From Saururus chinensis (taxonomy: Eukaryota > Streptophyta > Magnoliopsida > Piperales > Saururaceae), in the NCBI GenBank assembly GCA_035235625.1, contig CP141140.1:22402685-22466684 (forward strand): a stretch of DNA of 64,000 nucleotides, in the 5' to 3' direction. The stretch's first letter is position 1. Every line of letters starts with the position of its first letter. The position numbers and the translations under genes are program-made. Shown in pieces: positions 1-64,000 of this stretch. Under the pieces are notes generated by a model that made no database searches, was not told the DNA's origin, and was given only the letters and a program-made list of their open reading frames with translations.

Positions 1-510
1 ATCGGCTTCTAATTCGGGCCTAAGTGGGGATTAGGCCAGCCCTCCTTCCTTAGCCTATTCCCAAAAATGGAAATGGCTCTGGTTTGCCCTTTTATAGTAA
101 GGGTTAGGGTATGCATAGGTAAGTTTTGTGGTGTAAATAGGAAAAGTAGGCTAAAAGTGGTTATTTTGCAAATTTAAGCACTGATTAAGCCTAACAAAAT
201 TCTAAAAATTTTTGTGTGATCTTAAGTATATGTCTAGGTTCACTTGACCCAAAAATAAAATTTTCGACGGGTGGCCTCACAAGGGTCCCACCAAAACCCT
301 AATTTTTGAGAAAATAGTAAAAATTTTGAAAAATCTCAAAAATTCACATTTGGTTTAAAACCACTAATATTGAAATTAATTTTGGTTAAAACCATCACAA
401 ACACTATTTATTTTACAAAATCACCGAATAAAATTAGAAAACGCGTAAATCTCACGATAACCCATAATTAAAGAAAACCAAAAACCGGTTTAAAGATGAG
501 GATCCTTACA
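1..510 (+). mobile_element. 3' end of a gypsy-type LTR (copy C), cut by the window edge
   Basis: The first 510 bases match the last part of LTR B (22903-23419) almost base for base, including the opening ATCGGCTTCTAATTCGGGCC and the shared terminus ending CCTTACA at 510. The 5' part lies outside the window, so I cannot tell whether this is a solo LTR or one end of a full element, and its target duplication cannot be checked. Orientation follows copies A and B, which begin TGTCACGCC on this strand. No coding sequence is present. Confidence 0.85.
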
Positions 511-3216
511 ATGGCTATAGCGACCAGCATGGGGCCACGACTAGTGCGTGGCCGTAGCCTCCGTGCAGCCACTGCGTAGCTGTAGGACGAGAGTCGCGGC
601 TAGCCAGATCTGGCTGGCCGTGGTGGTTGCGACTAGCGCACAACTGTTGGTTATGTCTAGCGTGTGGCTAGCATGTACGGCTGTAGGATAAGACCAGTGT
701 CCCGTGGCCGGCCACTATTAGCTGCAGTGGCGAGAAAAAGATGTTGACATTGATTTCAGCACCGGAGAAGAAAGAAGGGGAAGAAGAGAAGTGAGAAAAA
801 AAAATAGGGTAAAAATAGGAGATATGAGAAATTTTAATAAAAAAATAGTGTTATAACAAAATAACAAAGGACAAAAAAAAAGGAGTCTAAATAGCCATGT
901 TCTTAAAAAAAATTACTTGTCTTAACGTAAACTTGATTCTCCAATGCGCGCAAAATGTTTGATGAATTGATACGATAGAGGTGCAAGAGCATTTCCACCA
1001 GAAAATTGTTGTACTCATATTTATGGGAAGAATGCCTCTCGTTTATGACATGGTTTCTTCTCCCAATTCTGAAGGAGTGAGTTGTTCCTTGAGAAACAAA
1101 CGGCGATCCAAATGTGGCTACCTATACCAATCTCAACATTATACCAAGCTTGGCTGTCTAGGGCTTGGCTTCTTGATGAACTGATACACTGCAATTGCAG
1201 TTAAGGCCAGGCTTTTCACCTCATCAAATGACTCCATAAACTAAGTTGCTGCTTGCCACGGCTCTTCCAACCGATCCCTGAACAAAGGCTGCTTCGTTTG
1301 TAGAGGGGTCTGGCTGCATCAATCTTTTTCCATATATCATTGAGCTGAAAAAAGGATATTGAAGTAATTTCCATATATCATTGAGCTGAAAAAAGAATTT
1401 TGAAGTAAACCCTGCTTAAGTAGGAATGGTTTTGGCAATTTTGTACTATTTTGATTAATTAAAGTAATTTAATTAAAATATTTATTTTTTATTCGGTTTC
1501 ATTCTTACGTCGGTTGCGTTTATATACTACGGTTTCGTAATTTGATTCGGTTCGGTTTTTTTATCTCGGTTTTTTAATTCGGTTTGGTTTGGTTTCTACT
1601 GAAACCGAACCGGACCGAGATGCCGCCGTAACCCTGTCTCCTATGCCTTTCCCTCTCCGATCCCTCTCTCCGGTCTTCACTTCCCCTGTGCATCTCCCCT
1701 TTCCCTCTCTCCACCTCCCCATCACAAATTCTACTTGTACCAGAAACCAACGCCATCAGGTTCTCATGGTGCCTGCTTCATTTGTTGTTCATCAGGGTAA
1801 GTCAAGTTTGGATTTTTCTTTATGCGTTCCGTCGTGATTTTTTATTTCAAGTAAACGTTGTGATGGTTTGCTGCGATGCCAAAGCCCATCCAGCGCCTGG
1901 TTTTTCCGGAGAGAGATTCAATCGTCATACACCGAGGAGCTTTTGTGTGAATAAACTTTTCACTTGTATCGTGGAAGGCATCGATTTCAAGGGCATCATG
2001 ACTATTCTATCCACAAAATTTGTCATCAGAAAAAGGGGTTGCAGAGAAGATAGTTGTAATCGATGCCACTGATAAGGGGGGTAGGCAACCAACAGGCTTG
2101 GCCCGATCCTGCTCCTCGCGGCCGGCCGCTGTGCAGAAGGTTTTTTTTTCTCCATCATGGTGACTGAATCTTGGAAAGCGGGTGGAGCCCGATCGGCGAG
2201 TTGAGAGTTGATAGTGGGCCGAGCAATGGATAGGCCGGGCGGAGGCCGGAGTCGGGGGGAAGCATGCGTCCCGTGTTCTGGGGGATGCTGGATTCGAGGG
2301 GAGGCTGGAGTCAGAAGATGTTGGCTCGAGACGGAGAAGGCCGTCCGGGCCCGGCAGATGCTGAAGGCGGGGCGACGTCTGGTTCATAGCAGAAGGGGAA
2401 CCAAAGCTCGCGGGAGCGAAGGCCAGGATAAGGGTCGGACCATGGCCGGAGTAGGAGAATGGGTGTGGGAGTGACTTTAGAAGACCGAAGTGGCTGATCA
2501 ATTTAAAGTAAAACTAAACGTTGCAAATAATTCAGATACGGGTTTATAAACAGTCCGGAAATTTAGATGGTTTAGATACTTAACTTTTCAGTTAATTAAG
2601 GTGACTTATGAGATTCAGATTAAGATGAAACAAACACCCTAAGTTGAGGACTTCTAGTGAACTCATTGTGACCCAGAGATGACTTTCTTTGGATTTCCTC
2701 GCAACACTTTGAAGATATCTATTGTGCTAGTTGAAGTTTACATTGCCGATAACAGGAAGGTGAAGAGTGAAAAATGAGATGAAGATAAATTGTGTTGCTT
2801 TGTGCCCTTTTCTGGCTCTGTTGTTGGAAGTGGTTATAGAGATAGATGTACTGGTCGAATCTGAAAAGGAGAAATAAATCAGTGGCTGCCATGAACGTTA
2901 TTGTTCCTTTCTATTTGAGTTGTGTGCCACGTTGTTTTAAATACTCCTCTTTAGTTTGATATTTCTCCTGGAAGCTTCTATGTGATTCCTGTAGTGTTTG
3001 CCTCCAATTCTATGTGTTACTTAGAATCGAAACTGGCCCAACTGCACTTAAATTAGAGCAACATATATAATTTTATAAGATGATTTGTAAATCTCAATAC
3101 TTTTTCTTTATGCTATTTCAATTATTTACTTATAATTTTTTGTGCCTTCTTCATTGACCCAGGTTGATTGACCATACCTGGTCGATATTTGGGACTACAA
3201 CTAGCGGGAGTGTAAA
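511..3216. other. Upstream region of PRP31, no gene recognised
   Basis: About 2.7 kb between the LTR and the PRP31 start codon. 511-760 is GC-rich with repeated GCTAGC/GGCCAG-like words and looks like transposon debris. 1480-1620 is rich in CGGTT/GGTTTGG words and ends in a small hairpin around 1578-1618. 2090-2480 is GC-rich and open on both strands, but no domain is recognisable. The PRP31 5' UTR and promoter must lie in the 3' part, but I cannot place a TATA box or transcription start. Confidence 0.5.
1328..1409. repeat. Tandem duplication, two units of about 41 bp
   Basis: The stretch beginning TTCCATATATCATTGAGCTG at 1328 is repeated from 1369 with a few changes at its 3' end (GGATATTGAAG against GAATTTTGAAG). 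It is a simple local duplication with no visible function. Confidence 0.9.
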
Positions 3217-6200
3217 ATGGTTAGTTGTCATGAAGTTACTTGTTCAATTACTTTATATTTGTCACTGTGAATTGTAATATGATTATTCTTGGATTTAACT
3301 TTTCTGTTGTTTTTCATGTAATCATAATTTTTCTTTTTGTAGCTGCTTTCTAAGAAATCTTATGTGATTGCTATCATACCTCCAATTCCTACTACTAAAG
3401 CAAATTATTTGTGGGAATTCCTTAATGATTTAAATGCTAACAATTTGATGTTGAACATTCTTTATTTGGTTTTTTTTTTCAGGCCACCCTGAATGATACT
3501 TTTTTGGCTGACCTTGAAGAATTATCTGGCGATGAAGCACTTAGTGTGAGTCTTACATCTATTTGTATGATTTAGTAATTTCTAACCTTAGTCTAAACTT
3601 ATCTGCATGAAATCATGGGTTTCCATTAAAACTTATTTTATTTTCTTATGTGTTCATTAGCCCAATGTAGTTTATCTAATTGACTCTTTAGTTATTCTTG
3701 CTTCTCATTAATATTTACTGTATCCTAGGATAATGAAGGAGAGGAATTTGAGAATATGGAAGAAGATGTTGATGGTGACATAGCGGATATTGAAGCTCTT
3801 AATTACGATGATTTGGATAGTGTTTCAAAGCTGCAGAGAACACAACGGTACATTGACATAATGCAAGTATGTCAGCTGTATCTTCTCTTCTTATGTTTTT
3901 TTATTTTCTAAAGGTTAATCAGGCTATTTAATTTAAATTAGTAAATTATCTTCTATTAAATTTCAGAAAGTTGACGATGCACTTCAAAAAGGGTCTGATA
4001 TCTCAAACCAGGGAGTTATCTTGGAGGATGATCCTGAATACCAATTAATAGTTGACTGTAATGCCTTATCAGTTGATATTGAGAATGAGATGGTTATAAT
4101 TCACAATTTTATTCGGGACAATTACCGCCTGAAGTTTCCTGAACTTGAATCCTTGGTTAATCATCCAATAGATTATGCCCGAGTTGTCAAAAGAATTGGT
4201 AATGAAACAGACTTAACCCTTGTAGACCTTGAAGGGCTTTTACCCTCTGCAATCATTATGGTTGTCTCAGTGACGGCCTCTACTACACCTGGGAGGCCTC
4301 TTCCAGAAGAAAGCCTCAGAAAGGTTATTGATGCCTGTGACCGAGCTCTTAATCTTGATTCATCTAAGAAGAAAGTGTTTGATTTCGTGGAAAGCAGAAT
4401 GGGTCACATTGCGCCAAATCTGTCTGCTATAGTTGGAAGTGCAGTTGCTGCAAAACTGATGGGGACTGCTGGTGGCCTTTCAGCTTTGGCTAAGATGCCA
4501 GCTTGCAATGTTCAGCTTCTAGGTGGCAAAAAGAAAAATTTGGCTGGATTTTCTACTGCAACCTCACAATTCCGTGTAGGGTATCTAGAGCAAGCAGATA
4601 TTTTTCAAAGCACACCCCCTTCACTTAGGATGAGGGCTTGCCGGTTGTTGGCTGCAAAGTCTACACTAGCTGCACGGGTGGATTCCACTAGAGGTGATTC
4701 CACAGGGAAGACTGGGAGGGATTTAAGAGAGGAAATTCGAAAAAAAATTGAGAAGTGGCAAGAGCCACCTCCAGCGAAGCAGCCAAAGCCTCTTCCTGTT
4801 CCAGATTCAGAGCCTAAGAAGAAAAGAGGTGGACGCAGGCTGCGAAAAATGAAGGAAAGGTAAACATTTGTTTTTGTTATTGTTAAGTTTTGTCAGAACG
4901 CTGCACATGGTGGTTTTGATTTATCAATAATTATCAGGTCATGCATTACAGGTGACATTTTTGTTACTGACAACTGAGGCTAGGATGGTGTGAACAGCAC
5001 GTCTGCCTAGTGTTGTTAGTATGTTATGTAGACTAGAATTTTCAACGCATATAGTAGCTATCTTACTCAACTGCATCTTGGTTTATTTGTTCTAAAATGT
5101 TTGATGCAAAAGCTGATCACTAAGTTCCCTTTGTTTTCCTGTCCCCCCACATTGTCGATTAGACTATAACTGGATTAAACTGTCTGGGGCTTCTTTGAAT
5201 TGATACTAGCAGCTTGTTAAGAGAAACTGAAGTTGTTTTTTTTAAATCTCATCTGGGAAATATCGTAATCCCTAAATTTCTCTTAAAGGATCAGTTTCTT
5301 CCTTATCGTGCTATGGTTAATAGACATTTGAATTTGAGCATGTTTAGCTTAGAAAATTTCTATAAGTTGATGTTCATCACTGCATGCTGCTTCCTTTTGA
5401 AGTGCATATTTTTGGGGATATTGATCTTAGTAGACTTTGATTTGATGCGGCTGATTTTGTTTTCTATAGGTATGCAATTACGGATATGAGGAAGCTGGCC
5501 AACAGAATGCAATTTGGTATTCCTGAAGAGAGCTCATTAGGTAATAACATTTATATCTTGATCATCTGGAAGCATCATCTTAATCCAGATATTTGTGTTT
5601 TTTGTGTAAATTGTATTGGTTTCTTCATCATTAATGACTTATTGGCTTATAAAGGCCAGGTATGAAGCATGGTCCATAATCTTACATCTTGCTGAGATCT
5701 CAGTCTCAGTGGGAATGTCTAGGCAAGAGACCATGTAACGAGGCTTACGGTCTCAGCGGGATCACAGTGATCTCGCCAATCTTGCTGAAATTGTCCTCAT
5801 TTTTTATGGAAAAAATCATTTTTTGCGTTTTTTCCCTAAAACCTGAAGCTGCTGTAATTTTCTGCAAGTTAACAGAGGAAGAGGAAGTGTGAGGAGAAGA
5901 AGAGGAAGTGTAAGGAGAAGAAGAGGAAGGAGGAGGAGAAAGGTTAGGGAGAAGAATAAGAAAAAATAAGTAGAGGAGGAAGAGGAAGAAGGCTAGGAGT
6001 AGGACCTCATAAATTCTGCTGTGAGCCCTGTAAAATTGACTTCTGCCTTTCTCCTCCTCTCTTCTTATATGGGTAATCCTAAGCTGCTTCTTCTTGCAAT
6101 CTCCTATCTTTACTTAAATTATGTGGAAGATCCTAACCGTTAACCTGATTTGGTGAATATGACTCTCAAGTATCATCAAGTTCTTCACTTAACTAGCCTA

Positions 6201-9145
6201 ATTTTACTTAATCAAAGTATAGTCTCATAATTTTATAATTGTTTGAGATTAATATTAGTGCTAGAATATCAAAACATATGTAAAAAACTCTTTAGGATCA
6301 CTGAGAACTCGGCTCTTTGACTGAGACGAGACTAAAATTTGAGTTTGCAAACCTTGATGTGAAGTGTGTTTCATTGCATCTTTCACATCATATCCACGGG
6401 CAACAATATGGTATGCATTTTTCAACATGTATGTTTATATATAATCTATGATAGCATAGATAGCATATTATACTCATAGAGTACCTCACTTTGCTTGCTG
6501 CCTGGAAGCTTATGAAAAACACCATAATTGTCATGTGTGTATGTAATGTGTCTAATGAGTAATTGATACTTGTCAAATGACTTCGAAGGTTTAATCACAT
6601 TTGAAAATTTGTTGTATTTTTTTATGTGTTCCACACATGTTTCAATCTGGTCCTTCTGAGTAAAAATCCGTCCTGATATTATAGACAATATCTAGCATCT
6701 TATATTCTTTATATGACCTTAACATTCACTTGATTGTATCAACCAGTGTTTTGAAAACTGGACTGCACCATCCTGGTTGAACCGGGACCAGCTTTATTTA
6801 TTGTCTTGTCAAGCCTGAAAACCAGATTTTTTATTAGACAAGTGAATCATTTAGAGAACAGGATTCAACTATGGGTCGCAAATCTCAATTGAACCTGGGT
6901 TATCACAAACCAACTTTATACTTACGTCAAGACAATTTTCTATGGCAAACCAATTTTATACGTACATCAAGATAATTTTATGGATTTTTTTTTCAAAGAA
7001 TATATAATTGGCTAGAAGAGACAAAATATGTGGATATGTGGGGATTTGACCTCAGCACCTCAGCAAAGTGAGCAATGCTATAGTTAACCCAACCATTGAC
7101 TGTTGCATGCTGTAAACATAAAACTAATTGTATATATTACATTTAAAGGAATCCAGCCAATGGTCTGACGAACTGGCCATCTTTCCAATTTGATGGCCTG
7201 TCAGGCTTTGAAAATTGGTATTGATATGTTATTTGTGCCATATGAATTTGTGTATCATTGTAAATAGCTGGATGAATGGCATCTGTGATTATTATGATTC
7301 TGCTATAATGAGCTTTATTGATAGTTACTCTTATTTTCTTTTGGTCTTGTAAGAATAATTATGCACAAATCATTTGGTATTACTGGGTAATTGATGTAAA
7401 TGATTTGCATGTAAGATGCATGAACCTGGGGTATAATTTTCATGGTTCGTAACAATGTGATGTTCTTGCTGACCCCAAATTGCTGGGAAAAGGCGCTACT
7501 TGGTTATGATCTTATGTAACAATATGTGATGTTTCTTATAACTACGAATTATTTTTTTGCCTAACTATTTTTCTGTTTTATGGGGCAGGGGATGGACTTG
7601 GTGAAGGTTACGGTATGCTTGGGCAGGCGGGGTGTGGGAAGCTGCGGGTATCTGTTGTTCAGAGTAAACTTGCTGCTAAAGTAGCAAAACGGTAGACATT
7701 CTTGTTTAATTCCCACATTTTTCCTGGTTTAAAATTTAAGCATGCCAGTTGTCTGCTTGTTCATTGTCCTTCCCTTGTTTTTTTGGTTGCGATATATGTG
7801 CATTTGCTATTATTCATACTTTGATTTCTTTCGTTATATCTAAATTTTACCGTATCTCATTGTAACAAATTAGGTTCAAGGAAAAGCAGTATGGAAGCAG
7901 TGGTGCTACTTCAGGATTGACTTCAAGCTTGGCATTTACACCTGTACAGGTGAGCCTCAGTTTTGCTGTTGTATAGGTGTATTAGTTTATGGCCCACTGA
8001 TCTTTTAAACTTATGTAAAGCTAGACTTTTCTGTTTCTGGGTTTTTTTTAGGCTTCCCTTTCTGTAGCATATAGCCCCCCTTTTCCCGTGTTGCATGTTC
8101 AATTTAAGGTGATAAGATTGCTTCAATTGTATTGCTGGCATGAGACTGTGCAGAGCAGTTGTAGGCTGCTAAATAACCACAATTGCAAGCAAATATCTGA
8201 TGCGGAACCTTGATGTGGGCCTAGAATTGGGTCCCACATTTGTTCCATAAGGTGGTGACCAGTCCATGACGAAGCAGGCCAAATTTTGGATTGCTTTAGG
8301 GTTAAGTTAACTTAGAATCTTGTTTGATTTAGGTCTTTTAATTAAAAGATTAGTTATATAAAAGTAGGATTTTAGATATAGATTTAATTTTCCTATGTTC
8401 AGGACTCTACCATCCGGTGTTTTATATCTAATTACAGACTTATTGTAAAGCTTATCAATTAGCCGTGAACTATAGTAGTGAGTTAGCCATGACTTGAGAA
8501 AAAAATCTCCTGGTTCTGCTGATTGAATACTTCCCCCGATGGTGCCAGTTTCAACAAACACCGGTGATGATTTTGGTGGTTCACCTACCATCTGGTTCCG
8601 ATTCCGGTGTGTTCTCTGGTGTTGATTCCAGAGGGTTATTCCTCTCCTCTACCCCTCTTCCTCCCCTCCGTTTACCTCCAAATTATTCTCTTCCACCACG
8701 TTAAGATGTCATTCTACATCAATATCCAGAATTTTTAGGTTAAAATATAAATTTGTATTTGCACCTACAATATTTTCATGGCAGCTTCTTAAAGTTTTGA
8801 TTCCTCGTTTTCCTCTTGAAATGAGTCTCTTTGTGTGAATGGGACATCTTTCCGCCCAATTTCTTTTGAAATTAGAACCAACTCTGCTGTAACCTCTTTT
8901 TGAAGGAGAAAACATCCGCTTTTTAAATATATCTTTTGGCTACTGCTGCTACTAAATGCAATGTTGATGACCTTTCCCATGCAGATTATATATGTATCGC
9001 TTCAGTTCTTTACTTGAAAAATTTTGGTTTCTTGCAGGGCATTGAACTCACAAATCCGCAGGCGCACGCCAATCAGCTTGGCAGTGGCACTCAAAGTACC
9101 TATTTCTCAGAAACAGGAACCTTTTCAAAAATCAAAAGGACTTGA
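3217..9145 (+). CDS. PRP31: U4/U6 snRNP protein PRP31 (pre-mRNA splicing factor), 8 coding exons
   Basis: PRP31 is the U4/U6-associated protein that binds the 15.5K-U4 snRNA complex and bridges it to U5, as needed for U4/U6.U5 tri-snRNP assembly in the nucleus. Coding exons, all with GT-AG introns and matching phase, are 3217-3219 (ATG only), 3483-3545, 3729-3866, 3967-4859, 5470-5540, 7589-7691, 7874-7949 and 9038-9145. They sum to 1455 nt, 484 residues plus TGA, the usual plant length. The N-terminus opens MATLNDTFLADLEELSGDEA and is acidic. The Nop domain lies around residues 150-270, with VVSVTASTTPG near 167 and the HIAPNLSAIVGSAVAAK stretch near 213-230. A basic KKKRGGRRLRKMKER segment (about 352-366) is the likely nuclear signal. 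The conserved tail includes YAITDMRKLANRMQFG and GSGTQSTYFSETGTF. No in-frame stop or frameshift is seen. The start rests on the ATG|GT split codon joining exactly to GCCACC. Confidence 0.95.
5541..7588 (+). other. PRP31 intron 5, unusually long (2.0 kb)
   Basis: This intron is far longer than its neighbours upstream. It contains a purine-rich GAAGAGGAA stretch at about 5869-5995 and an earlier patch with short inverted words (CTGAGATCTCAG near 5692). It probably grew by insertion of now unrecognisable repeats. I see no coding potential in it. Confidence 0.6.
5869..5995 (+). repeat. Purine-rich low-complexity tract (GAAGAGGAA-type)
   Basis: Degenerate repeats of GAGGAAGTGTRAGGAGAAGAA run through this stretch of the PRP31 intron. 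The strand asymmetry is strong, almost all A and G on +. GAA-rich tracts can act as exonic splicing enhancers, but here the tract is deep in an intron. Confidence 0.7.
7950..9037 (+). other. PRP31 last intron, 1.1 kb, probably with a retroelement remnant
   Basis: The donor CAG|GTGAGC at 7949/7950 and acceptor CTTGCAG at 9037 are clear. The middle (about 8190-8690) has words typical of short LTR remnants, such as TGATGTGGGCC, and a run of CCGGTG repeats near 8560-8625, but I could not find matching ends or a target duplication. No gene is seen inside. Confidence 0.45.
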
Positions 9146-9657
9146 AAAGCCATTTTAGAGAATCACATTTATTACTTAATCTGGCCTAGCCTGGGTGTTT
9201 TATGTATTTGGAACAAGGTGGGCCTCAGAATATTACGGTGTAAGCATAGAATCGAAAGTGGCATATATGCAAAAAAACGTAATTGCAACTTTTTGCGAAC
9301 TATCATTTGCTTCGTAGATTTAATGCGTTCTTTTTCTGGGCTGCTATGTGGAGTGGGGCATTTATTCCATATTTTTATAAATGAAAAAGTTTTTATGATC
9401 TTGGGTATGCGTGCCAATGTTCGAGTTGTCAGATCTTGATTGCAAGGGGGTATGCAGTGATCCAAACTTACTTTCCCCCCTTAGGTCATGTGCGTCGTTA
9501 AATCAATATCCAATGACCCATGAAGCCTGCGTTTGTGCTGATGCGTATAAGCTTGGGTTCATGCAAATGGATCCCTTATATAAATACAGTAATGTATACA
9601 ATCAGGAAGAGGGCGAACAGGTTGATAGTTGAAGTGCTTTCTAGCTTTAATCCATGA
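9146..9657 (+). other. PRP31 3' flank (3' UTR and downstream)
   Basis: Sequence after the PRP31 stop codon. AT-rich stretches around 9360-9395 and 9577-9600 could hold the polyadenylation signal, but no single AATAAA is decisive. Short open frames here show no similarity I recognise. Confidence 0.4.
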
Positions 9658-9711
9658 TCTCCTACGAATCAGGAATTCAGCATTTCTCCTACGAATCAGG
9701 AATTCAGCATT
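9658..9711. repeat. Perfect 27-bp tandem duplication
   Basis: Two identical units, 9658-9684 and 9685-9711, each starting TCTCCTACGAATCAGGAATT. It lies just downstream of PRP31 and looks like a recent replication slip. Confidence 0.95.
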
Positions 9712-11715
9712 TGAAGTGTTTTTCAATGATTAGCTAGGAGTTGTGCATGATAGAGGAGGTACCCTTGCCATTCCCTTTTTGTTGGAGCTTTTGACTAATG
9801 AATGACTTTTTTCCTTTATTTTTTTGCTCGGTCACTGAATGACTATTATTGACAGAAAAGTCTCGCCCAAAGATCTTACCATTAAAATGCAGTGTTAGCC
9901 TTTAGCTGTTGATCATGGATTGGGTGGGGGGATTAAGTTTGAACTTTGAATTGGTTAAATCCATGCAAACCCAACTGGTTCCTGCGTACAAACCGTTTCA
10001 GCAGGGATCGGACCTAGAATTGCTAGGAGTAGCATGAAAAGGTTTAAATAGGCTGCCATTAGCTTGAAAGATCCAATTAACCCGATGCAAATGTAATCTT
10101 CTTAGAATCTGTAAAATTATAAAAAAGTTCAATAAATAGCTTCTTACTGCAAATAATACATAAAAAAGTCACGGGCACATACATAATAGAAAATTTAAGA
10201 AAACATACGGACATTGTCAGAGTAAATTCACAAAAGCCATAAATGTGCCTGCTGTTTCCTGGTTATTGGTTCAATCATTGGGTATAAATGAGTATATGAG
10301 AACTAGTTTACCGTATTAAATACAAAAGGCTTATTGAATCTTAGCTAAATGGTTAGTGAAATAAGGATCGATATTCTGGTACGAATATTTATGTTTGAAA
10401 AAGACATCCCCCCCATTTTATAAGCAAGAATTTTGTGTGGAATTGTCTGCTTGATAAAAAATTCTGGTAAGTTTCTTTTATTAATTTCTCTTTCGGTTTA
10501 TTTTTCTCTTTTCGAAAATTTGGTGTCGGCGCTGTTGAGACAATAGTTCTAAAATATTTGATATTGCCTTAAAATTTTTTTAAAAATATTCTTTTGGACA
10601 AAAATGTCAGTCGCAACCCGCAAATGCAATTGTAACTAAATGTGTGGCCAAATCTGGTTGTGGGAATTGGCTATGACCTACCCAAGGCTAAGCCACCGGC
10701 AACGGTGGAGGATTGCGGTTAGGATGAGAGGTAAGGAGGATATTGGATTTTGAAATTAGATTACAAAAAGGGTATTTTTGTCCAATTCAAACTTTTAAAC
10801 TTGGCTTAATAATTCTAACTTCATTTGTAGTTGATGCCCAGAACTCCTCTTTTTCATGCTCTCCTTAACATCTACAATGCCTTGGAACAAATTATTAACT
10901 TTTTTTGGGCATAAAATTCTCACATGCCATTAAAAAATGGTGCATAATATAGGCGTGGGATCATATGGGCATGCTCCATGAAATTTGGGTCCAATTTGAT
11001 ACATCATGTGTCTTGTAAATTTTAAGCATGAAAATTAACAGCTTAAGCTTACAAGCTTGGTTGGAAGGAACGCACTGTCTCTACATACTCTAGCTAAACT
11101 TACCTTGTTTTAATAATGTCTTTTACTGAAAGAAGGTTCCCCAAGTAGGAAAGCGAGGGTGGATTATATAGATAGAAGAGGATGGGGAAAAAGGTTGCGG
11201 GAAGTCAGGCAAGATAAAGACCTGACAAATATAACACAACGCCTAAACGTAACACGTTGCAAGATAATATAACGACCTAACGAAAAGATGTTCATATTCC
11301 TACTCTACTTTTTTTATACTTAAATCCTTATTCTAGTCTTTAATTGGACACGTTGCAAGATAATATAATGACCTAACCTTCATATTCTACCCTGTTGTTA
11401 CCTCTACCAACTCATCCCACTTTTCACTACTATGAGTACGACCTTTACCTCTGCTACCACACCAACACCGTTGTGCCTACCACCATGTGTATTATTAGCC
11501 TGTTGGCCACCATTTAGCTCCATTAGTCATGCAAAATATGAATTTATTGTAGTCTACCCTAACACAAATTTGCTTTGGTGGTGGCCCCACCTCTCCCTTC
11601 ACCACTTTGTTGCTACTCTTATCGTCAGCACCGCCATCCTTGCGGCTACCACTGCCAAGCTCAGGCTATATAATACATTTATACGATAAATATATATATT
11701 GTAAATAAAATAATA
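9712..11715. other. Intergenic, no gene recognised
   Basis: AT-rich unique-looking sequence. 11254-11330 and 11347-11393 share a direct repeat around ACACGTTGCAAGATAATATA. 11430-11690 has a run of CCACCA/GCTACC words without a recognisable protein. 10590-10760 has GC-richer GTGGCC-type words like those at 511-760 and 11820-12290, perhaps fragments of one degraded repeat family. Confidence 0.4.
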
Positions 11716-11807
11716 CTCCCTCTATCATAAAATAAGTATCTTATTTCACTTTTTAAAATATTTATTTTAAAAAATTAAATAGGACGCTTATTGTAAGATA
11801 GAGGGAG
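11716..11807. mobile_element. Stowaway-type MITE, 92 bp, TA target duplication
   Basis: Terminal inverted repeats CTCCCTCTATCATAAAATAAG and its counterpart ending AAGATAGAGGGAG frame an AT-rich centre, with TA on each side (11714-11715 and 11808-11809). This is the classic Tc1/mariner-derived Stowaway layout. Another 92-bp element with related ends lies at 57536-57627. Confidence 0.9.
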
Positions 11808-11809
11808 TA

Positions 11810-13294
11810 TAATTTTACTATAGACTAAACCACCTCCATTGCCCTTATAGCAGCCAAATTTGGTCACAAGTTAGCCGCAACTATGGCCACCACCAAGTTA
11901 CTATCTCCACTAAAATTCGGCAAAATATATATTTTCATGTGTTGCAAGTGCACTATAATTTTACTTTAGCATGCACTAAAGCTTGTCATGGCTCCTTTCC
12001 AGGCCCGGTGGCCATGATCGAGTTGCGACTAATCGATACCCATAGCTTTTATTGGTTGCAGCTAGGCCAATCTCAATCAGTTCCTAGCCACTACCTGTGC
12101 CTACTGACTAGGCATGTTGACCAATAGTTTATTCTGGATGCCCAGTCCGACTGGCCACACAAGCTAGAAGGCTAGAACATGCTACAAGCCAGTAGATGTA
12201 GTTGCAGGGTATGACCAAAGCTCTAACCATGGCCAGGAATTGGTTGCGACCCTAGAAGGCAGCTTTTGGTTGTGGCAAGTGGTGGATAATATGGCTTAAA
12301 ATCTTTATTAATATTGTTGGGTTAAGTAAGTTTGACCTACTTAAATTAAAAATTATGAGTAAGAGTAAATAAAATTTAGGTGTTGCAAAGGAATGATATT
12401 TAGAATTGTCTTATGTAGGAATTGTAACTTTATTAGAGTGAGTACATAAGACCCAAATTTGGCCTTTAGTGATAAGCTCTAAGACTACTCTATTTTTTGT
12501 GGGGTACATTTAGACCCGTAAACTTGGGTTAGGTGAAAAAAAAAACTTCTTTTTGGGACAAATTCTTTAGGATTAGATAAAGATGAATCTTTGTTGGGTC
12601 AAAGGATCTTATCGGGAATATTTTTTAAAGAAGTCATTTTATCATGTATGCATGGTATCTCCTTGGGTCTTAATCGCATTCTCATAGTCTATTTAAGCAT
12701 ATTTTTTACATATACTTTATACAAATTTTTTGCATAAGTTCTATATGTGTCCAAAGAGTAAAAAATTGAGTTATTTCACTGTGGATTACTATTGGAGTAC
12801 TTCCAACAAGTAACATCATATCTTTTCATCCCGAGAGATAGATGTCCATATATCCCAAGTACATATAGGGAAGACGTATTTGCCTTAAGGAGATAGCATC
12901 ATTAGACTTTATCTCCTCTTCCATCTTTTTGCTCTAACTGTGTGCATAAGTATTTTGCGCAAAGTACTATTAAAGGCAATTGTGATATTCAAAGGGGAAA
13001 CAAGGTTCTAACAACAAGATCTGGCTACTCGTTATGACCATCTAGGTAGAGGGGCAGGCGAATGGTGTCACAAAAGTGCGAGGAGGTTTGGGAAATGGAA
13101 GAAGGATGGAGGGGTGCCATAAAGGGGCAAAGGGCAAACATAGGGATGAAGGGCTTGTGGAGAGGGTAGGTAGAGAGAAATACTGGTTTGTGGATAGAGG
13201 GGTTGTGCATTTTGAAATTTAGAATCGAAATAAGTTACTTTTGTTTTTTAAAAAATTAATGATCCAACTAAAAGTTATTAAGCGAAATTAAGTA
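11810..13294. other. Intergenic; possible copia-type LTR at about 12317-13000
   Basis: From TGTTGGGTTAAG at 12317 the sequence has the feel of a copia LTR: it contains TCTATTTAAGCATA, followed by long pyrimidine-rich stretches, and ends before a GGGAAACAAGGTTCTAACAA run near 12998. No matching partner or target duplication was found, so this is only a suggestion. 13025-13210 is open on - but is not recognisable as a gene. Confidence 0.3.
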
Positions 13295-13869
13295 GGGAAA
13301 ATTATATAAATAATAAAAAAATATATTTACCAAAATAAACTACTTTAGGAAATATTTTCTAAAATAGTGTTCTTTTTTGCCACAAGGGGCCAACCAAGCA
13401 GCTGACGCCTGCGTGGTTTTTTTTATTTTTTAAATTAATTTTGTTATTTAAAAGGACAAAATTAGTTTTAAGCCGATTTCGTCGTTCTAAACGACAAAAC
13501 CTTTTTAAGTTGACCCAGTTTTGTCGTTTTAAATGACGAAATCAACTTAAGCTGATTTCATCGTTCTGAACAACGAAACTACCACACTTGTCCCATTTCA
13601 CCCTTTGGTCTCGGCAACAATATTGATTTTATTATTCTAAACGACAAAATCGGGTCAAATTAAAACGGCTTCGTCGTTTAGAAGGATGAAAATGGCTTAA
13701 AACTAATATCATACTTTTAAATGATGAAATCAACTTAAAAAAAAAACCATGCAGGCGCCAGCTACTTGGCTAGAGCCTGCGTGGTAAAAAGGAACGTCAT
13801 TTTAGAAAATATTTTCCAAAGTGGTTTATTTTAGTAAATAATTTTTTTTATTATTTATATAATTTTCCC
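13295..13869. mobile_element. Foldback Mutator-like MITE, 575 bp, 9-bp target duplication
   Basis: Arms of 70 bp or more, starting GGGAAAATTATATAAATAATA at 13295 and read inverted from 13869, are near-identical. They are flanked by AATTAAGTA (13286-13294) and AATTGAGTA (13870-13878), a 9-bp duplication with one mismatch, as expected for Mutator-type insertion. The interior is built from alternating direct and inverted copies of CGTCGTTCTAAACGACAAAA-like words. There is no coding capacity, so it would depend on a transposase elsewhere. Confidence 0.85.
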
Positions 13870-14263
13870 AATTGAGTATTAGCCTTCCTTATGTATTTTC
13901 ATCTGGAAGAGGTTTTTTCCCATCTTATTTCGTCTTATTATAAGGAGATGTATTTATATAACCAGTAAGGATGATTAAGATGTTAACAAAATCATAATGG
14001 GGTTATGTTTTGTGTATGATTGAAAACTAGGGAAGATATGCTCTCCTGGGTAAATTTTTCCTCAAATTAATTACATCTATCAGCTGTGATGAGACTTTGT
14101 TTAATGGCCTGGGTGTTTCATACTTTTTCGTAAAATAAACTGCTAGTACGGTACCCTGTAGCCAGCAGAGAACCATTTGAATGGATAATTTAATTTGGTT
14201 CTGTTAGCTGTCTTGAAACATAGTATTACAATTACAAAAATAAAATCTGTTGTCTGACATGTA

Positions 14264-14462
14264 CTCTATTTCTCTTAAATTAATATCTTTATTTAGTAAA
14301 AAAAATTTGTTCCATATTAATAGCTTTATTTTATTTAATTTAAATAATTAAGTAATTAAAAAAATATCATAAGTTTAATTTCCCTTTTTTTGGATGTAAA
14401 TTTTACCATTTAATAGAAAATATTATTTTTTTAAATATAACTATTGATATTACACAGGGGAG
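14264..14462. mobile_element. AT-rich TA-flanked MITE, about 199 bp
   Basis: The ends CTCTATTTCTCTTAAATTAAT and (inverted) CTCCCCTGTGTAATATCAATAG frame very AT-rich sequence with TA on each side. It shares the TCCATATTAATA-type internal words and layout of the copies at 50228-50417, 50754-50924 and 62616-62807. Divergence between copies is high, so the family is old. Confidence 0.65.
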
Positions 14463-14859
14463 TATTTAATATTTTATTCAACATTAGAATTAGGATGAGT
14501 TTGTCCCGTAGATTGCAGATAATAAGAGTGAAGAACTTAAGCATCTATTATTAAAGAAACACGTTAGTATGTGACAAGTAGACACGATGATCGCGTGCGC
14601 CAAATGCATTAGGACCACACAATATCGGCACTTGTTACTTATAGGGCAGACAATCTGACATGCAAGCACTTGGCAAATATTAACCATTTTCATTTAAGAT
14701 TAGGACGAGGCTATCTGCACCCTATAAAACCCCTCTATTGCTCCCTTCATCTTCTACTCCAAACAGATACATCCCCTTGTCATCATCATTAGAGTAAAAA
14801 ACAAAAGTGTCATTTTCTTGATACTAGAAGATATCCAACCTAAAGGGTAGTCCATGAAG

Positions 14860-15540
14860 CACCCATGTATGAAGTTATATACAAGGGGTGCCCACCACGG
14901 GGGAATAAGGCCTCTACCTGAACCACATGATAACTTCTGGAATGACTCCTCATAGTGAGCGCACCCCAATAATATATAAAGTTATATACGATGGGTGCCC
15001 ACTGTGAGAGTGTAAGATCTCTACGTGAACCATAGGAGAACTTCTAAAATGGTGCTCACGGTGGGTACTCCCCGATAAAGTATAAAGTTCTATGTGGTGG
15101 GCGCCCACCAAGAGGGAGTAAGCCTCTATATATGTGAACCACAGGGGAACTTTTGGAATGATACTCACGGTGGGTACCTTCCAACAACATATGAAGTTAT
15201 ATACGGGGGTACCCTCGCGAGGGAGTAAGACCTCTATGTGAGCCACAAAAGAACTTTTGAAATAGCTCTTATGGTGGGCACCACCTGACAATGTATGAAG
15301 TTATCTATGGGGTGTGCCCACTGTGAGGGAGTAAGGCCTTTATGTGAACCACTTGGGAGTTTTGGAATAGTACTCACAATGGGTACCTCTAATAATATAT
15401 GAAGTTGGTACCCACCACAAGGGAGTAAGGCCTTGAGGTGAACCACTAGAGAACTTCTAAAATGGTGCTCACAGTGAAATTCTATATAAAGGACATCCAT
15501 TGCGAGGGAGTAAGGTCTCTATGTATTGCACTAGATAACT
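14860..15540. repeat. Tandem array of 105-110 bp units, about 6-7 copies
   Basis: Units begin near 14869, 14976, 15081, 15192, 15296, 15400 and 15478 with variants of TATGAAGTTATATAC followed by GGGTGCCCAC, GAGGGAGTAAGGCCTCTATG, GTGAACCAC and GAACTTCTAAAAT. Copies differ by 10-25 percent and one (15400) is shortened. The last unit runs straight into a gypsy pol remnant, so the array probably grew inside or at the edge of a retroelement. The minus-strand open frames it creates are by-products. Confidence 0.9.
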
Positions 15541-15551
15541 TCTCTAACTTA

Positions 15552-15740
15552 GTTGAAGTTCATAATGTCTTTCAAGTGTCCATGTTAAGGAAATACATAC
15601 AATATTCGTCACATGTAATTGACGACAACCTTGTCGAGTTGCAACCTGATCTTAACTTTGCTAAAAGGCCTATGAAGATATTGAATAAGAAGAATCAAGT
15701 CCTAAGAAGTAAGATTGCAGAGAAAAGATGTAGTGTCTAA
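15552..15740 (+). pseudogene. Ty3/gypsy polyprotein C-terminal fragment
   Basis: The frame reads VEVHNVFQVSMLRKYIQYSS, then VELQPDL and ILNKKNQVLRSK. This is the stretch just after the integrase core in plant gypsy (chromovirus-type) polyproteins, where VHNVFHVSLLKKY and ILDRKxxxLRxK are conserved. It stops early at 15738-15740. Nothing upstream of it (protease, reverse transcriptase, integrase core) is present; instead the tandem array abuts it. It is a dead remnant. Confidence 0.85.
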
Positions 15741-16444
15741 GAATTTTAAGTATTTTTTTGATTTTTTAGAATTGTTCTATATTTTTTTTGGATTATTCTA
15801 TGGAAAAAATACTTATTTATGATTTTTAGTGAATAGGGGTATTTCCTTAGAGGTGCGGCCACTTAGTGGAGACCCATAAGGTGACATGTCATAGGAAAGG
15901 AGGAAATTGCCCATGTTATGTACCATGCTCGACTTCTATTATGATAAGTCAATGCTCCTCTACACTTACCTATTTGAACCCTCCTTCAGCCTCTATCTTC
16001 CTTCACAAACTCTTGAAGGAAACAACTAAAGCTTAGCGCTTGGAGGCTTTTGGTGACCCGAAAGGAGTACATTAATTAGCGGTGAAAGAGGTAAGGGGAA
16101 GAAACATGCACGAAGATGTCAGAGGAGAGAGCTAGGATTCTTGTTCATAATTTCTATTCCTCGGAATTTACTTATAAGTCTATTCTTGTATATTAAATCA
16201 TTAATAACTCCATGCAATTCAAGTGGAAGAGCCGCATCTATTCGGCTCTGTTTTGATAAAAAAAAAAAGGAAATTGGCCTTGCTAACCAAAGCCATAGCT
16301 AGCCTTGTGAATTATGAAATTTTCCAGCCAGCAACCGGTAATTGAAGAGGGAAATACCCATTGATAACATGGCCCTACGCGAACATTGAAAGGCACGACC
16401 GACCGATGGGGAAGTCCACCTGCAACCCTGGCTGGTACCTAGAA
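15741..16444 (+). mobile_element. LTR-like debris following the gypsy pol fragment
   Basis: Immediately after the pol fragment comes TGTCTAAGAATTTTAAG (from about 15732) and AT-rich sequence in the place where a 3' LTR is expected. A polyadenylation-like tail and an A-run occur near 16257-16268. No second LTR was found for comparison. TAGAA at 16440-16444 is the left target duplication of solo LTR A, so this sequence was the target of that insertion. Confidence 0.4.
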
Positions 16445-17099
16445 TGTCACGCCTCGGCATTGCCCGACCCAAGCTGAACCCGGTCCAAGGGCCGGTCAAG
16501 CGCGCGGGGGCGACGAAGGGAAGATTGAGAAACGGTTTAACAGAAAACTTAACCCTAAATACGGGCGATCTAACAGAAATACGGAGTACGCACATCCCTC
16601 TGAGCAAGGGTAAATAAGAAGAACAGAAAGAGAGTTGCTTATCACAAAATAAACAACTAATCTCAAACCCACATGCTTAGTCAACTATAGCCCACACCGG
16701 CTCAAAATAAGTCTTAAGCAATACAACTATAAAATGTGACATAAACCCAAAACAACAGAGAACCCTACACAAAGGTTCTAAACATAAAGTATAAAACCAA
16801 AGGAAATTAAGTCACACAACGATCTCCACGATCAGATCAAAGTCATCTCCGACCTTTCCTCAAAGAGGAGATCCTGTCCGTCTTCGTGTCGCACCATGCA
16901 ACCCCAAAGCAAAACACAAGAAAGAGGGGTGAGTTTAACAAACTCAGCAATGGTTTTTAATATCACTATCATCATCGAAAATACGATAGCATAGCAATAT
17001 AATCATTTAGATCAAAGATTGACAAGGTGCATCATTTTCTGATCACATATATACATCACCTAAACATGCATTATAGTGCATAATCCACATAGTATCATT

Positions 17100-17510
17100 C
17101 TCATCATAACATCCTGCATGAAATGTATCTCTACCATACATATTCAATCATGCGTCGATAACCATATCAATCCTATATGAGATGTATCTCTAACATACAT
17201 ATTCAATCATGCATCTATTGTATCAACCTACATGAGATGTGTCTCTAACATACATATTCAATTATGCTTCACATCATATTAATCTGCATGAAATGTATCT
17301 CTAACATACATATTCCATCATGCATCACATCATAACACCTTGCATGAAATGTATCTCTAACATATATATTCCATTATGCATCACATCATAACGACCTGCA
17401 TGAATGCATCTCTAACATACATATTCCATCATGCATCACATCGTAGCAACCTGCATGAATGTATCTCTCACATACATATTCCATCATGTATCACATCATA
17501 TAAGGAATGC
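17100..17510 (+). repeat. Minisatellite in LTR A, about 8 units of roughly 55 bp
   Basis: Units are variants of CCTGCATGAAATGTATCTCT, AACATACATATTCCATCATG and CATCACATCATAA. The same array exists at the matching place in LTR B but with more and better preserved copies, so copy number has changed independently since the two LTRs diverged. Confidence 0.9.
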
Positions 17511-19748
17511 CTCCCTCAAGGAGTAAAACACAATCATTTTCGCAAGTCTGGACGTGGTCCAAATTTCCTAACTGGAAACCTGGGGCATTGCCCGCTCAGG
17601 ACACAGTCCCAATTCCATAAGATAAACTAAGATGTAGGGGTAGTCAGCCCCTCTGCTCGCTAAGGATAATCTACACGGGAAATCCAAATTCCCTAAAGGG
17701 AACCTAGAGCAGGTATGCTCGCTAAGGACAATTCGGGCTAAGAATGTCCAAATTCCACGTAGGGAACCTAGAGCAAGGTGTTAGCTAAGAACATCTTTGC
17801 GGTGGGGAGAGTCCAAATTCCCGCATTGGGAACCTAGAACACGTGGTAGCCGGTGCACGAAGGCATACCACTCTAGGTGCTCAGTGTCCAGATGTGACTA
17901 TTCTCAATAAATAAATCTCAACCACAACAAGTATACGACTCGTCCTCATATAATCTCAATTTGACTCGACTCAACCCGGGGAGTGCACATGTTCTACACA
18001 GGAACTCAAATCCAAAACATGTCCCTTCAAACCAATCAAGTTTCGATTAAGCCACTACCGATCAATCCGGCACACAATTTCTCACATTGCATCCAATCGG
18101 TCAAATTCGATTAACCTCGATAAAGTCTCAATTGGAAATTCATTTTCATGATGCATGCAGCATGGTACATACGTAGGCAAGGCAGACATGAATCATAATC
18201 CATGATAAGTGCTCTCATCAGCCCCTAATGCATCATTCATAATCATGATATCAAGCTTCAACATCATCATTTAACCCCACATATGTGTGTGTATCTAGTA
18301 GAAGTACTTCACTCAATGCATTTCAACATGTTTGAAATTAACTCACTACCACATTACACATGTGAATTAACATCTAATCATGAATTCTAGCGGAAATCAT
18401 TGAAGAAGAATCATTGAAATCATAACTCAATTCAAAGCTCAACCACAAAGGCTAAACACATATAAGATCATTCACTTCATCCATAAGTCATGACATTCAC
18501 TAATATTCATACATCAACTAACCACATTCTATCATGACAAATTAGTCCATGAATAGGTTGTAGTCCTACTGAAAATATATTTAACTATAGAGAATCAACC
18601 ATTCATAATTTCAAGATGACAATTCCAACATCATGCCACAAAACATAAGTCATTCCACAAATCTCTAACTATATATCTCAACTTCATAACCTCAATAGTG
18701 TGCCTATCCAGTAGCATAATATAGCTCAAAATACTCCACATTCATATAAAATTGGCAAGTTAAAGTGGAATTATTAAAATAAATATCATGTAATTAGAGC
18801 ACCATTCTGCTGTGTAGCCGTTCGAATGCCCTGCAGGCCGTTCGATTATCTAAACGGGAAAAGTTTAAATTCACAGTTTGGCCGTTCGAACGCCCAGCAG
18901 GCTGTTCGATTAGCTAAACTAGAAAAATGTCAGAACTGCAGTGTTGCCGTTTGAACGCCCTGCAGGCCATTCGAACGCCAACAAGGCAGATTTGACCTTC
19001 TTCTTCCTTTCACATTTTCAAACCGAAACTCCATTGATAACACTTCAAATCATCATCTAATAACCTAAATATCATCAAAAGTCCACCATGACTTCCAGAA
19101 TGCTAAACCATATCATAACAAGATAAACCTTATGAAATCGAGATTAAAGATTACCATTTTCTAATCATGCCATTAGTACACTAAATCAAGTAATTCCATT
19201 CAAAATAAACCAAAAAATCAAGAGTTTTACCATAGAAAGACTGAATTTTTGAAAGTCCATTACCTTATCCCTTGATTAGGCTTGGGTTTGATGGTCACCC
19301 TTCTTGAAAACCTTACAAAGACATTGAGTTTGAATTAAACTCCATTAAAACAAATTTAACAAAGAAAACCCTAATAAAAAACTTAGATCTAGGGCTTGTT
19401 GAACATAAAAATTAGATTTTTAAAGTTAGGGTTTGAAGTAAAGATGCAAATCAGTAGTTTTAATGTTTAAAAATCAATCAAAACAAAGGGAAAATGGTAG
19501 ATCTAGAAGAGATTAAGAGGAAAACTAGGATTTAGTACTTAATTAGAATAGACTTACCTTAAACACCTTCTAATCCGGGCCTAATTGGGGATTAGGCCTG
19601 ACCTCTCCTCCTCAGCCTGTTCCTAAAATGGGAATGGCTCAGGTTTAGCCTTTTATAGTAGGCTTTGGGGTGTATATGGGTAAGTTATGGGGTGTAAATA
19701 GAAAAAGTAGGCTAAAAATGAGTATTTTACAAATTTGAGCACTAATTA
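17511..19748 (+). other. Body of LTR A, non-coding
   Basis: Contains several CTAGAGCAGG/CTAGAACACG repeats (17640-17860) and the conserved AACCCGGGGAGTGCACATG segment near 17974. A cluster of palindromic words of the type GCCGTTCGAACGCCC lies at 18817-18980. AATTA at 19744-19748 is the left target duplication of LTR B. I see no gene. Confidence 0.75.
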
Positions 19749-20384
19749 TGTCACGCCCCGGCGATGCCCGACCCGAGCCGAACCCGGTCCAGGGGCCGGT
19801 CAAGCGCGCGGGGGCGACGAAGTGAAAATTTAGAAATGATCTAGCGGAAGACTTAACCCTAACCACGGGCGATTAACAGCAACACGGAGTGCGCACAATC
19901 CTTTGAGCAAGAGTAAATAAAAGGGAAGAAAAAGGTGTTGCTTATCACAAAGTAAACAACAACCTCAAACCCACAAACTTAGTTAAGTAAAGCCCACACC
20001 GGCTCAAAATAAGTCATAATCATCACAACTGTAGTATATGACAAATCCAAAACAAGAACCCTACACAAAGGTTCGAACATAAAGCATGAAACAAACGAAG
20101 GTAAGTCACGCAACGATCTCCATCATCACACCCAAGCTACCTCTGACCTTTCCTCAAAGAGGCAATCCTGTCCGTCTACATGTCGCACCACGCAACCCCA
20201 AATCAAAACACAAAAGAGGGGTGAGTTTTAACACTCAGCAATGGTTTTAATATTACTGTCAACGTAGAAAATACGATAGCTTAGAAATGAGATCGTTCAG
20301 ATCAAAGATTTACATGGTGCATCACTTTCTGATCACACATTCATATCACCTAACACTGCATCATAATGCATAATTCAACCTGCA

Positions 20385-20935
20385 TGGATGTATCTCTAGC
20401 ATACATATTCCCACATGTATTCACATCATACCAATCCCGCATGGATGTATCTCTAACATACATATTCCCACATGCATAATATCATCACAACCTGCATGGA
20501 TGTATCTCTAACATACATATTCCCACATGCATAATAGCATCACAACCTGCATGGATGTATCTCTAACATACATATTCCACATGCATAATATCATCACAAC
20601 CTGCATGGATGTATCTCTAACATACATATTCCCACATGCATAATAGCATCACAACCTGCATTGATGTATCTCTAACATACATATTCCACATGCATTTTAT
20701 CATCAAAGTCAACATGCATGGATGTATCTCTAACATACATATTCCCACATGCATAATAGCATCACAACCTGCATTGATGTATCTCTAACATACATATTCC
20801 ACATGCATTTTATCATCAAAGTCAACATGCATGGATGTATCTCTAACATACATATTCCACATGCATAACATCAAAATCAACATGCATGGATGTATCTCTA
20901 ACATACATATTCCCAAATGCATAATGTCATCACAA
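20385..20935 (+). repeat. Minisatellite in LTR B, about 10 units of roughly 55-62 bp
   Basis: Units share CCTGCATGGATGTATCTCTA followed by ACATACATATTCCCACATGC and a variable tail (ATAATAGCATCACAA or ATTTTATCATCAAAGTCAA). The two tail types alternate, so larger two-unit blocks were duplicated. There is no palindromic repeat with unique spacers, so it is not a CRISPR. Confidence 0.95.
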
Positions 20936-21346
20936 TCAACCTCCATCAAGGAGTAATCACACATTAACGTCACACAGACGGGAGCATAGACAAGGCCACG
21001 AAGGCGTGTCGTGGTACAAAATTCTACACAAGAATTCAAGAAAGATCGGGGTTGTCAATCCCTAATATTGCTCGCCCTGGACGATCCTGGCCAAAGATGT
21101 CCCATTCTCACACAGAGAATCTAGAGCAGGGGTGTTCGCCCAGGGACATCTACTGTGGAGGGAAGAGCCCGAGTTCTCACACAGAGAACCCTAGAACACG
21201 TGGTAGCGGGGTGCACACGGCATACCACACTGGATTCTCAGGGTCCAGATGACACACATAATAACATTCTCACATATCCGCAAGACAAGTACACAACTCG
21301 TCCCCACATCATTCCATTAAACAAGACTCAACCCGGGGAGTGCACT

Positions 21347-21415
21347 CGTTCCACACAGGAACTTCAAATCGTTCCACACAGGAACTTCAAATCGTTCCAC
21401 ACAGGAACTTCAAAT
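21347..21415 (+). repeat. Perfect triplication of a 23-mer in LTR B
   Basis: Three adjacent copies (21347-21369, 21370-21392, 21393-21415) of a unit starting CGTTCCACACAGGAACTTCA. LTR A has a single copy at the matching place, so the expansion is specific to B. Confidence 0.95.
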
Positions 21416-23754
21416 CAAAATATGTCCTTTCGGACCAATCAACTTGTGATTAATCCACGACCAATAAACCCGGCACACAATTCCATTACATTGCATCCAA
21501 TCGGTCAAATTCGATTAATCACGATGAAGCCTCAATTGGAAATCCATTTTCATGATGCGTGCAGCATGGTACATGCGTGGGCAAAGCATACATGAATCCT
21601 AATCATGATAAGTGCTCTCACCAGCCCCTAATGCATCATTCATAATCACGATATTAAGCTTCAACATCATCATTTAACCCCCACATGTGTGTGTGTGTAA
21701 CTAGTAGAAGCCTTTCACATAATGCATATCAACATGCTTGAAAATCAACTCACTACCACACTACACATGTGAATTTCTATCTAAACATGAATTCCAGCGG
21801 AATCATAGTAGAAGAATCGTTGAAACCATAGCTAAATTCAAAACTCAACCACAAAGGCTAAACACCTATAACATCACTCATTTCATCATTGAGTCATGGC
21901 AATCACCAACATCCACACACCACTAACCACAATCTATCATGACGAATCAGTCCAACCATGATTGTAGTCCTACTGAAAGTATATGCTTATCCAAAGGGAA
22001 ACAACCGTTCATAATTTCAAGATAACGATTCCAACATCATGCCACAAAACATAAGTCATCTCACCATCTCTAAGCATATGTCTCAACTCTATAAACTCAA
22101 TAGCATGCATTTCCAGTAGCCTAACATAGCTTAAAACACTCCACATTTATATAAAATTGGCAAGCTAAAGTGGAATCATCAAAATAGGCATCATACACAC
22201 AACATACAATTTCCTGTGTAGCCGATCGATCGCCCTTTAGGCCGTTCGATCGGTTACACGCAAAAATTTGAAATTTTCAGTTCAGCCGATCGATCGCCCT
22301 GCAAGGCCAATCGATCGCCAACCTGACAAAAGCAGTCATCTTCTTCCTTTCGCAAAATCAAACCGAAACACCATAGATAACACTTCAAATCCACATCTAG
22401 CACCCTAATCATCATCAAAAGTCCTCCTTGACTTCAAGAATATCAAACCAAACCATAATAATGCAAAACCCTAAGAAATCGGGATTAAATAATTCTATTT
22501 TCTAATCTTACCATTAACACACTAAATCAAGCAAACCATTTCGAAATAAGCCAAAAATGAAGAGTTTTACCATGGATAAACAGAGATTTTGAAGACCCAT
22601 TACCTCAGCACTTGATTAAGCTCGGATTGAAGAGTCACCCTTCTTGAAATCCTTGAAAACACAATAAGTTTGAATTAAACTCTAATAGAAATCGATTTAC
22701 CCAAGAAATCCCTAATTAAACCTTAGATCTAGGGCTTATTGGTAGTAAAAATCGAATTTTGAATGTTAGGGTTTGTAGTAAAACACAAATCAGTAGCTTT
22801 TGATGGTCAAAAACGAATTGAATCAAAGGGAAAATGGTAGATTTGGAAGAAATTAAGAGAAAAGCCATGGATTAGTGCTTAATTAGAGTAAGCTTACCTT
22901 AATCGGCTTCTAATTCGGGCCTAAGTGGGGATTAGGCCAGCCCTCCTTCCTTAGCCTATTCCCAAAAATGGAAATGGCTCAGGTTTGCCCTTTTATAGTA
23001 AGGGTTGGGGTAGGCATAGGTAAGTTTTGGGGTGTAAATATGAAAAGTAGGCTAAAAGTGGGTATTTTGCAAATTTAAGCACAATTTAAGCCTAATAAAA
23101 TTCTGAAAATTTTTGTGGGACCTTAAGTATATGTCTAGGTTCATTTGACAGAAAAATAAAATTTTCAACGGTGGGGCCCACAGGGGTCCCGCCAAAACCC
23201 TAATTTTTGGGGAAATAGTAAAAATTCCGAAAAATCTAAAAAATTCACATTTGGTTTAAAATCACTCAAAACCACTAATATTGAAGTTAATTTTGGTTAA
23301 AACTATCACAAACACTATGTATTTACGAAATTACCGAATAAGATCAGAAAACGCATAAATCTCACGATAACCCATAATTAAAGAAAACCAAAACCGGTTC
23401 AAAGATGAGGGTCCTTACAAATTAAGTCTAAGAAAATTCTAAAATTTTTTGTATAACCTTAAGCTGATGTCGGGGTCCATTTGGCACAAAAACCAAAACT
23501 TCAATGGTGGGGCCCACAGGGGTCCCGCTAAAACCCTATTTTTTAAGAAAATAGTGAAAATTCCAAAAAATTCCAAAAATTTATATTTGTTTCAAAATCA
23601 CTGAAAACCACCAATCTTAAAGTTAATTTCAGTTAAAACCATCATAAATACCATTTATCTTTGAAACTACCGAATAAATCAGAAAATGCGTTAACCTCAC
23701 GATAACCGATAATTAAAGTGAAACGAAAACCGGTTTAAGATCAGAGATCTTACA

Positions 23755-26700
23755 TAGAACATGTAACTGTAGCATTCTCCATTACGGCCGAAGATACACT
23801 AATTGTCAAATTTTGCCTTGTTTCGCCATCGCCGCAGGTTGTATGGCTGCCAGTCGCCGCCATAGTTCTGCCCCGGCTAGTGCAACCTCCAGCCACTGCC
23901 GTCTTGGCCTCCCCGCTGTCCGCCACCGCTCTTTTGCTTCTACCCCATTTCGGTCCATGGACTATTTTTTTTACCTGATCCGCCACCGTTGCATGGCTTC
24001 CTAACTGCCGCCATGGCTCCGCCCCGACCACTGTGACCTCCGGCCACCACCGTCCAAGCCTCCCAGCCCACCGTCGCCAGCGTGAGGTAAAAACGTCACT
24101 GCCCTGTTTCTTTTTGTGTGTTTCTCTGTTTCTATGTGATGCAGTCACCAGGAGTGCCGCAAGTTGCCAGCCGTCATTGGCTGGCCTTCAGCTTGAGCTA
24201 GCCTAGCAATGGAAAGGCCGCCACCCTTGGTCTGGCTGCTGCCTCCCTCAGCCGCCTCTACCTTGTGTCAATTCGGACGGAATTTTCCTCGTCCTCCGTA
24301 GATTTTTGTCATAAGTTTTCTTTGAGGCCGCTATTTGTGCCACCGGTGGCTAGCCACTGCGACCGGTTGTTGGCCATCCCCCGGCCCGGCAACGGCAAGA
24401 CCGCCGCTTTGGCTGCCACCTCACTCAACCCCCTCAGCCCTATTTCGAACGGGATAAAAATATCCCCTTTTTCCTGTTTCGATGTATTGTGAAGCACTAT
24501 GCCGCTAATCTTCGGCCGTTGGCCTTCTCCTGAATTGGCGAAGGCAAGGCCGTCGCCTCTGACTGAATCACTGCCTTCCCCAGCCCATCACCCCTTTTTT
24601 CGCCTTTCAATTCTGGATAAATCTTTGCTCTGGCTTTATTTTTCTTCTTCTCCAATAGCGTATGTTCTCCATTGACTGACGTTGCATGAGATTGGGTCGA
24701 TGTCTATTCGAATCGTCATGGTCCAGTGATTGTTGAATCGCCACTGTGTTCCAGGTCTGTCCCTCGACCCCCGTTCGATCAATGGTGGCCAATGATAGCG
24801 TGTCCAGCATCCTAGCCCAATACTCCGTCGTCCCAACTAAATTAGGTCTCTTCAATTCTCTAACTGGCTATTCTGTTGCCCGGCATCAGCTAGCAAGCAG
24901 CTGTGGATGTTGGCTTGACCCAATATTGGCAAGGGGACCGTTGTTGGCGAACCTCACCCCTTTCGTGATCGACCACCCTAACCCTTTGAAAGACCGCCTA
25001 TTTTACGGTTTGACTATGACAAGATATACATGTGTTGTTCAATAGCCGATTCCACCCGTGAGTGGTTGGATCCGGCTTCCACCAACCTAATCGTTTCGAA
25101 ACCCATCGATAACTTATCTTTCCTAGGGTTTCCCTTTACCGCGCACACTTGTGTTGCACATGTAGTTTAGGCTAAAGGCACTGCCTTTCCGGTGTTTGAC
25201 AATGGAACAACTCCATCACTAGGCAATATGGTTGTTAAAGCTCTCCTCTATCTCCCTTATGTCCGTAAGTATGCAACCAAGTCCTCCGCCATGTTGTGAG
25301 GCTTCGACAATGCGGAATTGTTACCGCTGGTTATAGTCTACAGTCCATTTTAATGTTTTGTGGCCAACAAAGTGTTTTAAACCATTGGCCGACCTCCAAT
25401 CAGTCAGCCCCCATTCTATGGTCGCCTTTGCCATTTCTAGTGGCACAACTTTGTGTCCGGCCGCCTTAGTGCATCCAAACCTTTGGCTTCTAATGAAATT
25501 AATCTAACTTTATCGAGATTAATTCCAGCATATCTGAAAATCCTCAGGACATAACAACTCTCTCAGTGCGATGCTTTTGGCTGCCTATTCCGCTATCGAC
25601 GCCACCACCATTGTTTGCTTGTCATCAAACTCCTGTGGATTACGAGGTAGGGGACCTTGAACTCGTAATTTCATTATAGCATGCTTTGATTATGTAGTAG
25701 CATGCTAGGAGTTTATAATTTAATGTTTTGCGTGATAATGCTAATTAAATGAGCATGCTTTATATATGTGAATCATGCATATGTTATTGATGACTAAAGG
25801 TATGAAAACAAGTAATTGGTGAATTATATGTGTGTGATTTGAGTATGTAAGAAATATGTGTGGTCGATGAGCACGAGTACGTGCGTTTGTTTGTAAGTTT
25901 GTTGAAAGGGTGCTTCGTAGACTATGACATGGAAATTGTGATGGTATGACGGGCGAGGAAAGATGTAAGATGGATTGTCGAAGGTTGGATTTGATGAGAT
26001 TGTAGAATTGGCTTGGATTAAGTTGGGTAGTACATTGGAGCAGTGAGCAGAAGACCTAAGCGATGTAATGATTTGGAAGATTTAGGGTTCTTAACGTCTT
26101 TGGGGGATTGTGAATAAGTGAAAGTGGACTACATAATTGTACCGCATAATATACGTAATATGAATTGTAACAGAAAAATAATGAGTAAGGAATTAGTAAG
26201 GGTATGATGTCGGGATTTAAGTCAAAGGGTGTCATTTGAGGAGTTCGAGTAAGATGATTTAGTTTTAAGGCGGTTGGTGTAAGATGTAAGGCCGTAAGTG
26301 TATGATGGTAAGATTATTAGTTTGAAATTCGAGTTTAAGTAAGGCTATGCTGAGATTTGTAAGTGTAAGGATGGGGGATGAGTTACGGAAAGAATGATAC
26401 CTTTGTAGATTGGAACTTTTGAACGGGCGTATTTCTAGCCTTGTTGGCTGAAGAATATAAGACGGAAGTCATTCCAAGCATAATTATACATACATAAATT
26501 ACCTAGTATAAACTTGAATGGTAAGTAACCCTAATTTAATAATGTTGTGATGTTGAGACTGAGGGTTTCAACGGATTGAGTTCCGTTTTGTGCTAGTCGA
26601 TAAGTAATCGACTGAGCGTCCTTTCTAGTCTAGCCATGGTGTTTTTGAGTGGGATTTAGTCTTGGTGCTATATTTTGGCCCAGATATTTGATTTTCTGTT

Positions 26701-28083
26701 GAGAGCGCTGTAAGTTTTCGCCCTTTATGGGCTCTGTATGTTTTCTGCCTACAGATGGCACTATATGTTCTGCCCAAGAGGGGCACTGTAAGATTCCTGC
26801 CTAAGAGTGGCATTGTATATTTTCTGCCCTTAGTTGGCACTGTATGGCCCTAGAGAGTGGGCATTTGCACGCTCAGGTAAGTAGTATCATGGATCTGCTC
26901 TTACCTATTTGATCCTGTGCCCTATGAGCGTAGGTGTGCCTTGCATTCAAAAAAGTCCATGGTGTCTAGTTGTTGCCAGAAAGTTAAGGTGACGCCCCAT
27001 TGGCATTCCCTTCCTTTCCGACGTTGGAGCTTATTAATTGTAATGAGCTTCAGTTGTCGGTAGTATGTGTATGATAGTAAGAGTAAGTTATATATTTCAA
27101 ATTCTGAGTATGTTGTACATGTAAGATTTAGAGTAAGTGTGAGCTTCTTTTGAAGACAGTAAGAGTAAGTTTATGAGTATGAGTAAGTTGTACGAGTAAA
27201 TTTGTGAGACTTTGATTCAGACGGTAAGTGTAAGTGTAAGTATAAGCTTCTAAGGGAGATGTAAGAGTACATTTATGTGTAAGAGTAAGATTGTACGAGT
27301 AAGGTTGTATAAGTGAGTTCATACGAATAAGGTTGTGCGAGTATGTGTATGTTGTAAGTGTAAGAGTACGTTTGTATGAGTAAGCTGATAAGACTAATTT
27401 AGAGTGTAAGTGTAAGAGCATGACATATGAGTAAGTGTAAGTTTGATTTGTGCGATGATTTGTATGTGTGACCATATTTATACTTCTTATTCTATTTGCT
27501 TCATGTATGATTGCATGGAAGCATCTATATATGAACTTACAGAGTTCATTGATTTATATTTCCACTACTGGGTATTTTCCTACTGAGTATGAAAATACTC
27601 ACCCTATCTTTTTAGCCCCTTTGTCTGGAGGCTTTTACAGGGTGATCGATAGCTGTTTGAGACTGATTTTTTCCCCATGGTGGACAATTCTTCCTCGACC
27701 TGGAGTGCAGCGAATTTGTAGTAAGGTTATGTGGATTTTGGTGCCATGATTTCTTGTATTGTTTAAGGTGAGAGATAAATACATTATTTTCTAGACTTGT
27801 GTATCTATATATGAACCAGAACATAGACTGTTAAAGAACTTGTACTCGGAAAGGCCTGGGATGTATTTGTTTTTAAAGACCATGGCCATAGCAAGTTTTA
27901 CTTATATGTTTTGTTTTAGGTCACGCCTAAGAATTTTAGTTTGGTCATATATTGAATTAATTTATGAAAACTGTTTTCACACATTTTTTAGTTTTGTTGG
28001 TTCATTTGATTTACATCCATATTTCAAAATAAATTATCTATAAGATTTTCAATTAAATGTAAGGAAAAACCTCAGGCGTGACA
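23755..28083 (-). mobile_element. LTR E, second gypsy-type LTR family, 5' part not identified
   Basis: Homologous along most of its length to solo LTR D: for example GATTACGAGGTAGGGG with the AGCATGCTTTGA...GCATGCTAGGA that follows (25638 here, 35299 in D), and the TTCCTACTGAGTATGAAAAT and ACTCACCCTA segment at 27577-27606. Read on - it begins TGTCACGCCTGAGG at 28083, as D begins TGTAACGCCCGAGA. The far end is missing: LTR A sits at 23754 and I could not find the remainder left of 16440. It holds degenerate TAAGAGTAAG/TGTAAG repeats at 27060-27450 and GGCACTGTA-type repeats near 26740-26850. No genes; open frames here are low-complexity. Confidence 0.8.
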
Positions 28084-28454
28084 ATTTTGGAGAAGGTTGT
28101 GCTACGGTGAGCAGGGATGGAACACAGAGCGAGTTGAAGTTGTACTCTAGCGTGTTAAAAACGATCTCAAGGTGGCAACTAGCCTCATAGAACAGATGCA
28201 ACCCCCTGAGGAACCGGAGATAGAACAGTCGCTTGAATTCACTCAGCTGGAGGTTGCCCGAAGCATCAACCCCTCTGCCAAGAACTGAAATATCGCCATC
28301 GGTTCATTTAAAGACAAAAGCTTCAAAATCTAGAGAAGCTCGCCAACCATCTACCTCCGAAGATCAACTAGTACATGTCCCTCGGCTAGTGGAAGAGGGA
28401 TTCATTTTGAGTAAGTACGACATTTTAATGTATCATGTTTCATTAGGGGATCTT

Positions 28455-28691
28455 CGTGTAGTAAAGTGCACGATAGGGGATCATGTCGTTTATTAAGAGG
28501 CGATTTTGGTATTGTCATGTCATCGATCACACGATCATTGAAGTAGCAGTTACTTCTGAAAATAATCATTTTGTGGTCGTGTGATCGTGAGCATGATTAG
28601 TCCTCTTTTCATTTTTTCAACAATACGATATGCAATTTCATTGTATTTGGTAAAAGATGACTAGTGTGCATATCGTGTGTTTACTAACACG
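28455..28691. repeat. Dyad motif cluster 1 (CGTGT-N8-ACACG), in an Ulp1 intron
   Basis: Sites are 28455-28472 (right half GCACG), 28516-28533 (left half CATGT) and 28674-28691 (exact). All have exactly 8 bp between half-sites. A weaker site with a degenerate right half starts at 28578. The cluster lies entirely inside a likely intron of the Ulp1 gene. Confidence 0.85.
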
Positions 28692-29654
28692 TTGACTTAC
28701 TTCATAAATATAGAGAAATAGCAACCGCAAGCTGCCACCAAACTGAAGAAGAAAATTGGTCCGAAGTTGCAAAGGGCCACAAAAATGAGATTTTTGATGA
28801 AAATAAATGTAAAATTAATGGAACAACCATTAAAGGTCGTGGAACAACCACAGGATGTCGTGGAACCACCCTAGGAGGTGGAAGAACAACCCCTGGAGGT
28901 CATGGCTCAAGTCCACGATGGGCTGGACCCCATGAGGGACCAGCATAACAACTAGAGATTCCGAAACAACCCTTGGAGGGACCAGAAGCACCCCAGGAAG
29001 CAAATAAAGGAGCAATCTGAAACAAGCAATAAAACTCATATTGAAGATGAAAGCTACTCCTAGCACTCCCTTCTTACCTCATGTGCCACAGAAGTTGACG
29101 TACACCGCAGTTGAACAACCTGCTAAAGGTGAGGAGCCCATGAAGAAAGTCTCAGCTCAAGACTCGAAGAAGTCAAAGCATTTTAGCAGCTACATTGATG
29201 AGAAGATAGCAGAGTTTGGACACATTTCCCAGCCTGGAAAGCTTGGTGACGAAGTACCTCTAGCATCGGTCTCTAGCCCAAGCATTATCCATCTGGCACA
29301 TCCAAAGTCCCCACTCCAGAACCAGCAACCTCAATCACAGTTTCCAGTGAAGGCACTTTATCGAATACTCCTCTAGTAGATGCAGAAGTAATTAATAGTA
29401 TCCACGATGTTGTAGATGTCGAAGATGATGCTACGACTAAGATGAATAAGGAGTGCAATCTGTGGCCAAATGACTATCTTCACACAGAGTTGGTATTCCA
29501 CATGGAGGTTTAGAAGGAGGCAGATAAGGAAATTATCACCGAACTTCTGTCGAACCCATACAATTCGTGGTCCATAGAGACACTCCTCTACACCAACTGA
29601 GTGCATAACGAATGAGGTAATATCATTTCATTTCTCATACGTTTGAACATCCAT

Positions 29655-29903
29655 CGTGCTATCAATCAAACGATTGAATAACTGACGCATATTACAATTA
29701 ATTATCGTTTTATCGATTACACGGCCTAGGATCATATCGTTGTTTTCCTTATACGCTAAGTTTCAACTATAATTGTTGAAGTAAAACTAGTGTGTTAATT
29801 CATACATGACTTGTAAATGCGTCATGTTATCGTTAATTTGATATAATCACTTATCTTGTAAATGATGTCACGATCAGTCGACTATTGTGTCATTACTAAC
29901 ACG
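29655..29903. repeat. Dyad motif cluster 2, in the next Ulp1 intron
   Basis: Sites are 29655-29672 (CGTGC/AAACG), 29706-29723 (CGTTT/ACACG) and 29886-29903 (TGTGT/ACACG), each with an 8-bp spacer. The last site lies about 18 bp before the acceptor of the exon that encodes the protease core. Confidence 0.8.
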
Positions 29904-30647
29904 TATGGTTTTGTGTAGGTCATTGACATCTTCTTCCAACTTCTTGATGAACAAAATTTGAGAAATCCAGGGATACCCCAACTATTTTTTTGGCAAGTTC
30001 GCTATTCAACACTACTTAAACGTTGGCACGACAGAAGGGCCGGCAGAGAAGGAGGGCAAACTCTCTGACATATTGTTGAGAAGCCTGAATGTTAACACAG
30101 AGAGCGGTTCCATTCCTATCATGTCAAGGGCCACTTTCTCTTGCTTATTGTTTGCTGCAGGGAGAAGCGATTTAGGTGGTACAATTCTCTAAAGGGTGAA
30201 CACAGTCACCACTTCACTGAGGTTGACAGTGTTAGGAAACATGTTGCCAATGGAATGGAGATGGCACTTAAGATAAAGGGCGCTCGGCTGTGGCCAATGA
30301 CTAAGATTAATAAATGCCCGTACCAGGAAACAAACAAAGATTGTGGTTTGTTCATTATGTACTATGTAGCGAAACTATCAGGGGGCGTCATTCAGCCATA
30401 TTTTAGAAAACTCGAGATAATAGGCTTGGTCAGACCGATGATCTGCGCTGTAATACTTTGGGCTCGAATAGAAGAGGAATTTGATTCAGAGACAGATGAA
30501 TTGTAAAAAGAAAATAGACTTCTTTCACGCTTCGATTAACTAACAAATTCAATGTTCGACCAATTATTTTGTAATTAACTACTGGAAGAGAAATACATGT
30601 ACCAATGTCAAATGGCATATAATCGATCAAATGATTTGTACCAATAT

Positions 30648-31634
30648 CGTGTATTCGATGGCACGAAATGGAAGTACACATATATTTGATCGTATTATAG
30701 TTCTCACAATCGCCCATTAGGCTGTGTTATCACATACACACCACCTAGTATTAGGTTGTGTTATTGTTTACAAGGCATCTCATATTACTACGTCTTTGAT
30801 GTCGTGTAATCAAACAAAAGAAAAAGACACATGTCGTTGATCATAATTGATGACCGAACGTTCTCGAATGAGGATGGTCATAGGAAAGTTTCAAATGTTA
30901 ACTGAAATCAAATATGTTTCCGGATGACCACTTCAAAGGATGTTGATGACCTATATATCGCAAAAGCGACAGATCATAATAGTGTAGGTCGTGTTATCCG
31001 ATTGAACTACATAATAATGTTTCGTCATGTGTCTACATAAGTATTATTAATATTTTCCTTTAAATTTCATTAATTCATTACATCCAACAAACTAATAGTT
31101 ACATAACTCTATAAATACAAATAAAGTTCAATTGTGACAGAACATTCGCGACATTGAAATAACACTGGGTACTAAATTGCCCCCTTTAAGAGGCTGGTTA
31201 GGACTGCGCCACTGAAGGGGACAAATTACCATCTAGCACTATATCAATGTCCCAAAGGCTCTGTCTCGTGCTCTTCGTGAATTCGGTTAGCCCAGAGGTC
31301 ACTTCGATATATATAAGCAAGATGCGAGGGATATAAACCGTTAAATATTTATGAAAATTATTCCATATATAGTGTAATTGGAAATGACTACTCGTGAATC
31401 GGTGATTCTAATTTAATTGAAATCTCAGAAATTGTGGTGTTTAAATTAATGTAGTTGTCGTATCTAACATAAATATTCATTATCGCAGTCATGAAATCAT
31501 AAAACGGACTGATAACTCATCGTGTTCATGTGAACACAATATTTACGAAAGTTGTGTGAAAACAAAATGTGAGTGTATTATTGTCGTGTAGTCTGTAACA
31601 CGATATACAAACATATCATGTTAAGGAATACACG
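30648..31634. repeat. Dyad motif cluster 3, between the two MULE genes
   Basis: Sites are 30648-30665 (CGTGT/GCACG), 30723-30740 and 30757-30774 (two mismatches each), 31521-31538 (CGTGT/ACACA), 31585-31602 (exact) and 31617-31634 (CATGT/ACACG). All keep the 8-bp spacer. No coding exon lies in this stretch. Confidence 0.85.
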
Positions 31635-31739
31635 CTTCAACAAGTATCATTACGTCCAATATACAGGAAAGACAACTTTCAATGGGAAGAAACATATAAT
31701 TGTTTTTAATTCATTACATCCAAAAAACTAATATTTACA

Positions 31740-32302
31740 TAACTTTAAAAATACAAAGAAAATAACAATCCATCTCGTCGCCAGCGATCAGTTGGCATGC
31801 GATCTCCTTGTAGACTCACGGACCCATCATTTCAAGAATAGGGCATCGTCTAGCAAATAGGGCGCGAATGTGATGGATCATTTGAGACATTGATATATCG
31901 CATTCTAGTGAAACATGCCCGCCATCAGATATAGGTGAAGACCATATCCGAAGGAGGGCCGATTCACCAACCGCTGCTACAACAATCTCCCGAATGATAC
32001 GTCTCCATGAAGAACATCATTGTGTGAGTGATCTCCCTGCAACCTTCACAGATATACTGCAAAAATATTCATTATCGGAGTCATGAGAAAGTCATTGCTA
32101 AATTGTTGTCTATCAAATAGGGCGCGAATGCAATGGATCATTGGAGACACTGATATATTGTTGTCCATGATCGTGCCCATGATCGGATATAGGTGATGAC
32201 CGTATCCGATGGCAGGCTGATTCACCAGCCGCTGCTTAAGCAATCTCCCGAATGACCCTTCTCCGTGAAGAACCAATGAGTTAGGGTTATGAAAACCCTA
32301 AC

Positions 32303-32304
<2 letters not shown>
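31740..32304. repeat. Imperfect direct duplication between the MULE genes
   Basis: 31850-32015 and 32108-32270 are two diverged copies of one segment. Both contain AAATAGGGCGCGAATG, GGATCATTKGAGACA, ATCAGATATAGGTGA- or ATCGGATATAGGTGA-type text, and CAATCTCCCGAATGA. No protein was recognised. The dyad motif is absent here. Confidence 0.75.

Positions 32305-32351
<47 letters not shown>
32305..32351. repeat. (AT)n microsatellite
   Basis: An uninterrupted alternating AT run of about 46 bp in the spacer between the MULE genes, bounded by AACCC and GGTAGGG. Confidence 0.97.
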
Positions 32352-32353
<2 letters not shown>

Positions 32354-32532
32354 TAGGGTGAGACGGTTATGGACCACCACGTTATTGAAGGTATTGATGC
32401 TTCGGGAATAACGCCTCTGGAATTGGGTCATTACGATCATGGAATTGTTGTGGGTTCGAACATATGATATGATCAATATCGTGTAAGACATGGACACTCT
32501 TGACAAAAGAATTAATAATCGATGGATATTAT

Positions 32533-33241
32533 CGTGTAATTAGTAACACGTAATCCCTTTTGGTCATGTTGTCGATTACATTATACAAGTATAGAGTATA
32601 CCCTATGTACAACATTTCATGTTTTTAGGAACACGTTAATTACATATTTCGTGGTGTTGTTAACACGATGTATATACAAAAAAGTACAGCTGAAGAACGG
32701 GGGTGGAAAAGGTAAGCCTGATCGATGTTCCCCTTCCTTATGCCATTTGTGTATGCTATTATTCGACCTCCTTCAACTTGTCGATGGGACATCTACCACA
32801 TTGGGGACCCCCCTTGTGCGCTAGTACATCGTTTGCGGTTGTGACTCAACTGACCGCATGTTCCACATTTTCGTAAAGCTTTGAGAGGTGGTTGTGACTT
32901 TATCCGATTTTTTCATAAACTCCCCCGATGCTTTTGAGGGATAGGTGGGCTGAATGTAGGCATAACTCCAGCCGATGCCCACTGGTGTCAATCCTTCATT
33001 GGGTATAAGGGCTCTTGGTAGGTCAGTTTATACATTTCAATAGAGTATCATCTTTCACAATACTCAGACATGTAGAAGTGTCTATTATCGATTGTTGTGA
33101 TTGCATACTTACATAGTAGACCCAAATTTTGAAACCTTCCACATGTGCAGGTACGATCAACCAAGTTTACCACATCCTGTGAAGAAAATATTGTTAGTAT
33201 GAGCACACGATAAATGACTTTCTCGTGTTCTTGATTACACG
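32533..33241. repeat. Dyad motif cluster 4, around the transposase 3' end
   Basis: Sites are 32533-32550 (exact), 32618-32635 (CATGT/ACACG), 32650-32667 (CGTGG/ACACG) and 33224-33241 (exact). The first three lie downstream of the transposase stop; the last lies in the intron that LTR D later entered. The transposase exon between them (33178-32793) carries none. Confidence 0.88.
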
Positions 33242-33599
33242 ACGTGTCATACGATCATTAAGTAAAATCATATCTACTTACACAATGAATGAAACTAACA
33301 AGTTTAAACTAAACGATTGTAAGGTCCCTGATTTTTCTATGATTTTTTGGGATTTTTCTGCCATTTTTCTGGTTATTTTCGACAGGAAAATGTGACGTTT
33401 CAGCGTATGGGTATTTGTGTCTTTTCCCCGTATTTATACCCGTAGAGTCGGGTGTGGGGCTTAGTCGCGGGCCACGGGCCTCGCTGCGCGCTTACGGCGC
33501 AAATTTTGGAGGTTTGACGCATAACCAATGGGTTAACACGCATTGGGGACATAAGCGGGAAAAAAATAAAGGAGAACAAATAAAAGATCGGGCTCGGCC

Positions 33600-34320
33600 C
33601 GATCCGGATTTCGGATGTGAACAGTGGCCGCCCCCCCATTTCCGCCTGTTCACTGTGCCCGGCCACCGCCGCCCGCCGGTGGGCCAGTGGACCGCCGCAC
33701 CGGCTCCGCCCTGGCCGTGCGACGGCAGGGGAGCCGCCGTCCCAGCCCCCACGGCCGCTCCGCCCCCACTTTTTCGGTGAGCCCCCCTTTTCTGTGATTT
33801 GCGATTCCACCGCCGCCGTGGGCCGGCGAGGGCCGGCCGGCCGCCCACGGCTCCGCCATGGGCCGGCGACGGCGGGAGGCCACTTCCCCCGGCCCCGGAC
33901 GGCCCCAGCTCCGCCGTCCCGTTCCCTCTCTCTGCTGCCCCTGTTTGCCGCCCCACTGTTTCTCGTCGTTCCGCCGCCGCCACTGGCCGGCACGGCCCGA
34001 CCGGCCGGCCACAGCTCCGCCCTGGGCCGGCGACGGCGAGGAGCCCCTCCTCCCGGCCCGGTGGGCCTCGGCACCGCCGCCCCATCTCTTTTTCCCCTTT
34101 TTTTTCACTGTTTCGCCGACGGACTGTTTGGGCAAACAGTGGCCACCGGCGGTGATCTGCGGCCGATTCGGCCCTCCCCCAGTCCCGCCTTGCTCCGGCG
34201 AAGGCAGTGGACTACACCTCCGTGCCCGATTCAGCCACCGCCCCCATGGCCGCTCCGCCCTTACGGGTTTTCTCCGGTCGTCCCCTATTTTGGCCTACGT
34301 CCGTTTTGGACGTTGTGACT
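33600..34320. other. GC-rich, CpG-dense core of LTR D
   Basis: Built from diverged copies of GGCCGGCGACGGCG and CCGCCGCCGTGG words, giving long open frames on both strands at once (for example 33400-34135 on - and 33617-34322 on +). All frames are Pro/Arg/Ala-rich without a domain, so I treat them as by-products of base composition rather than genes. Confidence 0.8.
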
Positions 34321-35489
34321 GACATTATTAGTCGGACGCCGGATTTGATTTAGCGGACCGTAGTTCGGCTCCGCCCCAGCCCGGTGACGCCAATGGGCCA
34401 CCCCTCTGGGTCTTGTTCAGCCTTGCGGCCCGTAGCCGCAGCTAGTCCACCTTACCGGCATGTGTGCCGTTGACCCTTCTTGCCCATTTTACGCCGTCGG
34501 TACCGGACAGCCTCGGGCAAGAATTTGTATGTCTTACCTTGACAGAAGGTGGACGAGTTCACCTGCTCAGGCCTTGGCCAGTGACGGCCTCATAGCCTTT
34601 GCTCGACCGTGAACCCTCCCCCTGCTCTCTGTCGTGCGAGATGCACAGCTGCCCGCACCATGGGTTTTGGTTGTGGGTGGCGATCGGCGATGTCACCACT
34701 TAGATTGGCCACCGCTAGGGCCTTAGCCCGGTTGGCTTTTGTGGGCCATGAGTCGCCTCATTTCAGCCATTTCCCCCGCCCTTTGGGCCGCGTGCGCATG
34801 TAGCCACGCGTGTACTTCTGGGTTTAGGCGCCGCATTCGTGCCGCCTAACCATCGGTTGGCTTTGCCACCGAGTGGAGTTGACCACTAGAGCTGTCCTCC
34901 ACCTCTCCTTTGATTCTTGAGCGTTGCCCCACGCTCTCCGCCCTTATGTGGGCCTTTGTTGACCGGAATCGTCGCCGTTGGGTGCTGTCCACGGCCGATT
35001 TCGACGTCTTATGGCCGGCTGTGCACGTCTTAGCCACCGGCTGATCTTCAGAGTGTACACCCTTGACATCTGATCGTACCGCCACATATGTTGGCACGAT
35101 ATTTCTCCCGGCCGCCCTAGTGTGCCGCCGTGGATCGCGGGTTTTACCGCATTGAGTTCTGACACTCTGTTTGGCCGTGATAGTTTCGGCGCTTCCTAAA
35201 ACCCTCGGGACAGCAGCTCTCTCAGCTAGGCAATGGTTTTGACTGCCAACTCCGCCGCCGACGCCGCCACCGTCGTGTGCTCGCCATCGAACGTCATGAT
35301 TACGAGGTAGGGGAGCTTTGAACTCGTAAATTCATGAAGCATGCTTTGAATGAGTAGCAGCATGCTAGGATTGTATGATTCCATGCTTGGATGTTAAGTA
35401 ACGATCCGATTGCATGAGGTGTGTGTAAGCATGATTGTATGGTATGATTGATATGCATGAGATGTATGCATGTTTTATGGATGTGGATT

Positions 35490-35770
35490 ATGTATGCGCT
35501 GGCGATGGCTAGCAAATATGTCAGTATGCTATGTATGGGTTATGCATGTGCTAGTGATGGCTAGCGTGCATGTTTGAAGTATGTATGAATGTGTATGTGC
35601 ACGTGCTAGAGATGACTAGCGTGTACGTTTGATGTATGCATGTGCTAGTGATGGCTAGCGTGCATGTTTGATGTATGTGTGAATGTATGCATATGCTAGT
35701 GATGGCTAGCGTGCACGTTTGACGTGTGTATGCATGCGCTAGTGATGGCTAGCATGCATGTTTGTAAGTT
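35490..35770. repeat. Degenerate array around GCTAGTGATGGCTAGC
   Basis: At least six copies of a unit containing GTGCTAGTGATGGCTAGCGT, GCATGTTTGATGTATG and variants, spaced 45-60 bp apart, inside LTR D. The matching part of LTR E is not visibly expanded. Confidence 0.85.
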
Positions 35771-36479
35771 ATGTATGTATGACCGTATGTGTATGTTATA
35801 CATATGTGTGGGACATACGTATGTATGATGGCATTTTGCCTATGCTTTGGATGTGTGTAAGTGTTGTGGGCAGAAGTATGGGCGATGGACAGTAAGAGGT
35901 GACAGAAGCTTTGTCTGGATTTGGATACAGTTGTGTAAGCGTATGACAGAGGATTTGAGTATGACGGGCAAGGATTAGAATGGATCAGTTTGGGGTGGAT
36001 TGTATGTTGGGCATTTGTCAGACAGTAAGAGTGTTCATAATTGTACAAGCATAACGTACAGATTATGAACTGAAAAGTAAGTATAATAAGTGAGATATAA
36101 GTAAGAGGGCGACAACTGGGTTGGCTCTGAGGAGCGTTATTTGAGGATGTCAGTGTAAGAGGATTTGGCCATAAGATGGATGGCGAAGTACGTAAGACTG
36201 TAAGGGTTTGTTGTACGATGAGTTTTGTCCATGATGTGGACGGGTAAGTGAAGTCTGCTGCCCTCACGAACTTGGGTTTCGGATCGGGTTCAGCTTCGGT
36301 TTGACCAGTCGAGGACTGTGAGTTTATGTGGCATAATTGTACCGCATAATATACTTAATTCAAACTGGAATTATAAGCACAGCTAATGATAGCGTTGTGA
36401 GTTTGAGACCTGAGGGTTCGACGGATTAAGTTCCGTGTTTGAGCTGGCCGCTTTGGCCGAGCATTTATCATGTCTTGCC

Positions 36480-36760
36480 ATGGTGTTTATCCTGCGGGAT
36501 GTTGTCTGTGTGCTATATAGGGCACCGGACGTCTGATGCTCTGCTGAGAGCGATGTTGTTTCTGTTTTGGTCTGCGTGCTGTATAAGCCCAGACGTTTGA
36601 TGCTCTGTTGAGAGCGATGTACGTCTCTGACTTTGTCTGCGTGCTGTATGAAGCCCAGACGTCTGATGCTCTACTGAGAGCGATGTACGTTTCTGATTTG
36701 GTCTGTGTGCTGTGTAAGCCCAGACGTTTGCTGCTCTGTTGAGAGCGTAGTATGTTTTTG
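36480..36760. repeat. Array of about 64-65 bp units in LTR D
   Basis: Four units carry GTCTGCGTGCTGTATAAGCC, CAGACGTTTGATGCTCTGTT and GAGAGCGATGTACGT with small changes (starts near 36539, 36604, 36668 and 36732 if phased on CTCTGYTGAGAGCG). LTR E has one clear copy of the related segment near 26690-26710. Confidence 0.9.
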
Positions 36761-36775
36761 CCCAAGAGTGGCAAT

Positions 36776-36950
36776 GGCACTATAAGACCCATTATGGTGG
36801 GCAATTCTCTGGCACTATAAGACCCATTATGGTGGGCGATTCTATGGCACTATAAGACCCATTATGGTGGGCAATTCTCTGGCACTATAAGACCCATTAT
36901 GGTGTGCGATTCTATGGCACTATAAGACCCATTATGGTGGGCAACTGTAT
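36776..36950. repeat. Array of 35-bp units in LTR D, 5 copies
   Basis: Units start at 36776, 36811, 36846, 36881 and 36916. Each begins GGCACTATAAGACCCATTAT and continues GGTGGGCRATTCTMT. The strict 35-bp period and near identity show recent expansion. Even-numbered and odd-numbered units share different endings, which points to duplication of 70-bp pairs. Confidence 0.95.
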
Positions 36951-37179
36951 GACCCCTTATGTGTGGGTGTTTATGTTTGCGCGCTCAGGTAAGTAGTATC
37001 ATGGATCTACTCTTACCTGTTTGATCCAGTGCCCCATGAGCATTGGTGTGCCTTACCTTCGGAAAAGTCCATGGCGTCTAGTCACTCCCCGGAGGTTAAG
37101 GTGTTGCCCCAGTGGCATTCTTTTCCATTTCGACGCTGGAGCTTATTAGTTGTAATGAGCTTCAGTGGTCGTTGATATG

Positions 37180-37600
37180 TGTACGATTATGTGTATGAGT
37201 ACGACTATATGAGTATGAGTAAGACTGTAAGTGTATGAGTATGAGTAAGACTGTAAGAGTGTGTATGAGCAGGACTGTAAGTGTATGAGTATGAGTAAGA
37301 CTGTAAGTGTATGAGTATGAGTAAGACTGTAAGAGTGTGTATGAGCAGGACTGTAAGCGTATGAGTATGAGTAAGACTGTAAGTGTATGTGTATGAGCAC
37401 GACTGTAAGAGTATGAGTACAATTGTGAGAATATGTTTCTGAGTAAGACAGTAAGTATGATTTTGTGCAGACTGTACGAGTGAGGTCGTACGAGTCTGAT
37501 TGTACGAGTAAGGTCGTACATGTATGAGTAAGCTGTATGAGTGAGCATACGATTGTACGAGTAAGGTCGTACAAGTATGCGTATGTTGTATGAGTATGCG
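37180..37600. repeat. TAAG/TATGAG-rich degenerate array in LTR D
   Basis: Repeats of GAGTATGAGTAAGACTGTAA and GTGTATGAGCAGGACTG, then GTACGAGTAAGGTCGTAC. The same type of sequence occurs in LTR E at 27060-27450. The Tyr/Ser-rich open frames on - here are artefacts of the repeat. Confidence 0.9.
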
Positions 37601-39371
37601 TACGGTGGTACGAGTAAGTTGTATGACCCTGGATAAGGGTGTTTGTGTAAGTTGATTGGATATTATGATTTTGGCACGATGGTGCGTTTGGTATGTTTGC
37701 ATGAGTTTGAGCATGTTTATGATTATGATATGCTTCTGCTTCATGTTTGAGTTGCATGACGCATGTGTTTATGAACTTGGAGTTCACCGTTTGGGATTTC
37801 CCCTACTGAGTATTTTCTTACTGAGTATGAAAATACTCACCCTACTTTTTTTAGCCCCGTTGCACGGGAGGTTTTGCAGGTTGTGCGGAGAGCTCCTGGA
37901 GATGGACGCTCGTTTCAGCGGTGGATTGATTCCCGTTGACTCAGGTATCAGCTTGACTCTCTACGAGTTCATTTGTGCCACGATCTCCTGTATTGAGTGA
38001 GATGAGACTTTAAGATGTTTTATTCTGGACTTTCGATTGGATTAGTCTGTGGACTGTTATGGGACTTGTACTCAGGGATGTCCGGGAGTGATTTGTATTT
38101 AAAAGTCTATGATCATAGCAGAATTTATTCATACGTGTGTTTTCGGGTAGCGCCTGAGGATATTTGATTTGACAGTACGATGTTTAACCGTATGATGTTT
38201 TAAATTATAAACAGGTTTTGATTTTATCGTTTTGACTCCGATTTATGGAAAAAAAAATTTCTATGAGTTTTGAGAAAAAGGGATGAAAAATCTCGGGCGT
38301 TACAACGATATGAAGCCCTCATACATAAACAAACACACGCTATGTACATCGTCGTATGAATGCAATGTACCTGGTGATATAACAAGTTAACCTGGAATTC
38401 ATACATTGACACAAGCAATACAATCACATTCCTGGCTTCTTCTCACTGCCTGTTTTCAATGTGTTTTTGGGAAAATGGAGTTAACTCTTCCATCATATTC
38501 TGACTATCCATCCGACGTTTTTCAAATAATGTCGTCATGTGCCCCCTCATGCGCTCAATTAAACTCGTTATAGGCATCTATCTTGCTTTTTTGAACATTG
38601 CATTTGCACTTTCAAACCTATTTGAGTTGAGGGTCCCATATCTTTTCCCATAAAATGATACATTGGCCCAGTGCTCCAAACCTATCTTATTTAGCCAAGC
38701 ATATGCTTTCGGATTATGTTCTTTAATGTTGTTCATTGTTTCATCGTACACATTCTGTCTGAACATTTCAGCTGTAACATAGAGCTGATTCTTTAGGTAG
38801 TTGTCTTTGAATATGTCTAGCATATTTACTGCTATGTGATAAATGCAATATTCGTGGTGTGTAGATGGGAAAAACTTCTTCACAGCATTTGCCAATCCCA
38901 TCTGTCTATCAAAAACAATTGTATCTAACTCGGCTAGCAAATCAGAGAATAGATGATTTCTAAGCAACTCAGGAAACCAACACCAAGTTTTCTCGCACTC
39001 ATTCTCAACCACTATAAATGCAACGCATGACATATTGTTCCCATCGAGTGCAGTTGCTATCAATAGTTGTCTAGGATACTTTCCTTTCATGAAAGTTGCA
39101 TCAACTGTTAACAAAAGCCTCAGGATTGTTCTGAAAGCACTCACAATGGGGACAAACATCCAAAATACTCTTTTGAAATTGTACCCACCCATAGGACTAG
39201 GAATATCACATGATCTCATTGGTACAACTACACTTCCCGGATTTATATATTCTATTTGCCTCATGTAAGCAGCGGTAGGATTCGTCTAGGTCACCATCTA
39301 TTAAATCAGTCAGACCTTTACTTGCACGAACGAATACAATTAAGTAAATGTTATACGACACTGGCTTACAT

Positions 39372-39517
39372 CGTGTTCCTAATATCACGACATTTTATGT
39401 TTTCGTGTTATTAGAATCCATACATGATGACTTGTCGTATTTGTGGTAACACGATATTGACGTATGTCGTGTGAGTGCATATTCCGACTATAGTTTAAGC
39501 GTGTAAATGATAACACG
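39372..39517. repeat. Dyad motif cluster 5, in a transposase intron
   Basis: Sites are 39372-39389 (CGTGT/TCACG), 39436-39453 (CGTAT/ACACG) and 39500-39517 (exact), almost evenly spaced at 64 bp start to start. Two unpaired CGTGT half-sites lie at 39404 and 39468, 32 bp after the preceding full site in each case. All lie between transposase exons. Confidence 0.88.
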
Positions 39518-40398
39518 CTAGACTAACATATCGTGACACTAAATCAACACTTCAATTCTTCTCATTCATTACTTGTGCGCCATCATTTCTTGTAGTTGGC
39601 AATTATGCCCCAGTGCTTCGATATATAACTTGTTATGCTCTTATGTGTAATGTCCATCGAGTCTTTAAAGAGGTCATAACATTTTTTTCGCTATCCACAG
39701 GTGCGATGCTAGGGGATGGTCAATTGGCTTCCAATGGGCTCCATATGAATAAGTCGGCACTAACCTTTTGACAGTCACATGATCTCCTATATTTGAAGCT
39801 CTTATGTACTAGTTACAAGAATCATTAGAGCACTTTGCAGCATACGTATTATGGTTTTCATCCACAACATGATATGTGAAATTCGCCTTTATTGCTAAGT
39901 CAATCAGGACCCTCTTGAAATGCAACATGCTTAGAAAACGTGCACCCAATTCGATGAGCTTCTAGTAATCCTTAGCTTGCAAACTGCCCATCATTAGCTG
40001 GCCTTCACCAATATTCGGTTCCAACATGTTTAAATCATCGACTGTATCCCAATCTGCCTCCGCCTCAACATCGACATTACTGGGAACCTCGTTGTTTCTA
40101 AATTCTTCGTGGTCGGGCATACTTTCCATGTCAACTATATTATTATCGTACCACAGATCCTCACCCCACATATTTTCAACTTCTTCACCTTGTCCATCAT
40201 CGTAATTACAAAGGTTGTATGGAGGTTTGTAGCTATCAAATGAAGTCCTTGTCTCACCCATCATTGACGACTATTCCTCTCATTTATTCTGATTGACTTC
40301 TATTTCAGGTTATGTACTCATTGGATTGGTGAAAGATGATTGATATGGATTTGTTGAGGGAAAGTTTCCCGGTTCTCCCAATCTGCATTGCACATTAT

Positions 40399-40649
40399 CG
40401 TGTTAAAAAATACGACATCAATTGACATCGTGTATTCTGTTAACACGCTTACATTTCAAAACGTATTATTGAAACCACGACATGAATGCATGTCATGTTA
40501 TTATATCTACATTACAACTCATAATCGCTATATTGCATGTGTATATCGTGTAATTACTAATGCGATATATTACACGTTATGTTTATTACTTCACACGATA
40601 TGATTTACCCTTAACACGATATGGTCAATATCGTGGTCTCGAGTACACA
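40399..40649. repeat. Dyad motif cluster 6, upstream of the transposase start
   Basis: Sites are 40462-40479 (CGTAT/CCACG), 40547-40564 (CGTGT/ATGCG) and 40632-40649 (CGTGG/ACACA). A pair of exact half-sites with a 9-bp spacer lies at 40429-40447, and single half-sites at 40399, 40572, 40593 and 40614. This is the presumed promoter side of the transposase gene, whose first ATG is at 40264. Confidence 0.8.
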
Positions 40650-41941
40650 AAATATTTCAATTGCGTATAATCTAAAGATTCATTGTTATCTGACAGTTTC
40701 AAAGGTGAACTGAATTTCATTGAATCTGGAACGAAATCCAAATTAGAGCTAGGATGAGCCATTACGACGGGTGATTCAGCTCTATTGACTGTCTGGTTCC
40801 TTTCTACGTAGGGTGATAGTGATTTATTACCATTGTTGGGCTATTTCATGTCGATATATAATGATAATACCTCCTTATTTGTCTTCTTATGAATAGAAAA
40901 CACTGATTAGAGGTCCTCATCGTCTTGTAATTTATATATCATGGATGATTGGGAGGATGAAATTAAATATTTCAAACTGACATTACCATTGACATAAAGT
41001 CATGCTTTAACTTACCCCAAGAGCTCACCAACAGATGAATATTCATCAATTGTGTCATTCCACTAATATACACGTCATCATTACCTACCTATCTGTTATA
41101 ATGGATGAAAATACCGATCTTATCCATGATTGGCGTGAAAAAAGAATTGTTTCTACAAAATACAGCTTTTGGAGCACTCACACAACATCTGCAGTGTCAA
41201 AAAATATTTTTTTCTTATTCATTGACTCTTGCCAATGAGTCACCGCCAATCAATTCCTACGACAAGTTCCGCTCACTGTCGATGACTACTAATACACCGG
41301 AACGGCGCAATACTGTACCAGTGTTCATTTATTACTCTCTACATTAAGACCTAATATAGTAAAAACCTAAAGATATTTTGGTCCATAAACAAGTCATATG
41401 ACATTTTTGTTTAAAATCCAAAAAATATAAAATATTGTATTCTTTGGCCAGGCAATATAAAAAAAAATTCTTATATAAAATTCATATCCTACTCAGCAAC
41501 ACCCTCCCCACACCCTCTTCCTCTTCCTCTTCCCCCAGCAGCCAATGTAGTAGCTCTATCCCCGTCTCTATGGCAATGTGTCCAGCCTACCTTCCCATCT
41601 CCTGCCTCAGCAATTGCCACAGCTATGGTGGCCAAAGCCTGGCTATATGTGGCCTGGCCAACATGGGAGGCCACCTTGGAAGCCCTGACCATGGCTGTCA
41701 TGGCTCACCCATGGTAGATCTGGCCATGGCTGCGGTCCAGCTCCGGCACACCGAGCTAAGTTTATTTTGTTTACACTATGCTGGCTATGCACAAGGAAGA
41801 ACGCAGTTTTTTCTTAATAACACGTTCAATACAAGAAGAACGTGATTTTGCACTAAAAGAAGAACCCGAGCAAAAGGGTCCTCCACGACATCCATACATA
41901 ATATATCAGCCACTAAACACGATCAATCACTGCAGCATGGT
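40650..41941. other. Spacer between the MULE and the thioredoxin gene
   Basis: AT-rich sequence with no dyad motif, then at 41500-41760 a CCT/CTTCCTCTTCC-rich and GGCCATGG-rich patch whose open frames on both strands resemble nothing I know. The thioredoxin 3' UTR should lie in about 41800-41941, and the right end of the MULE somewhere in 40650-41450. Confidence 0.4.
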
Positions 41942-43344
41942 TTAAACAGTAATCTGTCTTGGATGGGCTTGAGCCAAGGATTCAGCAAATCCTGCCACTT
42001 TCTTCTCAAGCTCCGGTTTGTTGGCCCCCACCAGATGATCAAGTTGCTCTCCATCTCTGAGGAAATAGAAGGTTGGTGTGGCACGTATGTCCCATGACGA
42101 ACTAAACTCCTGCGTTGCAGATCGACAACAGTACTAAATATCAGCTAAACATTATATACACACCCATAACTCTTGCCTGATCGTTCAGCAAGATGTCTTA
42201 ATCATGCGACTAAGGTCCCTGCCGGTGGCGAAGTTGGCTAAATAAAAATGATGTCAAACAAAGACTACTAAACATAATAAGAATACGACAGCCTGAGGAG
42301 GAGAAAATACTTACTGATAGCTCATCCACATCTACTGATACGAAGCAAAGAGAAGGATATTTCTTGGAAAGGTCTGCATAAATGGGAGCCATTACTCGAC
42401 AAGGACCACACCATGAAGCACTGAAGTTTACCACAACCTGGGGGTGTGTGGAGGGGGGGACAAAAGAAAGGAGTTAATAAAATGTCAAAGGATAATTATA
42501 TGATTTGCACAAAGCATATACAACACGCATGCTACAGTACAATTTGGCAGTCCAGATTCTCCAAAAAATTCAAGCTTCCAATTCTTCTATTTACTCCCAA
42601 AACGAAAATTTTTACGAAATTATAGATGCCACAAAATACATCACAACAATATTGAAGTAATTTTTTGTCAAATCCCACGTTTTTTTTTACCAAAGATGGG
42701 AACTTTGAATGCCAAATCTTATTATGCTTCTTAAAAATGACATGGGAATGGGGAAGATACAAATTATAAGTACTTACAATCTTGCCCTGCTTGTTGGCTT
42801 CCGATATCTTCACGTCCCAGTCATATCTGCTAGTTATAATAAGGACGTTTCCACCACGGTATTCTATCTTGTCATCTGGATCATCATCGTGAGCCCCCTA
42901 TTGAGAAAATTATGTAGATAATGAACATATTTTGTGGCAGGAGAAAGAAGAGCACTTGATTTGATTACAGATAGTGACTATCTTAAAAGTAACTATTGCA
43001 ATCAAATGTTTCTGGGTCAGTCTTTACATCTAAATACTTGGTTTCCTACAAAAGTCATGCTCCCTACAAGAGATGCAACGTAAAGTTATTCAATCGGTCT
43101 CCTCTCTAAAAGGTACAATGGCATTGCCTCAAAACCTGCTCAAATTAATTGGAACAAGGGAGCATCTACGTTCTACATGTGAATGCTACAGCTAAAGAAC
43201 GCCTCACTTTTTCTTTTATATCTGAGATTTTGGTTAATGCAATAAAGAGGAACAATACATGAAGACACAAATTAGCTCAAATATACCAACTCTGTTAATG
43301 AGCAGAAAAACTTTTTCTCATACCTGACTACAACAACCGCCCAT
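41942..43344 (-). CDS. h-type thioredoxin, h9-like, with acylation signal (4 exons)
   Basis: Thioredoxin h proteins reduce target disulfides using electrons from NADPH-thioredoxin reductase or glutathione/glutaredoxin. Exons on - are 43344-43324, 42897-42778, 42437-42315 and 42109-41942, all with GT-AG introns at codon boundaries; total 432 nt, 143 residues. The first exon encodes only MGGCCSQ: Gly2 is a candidate for N-myristoylation and Cys4/Cys5 for palmitoylation, as described for Arabidopsis TRXh9, so the protein is probably on the plasma membrane. The active site SWCGPC has catalytic Cys57 and Cys60. The cis-Pro loop ATPTF is at residues 98-102. [12 protein letters not shown] near 115-126 is typical of the h9 branch. 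No damage is seen. The start is fixed by the acylation motif and the splice phase. The exact paralogue cannot be named from sequence alone. Confidence 0.95.
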
Positions 43345-44520
43345 TAGAGTTTAAATTACAAGATGAACTGCGAGGATGATTCCAGGCCTGAAGTATACAA
43401 GTAAGACAAAGTCAAATAAAAAGGCATGCAAACAACCACTTATCCACAATACAATCAAGAAATAAGAAAGTCCTATAGGTGAGACATGTATATACAACGT
43501 TGCCATCATCAGTTCGTTTACATTTATTTCTGACAGGAAAAAAGACACTCCTTTTGGAAAGAAGCCTTGTTGATCATAAATTAAGCAACAGGTGTACATC
43601 TGGGGTTAAAAACATTCCTTTCCTATAATAGATTAGTTATAATAAATCCTCCTCCTCAAGAGCTATTTAGCTTCTCTGTTTTGCAACTTAATTGAAATTT
43701 GGGTTTTTTTTTTTATTTTCCAAATTTTAAATAGCGATTTGAAACTTATTAGTAGCCGCCTCTCATGGCTCCCAGCATCATTAATTTCCACCTCCAGCCT
43801 CACAAACACAGACAAAGCCATATTCAATAAGATCATAAATAATTCCATCACGAGAACCATTTCATGGTTCTTGATCCAAAATTTTCAAGAACAGAGACCA
43901 ACTTACAGCATCTAATTAGATAGAAGATTATACATAAACACCAATATATTGTTCCATCACATTCTCTTTGAACCATATTTTCAGATCAAGATCGTGAACT
44001 CAAGGGAACCAAATACATCCAAAACTTAACTTCAGCCGCCGCAAACTTCCTCCCCAAATGCCAATCGTGGCTCCACGTCCCCACAAAAGCCGAATCACAT
44101 AATCCAGAGAAATCCATTCCAAAGGACCCAAACACATAAAATTTAAGCCGGAAAAAAATGAAAATTATCAAATAAAACAAATAATAAACACCAAAATACA
44201 TTAAAATCAGTCCGAGTTGAATGACCTGCAGCTAATGATGCTCAAAGCAATGGAATTTCGCGCCCAGGAAATTCCAACGGAAAATGGACTCTCGGACGCA
44301 AAATTCCCGGAAGCAACTGGTCGTCAGGGGACCTACGAGCTCACGACGAAGTTTTCCATAAAAATATATATATGCGAAGTTTTCCATAGATTTTTTTCAG
44401 CTGGCGAAAGTTCGCGCAAGCAGCTCCCCCTTGTTTGCGTCCACTGGAGACCACAAAAGAGCGTGGGGCATGGAAAGCGCGGCGGCCGAGGGATGCGCTT
44501 CGGACGGTTTTACAGAGCTT
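43345..44520 (-). promoter_or_regulatory. 5' flank of the thioredoxin gene (5' UTR and promoter, unresolved)
   Basis: This interval precedes the thioredoxin start codon. A long leader or a leader intron is possible because the sequence stays gene-like (T-rich and CT-rich on -) until about 44220. I cannot place a TATA box with confidence. A short plus-strand open frame at 44217-44522 shows no known domain. Confidence 0.35.
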
Positions 44521-46479
44521 GAAATAAATTCAGGTGGGCTCTCGTTTGGGCCTGGTCTAAATAGTTGCCGAAGGCCAGGCGGATCTATGGTCTAGCCTGG
44601 AAAGCGTTAATGGGACAAAGCAGACGACTCTCGTTGTCACAAATGGGTCAATTCGATAGATGCGTTTTTCATGTTCTTTGACGTGCACCGACTGTAAGTA
44701 GGCTTGAATAGTGTCGTCGATTTTAAAATCTCACACTTTCTACGCGTTTCTTACGTTTAGTTTAGCTCATTGTTAGAGCGCAATATAAAAAAATATTTTT
44801 TAATTTCATTTAATTTAAAATAATAAATAAACATATTATATAAGTTAAAAAAAATTAAAAATAAAAAATATATATTTCTACATAATAATTATTATATACA
44901 TTTATTTATATTATGGTCCCATTAATATAAGCCATGCACATCTCAGCCACGGGTTCTTGATTGCCCAACCCCCAATTATAAAGAGGCAGAAAACATATTT
45001 ATTTAGTGTAATTATTATAATAAAAACTTTATATATAATATAATTATCATCAGGAAGCATGTCATATGCAAAAAAAATTATTAAACAGTAAGGAATCACA
45101 TATACTGTAGCATGATAAAAATATTCATTATGTGTACTTAAAGGTGAATTTATTTTATAACTTAGAATTTAGAGGGTTGTCTTACTGATTAAAGTAAGCT
45201 ATGAAACTTGAAGATTAAAGGTTCAAAGAGATTAAAGTCAAGCCAATCTATTTAAAGGATTACTTGAAGTAACAAAATTATGAGTATATACACTGATGGA
45301 TATGTTTTGAGCTTTAATTAAATATTTTTCATATCCTATTAAAGTTGTTTATGAAGTAAAAAACAGTCATAATTGAGTTTGAAATTTTATTTTTATTTTT
45401 GCAAGTCGATTGATTGCCCACATTCAAGGCAGATTATAGAATATCAATCTACTTAGGTCAATAATTGACTCACCAATAGTCCTTAGAAATTTCTCAATTT
45501 AGTTAAATTGATTATTAATTGGGTTAGATTACTTTGAATCTCTCTGCACTACAAATATGAGTGTTATGTGATAACCTTATAGAGGGAAGCTATCTTTATT
45601 GTTTAAGGATGCCTAACTTTTAATCTAATGAGTTCTCTTTTATTGCTATTCTCTCGATGATACATTCAAGACTTCTAAGACTTTGTTTTTATTGATTGAT
45701 TTATATCTTGAGTCTACAAAATTCCTTGAAATCTTTCTGTTTTTTTTAAGTTTGTAAGTTGAGTATTTTCTAAAAATCTATGTCAAAAGTTGATTTTTTT
45801 TTCATAGTATTTGCTTGAATTGATGGAAAGTGATTCACTCTTTATCGTTGGTGGATATTCTAAGTGATTAAGAATGTGGGAAAATAAAAGGCAAAGGACG
45901 CACCATGGAAATTGGTTTTGCATGAAGTTGGAGTCTAGATCATTGAATAAAATTGTTAGATTGTGATTGTATTTGAGAAGGTGATGATTCTTTTACTCAA
46001 AAACTTTATTTTATAGTATGGGTGATGATTTTTATAATAAAAATCTTTATGTAGTGCATATTTTAAGTGGCCAAGAGAGCATCTATGATTTTTTGCCCTA
46101 TTTAGGATTTTTTCATGAGAAAATTAGTTTCTTGTCTAATTGATTGAATAATCATATTTATAAATTTAGAGTTTTATGGATGTTTAACATTAAAATATTA
46201 ATTGATATAAAGCACTAGTTCATTAAATTGGTTCCGTTGGGGTTTGTAATTTAATGTGACCAAACACACTAAAAGTGATATTTGGTGTGCATGCTCAAAC
46301 CCTCAATTGGTAGCTAAGATTTCAATATTGATTTCTTGCAATAGTGCTTCTTGATAAATTCTACTAGTGTTTTTTTAGCATGAATTAAGTCTTTGATTGT
46401 TTTGAATCATTTTTAAGGTGTCTGTGATAAGTGCTCTAGGTTTTAACTAGATTTGTCCTATTAGTGGATGTGTGAGTAG
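44521..46479. other. AT-rich intergenic sequence
   Basis: No gene. 44747-44805 holds TTACGTTTAGTTTAGCTCAT and TGTTAGAGCGCAATATAAAAA, a diverged match to one arm of the foldback MITE at 58959-59181. 45100-46470 may be the leader or LTR of the copia-like remnant that follows; TTGGTAGCTAAGATTTC near 46308 loosely resembles a retrotransposon primer-binding site. Confidence 0.4.
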
Positions 46480-47020
46480 TCTAGATGGAAAAACATGCTG
46501 AAGAAAATTTCATAGTTAGACCACCACTATTTGATGGGATAAATTTCCCATATTGAAAGCTAAAATGAGAGTTTTTCTCTCTTCTATTAATTACAGAGTT
46601 TAACAACTTAATAAGTTTGGGTACACCCCTATCTCGATTAATGACAGTGAAAAACCAAAACAAGGTTGTACATTAAAAGATAGACACTGCATGCAATGTC
46701 ATTGAGACAACTCTTAAAGAGACAAACACTAGTAAGATATCAAAGCTCTAATTACTTCTAAGTTTAAAACAATCAAGATAGAAGAAACAGAAACTTTTCT
46801 GAATTTTATGTCAATATCAGACATTGTGAGCTCATGTTATACTTTAGTTGACAGTATTCTTGAGCCAAAGAGTTATGATGAAGGATTTGCCTCAAAAATT
46901 CATGTCTAAGGTACTGTCATTGAAGAGTAGAAAAATTTAGAAGAACTTACAATTAACATTGTTGATATTGAGGACTCCCAGAGTACTCTCGAAGTTACCC
47001 CCACTTTACACTAAAATTGA
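46480..47020 (+). pseudogene. Copia-like gag remnant (UBN2 type)
   Basis: The frame reads PPLFDGINFPY, stop, KAKMRVFL, matching the FDGxNYxxWKxRM motif at the start of copia-type gag. Further on comes FKTIKIEETETFLNF followed by SDIVSSCYTL and KNLEELTINIVDIED, matching the rest of the UBN2 domain. Many stops interrupt it and no protease, integrase or reverse transcriptase follows. It is an old, truncated retrotransposon piece. Confidence 0.75.
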
Positions 47021-47308
47021 TGGCTCTTTAGAGGGGTAAATCCCATGTGACACTCCCGGAATACCTATTCTCTATTGGTAGACTCTAAACCCTTGAAAAC
47101 AAGCAAGAGGATCAATGCGCATGGTAGCTTTTAAGTACAATCAATGCAACTTTTTGTGTTAACTACACAATAACGACAATTTTTCATGTTTTCCTTTCCT
47201 CTAACAATGAACCCAAGGTATGTTGGGAGTCATTCATCTACAAAAATTGATGACACATATAACAAGTTATGCATAGGAGTCATTCGTCCACGAGTTCAAC
47301 AACTCACA

Positions 47309-49170
47309 TAAGGGTGGAAATGGTCTTTGGTCGACCGTGATTGAGTCCGCGTCTGTGATGTCTGAGCCCATTTGACCATGATCGAAGTGACCGAAATATT
47401 TCAATCTCCATCACGGTCAAAATAAATGGCAACCGTAAAACCGCATGACCGGTCCCGGCCCCTCCCTGCCCTAATTTTTTCTCCTAGTATTTTCTTCTCT
47501 CAAGTCCCCTTGTGTCTCTTCTCTTCTCTGTCGGCATCTCGTAGCTCCGGCAAGCCCTAGTCCCGGAGGAGACAGAGACGGTGACCATCGACCCTGATGG
47601 AGACTTGGATTTAGAAGCTTGGATTGTTTACCTTTTCTGTCTAACGAAGGATTTTTCGGCGAGATTGTTCTTCTCTGTTTCTCTCCACAATCAACAGGTA
47701 ATGTGAAGCTCGGAATCTAAGGAGCATTTGATTAGAATAGGTAAGAGTCTCCTTAAAAGAGTAGAGCATTTTCTCAATCTTTTTGATAAAATAAAGTATA
47801 ATCTGTGTTTGTTAATTTGGTATACGGACGTCTTGCTACTATGGACTCCACTGCCTTCTTTCATGAAGACGAAATTTTGGTGTTGTTTGATTGTTAATTT
47901 GAGATGCAGAAGAAATGGAAACTGGAAATCAGAACACAAAATAAGGGAAACTGATTACCACCCAGTTGATGATTTTCGCCTGCAAATCTCTTCAGCCTTT
48001 CTCCTCTTCTCGCCTTCTCCGGCCTTGAATTCGAAATGTTTACTGAGGCTGGATTATGTGTCCTTTGAGTTTATACCTGCAGTTTTGCCAATACCAAGAC
48101 TGAGGCCAACTCCAGAGAAAGTGAAGGACAGGACTGCTGCCACTATGAAGAGCCATCAGACTTGATCAAAGCCTGGGATTTGAGAGAATATAATTTCCAT
48201 GATTCCAGACATTATCATGTATGAATTACTAGATACTTGGTAGGAAGCCTGATGTCCCTAAACCCTCCAAAAGAAGTTTAAATCAGTTTATCTATGTAAC
48301 TTGTATTCATTTTCAAATTGTCTTATTTGATTGTTAATACAATGTAGCTCTGAGTCAAGAGATTGAATTAAATGCACCAATTTGATATTCGTGTGTGCAT
48401 ATTTGGAACTGATAGTCAATTATGTACCTCAAGTGGCTTTTCTTTTTGGACCTAGAGAACTCAAAGATGGATGGAAATAACTAGTCCAGGCTTTCATTTT
48501 GATAAACACAGCTAAGAGAATAGCGGTGTATTTCAATAGGTGTTTATTGTATATATCAATTGGCTCTGATTCACTGTGTATATTGTAATGCAGTTGGAAA
48601 GATGTTGAAATCCGTATTATCAATATTTAGCAACATTTTTAAAAGCTTGTAGATAAGACTGCACTTATGGTGTTTGATCATACGTTGGATGGGTGTAGAT
48701 TGTCTCTATTTATTTATTTTTCATCAATCTGATGGTAGAAGAACATATTTGCGTTTGCATTTGCATGTAGCAAGCAATTAGCCACTCTTGTCAATGAGAA
48801 AATGGCAGGAACAATGCAAAATCCGATGACAAATGCAACTATTAATGGGGGATAATTTTTTTTCAAATAGAAAATTATGTCAAGCCTCGTGATTCATTAT
48901 GACTACCTAAATATCAATGTAACTGATAGTCATCCGTTGAACCATTGAAGTCAAAAGTGAATGTAAAAGTAATATTAAATGGCTTAAAATTAAGGGTAGT
49001 CATTATTTTAAATACTTACTTTAATAAAAAAAAAACCAAAACAGACTGACCATGTCCGTGTCCGATGGACAGTTAATCATAGTCACGGGTATAACCCTAA
49101 ATGGTCATGTCAATTGGTCACAGTCACGGTCAGTATTTGACCGTGACCAAATGACCAACTTCCACCCCTA
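47309..49170. mobile_element. Non-autonomous hAT element, 1862 bp, 8-bp target duplication
   Basis: The left end TAAGGGTGGAAATGGTC (47309) and inverted right end TAGGGGTGGAAGTTGGTC (49170) match over about 30 bp, continuing with TTTGGTC and ACCGTGA words. Flanks are AACTCACA (47301-47308) and AACTCACT (49171-49178), an 8-bp duplication with one change, as for hAT. There is no transposase. The interior (47460-48350) has base composition and layout like a host transcript: a CT-rich leader, a CAG|GTAATG donor at about 47697, and an acceptor-like TTTGAGATGCAG near 47909. This suggests a captured gene fragment. Confidence 0.88.
47728..48165 (+). pseudogene. Possible captured host gene fragment inside the hAT element
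   Basis: An open frame of 145 codons whose last part reads IPAVLPIPRLRPTPEKVKDR and then TAATMKSHQT. The tail looks like real protein, the first part does not, and a splice acceptor may lie near 47909. I do not recognise the parent gene. Lack of domain evidence and its place inside a transposon argue against an active gene. Confidence 0.35.
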
Positions 49171-49801
49171 AACTCACTCACATACTAAGCATACAACACC
49201 TAGCAAGACAAAACCTTGTCTATACATTCTTTTGTCTCATTAGTTGAATCGGTCTGTCTCATCTGTAATTAGTCATTGTGATACCTGTAATCGACAGTAG
49301 GATAATTGGTGGTGTAGCATATCTCTATTTTGACGAATTAATATCAGTTTAGTGTACAGCAGCGGCCGCTGTACAACCACCCTGGAAGCTAGGTCGAGCA
49401 ATCATGCTGTCACGGTTCCAATCGCACATGCAACAAACATTGCTACTTCACCACTCATCATCTTTCAGCTCTATGTATGGTGACAACTCGCTAGCCCGTC
49501 ATTTGTCAGGATGTGGTTACAACTTACGAGCTTGGTGACAAAGGATTGCAAAGTGTGCCATTTAATGTTGGTCCCATCCCATATTACGTAGAGAGTAGAG
49601 GAGGCCCATGCACGGGGACAAGTTTGAGATTCGGTTTCGATTTTTGTTGGAGGTTATTTTGGTTCGGTTCTGAAATTTTTGCAGAAAAATTGATTCGGTT
49701 AGAAGGTTGCATGAAGGGCTCAGGATAGTCTGAATCTTCGATAGGGTTGGGGGGATCTAGTCAGGAGCTTCAACCCAAAACTTAATCTATTAATGAAATT
49801 A

Positions 49802-49802
49802 A

Positions 49803-49848
<46 letters not shown>

Positions 49849-49850
49849 TA
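49802..49850. repeat. (ATT)n microsatellite running into (TA)n
   Basis: About 12 ATT units followed by a short TATATATATA run. Confidence 0.97.
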
Positions 49851-50038
49851 ACTCGTTTATATAAGTCTAGGTTTATATAAATTTACATGAACCTAAGTTT
49901 TATGGGCCGTCGAATTTATATTTGTCAGCTCATAATATTTATAGGTTATACTCATTAATTAAACTTATAAGTAATATGGGCCGCCGGATGTAAATTTAAC
50001 GGCCCATAAAGCCCAAACTCACATAAATTTATATGAGC

Positions 50039-50042
<4 letters not shown>

Positions 50043-50096
<54 letters not shown>
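50043..50096. repeat. (AT)n microsatellite
   Basis: An uninterrupted alternating AT run of just over 50 bp. Confidence 0.97.
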
Positions 50097-50099
<3 letters not shown>

Positions 50100-50227
50100 A
50101 AAAACTTACATTAACCGGCTTAAAACAATGATAAGCATTTGGTTGTACCCAAAATGATGACAAAGTTGGGATTAAAAATCGCCTAAGGTCCAATTCGTCA
50201 TTTTTTAGAAAATTTTGATATAATTTA

Positions 50228-50417
50228 CTTTTTTTCTTATATTAATAATTATATTTAAAAAATAATAATTTTTATTAAAAGATGAAACCTACTTTTGGAA
50301 AATAAATTGTATGATACTCTTTTTTTAATATCTAGTCATTTAAATTCAAAAAAATAAAGCTACTAATATGAAATAATTTTTTTATAAAATAAAGTTATTA
50401 ATTTAAAACGGAGAAAA
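50228..50417. mobile_element. AT-rich TA-flanked MITE, 190 bp
   Basis: The left end CTTTTTTTCTTATATTAATAA and inverted right end TTTTCTCCGTTTTAAATTAATAA are complementary, with TA at 50226-50227 and 50418-50419. It shares ATTAATAATTATATTTAAAA with the copies at 50754 and 62616. Confidence 0.85.
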
Positions 50418-50753
50418 TATAACTTTGACACTATGCTTCCGTTCAAGGGAATTTTTTTTTAACCAGTTGAAAGCGAACTTAGGCAAAAGAATATCATACT
50501 AAATGTTTATTAAAGGGTTAAGCGGGCCTCGTCATCAATCATATTGACTCGGCAAGCAAAACTACGACAAATAGAAAAGCGGGAAGGCCCAAGCCCAAAC
50601 TCAAAAATACAATGGCCTAACAGGAAGTACGATGCTGATATATGTGGCATCTAGTACCCTAAATCTTAAACTATAAACTTTAAATCTTATAATAATTAAA
50701 AAATATAACTACGTATATAGTAACTGTTAGATCGTAAAGTAGCAAGGTATGTA

Positions 50754-50924
50754 CTCTATTCGTCTTATATTAATAATTATATTTAAAAAATAATAAATTT
50801 TATTAAATAGTAAATAAAAGTATAATATATTTTAAATATTTAATTACTTAAATAAAATAAAATAAAATTATTAATATAAAATAAATTTTTTATCAAATAA
50901 AATTATTAATATAAGATAGAAAAA
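50754..50924. mobile_element. AT-rich TA-flanked MITE, 171 bp
   Basis: The left end CTCTATTCGTCTTATATTAAT and inverted right end TTTTTCTATCTTATATTAAT have TA on both sides (50752-50753, 50925-50926). Same family as the copy about 500 bp upstream, in the same orientation. Confidence 0.85.
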
Positions 50925-52274
50925 TATATTTTTTAAGATGGGCGAGATTTTAAAAATTGTTTAACCCTGTTTAACATTGAATGCGTGATCCTAATCATGG
51001 GGCAACACGCGCAGATAAAAACAAGACTCGTTATTGTCTTAAAACGTATTTACAAACAAGCAAATGACTGAGGACTGAGTCAAATTACGAAGACACAAAT
51101 ATGAAATTCAATCATGATGATTGAGAGGAGGCTGGCATAATTGATGGTGTGGCCTTTTGTTTCACCAACATGGGCCTAATCCACTACCCTTTGTCCACAT
51201 CTCTCACGCTCTCTTGAAGCAAAGGACAGCGTCGGGGGGAGTCGAGCCGCCCCAACCCCTCCTTCCATCGCTTTCCTTGACCCTCTCCGACCCACAAAAT
51301 GACATAACGTCAGTCCCATGGATAATAGTCAAACGAACAAAAGTCATTGAATTTCGGCTAAGTTACAAAACTTAAATTGATAAGCATGCACCTTTTGGAT
51401 AGAAGAATTTTTTATATTTTTCACTTATGATAGGTCTAATATAAATTATATATTAAGAATCTTTTATTTATAAGATCAATGGTAACCGTATTAACACTAA
51501 CACATATTAGTGTAAGTAATACTAACACTAAATATTAACGTTTCCTAGCGTACGGCTTACACTAGGCTTATTATTAATGAATAACAAGAAAAACTCCTTT
51601 GACAACATCTAATTTTGTTAGGCCGCCCCCACCCCACCCCTTATTTGCTTCATCACTACACCTCGGCCCCACATGTCACCATTTGCCCACCTCATCAGCT
51701 GACACTCCCACTCCCTCGTTCATCTCCTTCGACATTCTCCTCCACAAATCTCCTTCCAACCAAGTCTCAATTTTTCATTATTTTATTCTTTCAAATCCCA
51801 ATCACCTAAGATCTGAAAAATCTTTATTCAGCTTTAGAGGTAATCGATTATAGTCGTTTATGATAGACACATACCCACATTTTATTCTCATTAAAGGCGA
51901 GCGCATAATATCTTTCCAAACTAAGACCTAATATAAACACATACTTTCCTAACATGGCTGCACCAAGACAAAATAAATAATAATTTTAATAATTAAAATA
52001 AATATTTACTTAAAAAATACAAAATTAGGCGACGACCATAGAGGAGCCCCTTTAATATGCGATCGGGCTCACACGTCTAACAAAAGCCACGATTTAATGG
52101 GCTATCAAATTTTAATCTGGTGATGCATCATCATACAGTATAAGATTAGGACACTTAGATTTTGATCTAACGGTGCATATTTCGAGATCATGCCAGCACA
52201 CGTAAACCTTCGCCTACGTTAAACCCGCTGCTATATCCTCCGCACTTCTACAGTCCTGAGGTAATTCCGTAATT
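50925..52274. other. 3' flank of the CRF gene and intergenic sequence
   Basis: 51480-51560 has an imperfect palindrome (AACACTAACACATATTAGTG, GTAAGTAATACTAACACTAA) whose GTAAGTAATAC centre also occurs in the MITE at 58959. 51600-51790 is CT-rich without a gene. The CRF 3' UTR should occupy the last few hundred bases. Confidence 0.4.
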
Positions 52275-53063
52275 TCAGAAATTAACAAACTCGTCCGGGT
52301 TGAAGCTGAACTCTGCCAGCGCCTCCTCCCCCGCCCAGCCCCCGTGTCTCTTCGGCCACCAGTCCGGCTCCGGTAGCGTTACCGGAAAGTCGATGCAGCT
52401 CAGGCCAAAGGCGTCGACGGCGCCGAAGTCCTCAAACGGAGTCTCGAAGTCAACGTACCCGAGAACGGACGTCGGGGACGAGATCTTCGGCGAATCCTCG
52501 CCGTTGCTGCCGCTGCAGTTACTCTCCCTCTCGCTTTTGGTGGACGCCTTTGTCATAGACGGGAAGTTTGTGATGGCTCCAGGGCCCCTCAGCCTCACCG
52601 CCTCCCGGTCGTACACGGAAGCTGCCTCCTCCGCCGTGTCGTATGTCCCCAGCCAGACTCGCTTCCCCTGCACCGGGTCCCGGATCTCAGCCGCAAACCG
52701 CCCCCACGGCCTCCTCCTCACGCCGACGAAGCGCCTCTGTCCGGACTCCTCCGACTCCGACACCCGCCGCCTCTTCACACGTCGTCGCCTCTCGCTGACC
52801 GCCGGAACGACGCGGATGTCGATTCGGTTGACGTGGCGCTTGACGCGGCGGACAGAGTCGTCGTCGTCGTCATCGTCGCTTGAGGAGTCCGTAGCGTCGG
52901 CATCGGTGACAAGGACCCGTACGACCTTCCGCGCCGGGGAACCCGATCGCCGGCGTTGGCCGGCTTCACCGACACAAATCGATTTGCTTGTGGTAAGCAC
53001 ATGCTCCGAGAACTTGACGCGCGTCAGGGTGCTCTGGCAACGGCAAGAGACGACCTTATTCAT
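52275..53063 (-). CDS. Cytokinin response factor (AP2/ERF group VI transcription factor)
   Basis: A 262-residue, intronless gene. Residues 15-70 form the CRF domain: [12 protein letters not shown], then [19 protein letters not shown] followed by an Asp run. Residues 111-168 form one AP2/ERF DNA-binding domain ([20 protein letters not shown], then [14 protein letters not shown] and GPGAITNFP), with the Ala and Asp typical of ERF rather than DREB. SPTSVL at 196-201 is the conserved CRF C-terminal motif and a possible MAP-kinase site. The tail has acidic and aromatic patches ([12 protein letters not shown]) that may activate transcription. CRFs act in the nucleus in cytokinin, auxin and development pathways, are often cytokinin-induced, and bind GCC-box-like DNA. 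The basic RRRRVKRRR at 92-100 is a likely nuclear signal. The coding region is far more GC-rich than its surroundings. The start is the first ATG upstream of the CRF domain in frame. Confidence 0.95.
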
Positions 53064-53067
53064 CGGA

Positions 53068-53295
53068 TCAGGAGGCGGAAATTGCAGGTGTACGGATCAG
53101 CGCAGCAGAAACTGGGGGATTTTCCTTTCCTGAACCAGAAAGGGAAAGTGAGGGGGTTTTACCAGGGTTTAATGGCCTGGAAAACAGAATCCGAAGGAAA
53201 CCGCTTTCTCCGTCTTCGGCACTTGGATTTCCGAAGCTTGAGAGAAGCAGCCAGATCGCTGTCACGGTGACTGGTAGTAGAGTTGTGACCTTCAT
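53068..53295 (-). promoter_or_regulatory. Candidate upstream ORF (75 codons) in the CRF leader
   Basis: An open frame on - begins MKVTTLLPVTVTAIWLLLSS and ends at 53068, only 4 nt before the CRF start codon. Given the TATA box at 53537-53544, it would lie wholly in the 5' UTR. A uORF this long and so close to the main start would be expected to reduce CRF translation. Some AP2/ERF genes of the CRF10/CRF12 branch in Arabidopsis are annotated with conserved-peptide uORFs; I cannot tell whether this peptide is related. Confidence 0.4.
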
Positions 53296-53536
53296 ACATG
53301 GGGAGAAACAAGAAGGAAGGAAAAGGACAGTTCTGCTTTGCTTTCCGTCTGAATTTTTTTCTCAGTCAGATGAAAGCGAATCCGGCAGCATCCTACTCTT
53401 CTCGAGGGAATCTCGATTCTCAGCAGACTTTCAGGGGAAATCCGCTCCCCGAGATTCCTCTTTACCTCGTGAATTTCAGAGAAGGCTCCGGAGGGAGGGC
53501 TGGCCGCTGGCCTCAGAAGCGAGGGAGGGAGCGGGG

Positions 53537-53544
53537 TATTTATA
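53537..53544 (-). promoter_or_regulatory. TATA box of the CRF gene
   Basis: TATAAATA on -, followed downstream by a CCCCGCTCCCTCCCTCGCTT pyrimidine patch, a common plant core-promoter layout. Transcription would start near 53505, giving a leader of roughly 440 nt. Confidence 0.65.
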
Positions 53545-53559
53545 AACAGGGAAGGGCAA

Positions 53560-54886
53560 AATGGGAAACAAGATGCTGTCGATTTCGGGGTGCTTGTGGA
53601 AAACGTGCCAGCTGGTTTTGATTCATTTATTTGACTTGTGAAACTACGATAATAGCCTGGTAGCATAGAGCAAATAAGAGGGTGGTCTGTCCGACTGTCC
53701 GTCGATGACGGGGCAGTCGTTATCCAAGAGTAAGCTGTGGCCCTGCGAGTCACCCATCCATCTTATAATTAGACCTTCATACTTGAGGGATTTTTATTTC
53801 TTGTTTTTCTTATATTTATAAATATAAATGTAATTGTAACTGTAATTGTAATTGTAATTAGATAAATTTATGTCATACCCTCATAATATGACACGTAAGA
53901 AAACCCATAAATCACTTTGTCTCACTTCAAATCAATAATTAAAACTATTATTTTTAATTTAAATTTATAAAAGTCACAAAAAGGAGTAATTAGGATTTAA
54001 AAATCTTTTTTACTGTTAAGGGTCAACGAAAATTTTGGTCATTCTAACATATAAGACCCACTTATTTAACTTAATTAATTTTTGAATCATTAGTTCTGTG
54101 TTAAAATTCTAAAAAGCCTTGATAAGTAGGCTCCACTTATCAATTATAAAATATGCCTACATGATTTACCACTCATCGTCATTGGTTCCATGCCCCTCTT
54201 AAATAATGGTCTCACATAAATAAGCTCACATGAATCAACTTTAAGGAAGTTTACGTGAAGTTAACCTTACATTGAGTATGATATGTTAGTGATAAGTTAA
54301 TACAAGGAGCTCCCTATAAAAAAAAAACCAAGCCAATGAAAAACATAGACACAAAGTACCACCAAGTCAGTTCATCTTGCTGAAATATAGATACAAAAAA
54401 TTTAAAAATAACAATCTCACTTCATAATATTCTTGATCAATGATGAAAATTAATGTTTATTGCTTTAATCTATTCATTCAGCCATGGGATCTCTCATACG
54501 AATTTATATATTAATCATCATATTTGATGAAGTTCTTCCAATAAACAAATTTAATTCCTTTAACCCGTCCTTGTCTTTAATGGCCAGTTTCTTCCTCTTT
54601 GGCACCAAGAAACCCAAAAGGGTATTTTGAACACTACACTAAGCAAAAAAAAAAAGGTAAATAGAGTCCATTAGGGAGAAATGTTTCCGCGAAGCCACAC
54701 AAACGTAGGTAGAGAAAGCATATACTACAGCAAACACAATAAAATGAACACACTACTCACCAAGATACAAAAGCTAAGTGGACGAAAGTTGTGACACAAA
54801 ATCATTAAATTCACTCTAAGCTTCAGCATGAGTTAGTAAGTAGGGTTAGAAAACATCACACAATCAGTCGGTCCAACACTGATTAT
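53560..54886. other. CRF upstream region, then AT-rich intergenic sequence
   Basis: 53829-53858 is a short tandem run of TGTAAT-like 6-mers. The rest is AT-rich and shows no open frame or repeat I can name. Confidence 0.5.
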
Positions 54887-57235
54887 GTCACATCTTAATA
54901 TATTTAAACTTATTTTTATAAATAAAATAGTAAAACTAAAATTTTTAATTTTTTTGTCAAATATTCGATATCTTAGGGTATGAGCCAATTATTTTTCAAA
55001 TGTACAAATATAAAATTATAATATAATAATAATTTAAATTAAATTACATCTTAAATTCAATAAGGTTTTGCCTAAGTATATTTTTAAATATCTTTATATG
55101 AAAAAATATAAATAGATTAACATTTACGTACCTAAAGTTATCTACTTTAAAATAATAAAATATTAAATATACTAAGTAGCTTAGCAATATCATCCTTGTT
55201 GTGCATTCATAGTTGTAAGTAACTTTAACCCTTTAAGGAATCTATATCACATAGATGTTGAATATATAAATACCCAATGAAATGGCTAAATAATAACTAA
55301 GTAATGACAACACATTCATAATTTAATAACATCATATAAGTATACTATGATCAATTTTTAATAAAGTACATTAAGTAAGGCATAAAAATAGAATCAAATT
55401 ATAACATTATGCATGCTCAAAAGCACAAGAACATAAATATTTTATTATCATGGCTGCACTTATAGGTCACTTGCACTAAGTGTAAATTATAAAAGGTTCT
55501 CTATAACTCGGTAGTCATGCCTAGGAGTTCAACCATGTCTTATTAGACTATGAAAATAAAGTCAACAATTGCTCATGGACCCAAGTGTTCAAGATATTAA
55601 TTACCATGAATATTAAAAACTTATATATTGATCTATACTAGATCAATTTTAATGCTCTAGTCCATTTGAACCTAATTTACAGGCTATGGAAGCGGCTCTA
55701 CATAACTCCCTCCCTTATGGAGCTAAAAGATAATCTTGTTTCATATCAAACCCTTCTGTTCTACATAGCTATATAACTCACTTGAAGAGTCAACATGACA
55801 CTAGGAATCTCCAATAATATGTGTCATTTACCATCAGTTCGGGGTATGATCTAATATAAGGATTCATACACAAAATCAAGCACATATTATCATGTATCAT
55901 CAAGCTCATCATCACATATAAATATATTTTTATGCACATAACTCGTATCATTATAATACTTAATGATATTTCATATCGTAACTTACTTTAAAAAATTACC
56001 CAATATCGACTCACTTTTGGTAGACTTAATGACATGTCGGCTAAGTCGCCAATACTCATCTGCATCCATTGACATGTCGAATTTTTACCATTAGTTGGGT
56101 AGCATTCATCATCCTACCTCACTGGCACTCCACTGACACATCGATCATACTCTCAATGATTGACCGGTCATAAACCGATGAGTCAATGTGTGTCAATGCT
56201 AATATCATTACCTTTCTCCTTTTACCAACACTATCACCAACTTGTTAATGGTCATGCCGATGATTATGAAAAAGCAACAAAGATTATTCTCAATTTCACT
56301 CCAAAATATGTTATAACATAACTTCTCTTCATACATTCCCCTCCCACTATGACTGATGATGATTAATCTATATCATGATTAGTATAAAGTGAGAAAAACA
56401 TGATTCAAATATCTTCAAGATATAAATACTAAAAATTATCCTCTAACATGTTTTCATATAAAAAAATAATTATGATTCAACTCATGCAATCACTTCAAAA
56501 CTAAATCATAGTGTCAAGATTAGCGATTCTAAGTTTCAAAATTATAGATGGTTCAAGGTTAGCAATTCAACTTATTTCACGATATAAAAATTCTTTCTCA
56601 CACACTATGATGACCAATCCTTGCAGAGATTTTCTTTTTCTTCATTATAAGAAGTTTTTCTAAGAAAAATAGTCTAAGGTCCTCAAAAGTTATTTATAAG
56701 TAAAATGTGACAAATTCTAGTGTAAAACTATCAAACTAGATGATTTTTTAACAAAACCACAAAACTGTCTATAATCATTGGCAACCCACCAGCATGTCTT
56801 AGTAGTCTACCGACTATAACAGCCGGCAGTACTAAGTCCAAACTTCAGGTGGTCATAACTTTATCATACAAATTATGATTAACACATTTTTGATGTCATT
56901 ACAAAGATATTTCTATCAACTAAAATTTTGCAAAATTTAATATCTAAACTCTATTTTTAAAAAGTGATACTATTAAGAAGGTACAAAGTTCATATCAGTA
57001 GACGTCGATAAGTCATTGACAACACCTTAGGTCCAACTTTAGATGATCATAACTCTTTCTTCCAAACTCCAAGTCACGGATTCTTAGATGCGTTTCAAAA
57101 CTATGTTTGCCTAATTTCTATGTGGAGTTTAAACTACATGATAAGTTATTCTATTGGGAATTCTCAAATGTCAAATATATTATTTTTTACACGTACTCTG
57201 AAATTTCCTTATTATTATATCTATTATAACCATGG
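54887..57235 (+). mobile_element. Probable very old gypsy-type LTR
   Basis: Opens TGTCACATCTTAATAT and shows the compositional layout of the other LTRs here: long runs of CATCATCACATA-like text (55860-55930), short clusters of GTCGACCG-type words (56030-56180, 56780-56830), then sequence like GGTCATAACTTTATCATACA (repeated as ATGATCATAACTCTTTC). No matching partner, clear right end or target duplication was found, so the limits are approximate and the call is inferential. Confidence 0.4.
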
Positions 57236-57535
57236 AAAGTTGTATCGACCGATACGGGCCCGTATCGGTCGATTCAGACCTGTATCATTCGACATCAATA
57301 CAAGTACGGAGGGTGGTACACTGCCCCCTCAGATATCGATACATACTCAATGTATCAGTTGTATCGTATTGATATAGTTGATACATATCTATACATGGAG
57401 AATCTTTTTCAAAAAACTTCTTGTTTTGGTGAGACTCATACCCAGCACATCGCAGTGGGTTAAATGTTTCTTTAGCCAAGTACACTACAACCTTCAACGT
57501 GGTGTACCTTTTGATTTTTTTTAATTCAACAAGTA
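57236..57535. other. Stretch rich in GTATCGGTCGAT-type words
   Basis: Contains the perfect palindrome at 57244-57273 and further CGATACATAC, GTATCGTATTGATA and GATACATATC words up to 57397. Such TATCGATAC-rich stretches are common at ends of non-autonomous plant DNA transposons, but no paired end was found. Confidence 0.4.
57244..57273. repeat. Perfect 30-bp palindrome
   Basis: The half-site ATCGACCGATACGGG is followed at once by its exact reverse complement, with no spacer. It is GC-rich in an AT-rich neighbourhood and could extrude as a cruciform. Confidence 0.97.
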
Positions 57536-57627
57536 TTTTCTCTGACCCAACTAAATGTTCCATTTGTTTTTTAAAATTAACTAATTTTAATTTATTTTAT
57601 GGGACACTTATTTTGGGACAAAGAGAG
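57536..57627. mobile_element. Stowaway-type MITE, 92 bp
   Basis: The right end reads (inverted) CTCTCTTTGTCCCAAAATAAG, the standard Stowaway terminus; the left end TTTTCTCTGACCCAACTAAA is its decayed partner. TA lies on each side (57534-57535, 57628-57629). Same length as the element at 11716-11807. Confidence 0.8.
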
Positions 57628-58958
57628 TATTATATTGAAGGCATTTTAAAAATAAATTAAGAAGGTTTTTCTAAGATATATTTGTGACATACTACTTTTA
57701 AATATGAGCACACACATACACATATGTGTCATGACAAGTGTTGGATGCTTTCAGTTGCATTATTTGTGTGACTCACAGTCTAGGCAGGTTTTAATCCACT
57801 TGCTTGCATCACTATACATGCATGCTCTCAAATCACAATCCAACAACATGCAACCTAACACAACTTTTTCCTTTAAGTATATAACTTTACTTAATCACCC
57901 ATTTACATGATAACTATATTGTATAAATTTGCATCACTTAACTAAGCAAATTTCTCAAATTTTGTTCGAGTGCCCACTGAAGTAAAATACATTTTTTAAA
58001 AAAAGATCAAAGTATTTATCAATATTATGTATGATAAGCAAACTTATATTCAACATACTTTAACTGCTCATGTATACAATTAAAAGTATTTTTTTTGTAT
58101 ACACTCAAAAGCTATGAGGATTACGATTGGAATAAATGCATTCACTTTCTAGTTTTAACCAAACAAAATTATATTTATTAATGAAATTATTTTATAGTTG
58201 CTATAAAATGGCTAATTGTTGATTCCTATGTTCACTTGCAACCTTTTCTAGTTATACTATTTGTATCAATATTATAATGATATTTAGTAGATTTATTGAG
58301 TTTTTGTATATTTAAAAGTTATCGCGCCCTTTTTGGCATGTTCCAAGCATAGAATCGGCTCTATATATATCTAATCATATATTTTGAGTCTTACTATGTT
58401 TTAAAAGAAGTATTATGATGATATATTATTTGTTATAATGATTTTTTATGTGTCAAAGGGTTTGTGCCTGTTTTGGCGCGTACTAAATATATCATCAGTT
58501 CGTACATGTATCCATGGTCTATTGATACTATCATTTGTATCAATATCAAATAATAAAATTTTCTCGTCCATGCTTCGATTTGCATGCTCTTTATTACTCT
58601 ACAAATCTCTTTGTATCTACTATTTAATAATAAAATTTTATATCTAAATTCTATGTACATAAAGAAAGTTGTTAGAATATTTAAGAGTTAAACTCACTTA
58701 TATCTACAAGAAAAGTATAGAGAATTTAAAAAGTTCTCAAGTGTTACAGATTAAACTCTTATAATTGCCAATAACAACAATTAGGAAAACTATGGGTGCC
58801 CAAACTGGGTCAAAAGATTAACAATATGGAAAGACGGGAAGTAGCTTACTCTAGCGGGAGTCATCACAAACAACGATGCCCATCTACCACATCTATAAGG
58901 GGGTAGAGAGGTGCCACTCATAAAGTAAACATGACATTTACACATGCAAGGGGCAGAG
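57628..58958. other. AT-rich intergenic sequence
   Basis: No gene recognised. 58324 GCGCCCTTTTTGGCATG and 58462 TTGTGCCTGTTTTGGCGCG are a loosely related pair, perhaps a diverged duplication. Confidence 0.4.
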
Positions 58959-59181
58959 GGAAGCGTTTTTTATGCTCCCTCTTCAACGTGAGCCAAGCAT
59001 AAGGAACGCCTAAAAAGCGTTAGATTTTAAAATTAATGGTACACATGCTAGCATATGTTAGCGTAAGTAATACATGTGCTAACATGCGCTAGTGTGTACA
59101 CCATCAATCTTGAAATTGGATATTTATCAGATGTTCCTTACGCTTGGCTCACTGTTAGAGCAGAGCATAAAAAACGCTTCC
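58959..59181. mobile_element. Foldback MITE, about 223 bp
   Basis: The arms GGAAGCGTTTTTTATGCTC (left) and its inverted partner at the right end continue as GTGAGCCAAGCATAAGGAAC against GTGAGCCAAGCGTAAGGAAC, more than 50 bp in all. The centre is a second palindrome, ACATGCTAGCATATGTTAGC, GTAAGTAATAC, ATGTGCTAACATGCGCTAG. I could not find a clean target duplication. The frame at 59092-59304 starts inside it and is not a gene. Confidence 0.75.
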
Positions 59182-62100
59182 GGTGCAAAAAGAGCATCAC
59201 TGATGAGAGGAGAAGGAGAAAGAGAATACGAACATGTTAGTCTTTGTGGGAGCAAATGTATATTTTATGAGCGTCTGAGTATTGAGACTCGTTCCATTTG
59301 TTAATCCTACCATTACCACTGGTCAGTTACTAATAGTCGGTCAAAAACTTATAATGGGTATGTTTGTCTTTTAAGTAAAACTTATTACTGATTTATTTCA
59401 TTTGTCGAAAAAGACCCTTAACAATCTTGACTTAGCAACCAGTCCACCTGTGGTCCCCGGGCTATCTTACTTCCATGCTCTTCCACTATCTGAGTGTAGT
59501 AACCTAGATAATGTCATTCACGGAGGCAGCCAGGAACAAGGCTTGAAGCGTGTGCTTCCCATGTCCTGACGACTAGAGAGTCCTCCATTTTCCACCCAAG
59601 GGGCAAGTCAATTTGTTGTTGCATCGTTTATGCTAAGTTTATATCAAATCAAATATATTATATAAGAAATATCTTAGCACTGTTGCATGCATGTGTATAT
59701 CTTACTTATCAAATTGAGGAAGAAGATAAAAAAGGTTGATAAGAGTAGGAAGTAGGAAAGAGATGTTGGCTTGGAGATGAAGCAAAAAGAGGGTGGGAGT
59801 GGGACTACTTGGAAAGATTATTAGATTTCAGAAGAGGATTTGGGTGTTGTCGACCCAGTCCAACACGTGAGTCCTTGGAGAGAAAATTAAAAGATATGAA
59901 AGGAATTGCATGCCGCAAAAGTATTCTGGAATGCCACTTTGCTTGTCACTCAAGCTTCTTTCTCCTCCTACTCCTCTAAAAAATATAAAAAACATCAAAG
60001 TTTTTAATTATTCAAATCATGCGGTATTATCACCCCATATAAACTTGACTTTTGTATGTCAAACATTAGTCTTTGTAAGATTTATCACCCCATTTCCTTG
60101 TTTGTTATAAATTCTACTTTTATATGTAAATATGAAAGCCAAATAACTGTAAAAAATTGCAAGAGGTAGACAAAAGAACAGGCAGAAACATGAGACACAC
60201 ACGAAGGTGGCATTTACTTCCTCTTTCTATACTTCTTTTGTAATTTCTTACCTTCTTTTGCCCTTAGTTCTCATGTAGTAGGTGCAGGATGATATCCGGG
60301 AAGAAAACCCAAATTGGGCACGGAATATTATACAAGCACTCTGTTTAACATTACTTTGAAGGGAAGGGCAGCTGATCTCCGTCCTACATTAATATTCGTT
60401 ACACTTAATTTTTTAAAATAAATTAACATTAGTTTATATTAAAAAACTAATTGTAGCTATTAATATGGGAGGGAGGGAGTACATATCTGCCACCTTCCTC
60501 AGCATCTTTGTAAGAACTCTAAATGTAAATAGAATTTGTCTTTCCCAGACTGGTCCAGACCCTGACAATTAGGTTTTCTCCACTACTGTAGAAGTGGGAC
60601 TACGCTAGGCTACGTTGAGGTTGGGTGGAGACTGCAGAGATGGGTGGGCTGAGCCTGGAGTTTTCAATTTTTCACGAGGGACACGAGAATGTACACATGG
60701 TGTACGGATCTGAGCTTGGTTGGAGGGGCCTGGAATACTATTCACCCACTTTTACCCAACTTGGATATGTATGAAATTGGGATTCATGTACTGAACATGT
60801 AATAATACTGTCACTGGGGTCACTGGTATGGAATGTGAGGGACAGGATGGCCGGCCGGAATCTCTTGCCCCAACTAACCCATCCCACTTTGACCGTCCTG
60901 TTCTAGAACCAAACTGAAGAAGAAGAAACATGGCATTGATTTCCTGTTATTAACAAGATTTTGAAGGCGACCAGTTTACACAGTTGCTTAAAAAAAAACT
61001 CCTAAAAGAATGACGAAACCATGCCAAATTAGAGGGAAAGGGTCGACCTGTTGACTAAATTAATTGATTATATCTTTGTTGATATGTAAATCAGGCCTTA
61101 AGCGATGAAAGAAAGGAATGAAATTTTTTTCACGAATAGTTCTGTCCAAAATTTTCTCCTTGAAGTAATTCTTACTGCCGACGTTAGAATTGTTTAATCT
61201 AACGTTTGTTTTTATTATTCTTCTATTCCCTGATGCGAATTGGTTTGTGGGTTAGCGTGACTTTTGTATGCGCATACACCAAACATAGATTCCTTCTCCA
61301 TTGGGAAATACATTGGTGAAAGATAAAGAAATGAGACTTGCAATGGTGGAGAATGGGTCCCAGCCTTCCCACTTGATATTACATGTCACTATTTGGGAAG
61401 TTTTTTTTTTGTCCTTATCCTTTAGAATATCTTCAACTTTGTGGGTGCCGTTGATCGTTATGATTGACGACACACACGTTAACACATATAATCGCTCAGT
61501 GTCTATGCCACTACAGTAAAGTGGAGGATATCGAGTAGGAAGTGAATGAGAGGATAAAAAATTCCTCTTGTTAATTGAAGATAAATTATTTAGTATTCCA
61601 CAATCCGGGAGTTATTCCCACTTTATACGAGTTTTACATGCAATTAAAACTCTATTTGAAAATAAATCCCGTGTTGTCATGCAGCAGTTAAAAGCATTTC
61701 CCGTAACATACATTGGTATATGCACACATTACACATTATATGTATGTGGTGTACGCGTTGTCTGTAATATTGTGCAATATGTAAACATGCATTGTGGGAA
61801 ATGGTCACTAACATTGCGTAATATAGTTAGTACTCAGTCATGGTGTTGTTTTGTCTTTTAACATGTCATTTCTTCCTAAATAATATAAGGGAGCCTTCTG
61901 GAGCATTTTGGAGTCATTTTGTAAACTTTTGGTTTGAGCATGTTTGTATAACTGCTTTGGTTGCCACTCCTACAATGTACAAGAAATTTCTTATGGGAGT
62001 ACTACTACTTAAGGGAAGTAGGTTGATTAGCTAAAATGTTATGTTATTAATATAATGTCTAACCTTACAACTTGCTGTAAGGAAGCATTTGCTGATTGGC

Positions 62101-62615
62101 TAGCCATATATCATATTAGGAGTCCTTGGGATGGTAGATGGGGCACCACAATACATAGGTTGGCCTTCTGCCCTTAGGCCATGTTAGAAAAATAACCTCA
62201 TAACTTTGTGTGAATAATGCTCAAATAAATATTTTGCTATTTGAGTTGCCTAAATTACTTATATGTATTTCATAGTTACATTCTCTTTTGGTTAACTCGA
62301 TCGCTTGTAAAATGTCATCGTTTTTTTACATGTATGTTCTTTGCTTGGCTTGCAGGTTTGACAGGCAGTTGAATAGTATAAGGCTAAGAATATTATGAGT
62401 AAGACTAACTTGCTTAGTTTACCTTTGTGAGTGCCGCAAATGGGATTACCTTCCATGTGCCTCCATGACAATTTGGTAATTTAGAAGTACCTAATATTTT
62501 TACCTAAAAATATTTATTTAAAAAAATTAGTTAAATATTCCTAGAGTACTAATGATATTTATTCCTACTTAGTCATAGCCATTGACCTTCACCATTAATA
62601 GTGGATATGCTAATA
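59182..62615. other. Intergenic, no gene recognised
   Basis: GC content rises around 60520-60900 (for example GGATGGCCGGCCGGAATC), and open frames exist at 61301-61519 and 61568-61861, but none shows a domain, splice pattern or protein composition I can support. One small MITE at 60377-60479 is listed separately. Confidence 0.4.
60377..60479. mobile_element. Stowaway-like MITE, about 103 bp
   Basis: The left end CTCCGTCCTACATTAATATTC and inverted right end CTCCCTCCCTCCCATATTAATA are complementary. TA follows the right end; the left side has AT, so one target base may have changed. Confidence 0.75.
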
Positions 62616-62807
62616 CTTCATTTGTTCTATATTAATAATTATATTTAAAATAATAATAATTTTTATTAAATCATAAAATATACATTTATAAAAAAAAATT
62701 ATGATATTTTTTTATAATTATCTAAATACTTAAATTAAATAAAATAAAGTAATTATTATAAAATATATATTTTTATTAAATAAAGTTATTAATTTGGGAT
62801 AAAGGAG
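62616..62807. mobile_element. AT-rich TA-flanked MITE, 192 bp
   Basis: The left end CTTCATTTGTTCTATATTAAT and inverted right end CTCCTTTATCCCAAATTAAT have TA on each side (62614-62615, 62808-62809). Internal text ATTAATAATTATATTTAAAA matches the copies at 50228 and 50754. Confidence 0.88.
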
Positions 62808-64000
62808 TATATTTGTGCAAGTAAAATATCTCTTGTGTTAATATGGATTAGTGTGTTAACATTGATGACCCGTGTGACATGGGAGTAACTCCCCCGAAGA
62901 AACTTTTCCTTGCGAAGTCTGAGTTGAAGTTTCTTGCCTTCTTCGTTCCTGTTTCTTTCTTGAAGTCTAGTCAATTTCATAGCTTCTTAGTAGGACAAAT
63001 ACGTTTTAAAATTGACTATAATAGAGTACATAGGGCTGCGCCATTAAATCAACATATCAAAGGCATCTGCAAGGCAACAGTCTTCTCAACAACTCCAAAC
63101 CCGTTACCTGCGCCTTGGCTCCCACTTCATAAGGACTACTCTACACCACAAGAAATAGGAAGGGCTGTGGGGCCAAGGCCAAGAAGGGCCACAATTGTCT
63201 ACATGACGACTTCATTCCGTCACAGCCGCCAAGGCCCACCTCAGCATGCTTAACGCTGCTCACTGCTTTGGTTCGTTGTCAAGCTTCTGCCCATAAAAAA
63301 ACGATCTCAAGCAATTACCGGCCAGTGGCTGTCTTGGGTAGCTCTAATTTGGACATTAACGGGCCATGCGGAACATTTATTCTTTTAATGGATCTTATTA
63401 ATATGCGCTTGCTGCATAGGTCCATATACACGCGACGTATATTGAGTTCTAGTAGGTTGATTTTTCAAATGGCTAATTTTTGTGGGCCACTGGCCGAGAT
63501 ATATGTCTAAAAAAGATAAGTAACAAATTGTGTAAAAATAAGATTTGTATATTTTGGACTAATTTTGATAAATGAGGGCCACGCATCAAGGCCTATTAAA
63601 AGTTTAATTCTAAATTAATAGTTTAAATTTGGAATGGTTAAATAAATAAGCTCCACATATAAAAATAACCCTAAGTTTAGTAAACCCCTATTTTTAAATA
63701 GGAACTTTAAATCCTTATTGGTATTGTACATATTTTACACCTCTAAAAACTAAATTTAGAAAATATAATCTAACCGTTAATTTGATTATAAGATTAAAGT
63801 GTCATGATGAAAGGTGTCACGGGGACAAACTAGCGTATATTGATCGCCCTCGTGATAGCCTAGTTATGCTAAGCAACCAACAGCCAACTCGCCCTCTCTA
63901 GCTTCACCCAACGTAGATGTATGACAAGTACAAGCACAACACATAGGAAATCTAAGGAAAAAGAGGCAATGCCCCAAAACTTTTATTCTCAGCAACTCTA
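62808..64000. other. Intergenic to the window edge
   Basis: An open frame of 124 codons at 62879-63253 (+) has mixed composition, no recognisable motif and no splice context. From about 63840 the sequence becomes GC-richer and might be the edge of another element or gene outside the window. Nothing can be named. Confidence 0.35.

Follow-up and report, generated by a model that had tools for sequence, protein, structure and literature searches.

A MULE of Saururus chinensis carries in its non-coding DNA an array of the dyad CGTGT-N8-ACACG, in which the 8-bp spacer is exact, both half-sites are conserved between copies and neighbouring sites prefer distances close to whole helix turns. It is probably a phased, palindromic, VANC-like putative binding array in a plant outside the eudicots, and on balance we favour the reading, drawn from sequence, that an element-encoded dimer, likely a DUF1985-Ulp1 protein, would dock on the dyads and probably counter silencing. 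The window, i.e. the whole stretch of DNA analysed (64,000 nucleotides), contains the following features of this element:

28091..28427, plus strand: 'mid1' coding stretch of the second gene (tblastn; degraded)
28455..28691, no strand: dyad group 1, at 28455, 28516, 28578 and 28674 (perfect), in the Ulp1 gene after its 'mid1' and before its 'mid2' coding stretch
29233..29756, plus strand: 'mid2' coding stretch of the second gene (tblastn; degraded; last part probably intron)
29655..29903, no strand: dyad group 2, at 29655, 29706, 29791, 29855 and 29886
29871..30503, plus strand: Ulp1 protease (Peptidase_C48) exon (PF02902, E 8.6e-8; tblastn match 29871-30443; open frame 30096-30506)
30648..30820, no strand: dyad group 3, at 30648, 30723, 30757 and 30803, past the Ulp1 exon
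31521..31634, no strand: dyad group 4, at 31521, 31585 (perfect) and 31617, steps of 64 and 32, intergenic
32533..32667, no strand: dyad group 5, at 32533 (perfect), 32618 and 32650, steps of 85 and 32, intergenic
33224..33241, no strand: single perfect dyad CGTGTTCTTGATTACACG, intergenic
33318..38304, no strand: later insertion splitting the MULE (TGTAA...TTACA ends, by eye)
38299..39270, minus strand: MULE transposase catalytic exon (PF10551, E 9.6e-17; tblastn)
39372..39517, no strand: dyad group 6, at 39372, 39436 and 39500 (perfect), 64-bp steps, separating the transposase exons
39608..40402, minus strand: transposase N-terminal exon (tblastn; PF03108, the MuDR-type DNA-binding domain, in the homologous exon of locus L027)
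40462..40649, no strand: dyad group 7, at 40462, 40547, 40580 and 40632, upstream of the transposase
41390..41470, minus strand: right terminal inverted repeat (TIR) of the MULE, outer end about 41470

The PF10551 and PF02902 matches agree with the original prediction of a MULE with an Ulp1 gene. No left TIR was found in the window when words were compared with 6 mismatches allowed, and DUF1985 had no match there. Both sides of the insertion bear the 5-bp target duplication ACGAT (33313-33317 and 38305-38309, by eye), and alignments between MULE copies break at the insertion.

All 22 dyads counted by hand in that prediction were recovered at their positions and with their mismatch numbers (5 perfect, 11 with one and 6 with two mismatches). 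Scanning of the 64-kb window revealed no perfect site beyond these five and, within the element parts, 5 more two-mismatch dyads (total 11). The 8,430 bp of element DNA thus contain 5, 11 and 11 dyads with 0, 1 and 2 mismatches; 60 first-order Markov simulations of the same DNA failed to give a similar count (means 0, 0.12 and 2.2; maxima 0, 2 and 6), and the window without positions 26,001-42,000 (48,000 bp) has 0, 0 and 7. In group 2, the end of the 'mid2' tblastn match runs across dyads 29655 and 29706, and 29886 falls on the start of the Ulp1 match; since the group is flanked by splice-like signals (by eye), GGTAAT near 29615 resembling a donor and TGTAG near 29918 an acceptor, it appears to lie in an intron. 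Between the 64-bp steps of group 6, left half-sites can be read in decayed form at 39404 and 39468 (by eye), which places the group in a 32-bp register.

Across the host genome (516 Mb) CGTGT-N8-ACACG has 4,591 perfect sites, far above its control counts: the reversed pattern has 297, the dyad with a 7-bp spacer 116 and the reversed 7-bp-spacer pattern 626. The 8-bp spacer is specific, as the 7-bp-spacer dyad stays at 116 versus 626 for its own reversed control. Measured against these three controls, 86 to 97% of all perfect dyads in the genome exceed background, an excess assigned to the MULE family on the basis of the fetched loci. Other copies of the family carry the dyad too, as had been anticipated: ACACGAT occurs 7 to 32 times in 15 of the 15 tabulated family loci (expected 0.7 to 3.0), among which L027 to L030 alone were picked purely by transposase, the window being the original finding and the others having been picked wholly or partly via dyads. 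The same genome has three further DUF1985 loci without the dyad: ACACGAT occurs 0 or 1 times in 3 of 3, and words other than the dyad are repeated; for L033, L034 and L035 each such word is based on one or two loci, and the words are partly tandem repeats. Together, the absence of the dyad and the other words are suggestive of family-specific codes. The element might instead have recruited a host protein, either a transcription factor or an architectural one, to the dyads as a spread enhancer or insulator, and conservation and spacing do not tell which protein binds. Both the large fraction of sites above background and the three loci lacking the dyad but repeating other words stand against it, the latter fitting family-specific over host binding, and we regard a host factor as quite unlikely.

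Conservation is concentrated in the half-sites. Identity between copies was 0.93, 0.76, 0.97, 0.92 and 0.97 at the successive positions of the left half-site and 0.96, 0.93, 0.97, 0.74 and 0.89 at those of the right one, with flanks at about 0.79; 51 of 56 reference sites exceeded their own flanks in identity (Wilcoxon 2e-8), and control CG-N14-CG positions gave 0.81 versus 0.815 (n = 1,477). The predicted preference for the non-coding parts of the MULE was likewise observed. In six copies, dyads with at most one mismatch numbered 118 in 33,781 non-coding bp and 9 in 19,348 coding bp when the window's 'mid2' ended at 29600, ahead of the splice-donor-like GGTAAT, and 117 in 33,625 and 10 in 19,504 bp when this 'mid2' included its whole tblastn match, i.e. 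a density about 7 times higher in non-coding DNA (6.8- to 7.5-fold for the two boundaries).

The dyad is part of a longer palindrome, TATCGTGTTATC|GATAACACGATA. The sites had been thought oriented by a spacer bias AATNRNTA; this is not supported, because the motif belongs to that palindrome and the spacer fits the palindrome TATCGATA. Over 55 non-redundant sites TATCGATA was matched at 4.31 of 8 positions (random 2.37) and AATNRNTA, in the better orientation, at 3.91 of 6 (random 2.81), the two having letters in common. Four points go beyond the original prediction: that the site is a full palindrome, that spacing follows the helix, that derivatives made of TIRs and array exist, and that the copy in the window has lost its left TIR and the DUF1985 part. 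A literature search, with most subscription journals outside its reach, returned none of the palindrome strings. Among the matches listed, as titles and abstract openings, neither the motif nor the spacing was described in the literature on VANC/VANDAL, Kaonashi/Ulp1 and DUF1985, or in that on subterminal and helical arrangements and eudicot anti-silencing.

Distances between neighbouring dyads with up to one mismatch, after removal of similar linkers (n = 86; 111 before), fitted a period of 10.5 bp best (R 0.67; R 0.62 with n = 73 after stricter removal), and eight control dyads, allowed up to three mismatches for a sufficient number of sites, gave R of 0.05 to 0.27 at this period. The fit was 0.75 to 0.82 in L031 and L032, recomputed with similar linkers removed, as L032 has a ten-copy 85-bp tandem repeat, and 0.51 to 0.66 in the other ten loci; the compact copies described below, taken alone, gave R 0.64 for 22 distances, which is not significant, as random draws reach 0.74. 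The commonest steps lie near 3, 5, 6, 7 and 8 helix turns, with 31-32 bp at the top, and these steps, for which tandem amplification is another possible source, contribute part of the signal. The array might thus be a functionless by-product of slippage and amplification of 31-32-bp and 85-bp units, like a decaying minisatellite, a reading to which the 85-bp repeat, the 31-bp tandem arrays in the compact copies L017 and L023 and the commonest step itself lend some weight. We nevertheless consider it very unlikely, since half-sites are conserved and linkers are not, and since 32-bp-step pairs, found at 224 places genome-wide (control 0), have linkers that look very diverse by eye in the 50 listed of the 224. 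Half-site pairs at other steps, which weigh against the phasing, also occur across the genome: in the first 50 of 167 places the step is 33 for 14 and the off-phase 38 for 17, and most of their linkers recur (by eye). The minisatellite reading is further weakened by the steps left once multiples of 32 are set aside, which, after removal of similar linkers, keep a fit to 10.5 bp, albeit a weak one: R dropped to 0.49 (n = 35, p 2e-4), to 0.45 with stricter linker removal (n = 31, p 2e-3) and to 0.33 to 0.34 with two-mismatch sites included.

Better preserved copies encode a transposase of the MuDR/MULE type and, convergent to it, a second gene that has an Ulp1 domain and matches DUF1985 weakly. 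L027 matches PF10551 with E 8.5e-19 and also PF03108, and L028 matches PF02902 (Ulp1, C48) with E 9.3e-7; no Ulp1 match was found in L029. The DUF1985-like domain (E 8e-6 in L025 and 4e-4 in L020, both below Pfam's gathering score) precedes the Ulp1 domain on the same strand in these two loci, which hold both parts. Searches for homologues returned 4 proteins for the transposase and none for the DUF1985 ORF; the DUF1985 profile matched no PDB chain up to E 10, and fold prediction for 5 sequences reached a mean pLDDT of only 49. TIRs of about 81 bp, 74 to 81% complementary, were found in L025, L023 and L026. By eye, 9-bp target repeats are exact in L023 (TTTTTTATT) and L017 (ATTTTATTA), imperfect at L021, L024, L025 and L026, and not evident at L022. 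Copies of the family hence carry the transposase domain and the TIRs with 9-bp target duplication of the MULE superfamily. All four compact copies examined (L017, L021, L023 and L026) combine TIR ends with dyad arrays and gave no tblastn match to the element's proteins.

CACTA elements have subterminal repeats, bound by TnpA, and resemble the present family in that a single short site recurs many times within a DNA transposon. By this likeness the dyads could be putative sites for the element's own transposase, forming an interior docking or regulatory array, and both the MuDR-type DNA-binding domain encoded in L027 and the retention of TIRs and dyads by the four compact copies, as expected of transposition cis-sequences, would agree with this. 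The sites of CACTA elements are, however, subterminal, whereas the dyads are interior, spread over introns and the intergenic region. None was seen in the TIRs or near the element ends: L029 has its TIR ends at 1373 and 9860, and its listed dyads run from 1943 to 9015, leaving 570 bp at one end and 845 bp at the other. A transposase array appears unlikely to us.

The reading we favour, an element-encoded dimer on the dyads, assumes that a dedicated protein, most likely the element's own, would bind TATCGTGTTATC|GATAACACGATA as a symmetric dimer, and that such dimers may dock side by side along one helix face. By relation to Arabidopsis VANC, the most likely binder would be the second-gene product with its DUF1985-like and Ulp1 parts. 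Its most likely task would be to cover the non-coding DNA of its own element, where it would remove or block silencing marks, which would serve full copies and the compact TIR-plus-array derivatives alike; we infer binding, binder and effect from the features of the array and its genes. According to excerpts of PMC5735166, DUF1985 is a domain of the Arabidopsis VANC anti-silencing proteins, and Ulp1-bearing VANC genes of VANDALs likewise act through motifs in the portion available of a review (PMC13317346). The analogy to VANC, already proposed, is strengthened by the DUF1985-like domain ahead of Ulp1 in L020 and L025; against it weigh its scores below Pfam's cut-off and the symmetry of the sites, the VANC21 motifs being directional and in same-orientation arrays in the excerpted account (PMC5735166).

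As far as the excerpts of PMC5735166 and PMC10398659 describe VANDAL21 and VANDAL6, the family resembles them in being a MULE with an extra gene, here putatively of DUF1985 type (a weak match), in one short motif repeated at high density in non-coding DNA, including introns and the region upstream of the transposase, and apparently in a motif that differs from family to family. It differs in its symmetric palindrome of 18 to 24 bp instead of a 9-bp directional word, so that sites are not arrayed in one orientation, and in the helical spacing preference, the 81-bp TIRs, the Ulp1 domain and a host probably outside the eudicots (judged by one gene) rather than Arabidopsis. The strings 'palindrom' and 'spacing' are absent from the main text of both papers. 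Kaonashi (KIU) elements, Ulp1-carrying MULEs of Arabidopsis, melon, rice and grapevine in the review's available part (PMC13317346), share with the present family a second gene with an Ulp1 (C48) domain, and KIU-type VANCs are reported there to act on the motifs of their own group, which may resemble the dyad; the description of KIU as non-TIR sets them apart from a family with 81-bp TIRs.

A bolder reading, which we hold only tentatively, is that the DUF1985-MULEs of a magnoliid-like plant each have a dispersed binding code of their own and that, on the helically phased palindromic array of the present family, a DUF1985-Ulp1 dimer may polymerise along one DNA face over several kilobases, undoing silencing. 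If true, this would be a VANC-like system outside the eudicots with a quantised spacing rule, which would explain whole-element specificity from short motifs. The specific recognition of long targets by one VANC protein is termed enigmatic in the excerpts of PMC5735166; a long palindrome, conserved base by base, in thousands of copies and near the helical repeat, offers a testable answer, cooperative one-face binding, with the TIR-plus-array derivatives as its natural minimal substrate. Finally, as one neighbouring host gene is closest to Aristolochia among the named matches, VANC-like systems may predate or outreach the Brassicaceae.

All 22 positions originally listed for the dyad CGTGT-N8-ACACG, together with their numbers of half-site mismatches, were confirmed by a scan of the window. 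In the MULE parts (8,430 bp), sites with zero, one and two mismatches number 5, 11 and 11, respectively, whereas 60 Markov simulations averaged 0, 0.12 and 2.2; window DNA outside 26,001-42,000 (48,000 bp) has 0, 0 and 7. Across the genome searched (516 Mb in 11 contigs, the window lying on contig 1), the dyad was counted 4,591 times versus 297 for its reversed control. The version with a 7-bp spacer gave 116 places and its own reversed control 626, which sets the genome background at hundreds and indicates that the 8-bp spacer is specific. For the palindrome CGTGTTATCGATAACACG with at most two mismatches, 5,235 sites were found versus 4 for the control. An unsupervised search within single loci (5-mer dyads, spacers of 0 to 16) also ranked CGTGT-N8-ACACG first in three loci with MULE relatives, L027 (8 sites, tied with its extension TCGTG-N10-CACGA, 8), L028 (12) and L030 (8). 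The top dyad of L023 was TGTTA-N4-TAACA (12; a part of the palindrome), with CGTGT-N8-ACACG at 5, and that of L032 was TAACA-N8-TGTTA (7), which there is part of an 85-bp tandem repeat, followed by TGTTA-N4-TAACA (5). Base frequencies over 55 non-redundant sites gave a symmetric extended motif with halves TATCGTGTTATC and GATAACACGATA, and the idea that a biased spacer orients the sites is thus unsupported.

The copy in the window is decayed, lacks a detectable DUF1985 match and left TIR, and is split by one insertion:

33318-38304, about 5 kb: insertion with TGTAA...TTACA ends and the 5-bp target duplication ACGAT

One end of this insertion is G+C-rich. A related piece stops near 28084 and may have deleted the MULE's left portion. 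L019, another copy, carries at 3421-8362 an insertion whose open frames resemble, by eye, Ty3/gypsy gag-pol.

The relatives L025, L023 and L026 carry 81-bp TIRs beginning with GAGTTTTTTCCATATT; by eye, L023 and L017 show exact 9-bp target duplications, four other relatives imperfect ones and L022 no evident one. A neighbouring gene on L022 has Aristolochia as the nearest among hits (69% identity), with the next named genera at 61% or less, which makes a magnoliid host likely. The transposase exon query had 3,614 candidates, 150 of which were scored matches, with 73 to 100% identity among the matches listed. L029, about 8.5 kb from TIR to TIR, holds a DUF1985-like exon together with one more stretch of that gene, an intergenic region, and a transposase that runs convergently in two exons; tblastn found no Ulp1 match in this copy. 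In L020 and L025, tblastn placed DUF1985-like, "mid1", "mid2" (the latter two being coding stretches of the second gene) and Ulp1 on one strand in this order, and "mid2" and Ulp1 were present in L027, L028 and L030, with "mid1" in two of these three. We infer that the four stretches form one gene. Four copies of about 2 kb (L017, L021, L023 and L026) have TIR ends and a dense dyad array, and tblastn with the MULE's proteins gave no match in them.

In six copies, sites with at most one mismatch numbered 118 in 33,781 non-coding bp versus 9 in 19,348 coding bp, a 7.5-fold enrichment (Fisher 2.6e-14); with the longer "mid2" of the window the figures were 117 in 33,625 versus 10 in 19,504 (6.8-fold, 8.5e-14), the coding spans having rough edges because they were taken from open frames and tblastn matches. 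Among the sites listed for L029, none is near the TIRs. Conservation was assessed in copy-to-copy alignments of ten copies (294 site pairs, in 103 of which the partner keeps both half-sites intact), where alignments of 68 to 97% identity gave a partner for 56 of the 60 perfect reference sites; it was tested per reference site because related copies make pairs non-independent. Reference sites were more identical than their flanks in 51 of 56 cases: half-site identity was 0.89 to 0.97, inner CpG bases (0.76 and 0.74) excepted, versus about 0.79 in the 40-bp flanks. CG-N14-CG positions outside dyads showed no excess (0.81 vs 0.815, n=1,477). We consider it very probable that the dyads are conserved protein-binding sites. 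In perfect dyads of the ten copies the outer CpG base is kept and the inner one varies, which differs from plain CpG decay. Since deamination would be expected to strike both bases equally, this asymmetry points to base-specific recognition by a putative binder, which may tolerate a methylated or lost CpG.

Distances between neighbouring sites (at most one mismatch, 26 to 120 bp apart) numbered 111, or 86 once similar linkers were dropped. Among periods of 7 to 16 the best for these 86 was 10.5 bp (R 0.67, p 2e-17), with R 0.60 without the 31-32-bp class (n=62, p 2e-10) and 0.49 without all multiples of 32 (n=35, p 2e-4). Stricter linker removal gave R 0.62 (n=73), 0.55 (n=54) and 0.45 (n=31, p 2e-3), correspondingly; with two-mismatch sites included, R was 0.54 to 0.60, dropping to 0.33 to 0.34 when multiples of 32 were left out. 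For eight unrelated control dyads in the same DNA, allowed up to 3 mismatches for enough sites, R was 0.05 to 0.27. With similar linkers removed, L031 and L032 together had R between 0.75 and 0.82 (n=29 to 31 if two-mismatch sites are counted, n=8 if at most one mismatch is allowed) and the other ten loci 0.51 to 0.66; the four compact copies by themselves had no significant period. At 2673-3528, L032 contains ten tandem copies of an 85-bp unit, equal to 8 helical turns, in which dyads have decayed; this repeat may show how arrays grow with phase kept.

Genome-wide, the 32-bp step ACACGAT-N10-ATCGTGT occurred 224 times versus 0 for the control, with diverse linkers among 50 places listed. Half-site pairs with gaps of 0 to 9 numbered 440 versus 12, gap 9 (the 31-bp step) making up 38 of the first 50 listed, and those with gaps of 11 to 21 combined numbered 167 versus 18, where the first 50 listed included 14 at step 33 and 17 at step 38, mostly with recurrent linkers. 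Step 38 falls outside helical phase and counts against a strict spacing rule. Such pairs recur across the genome with a similar linker (ATTCAAC...) and are possibly one derivative family.

The analogy originally drawn was with VANC proteins of Arabidopsis VANDAL MULEs. According to PMC5735166, VANC21 binds YAGTATTAY, which lies in non-coding VANDAL21 DNA in arrays of one orientation, and VANC proteins contain DUF1985 and DUF287; PMC13317346 mentions VANCs bearing Ulp1, and PMC6446971 gives VANDAL group TIRs of 46 to 174 bp. Neither this palindromic motif, helical spacing nor TIR-plus-array derivatives appeared in the excerpts of the VANC/VANDAL literature examined. We lean slightly towards the statement as a whole, in which the putative binder would be the DUF1985-Ulp1 protein and its effect anti-silencing.

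Three other loci outside the dyad-bearing family, L033, L034 and L035, were among 150 scored DUF1985 matches and have no dyad site of the listed kind. GAAAACT was found 16 times in L033 versus 3.0 expected, and AGTTAAC 26 times on both strands (16 distinct places) in L034 versus 1.3 and 7 times in L035 versus 1.2, counts that come from few loci and in part from tandem repeats. The non-coding DNA of L033 (1-9901) repeats GAAAACT / AAAACTATAAAACTG at 8- and 16-bp steps. L034 and L035 represent a third DUF1985 group with ORFs 89% identical; their palindromic word AGTTAACT / TCAGTTAAC, partly in tandem arrays of 177 to 199 bp, is a candidate second array code. Highly acidic, repeat-built open frames (Glu/Asp runs) adjoin the DUF1985 genes at 2905-3387 of L033 and 9090-9683 of L034; VANCs are likewise described with variable repeat regions.
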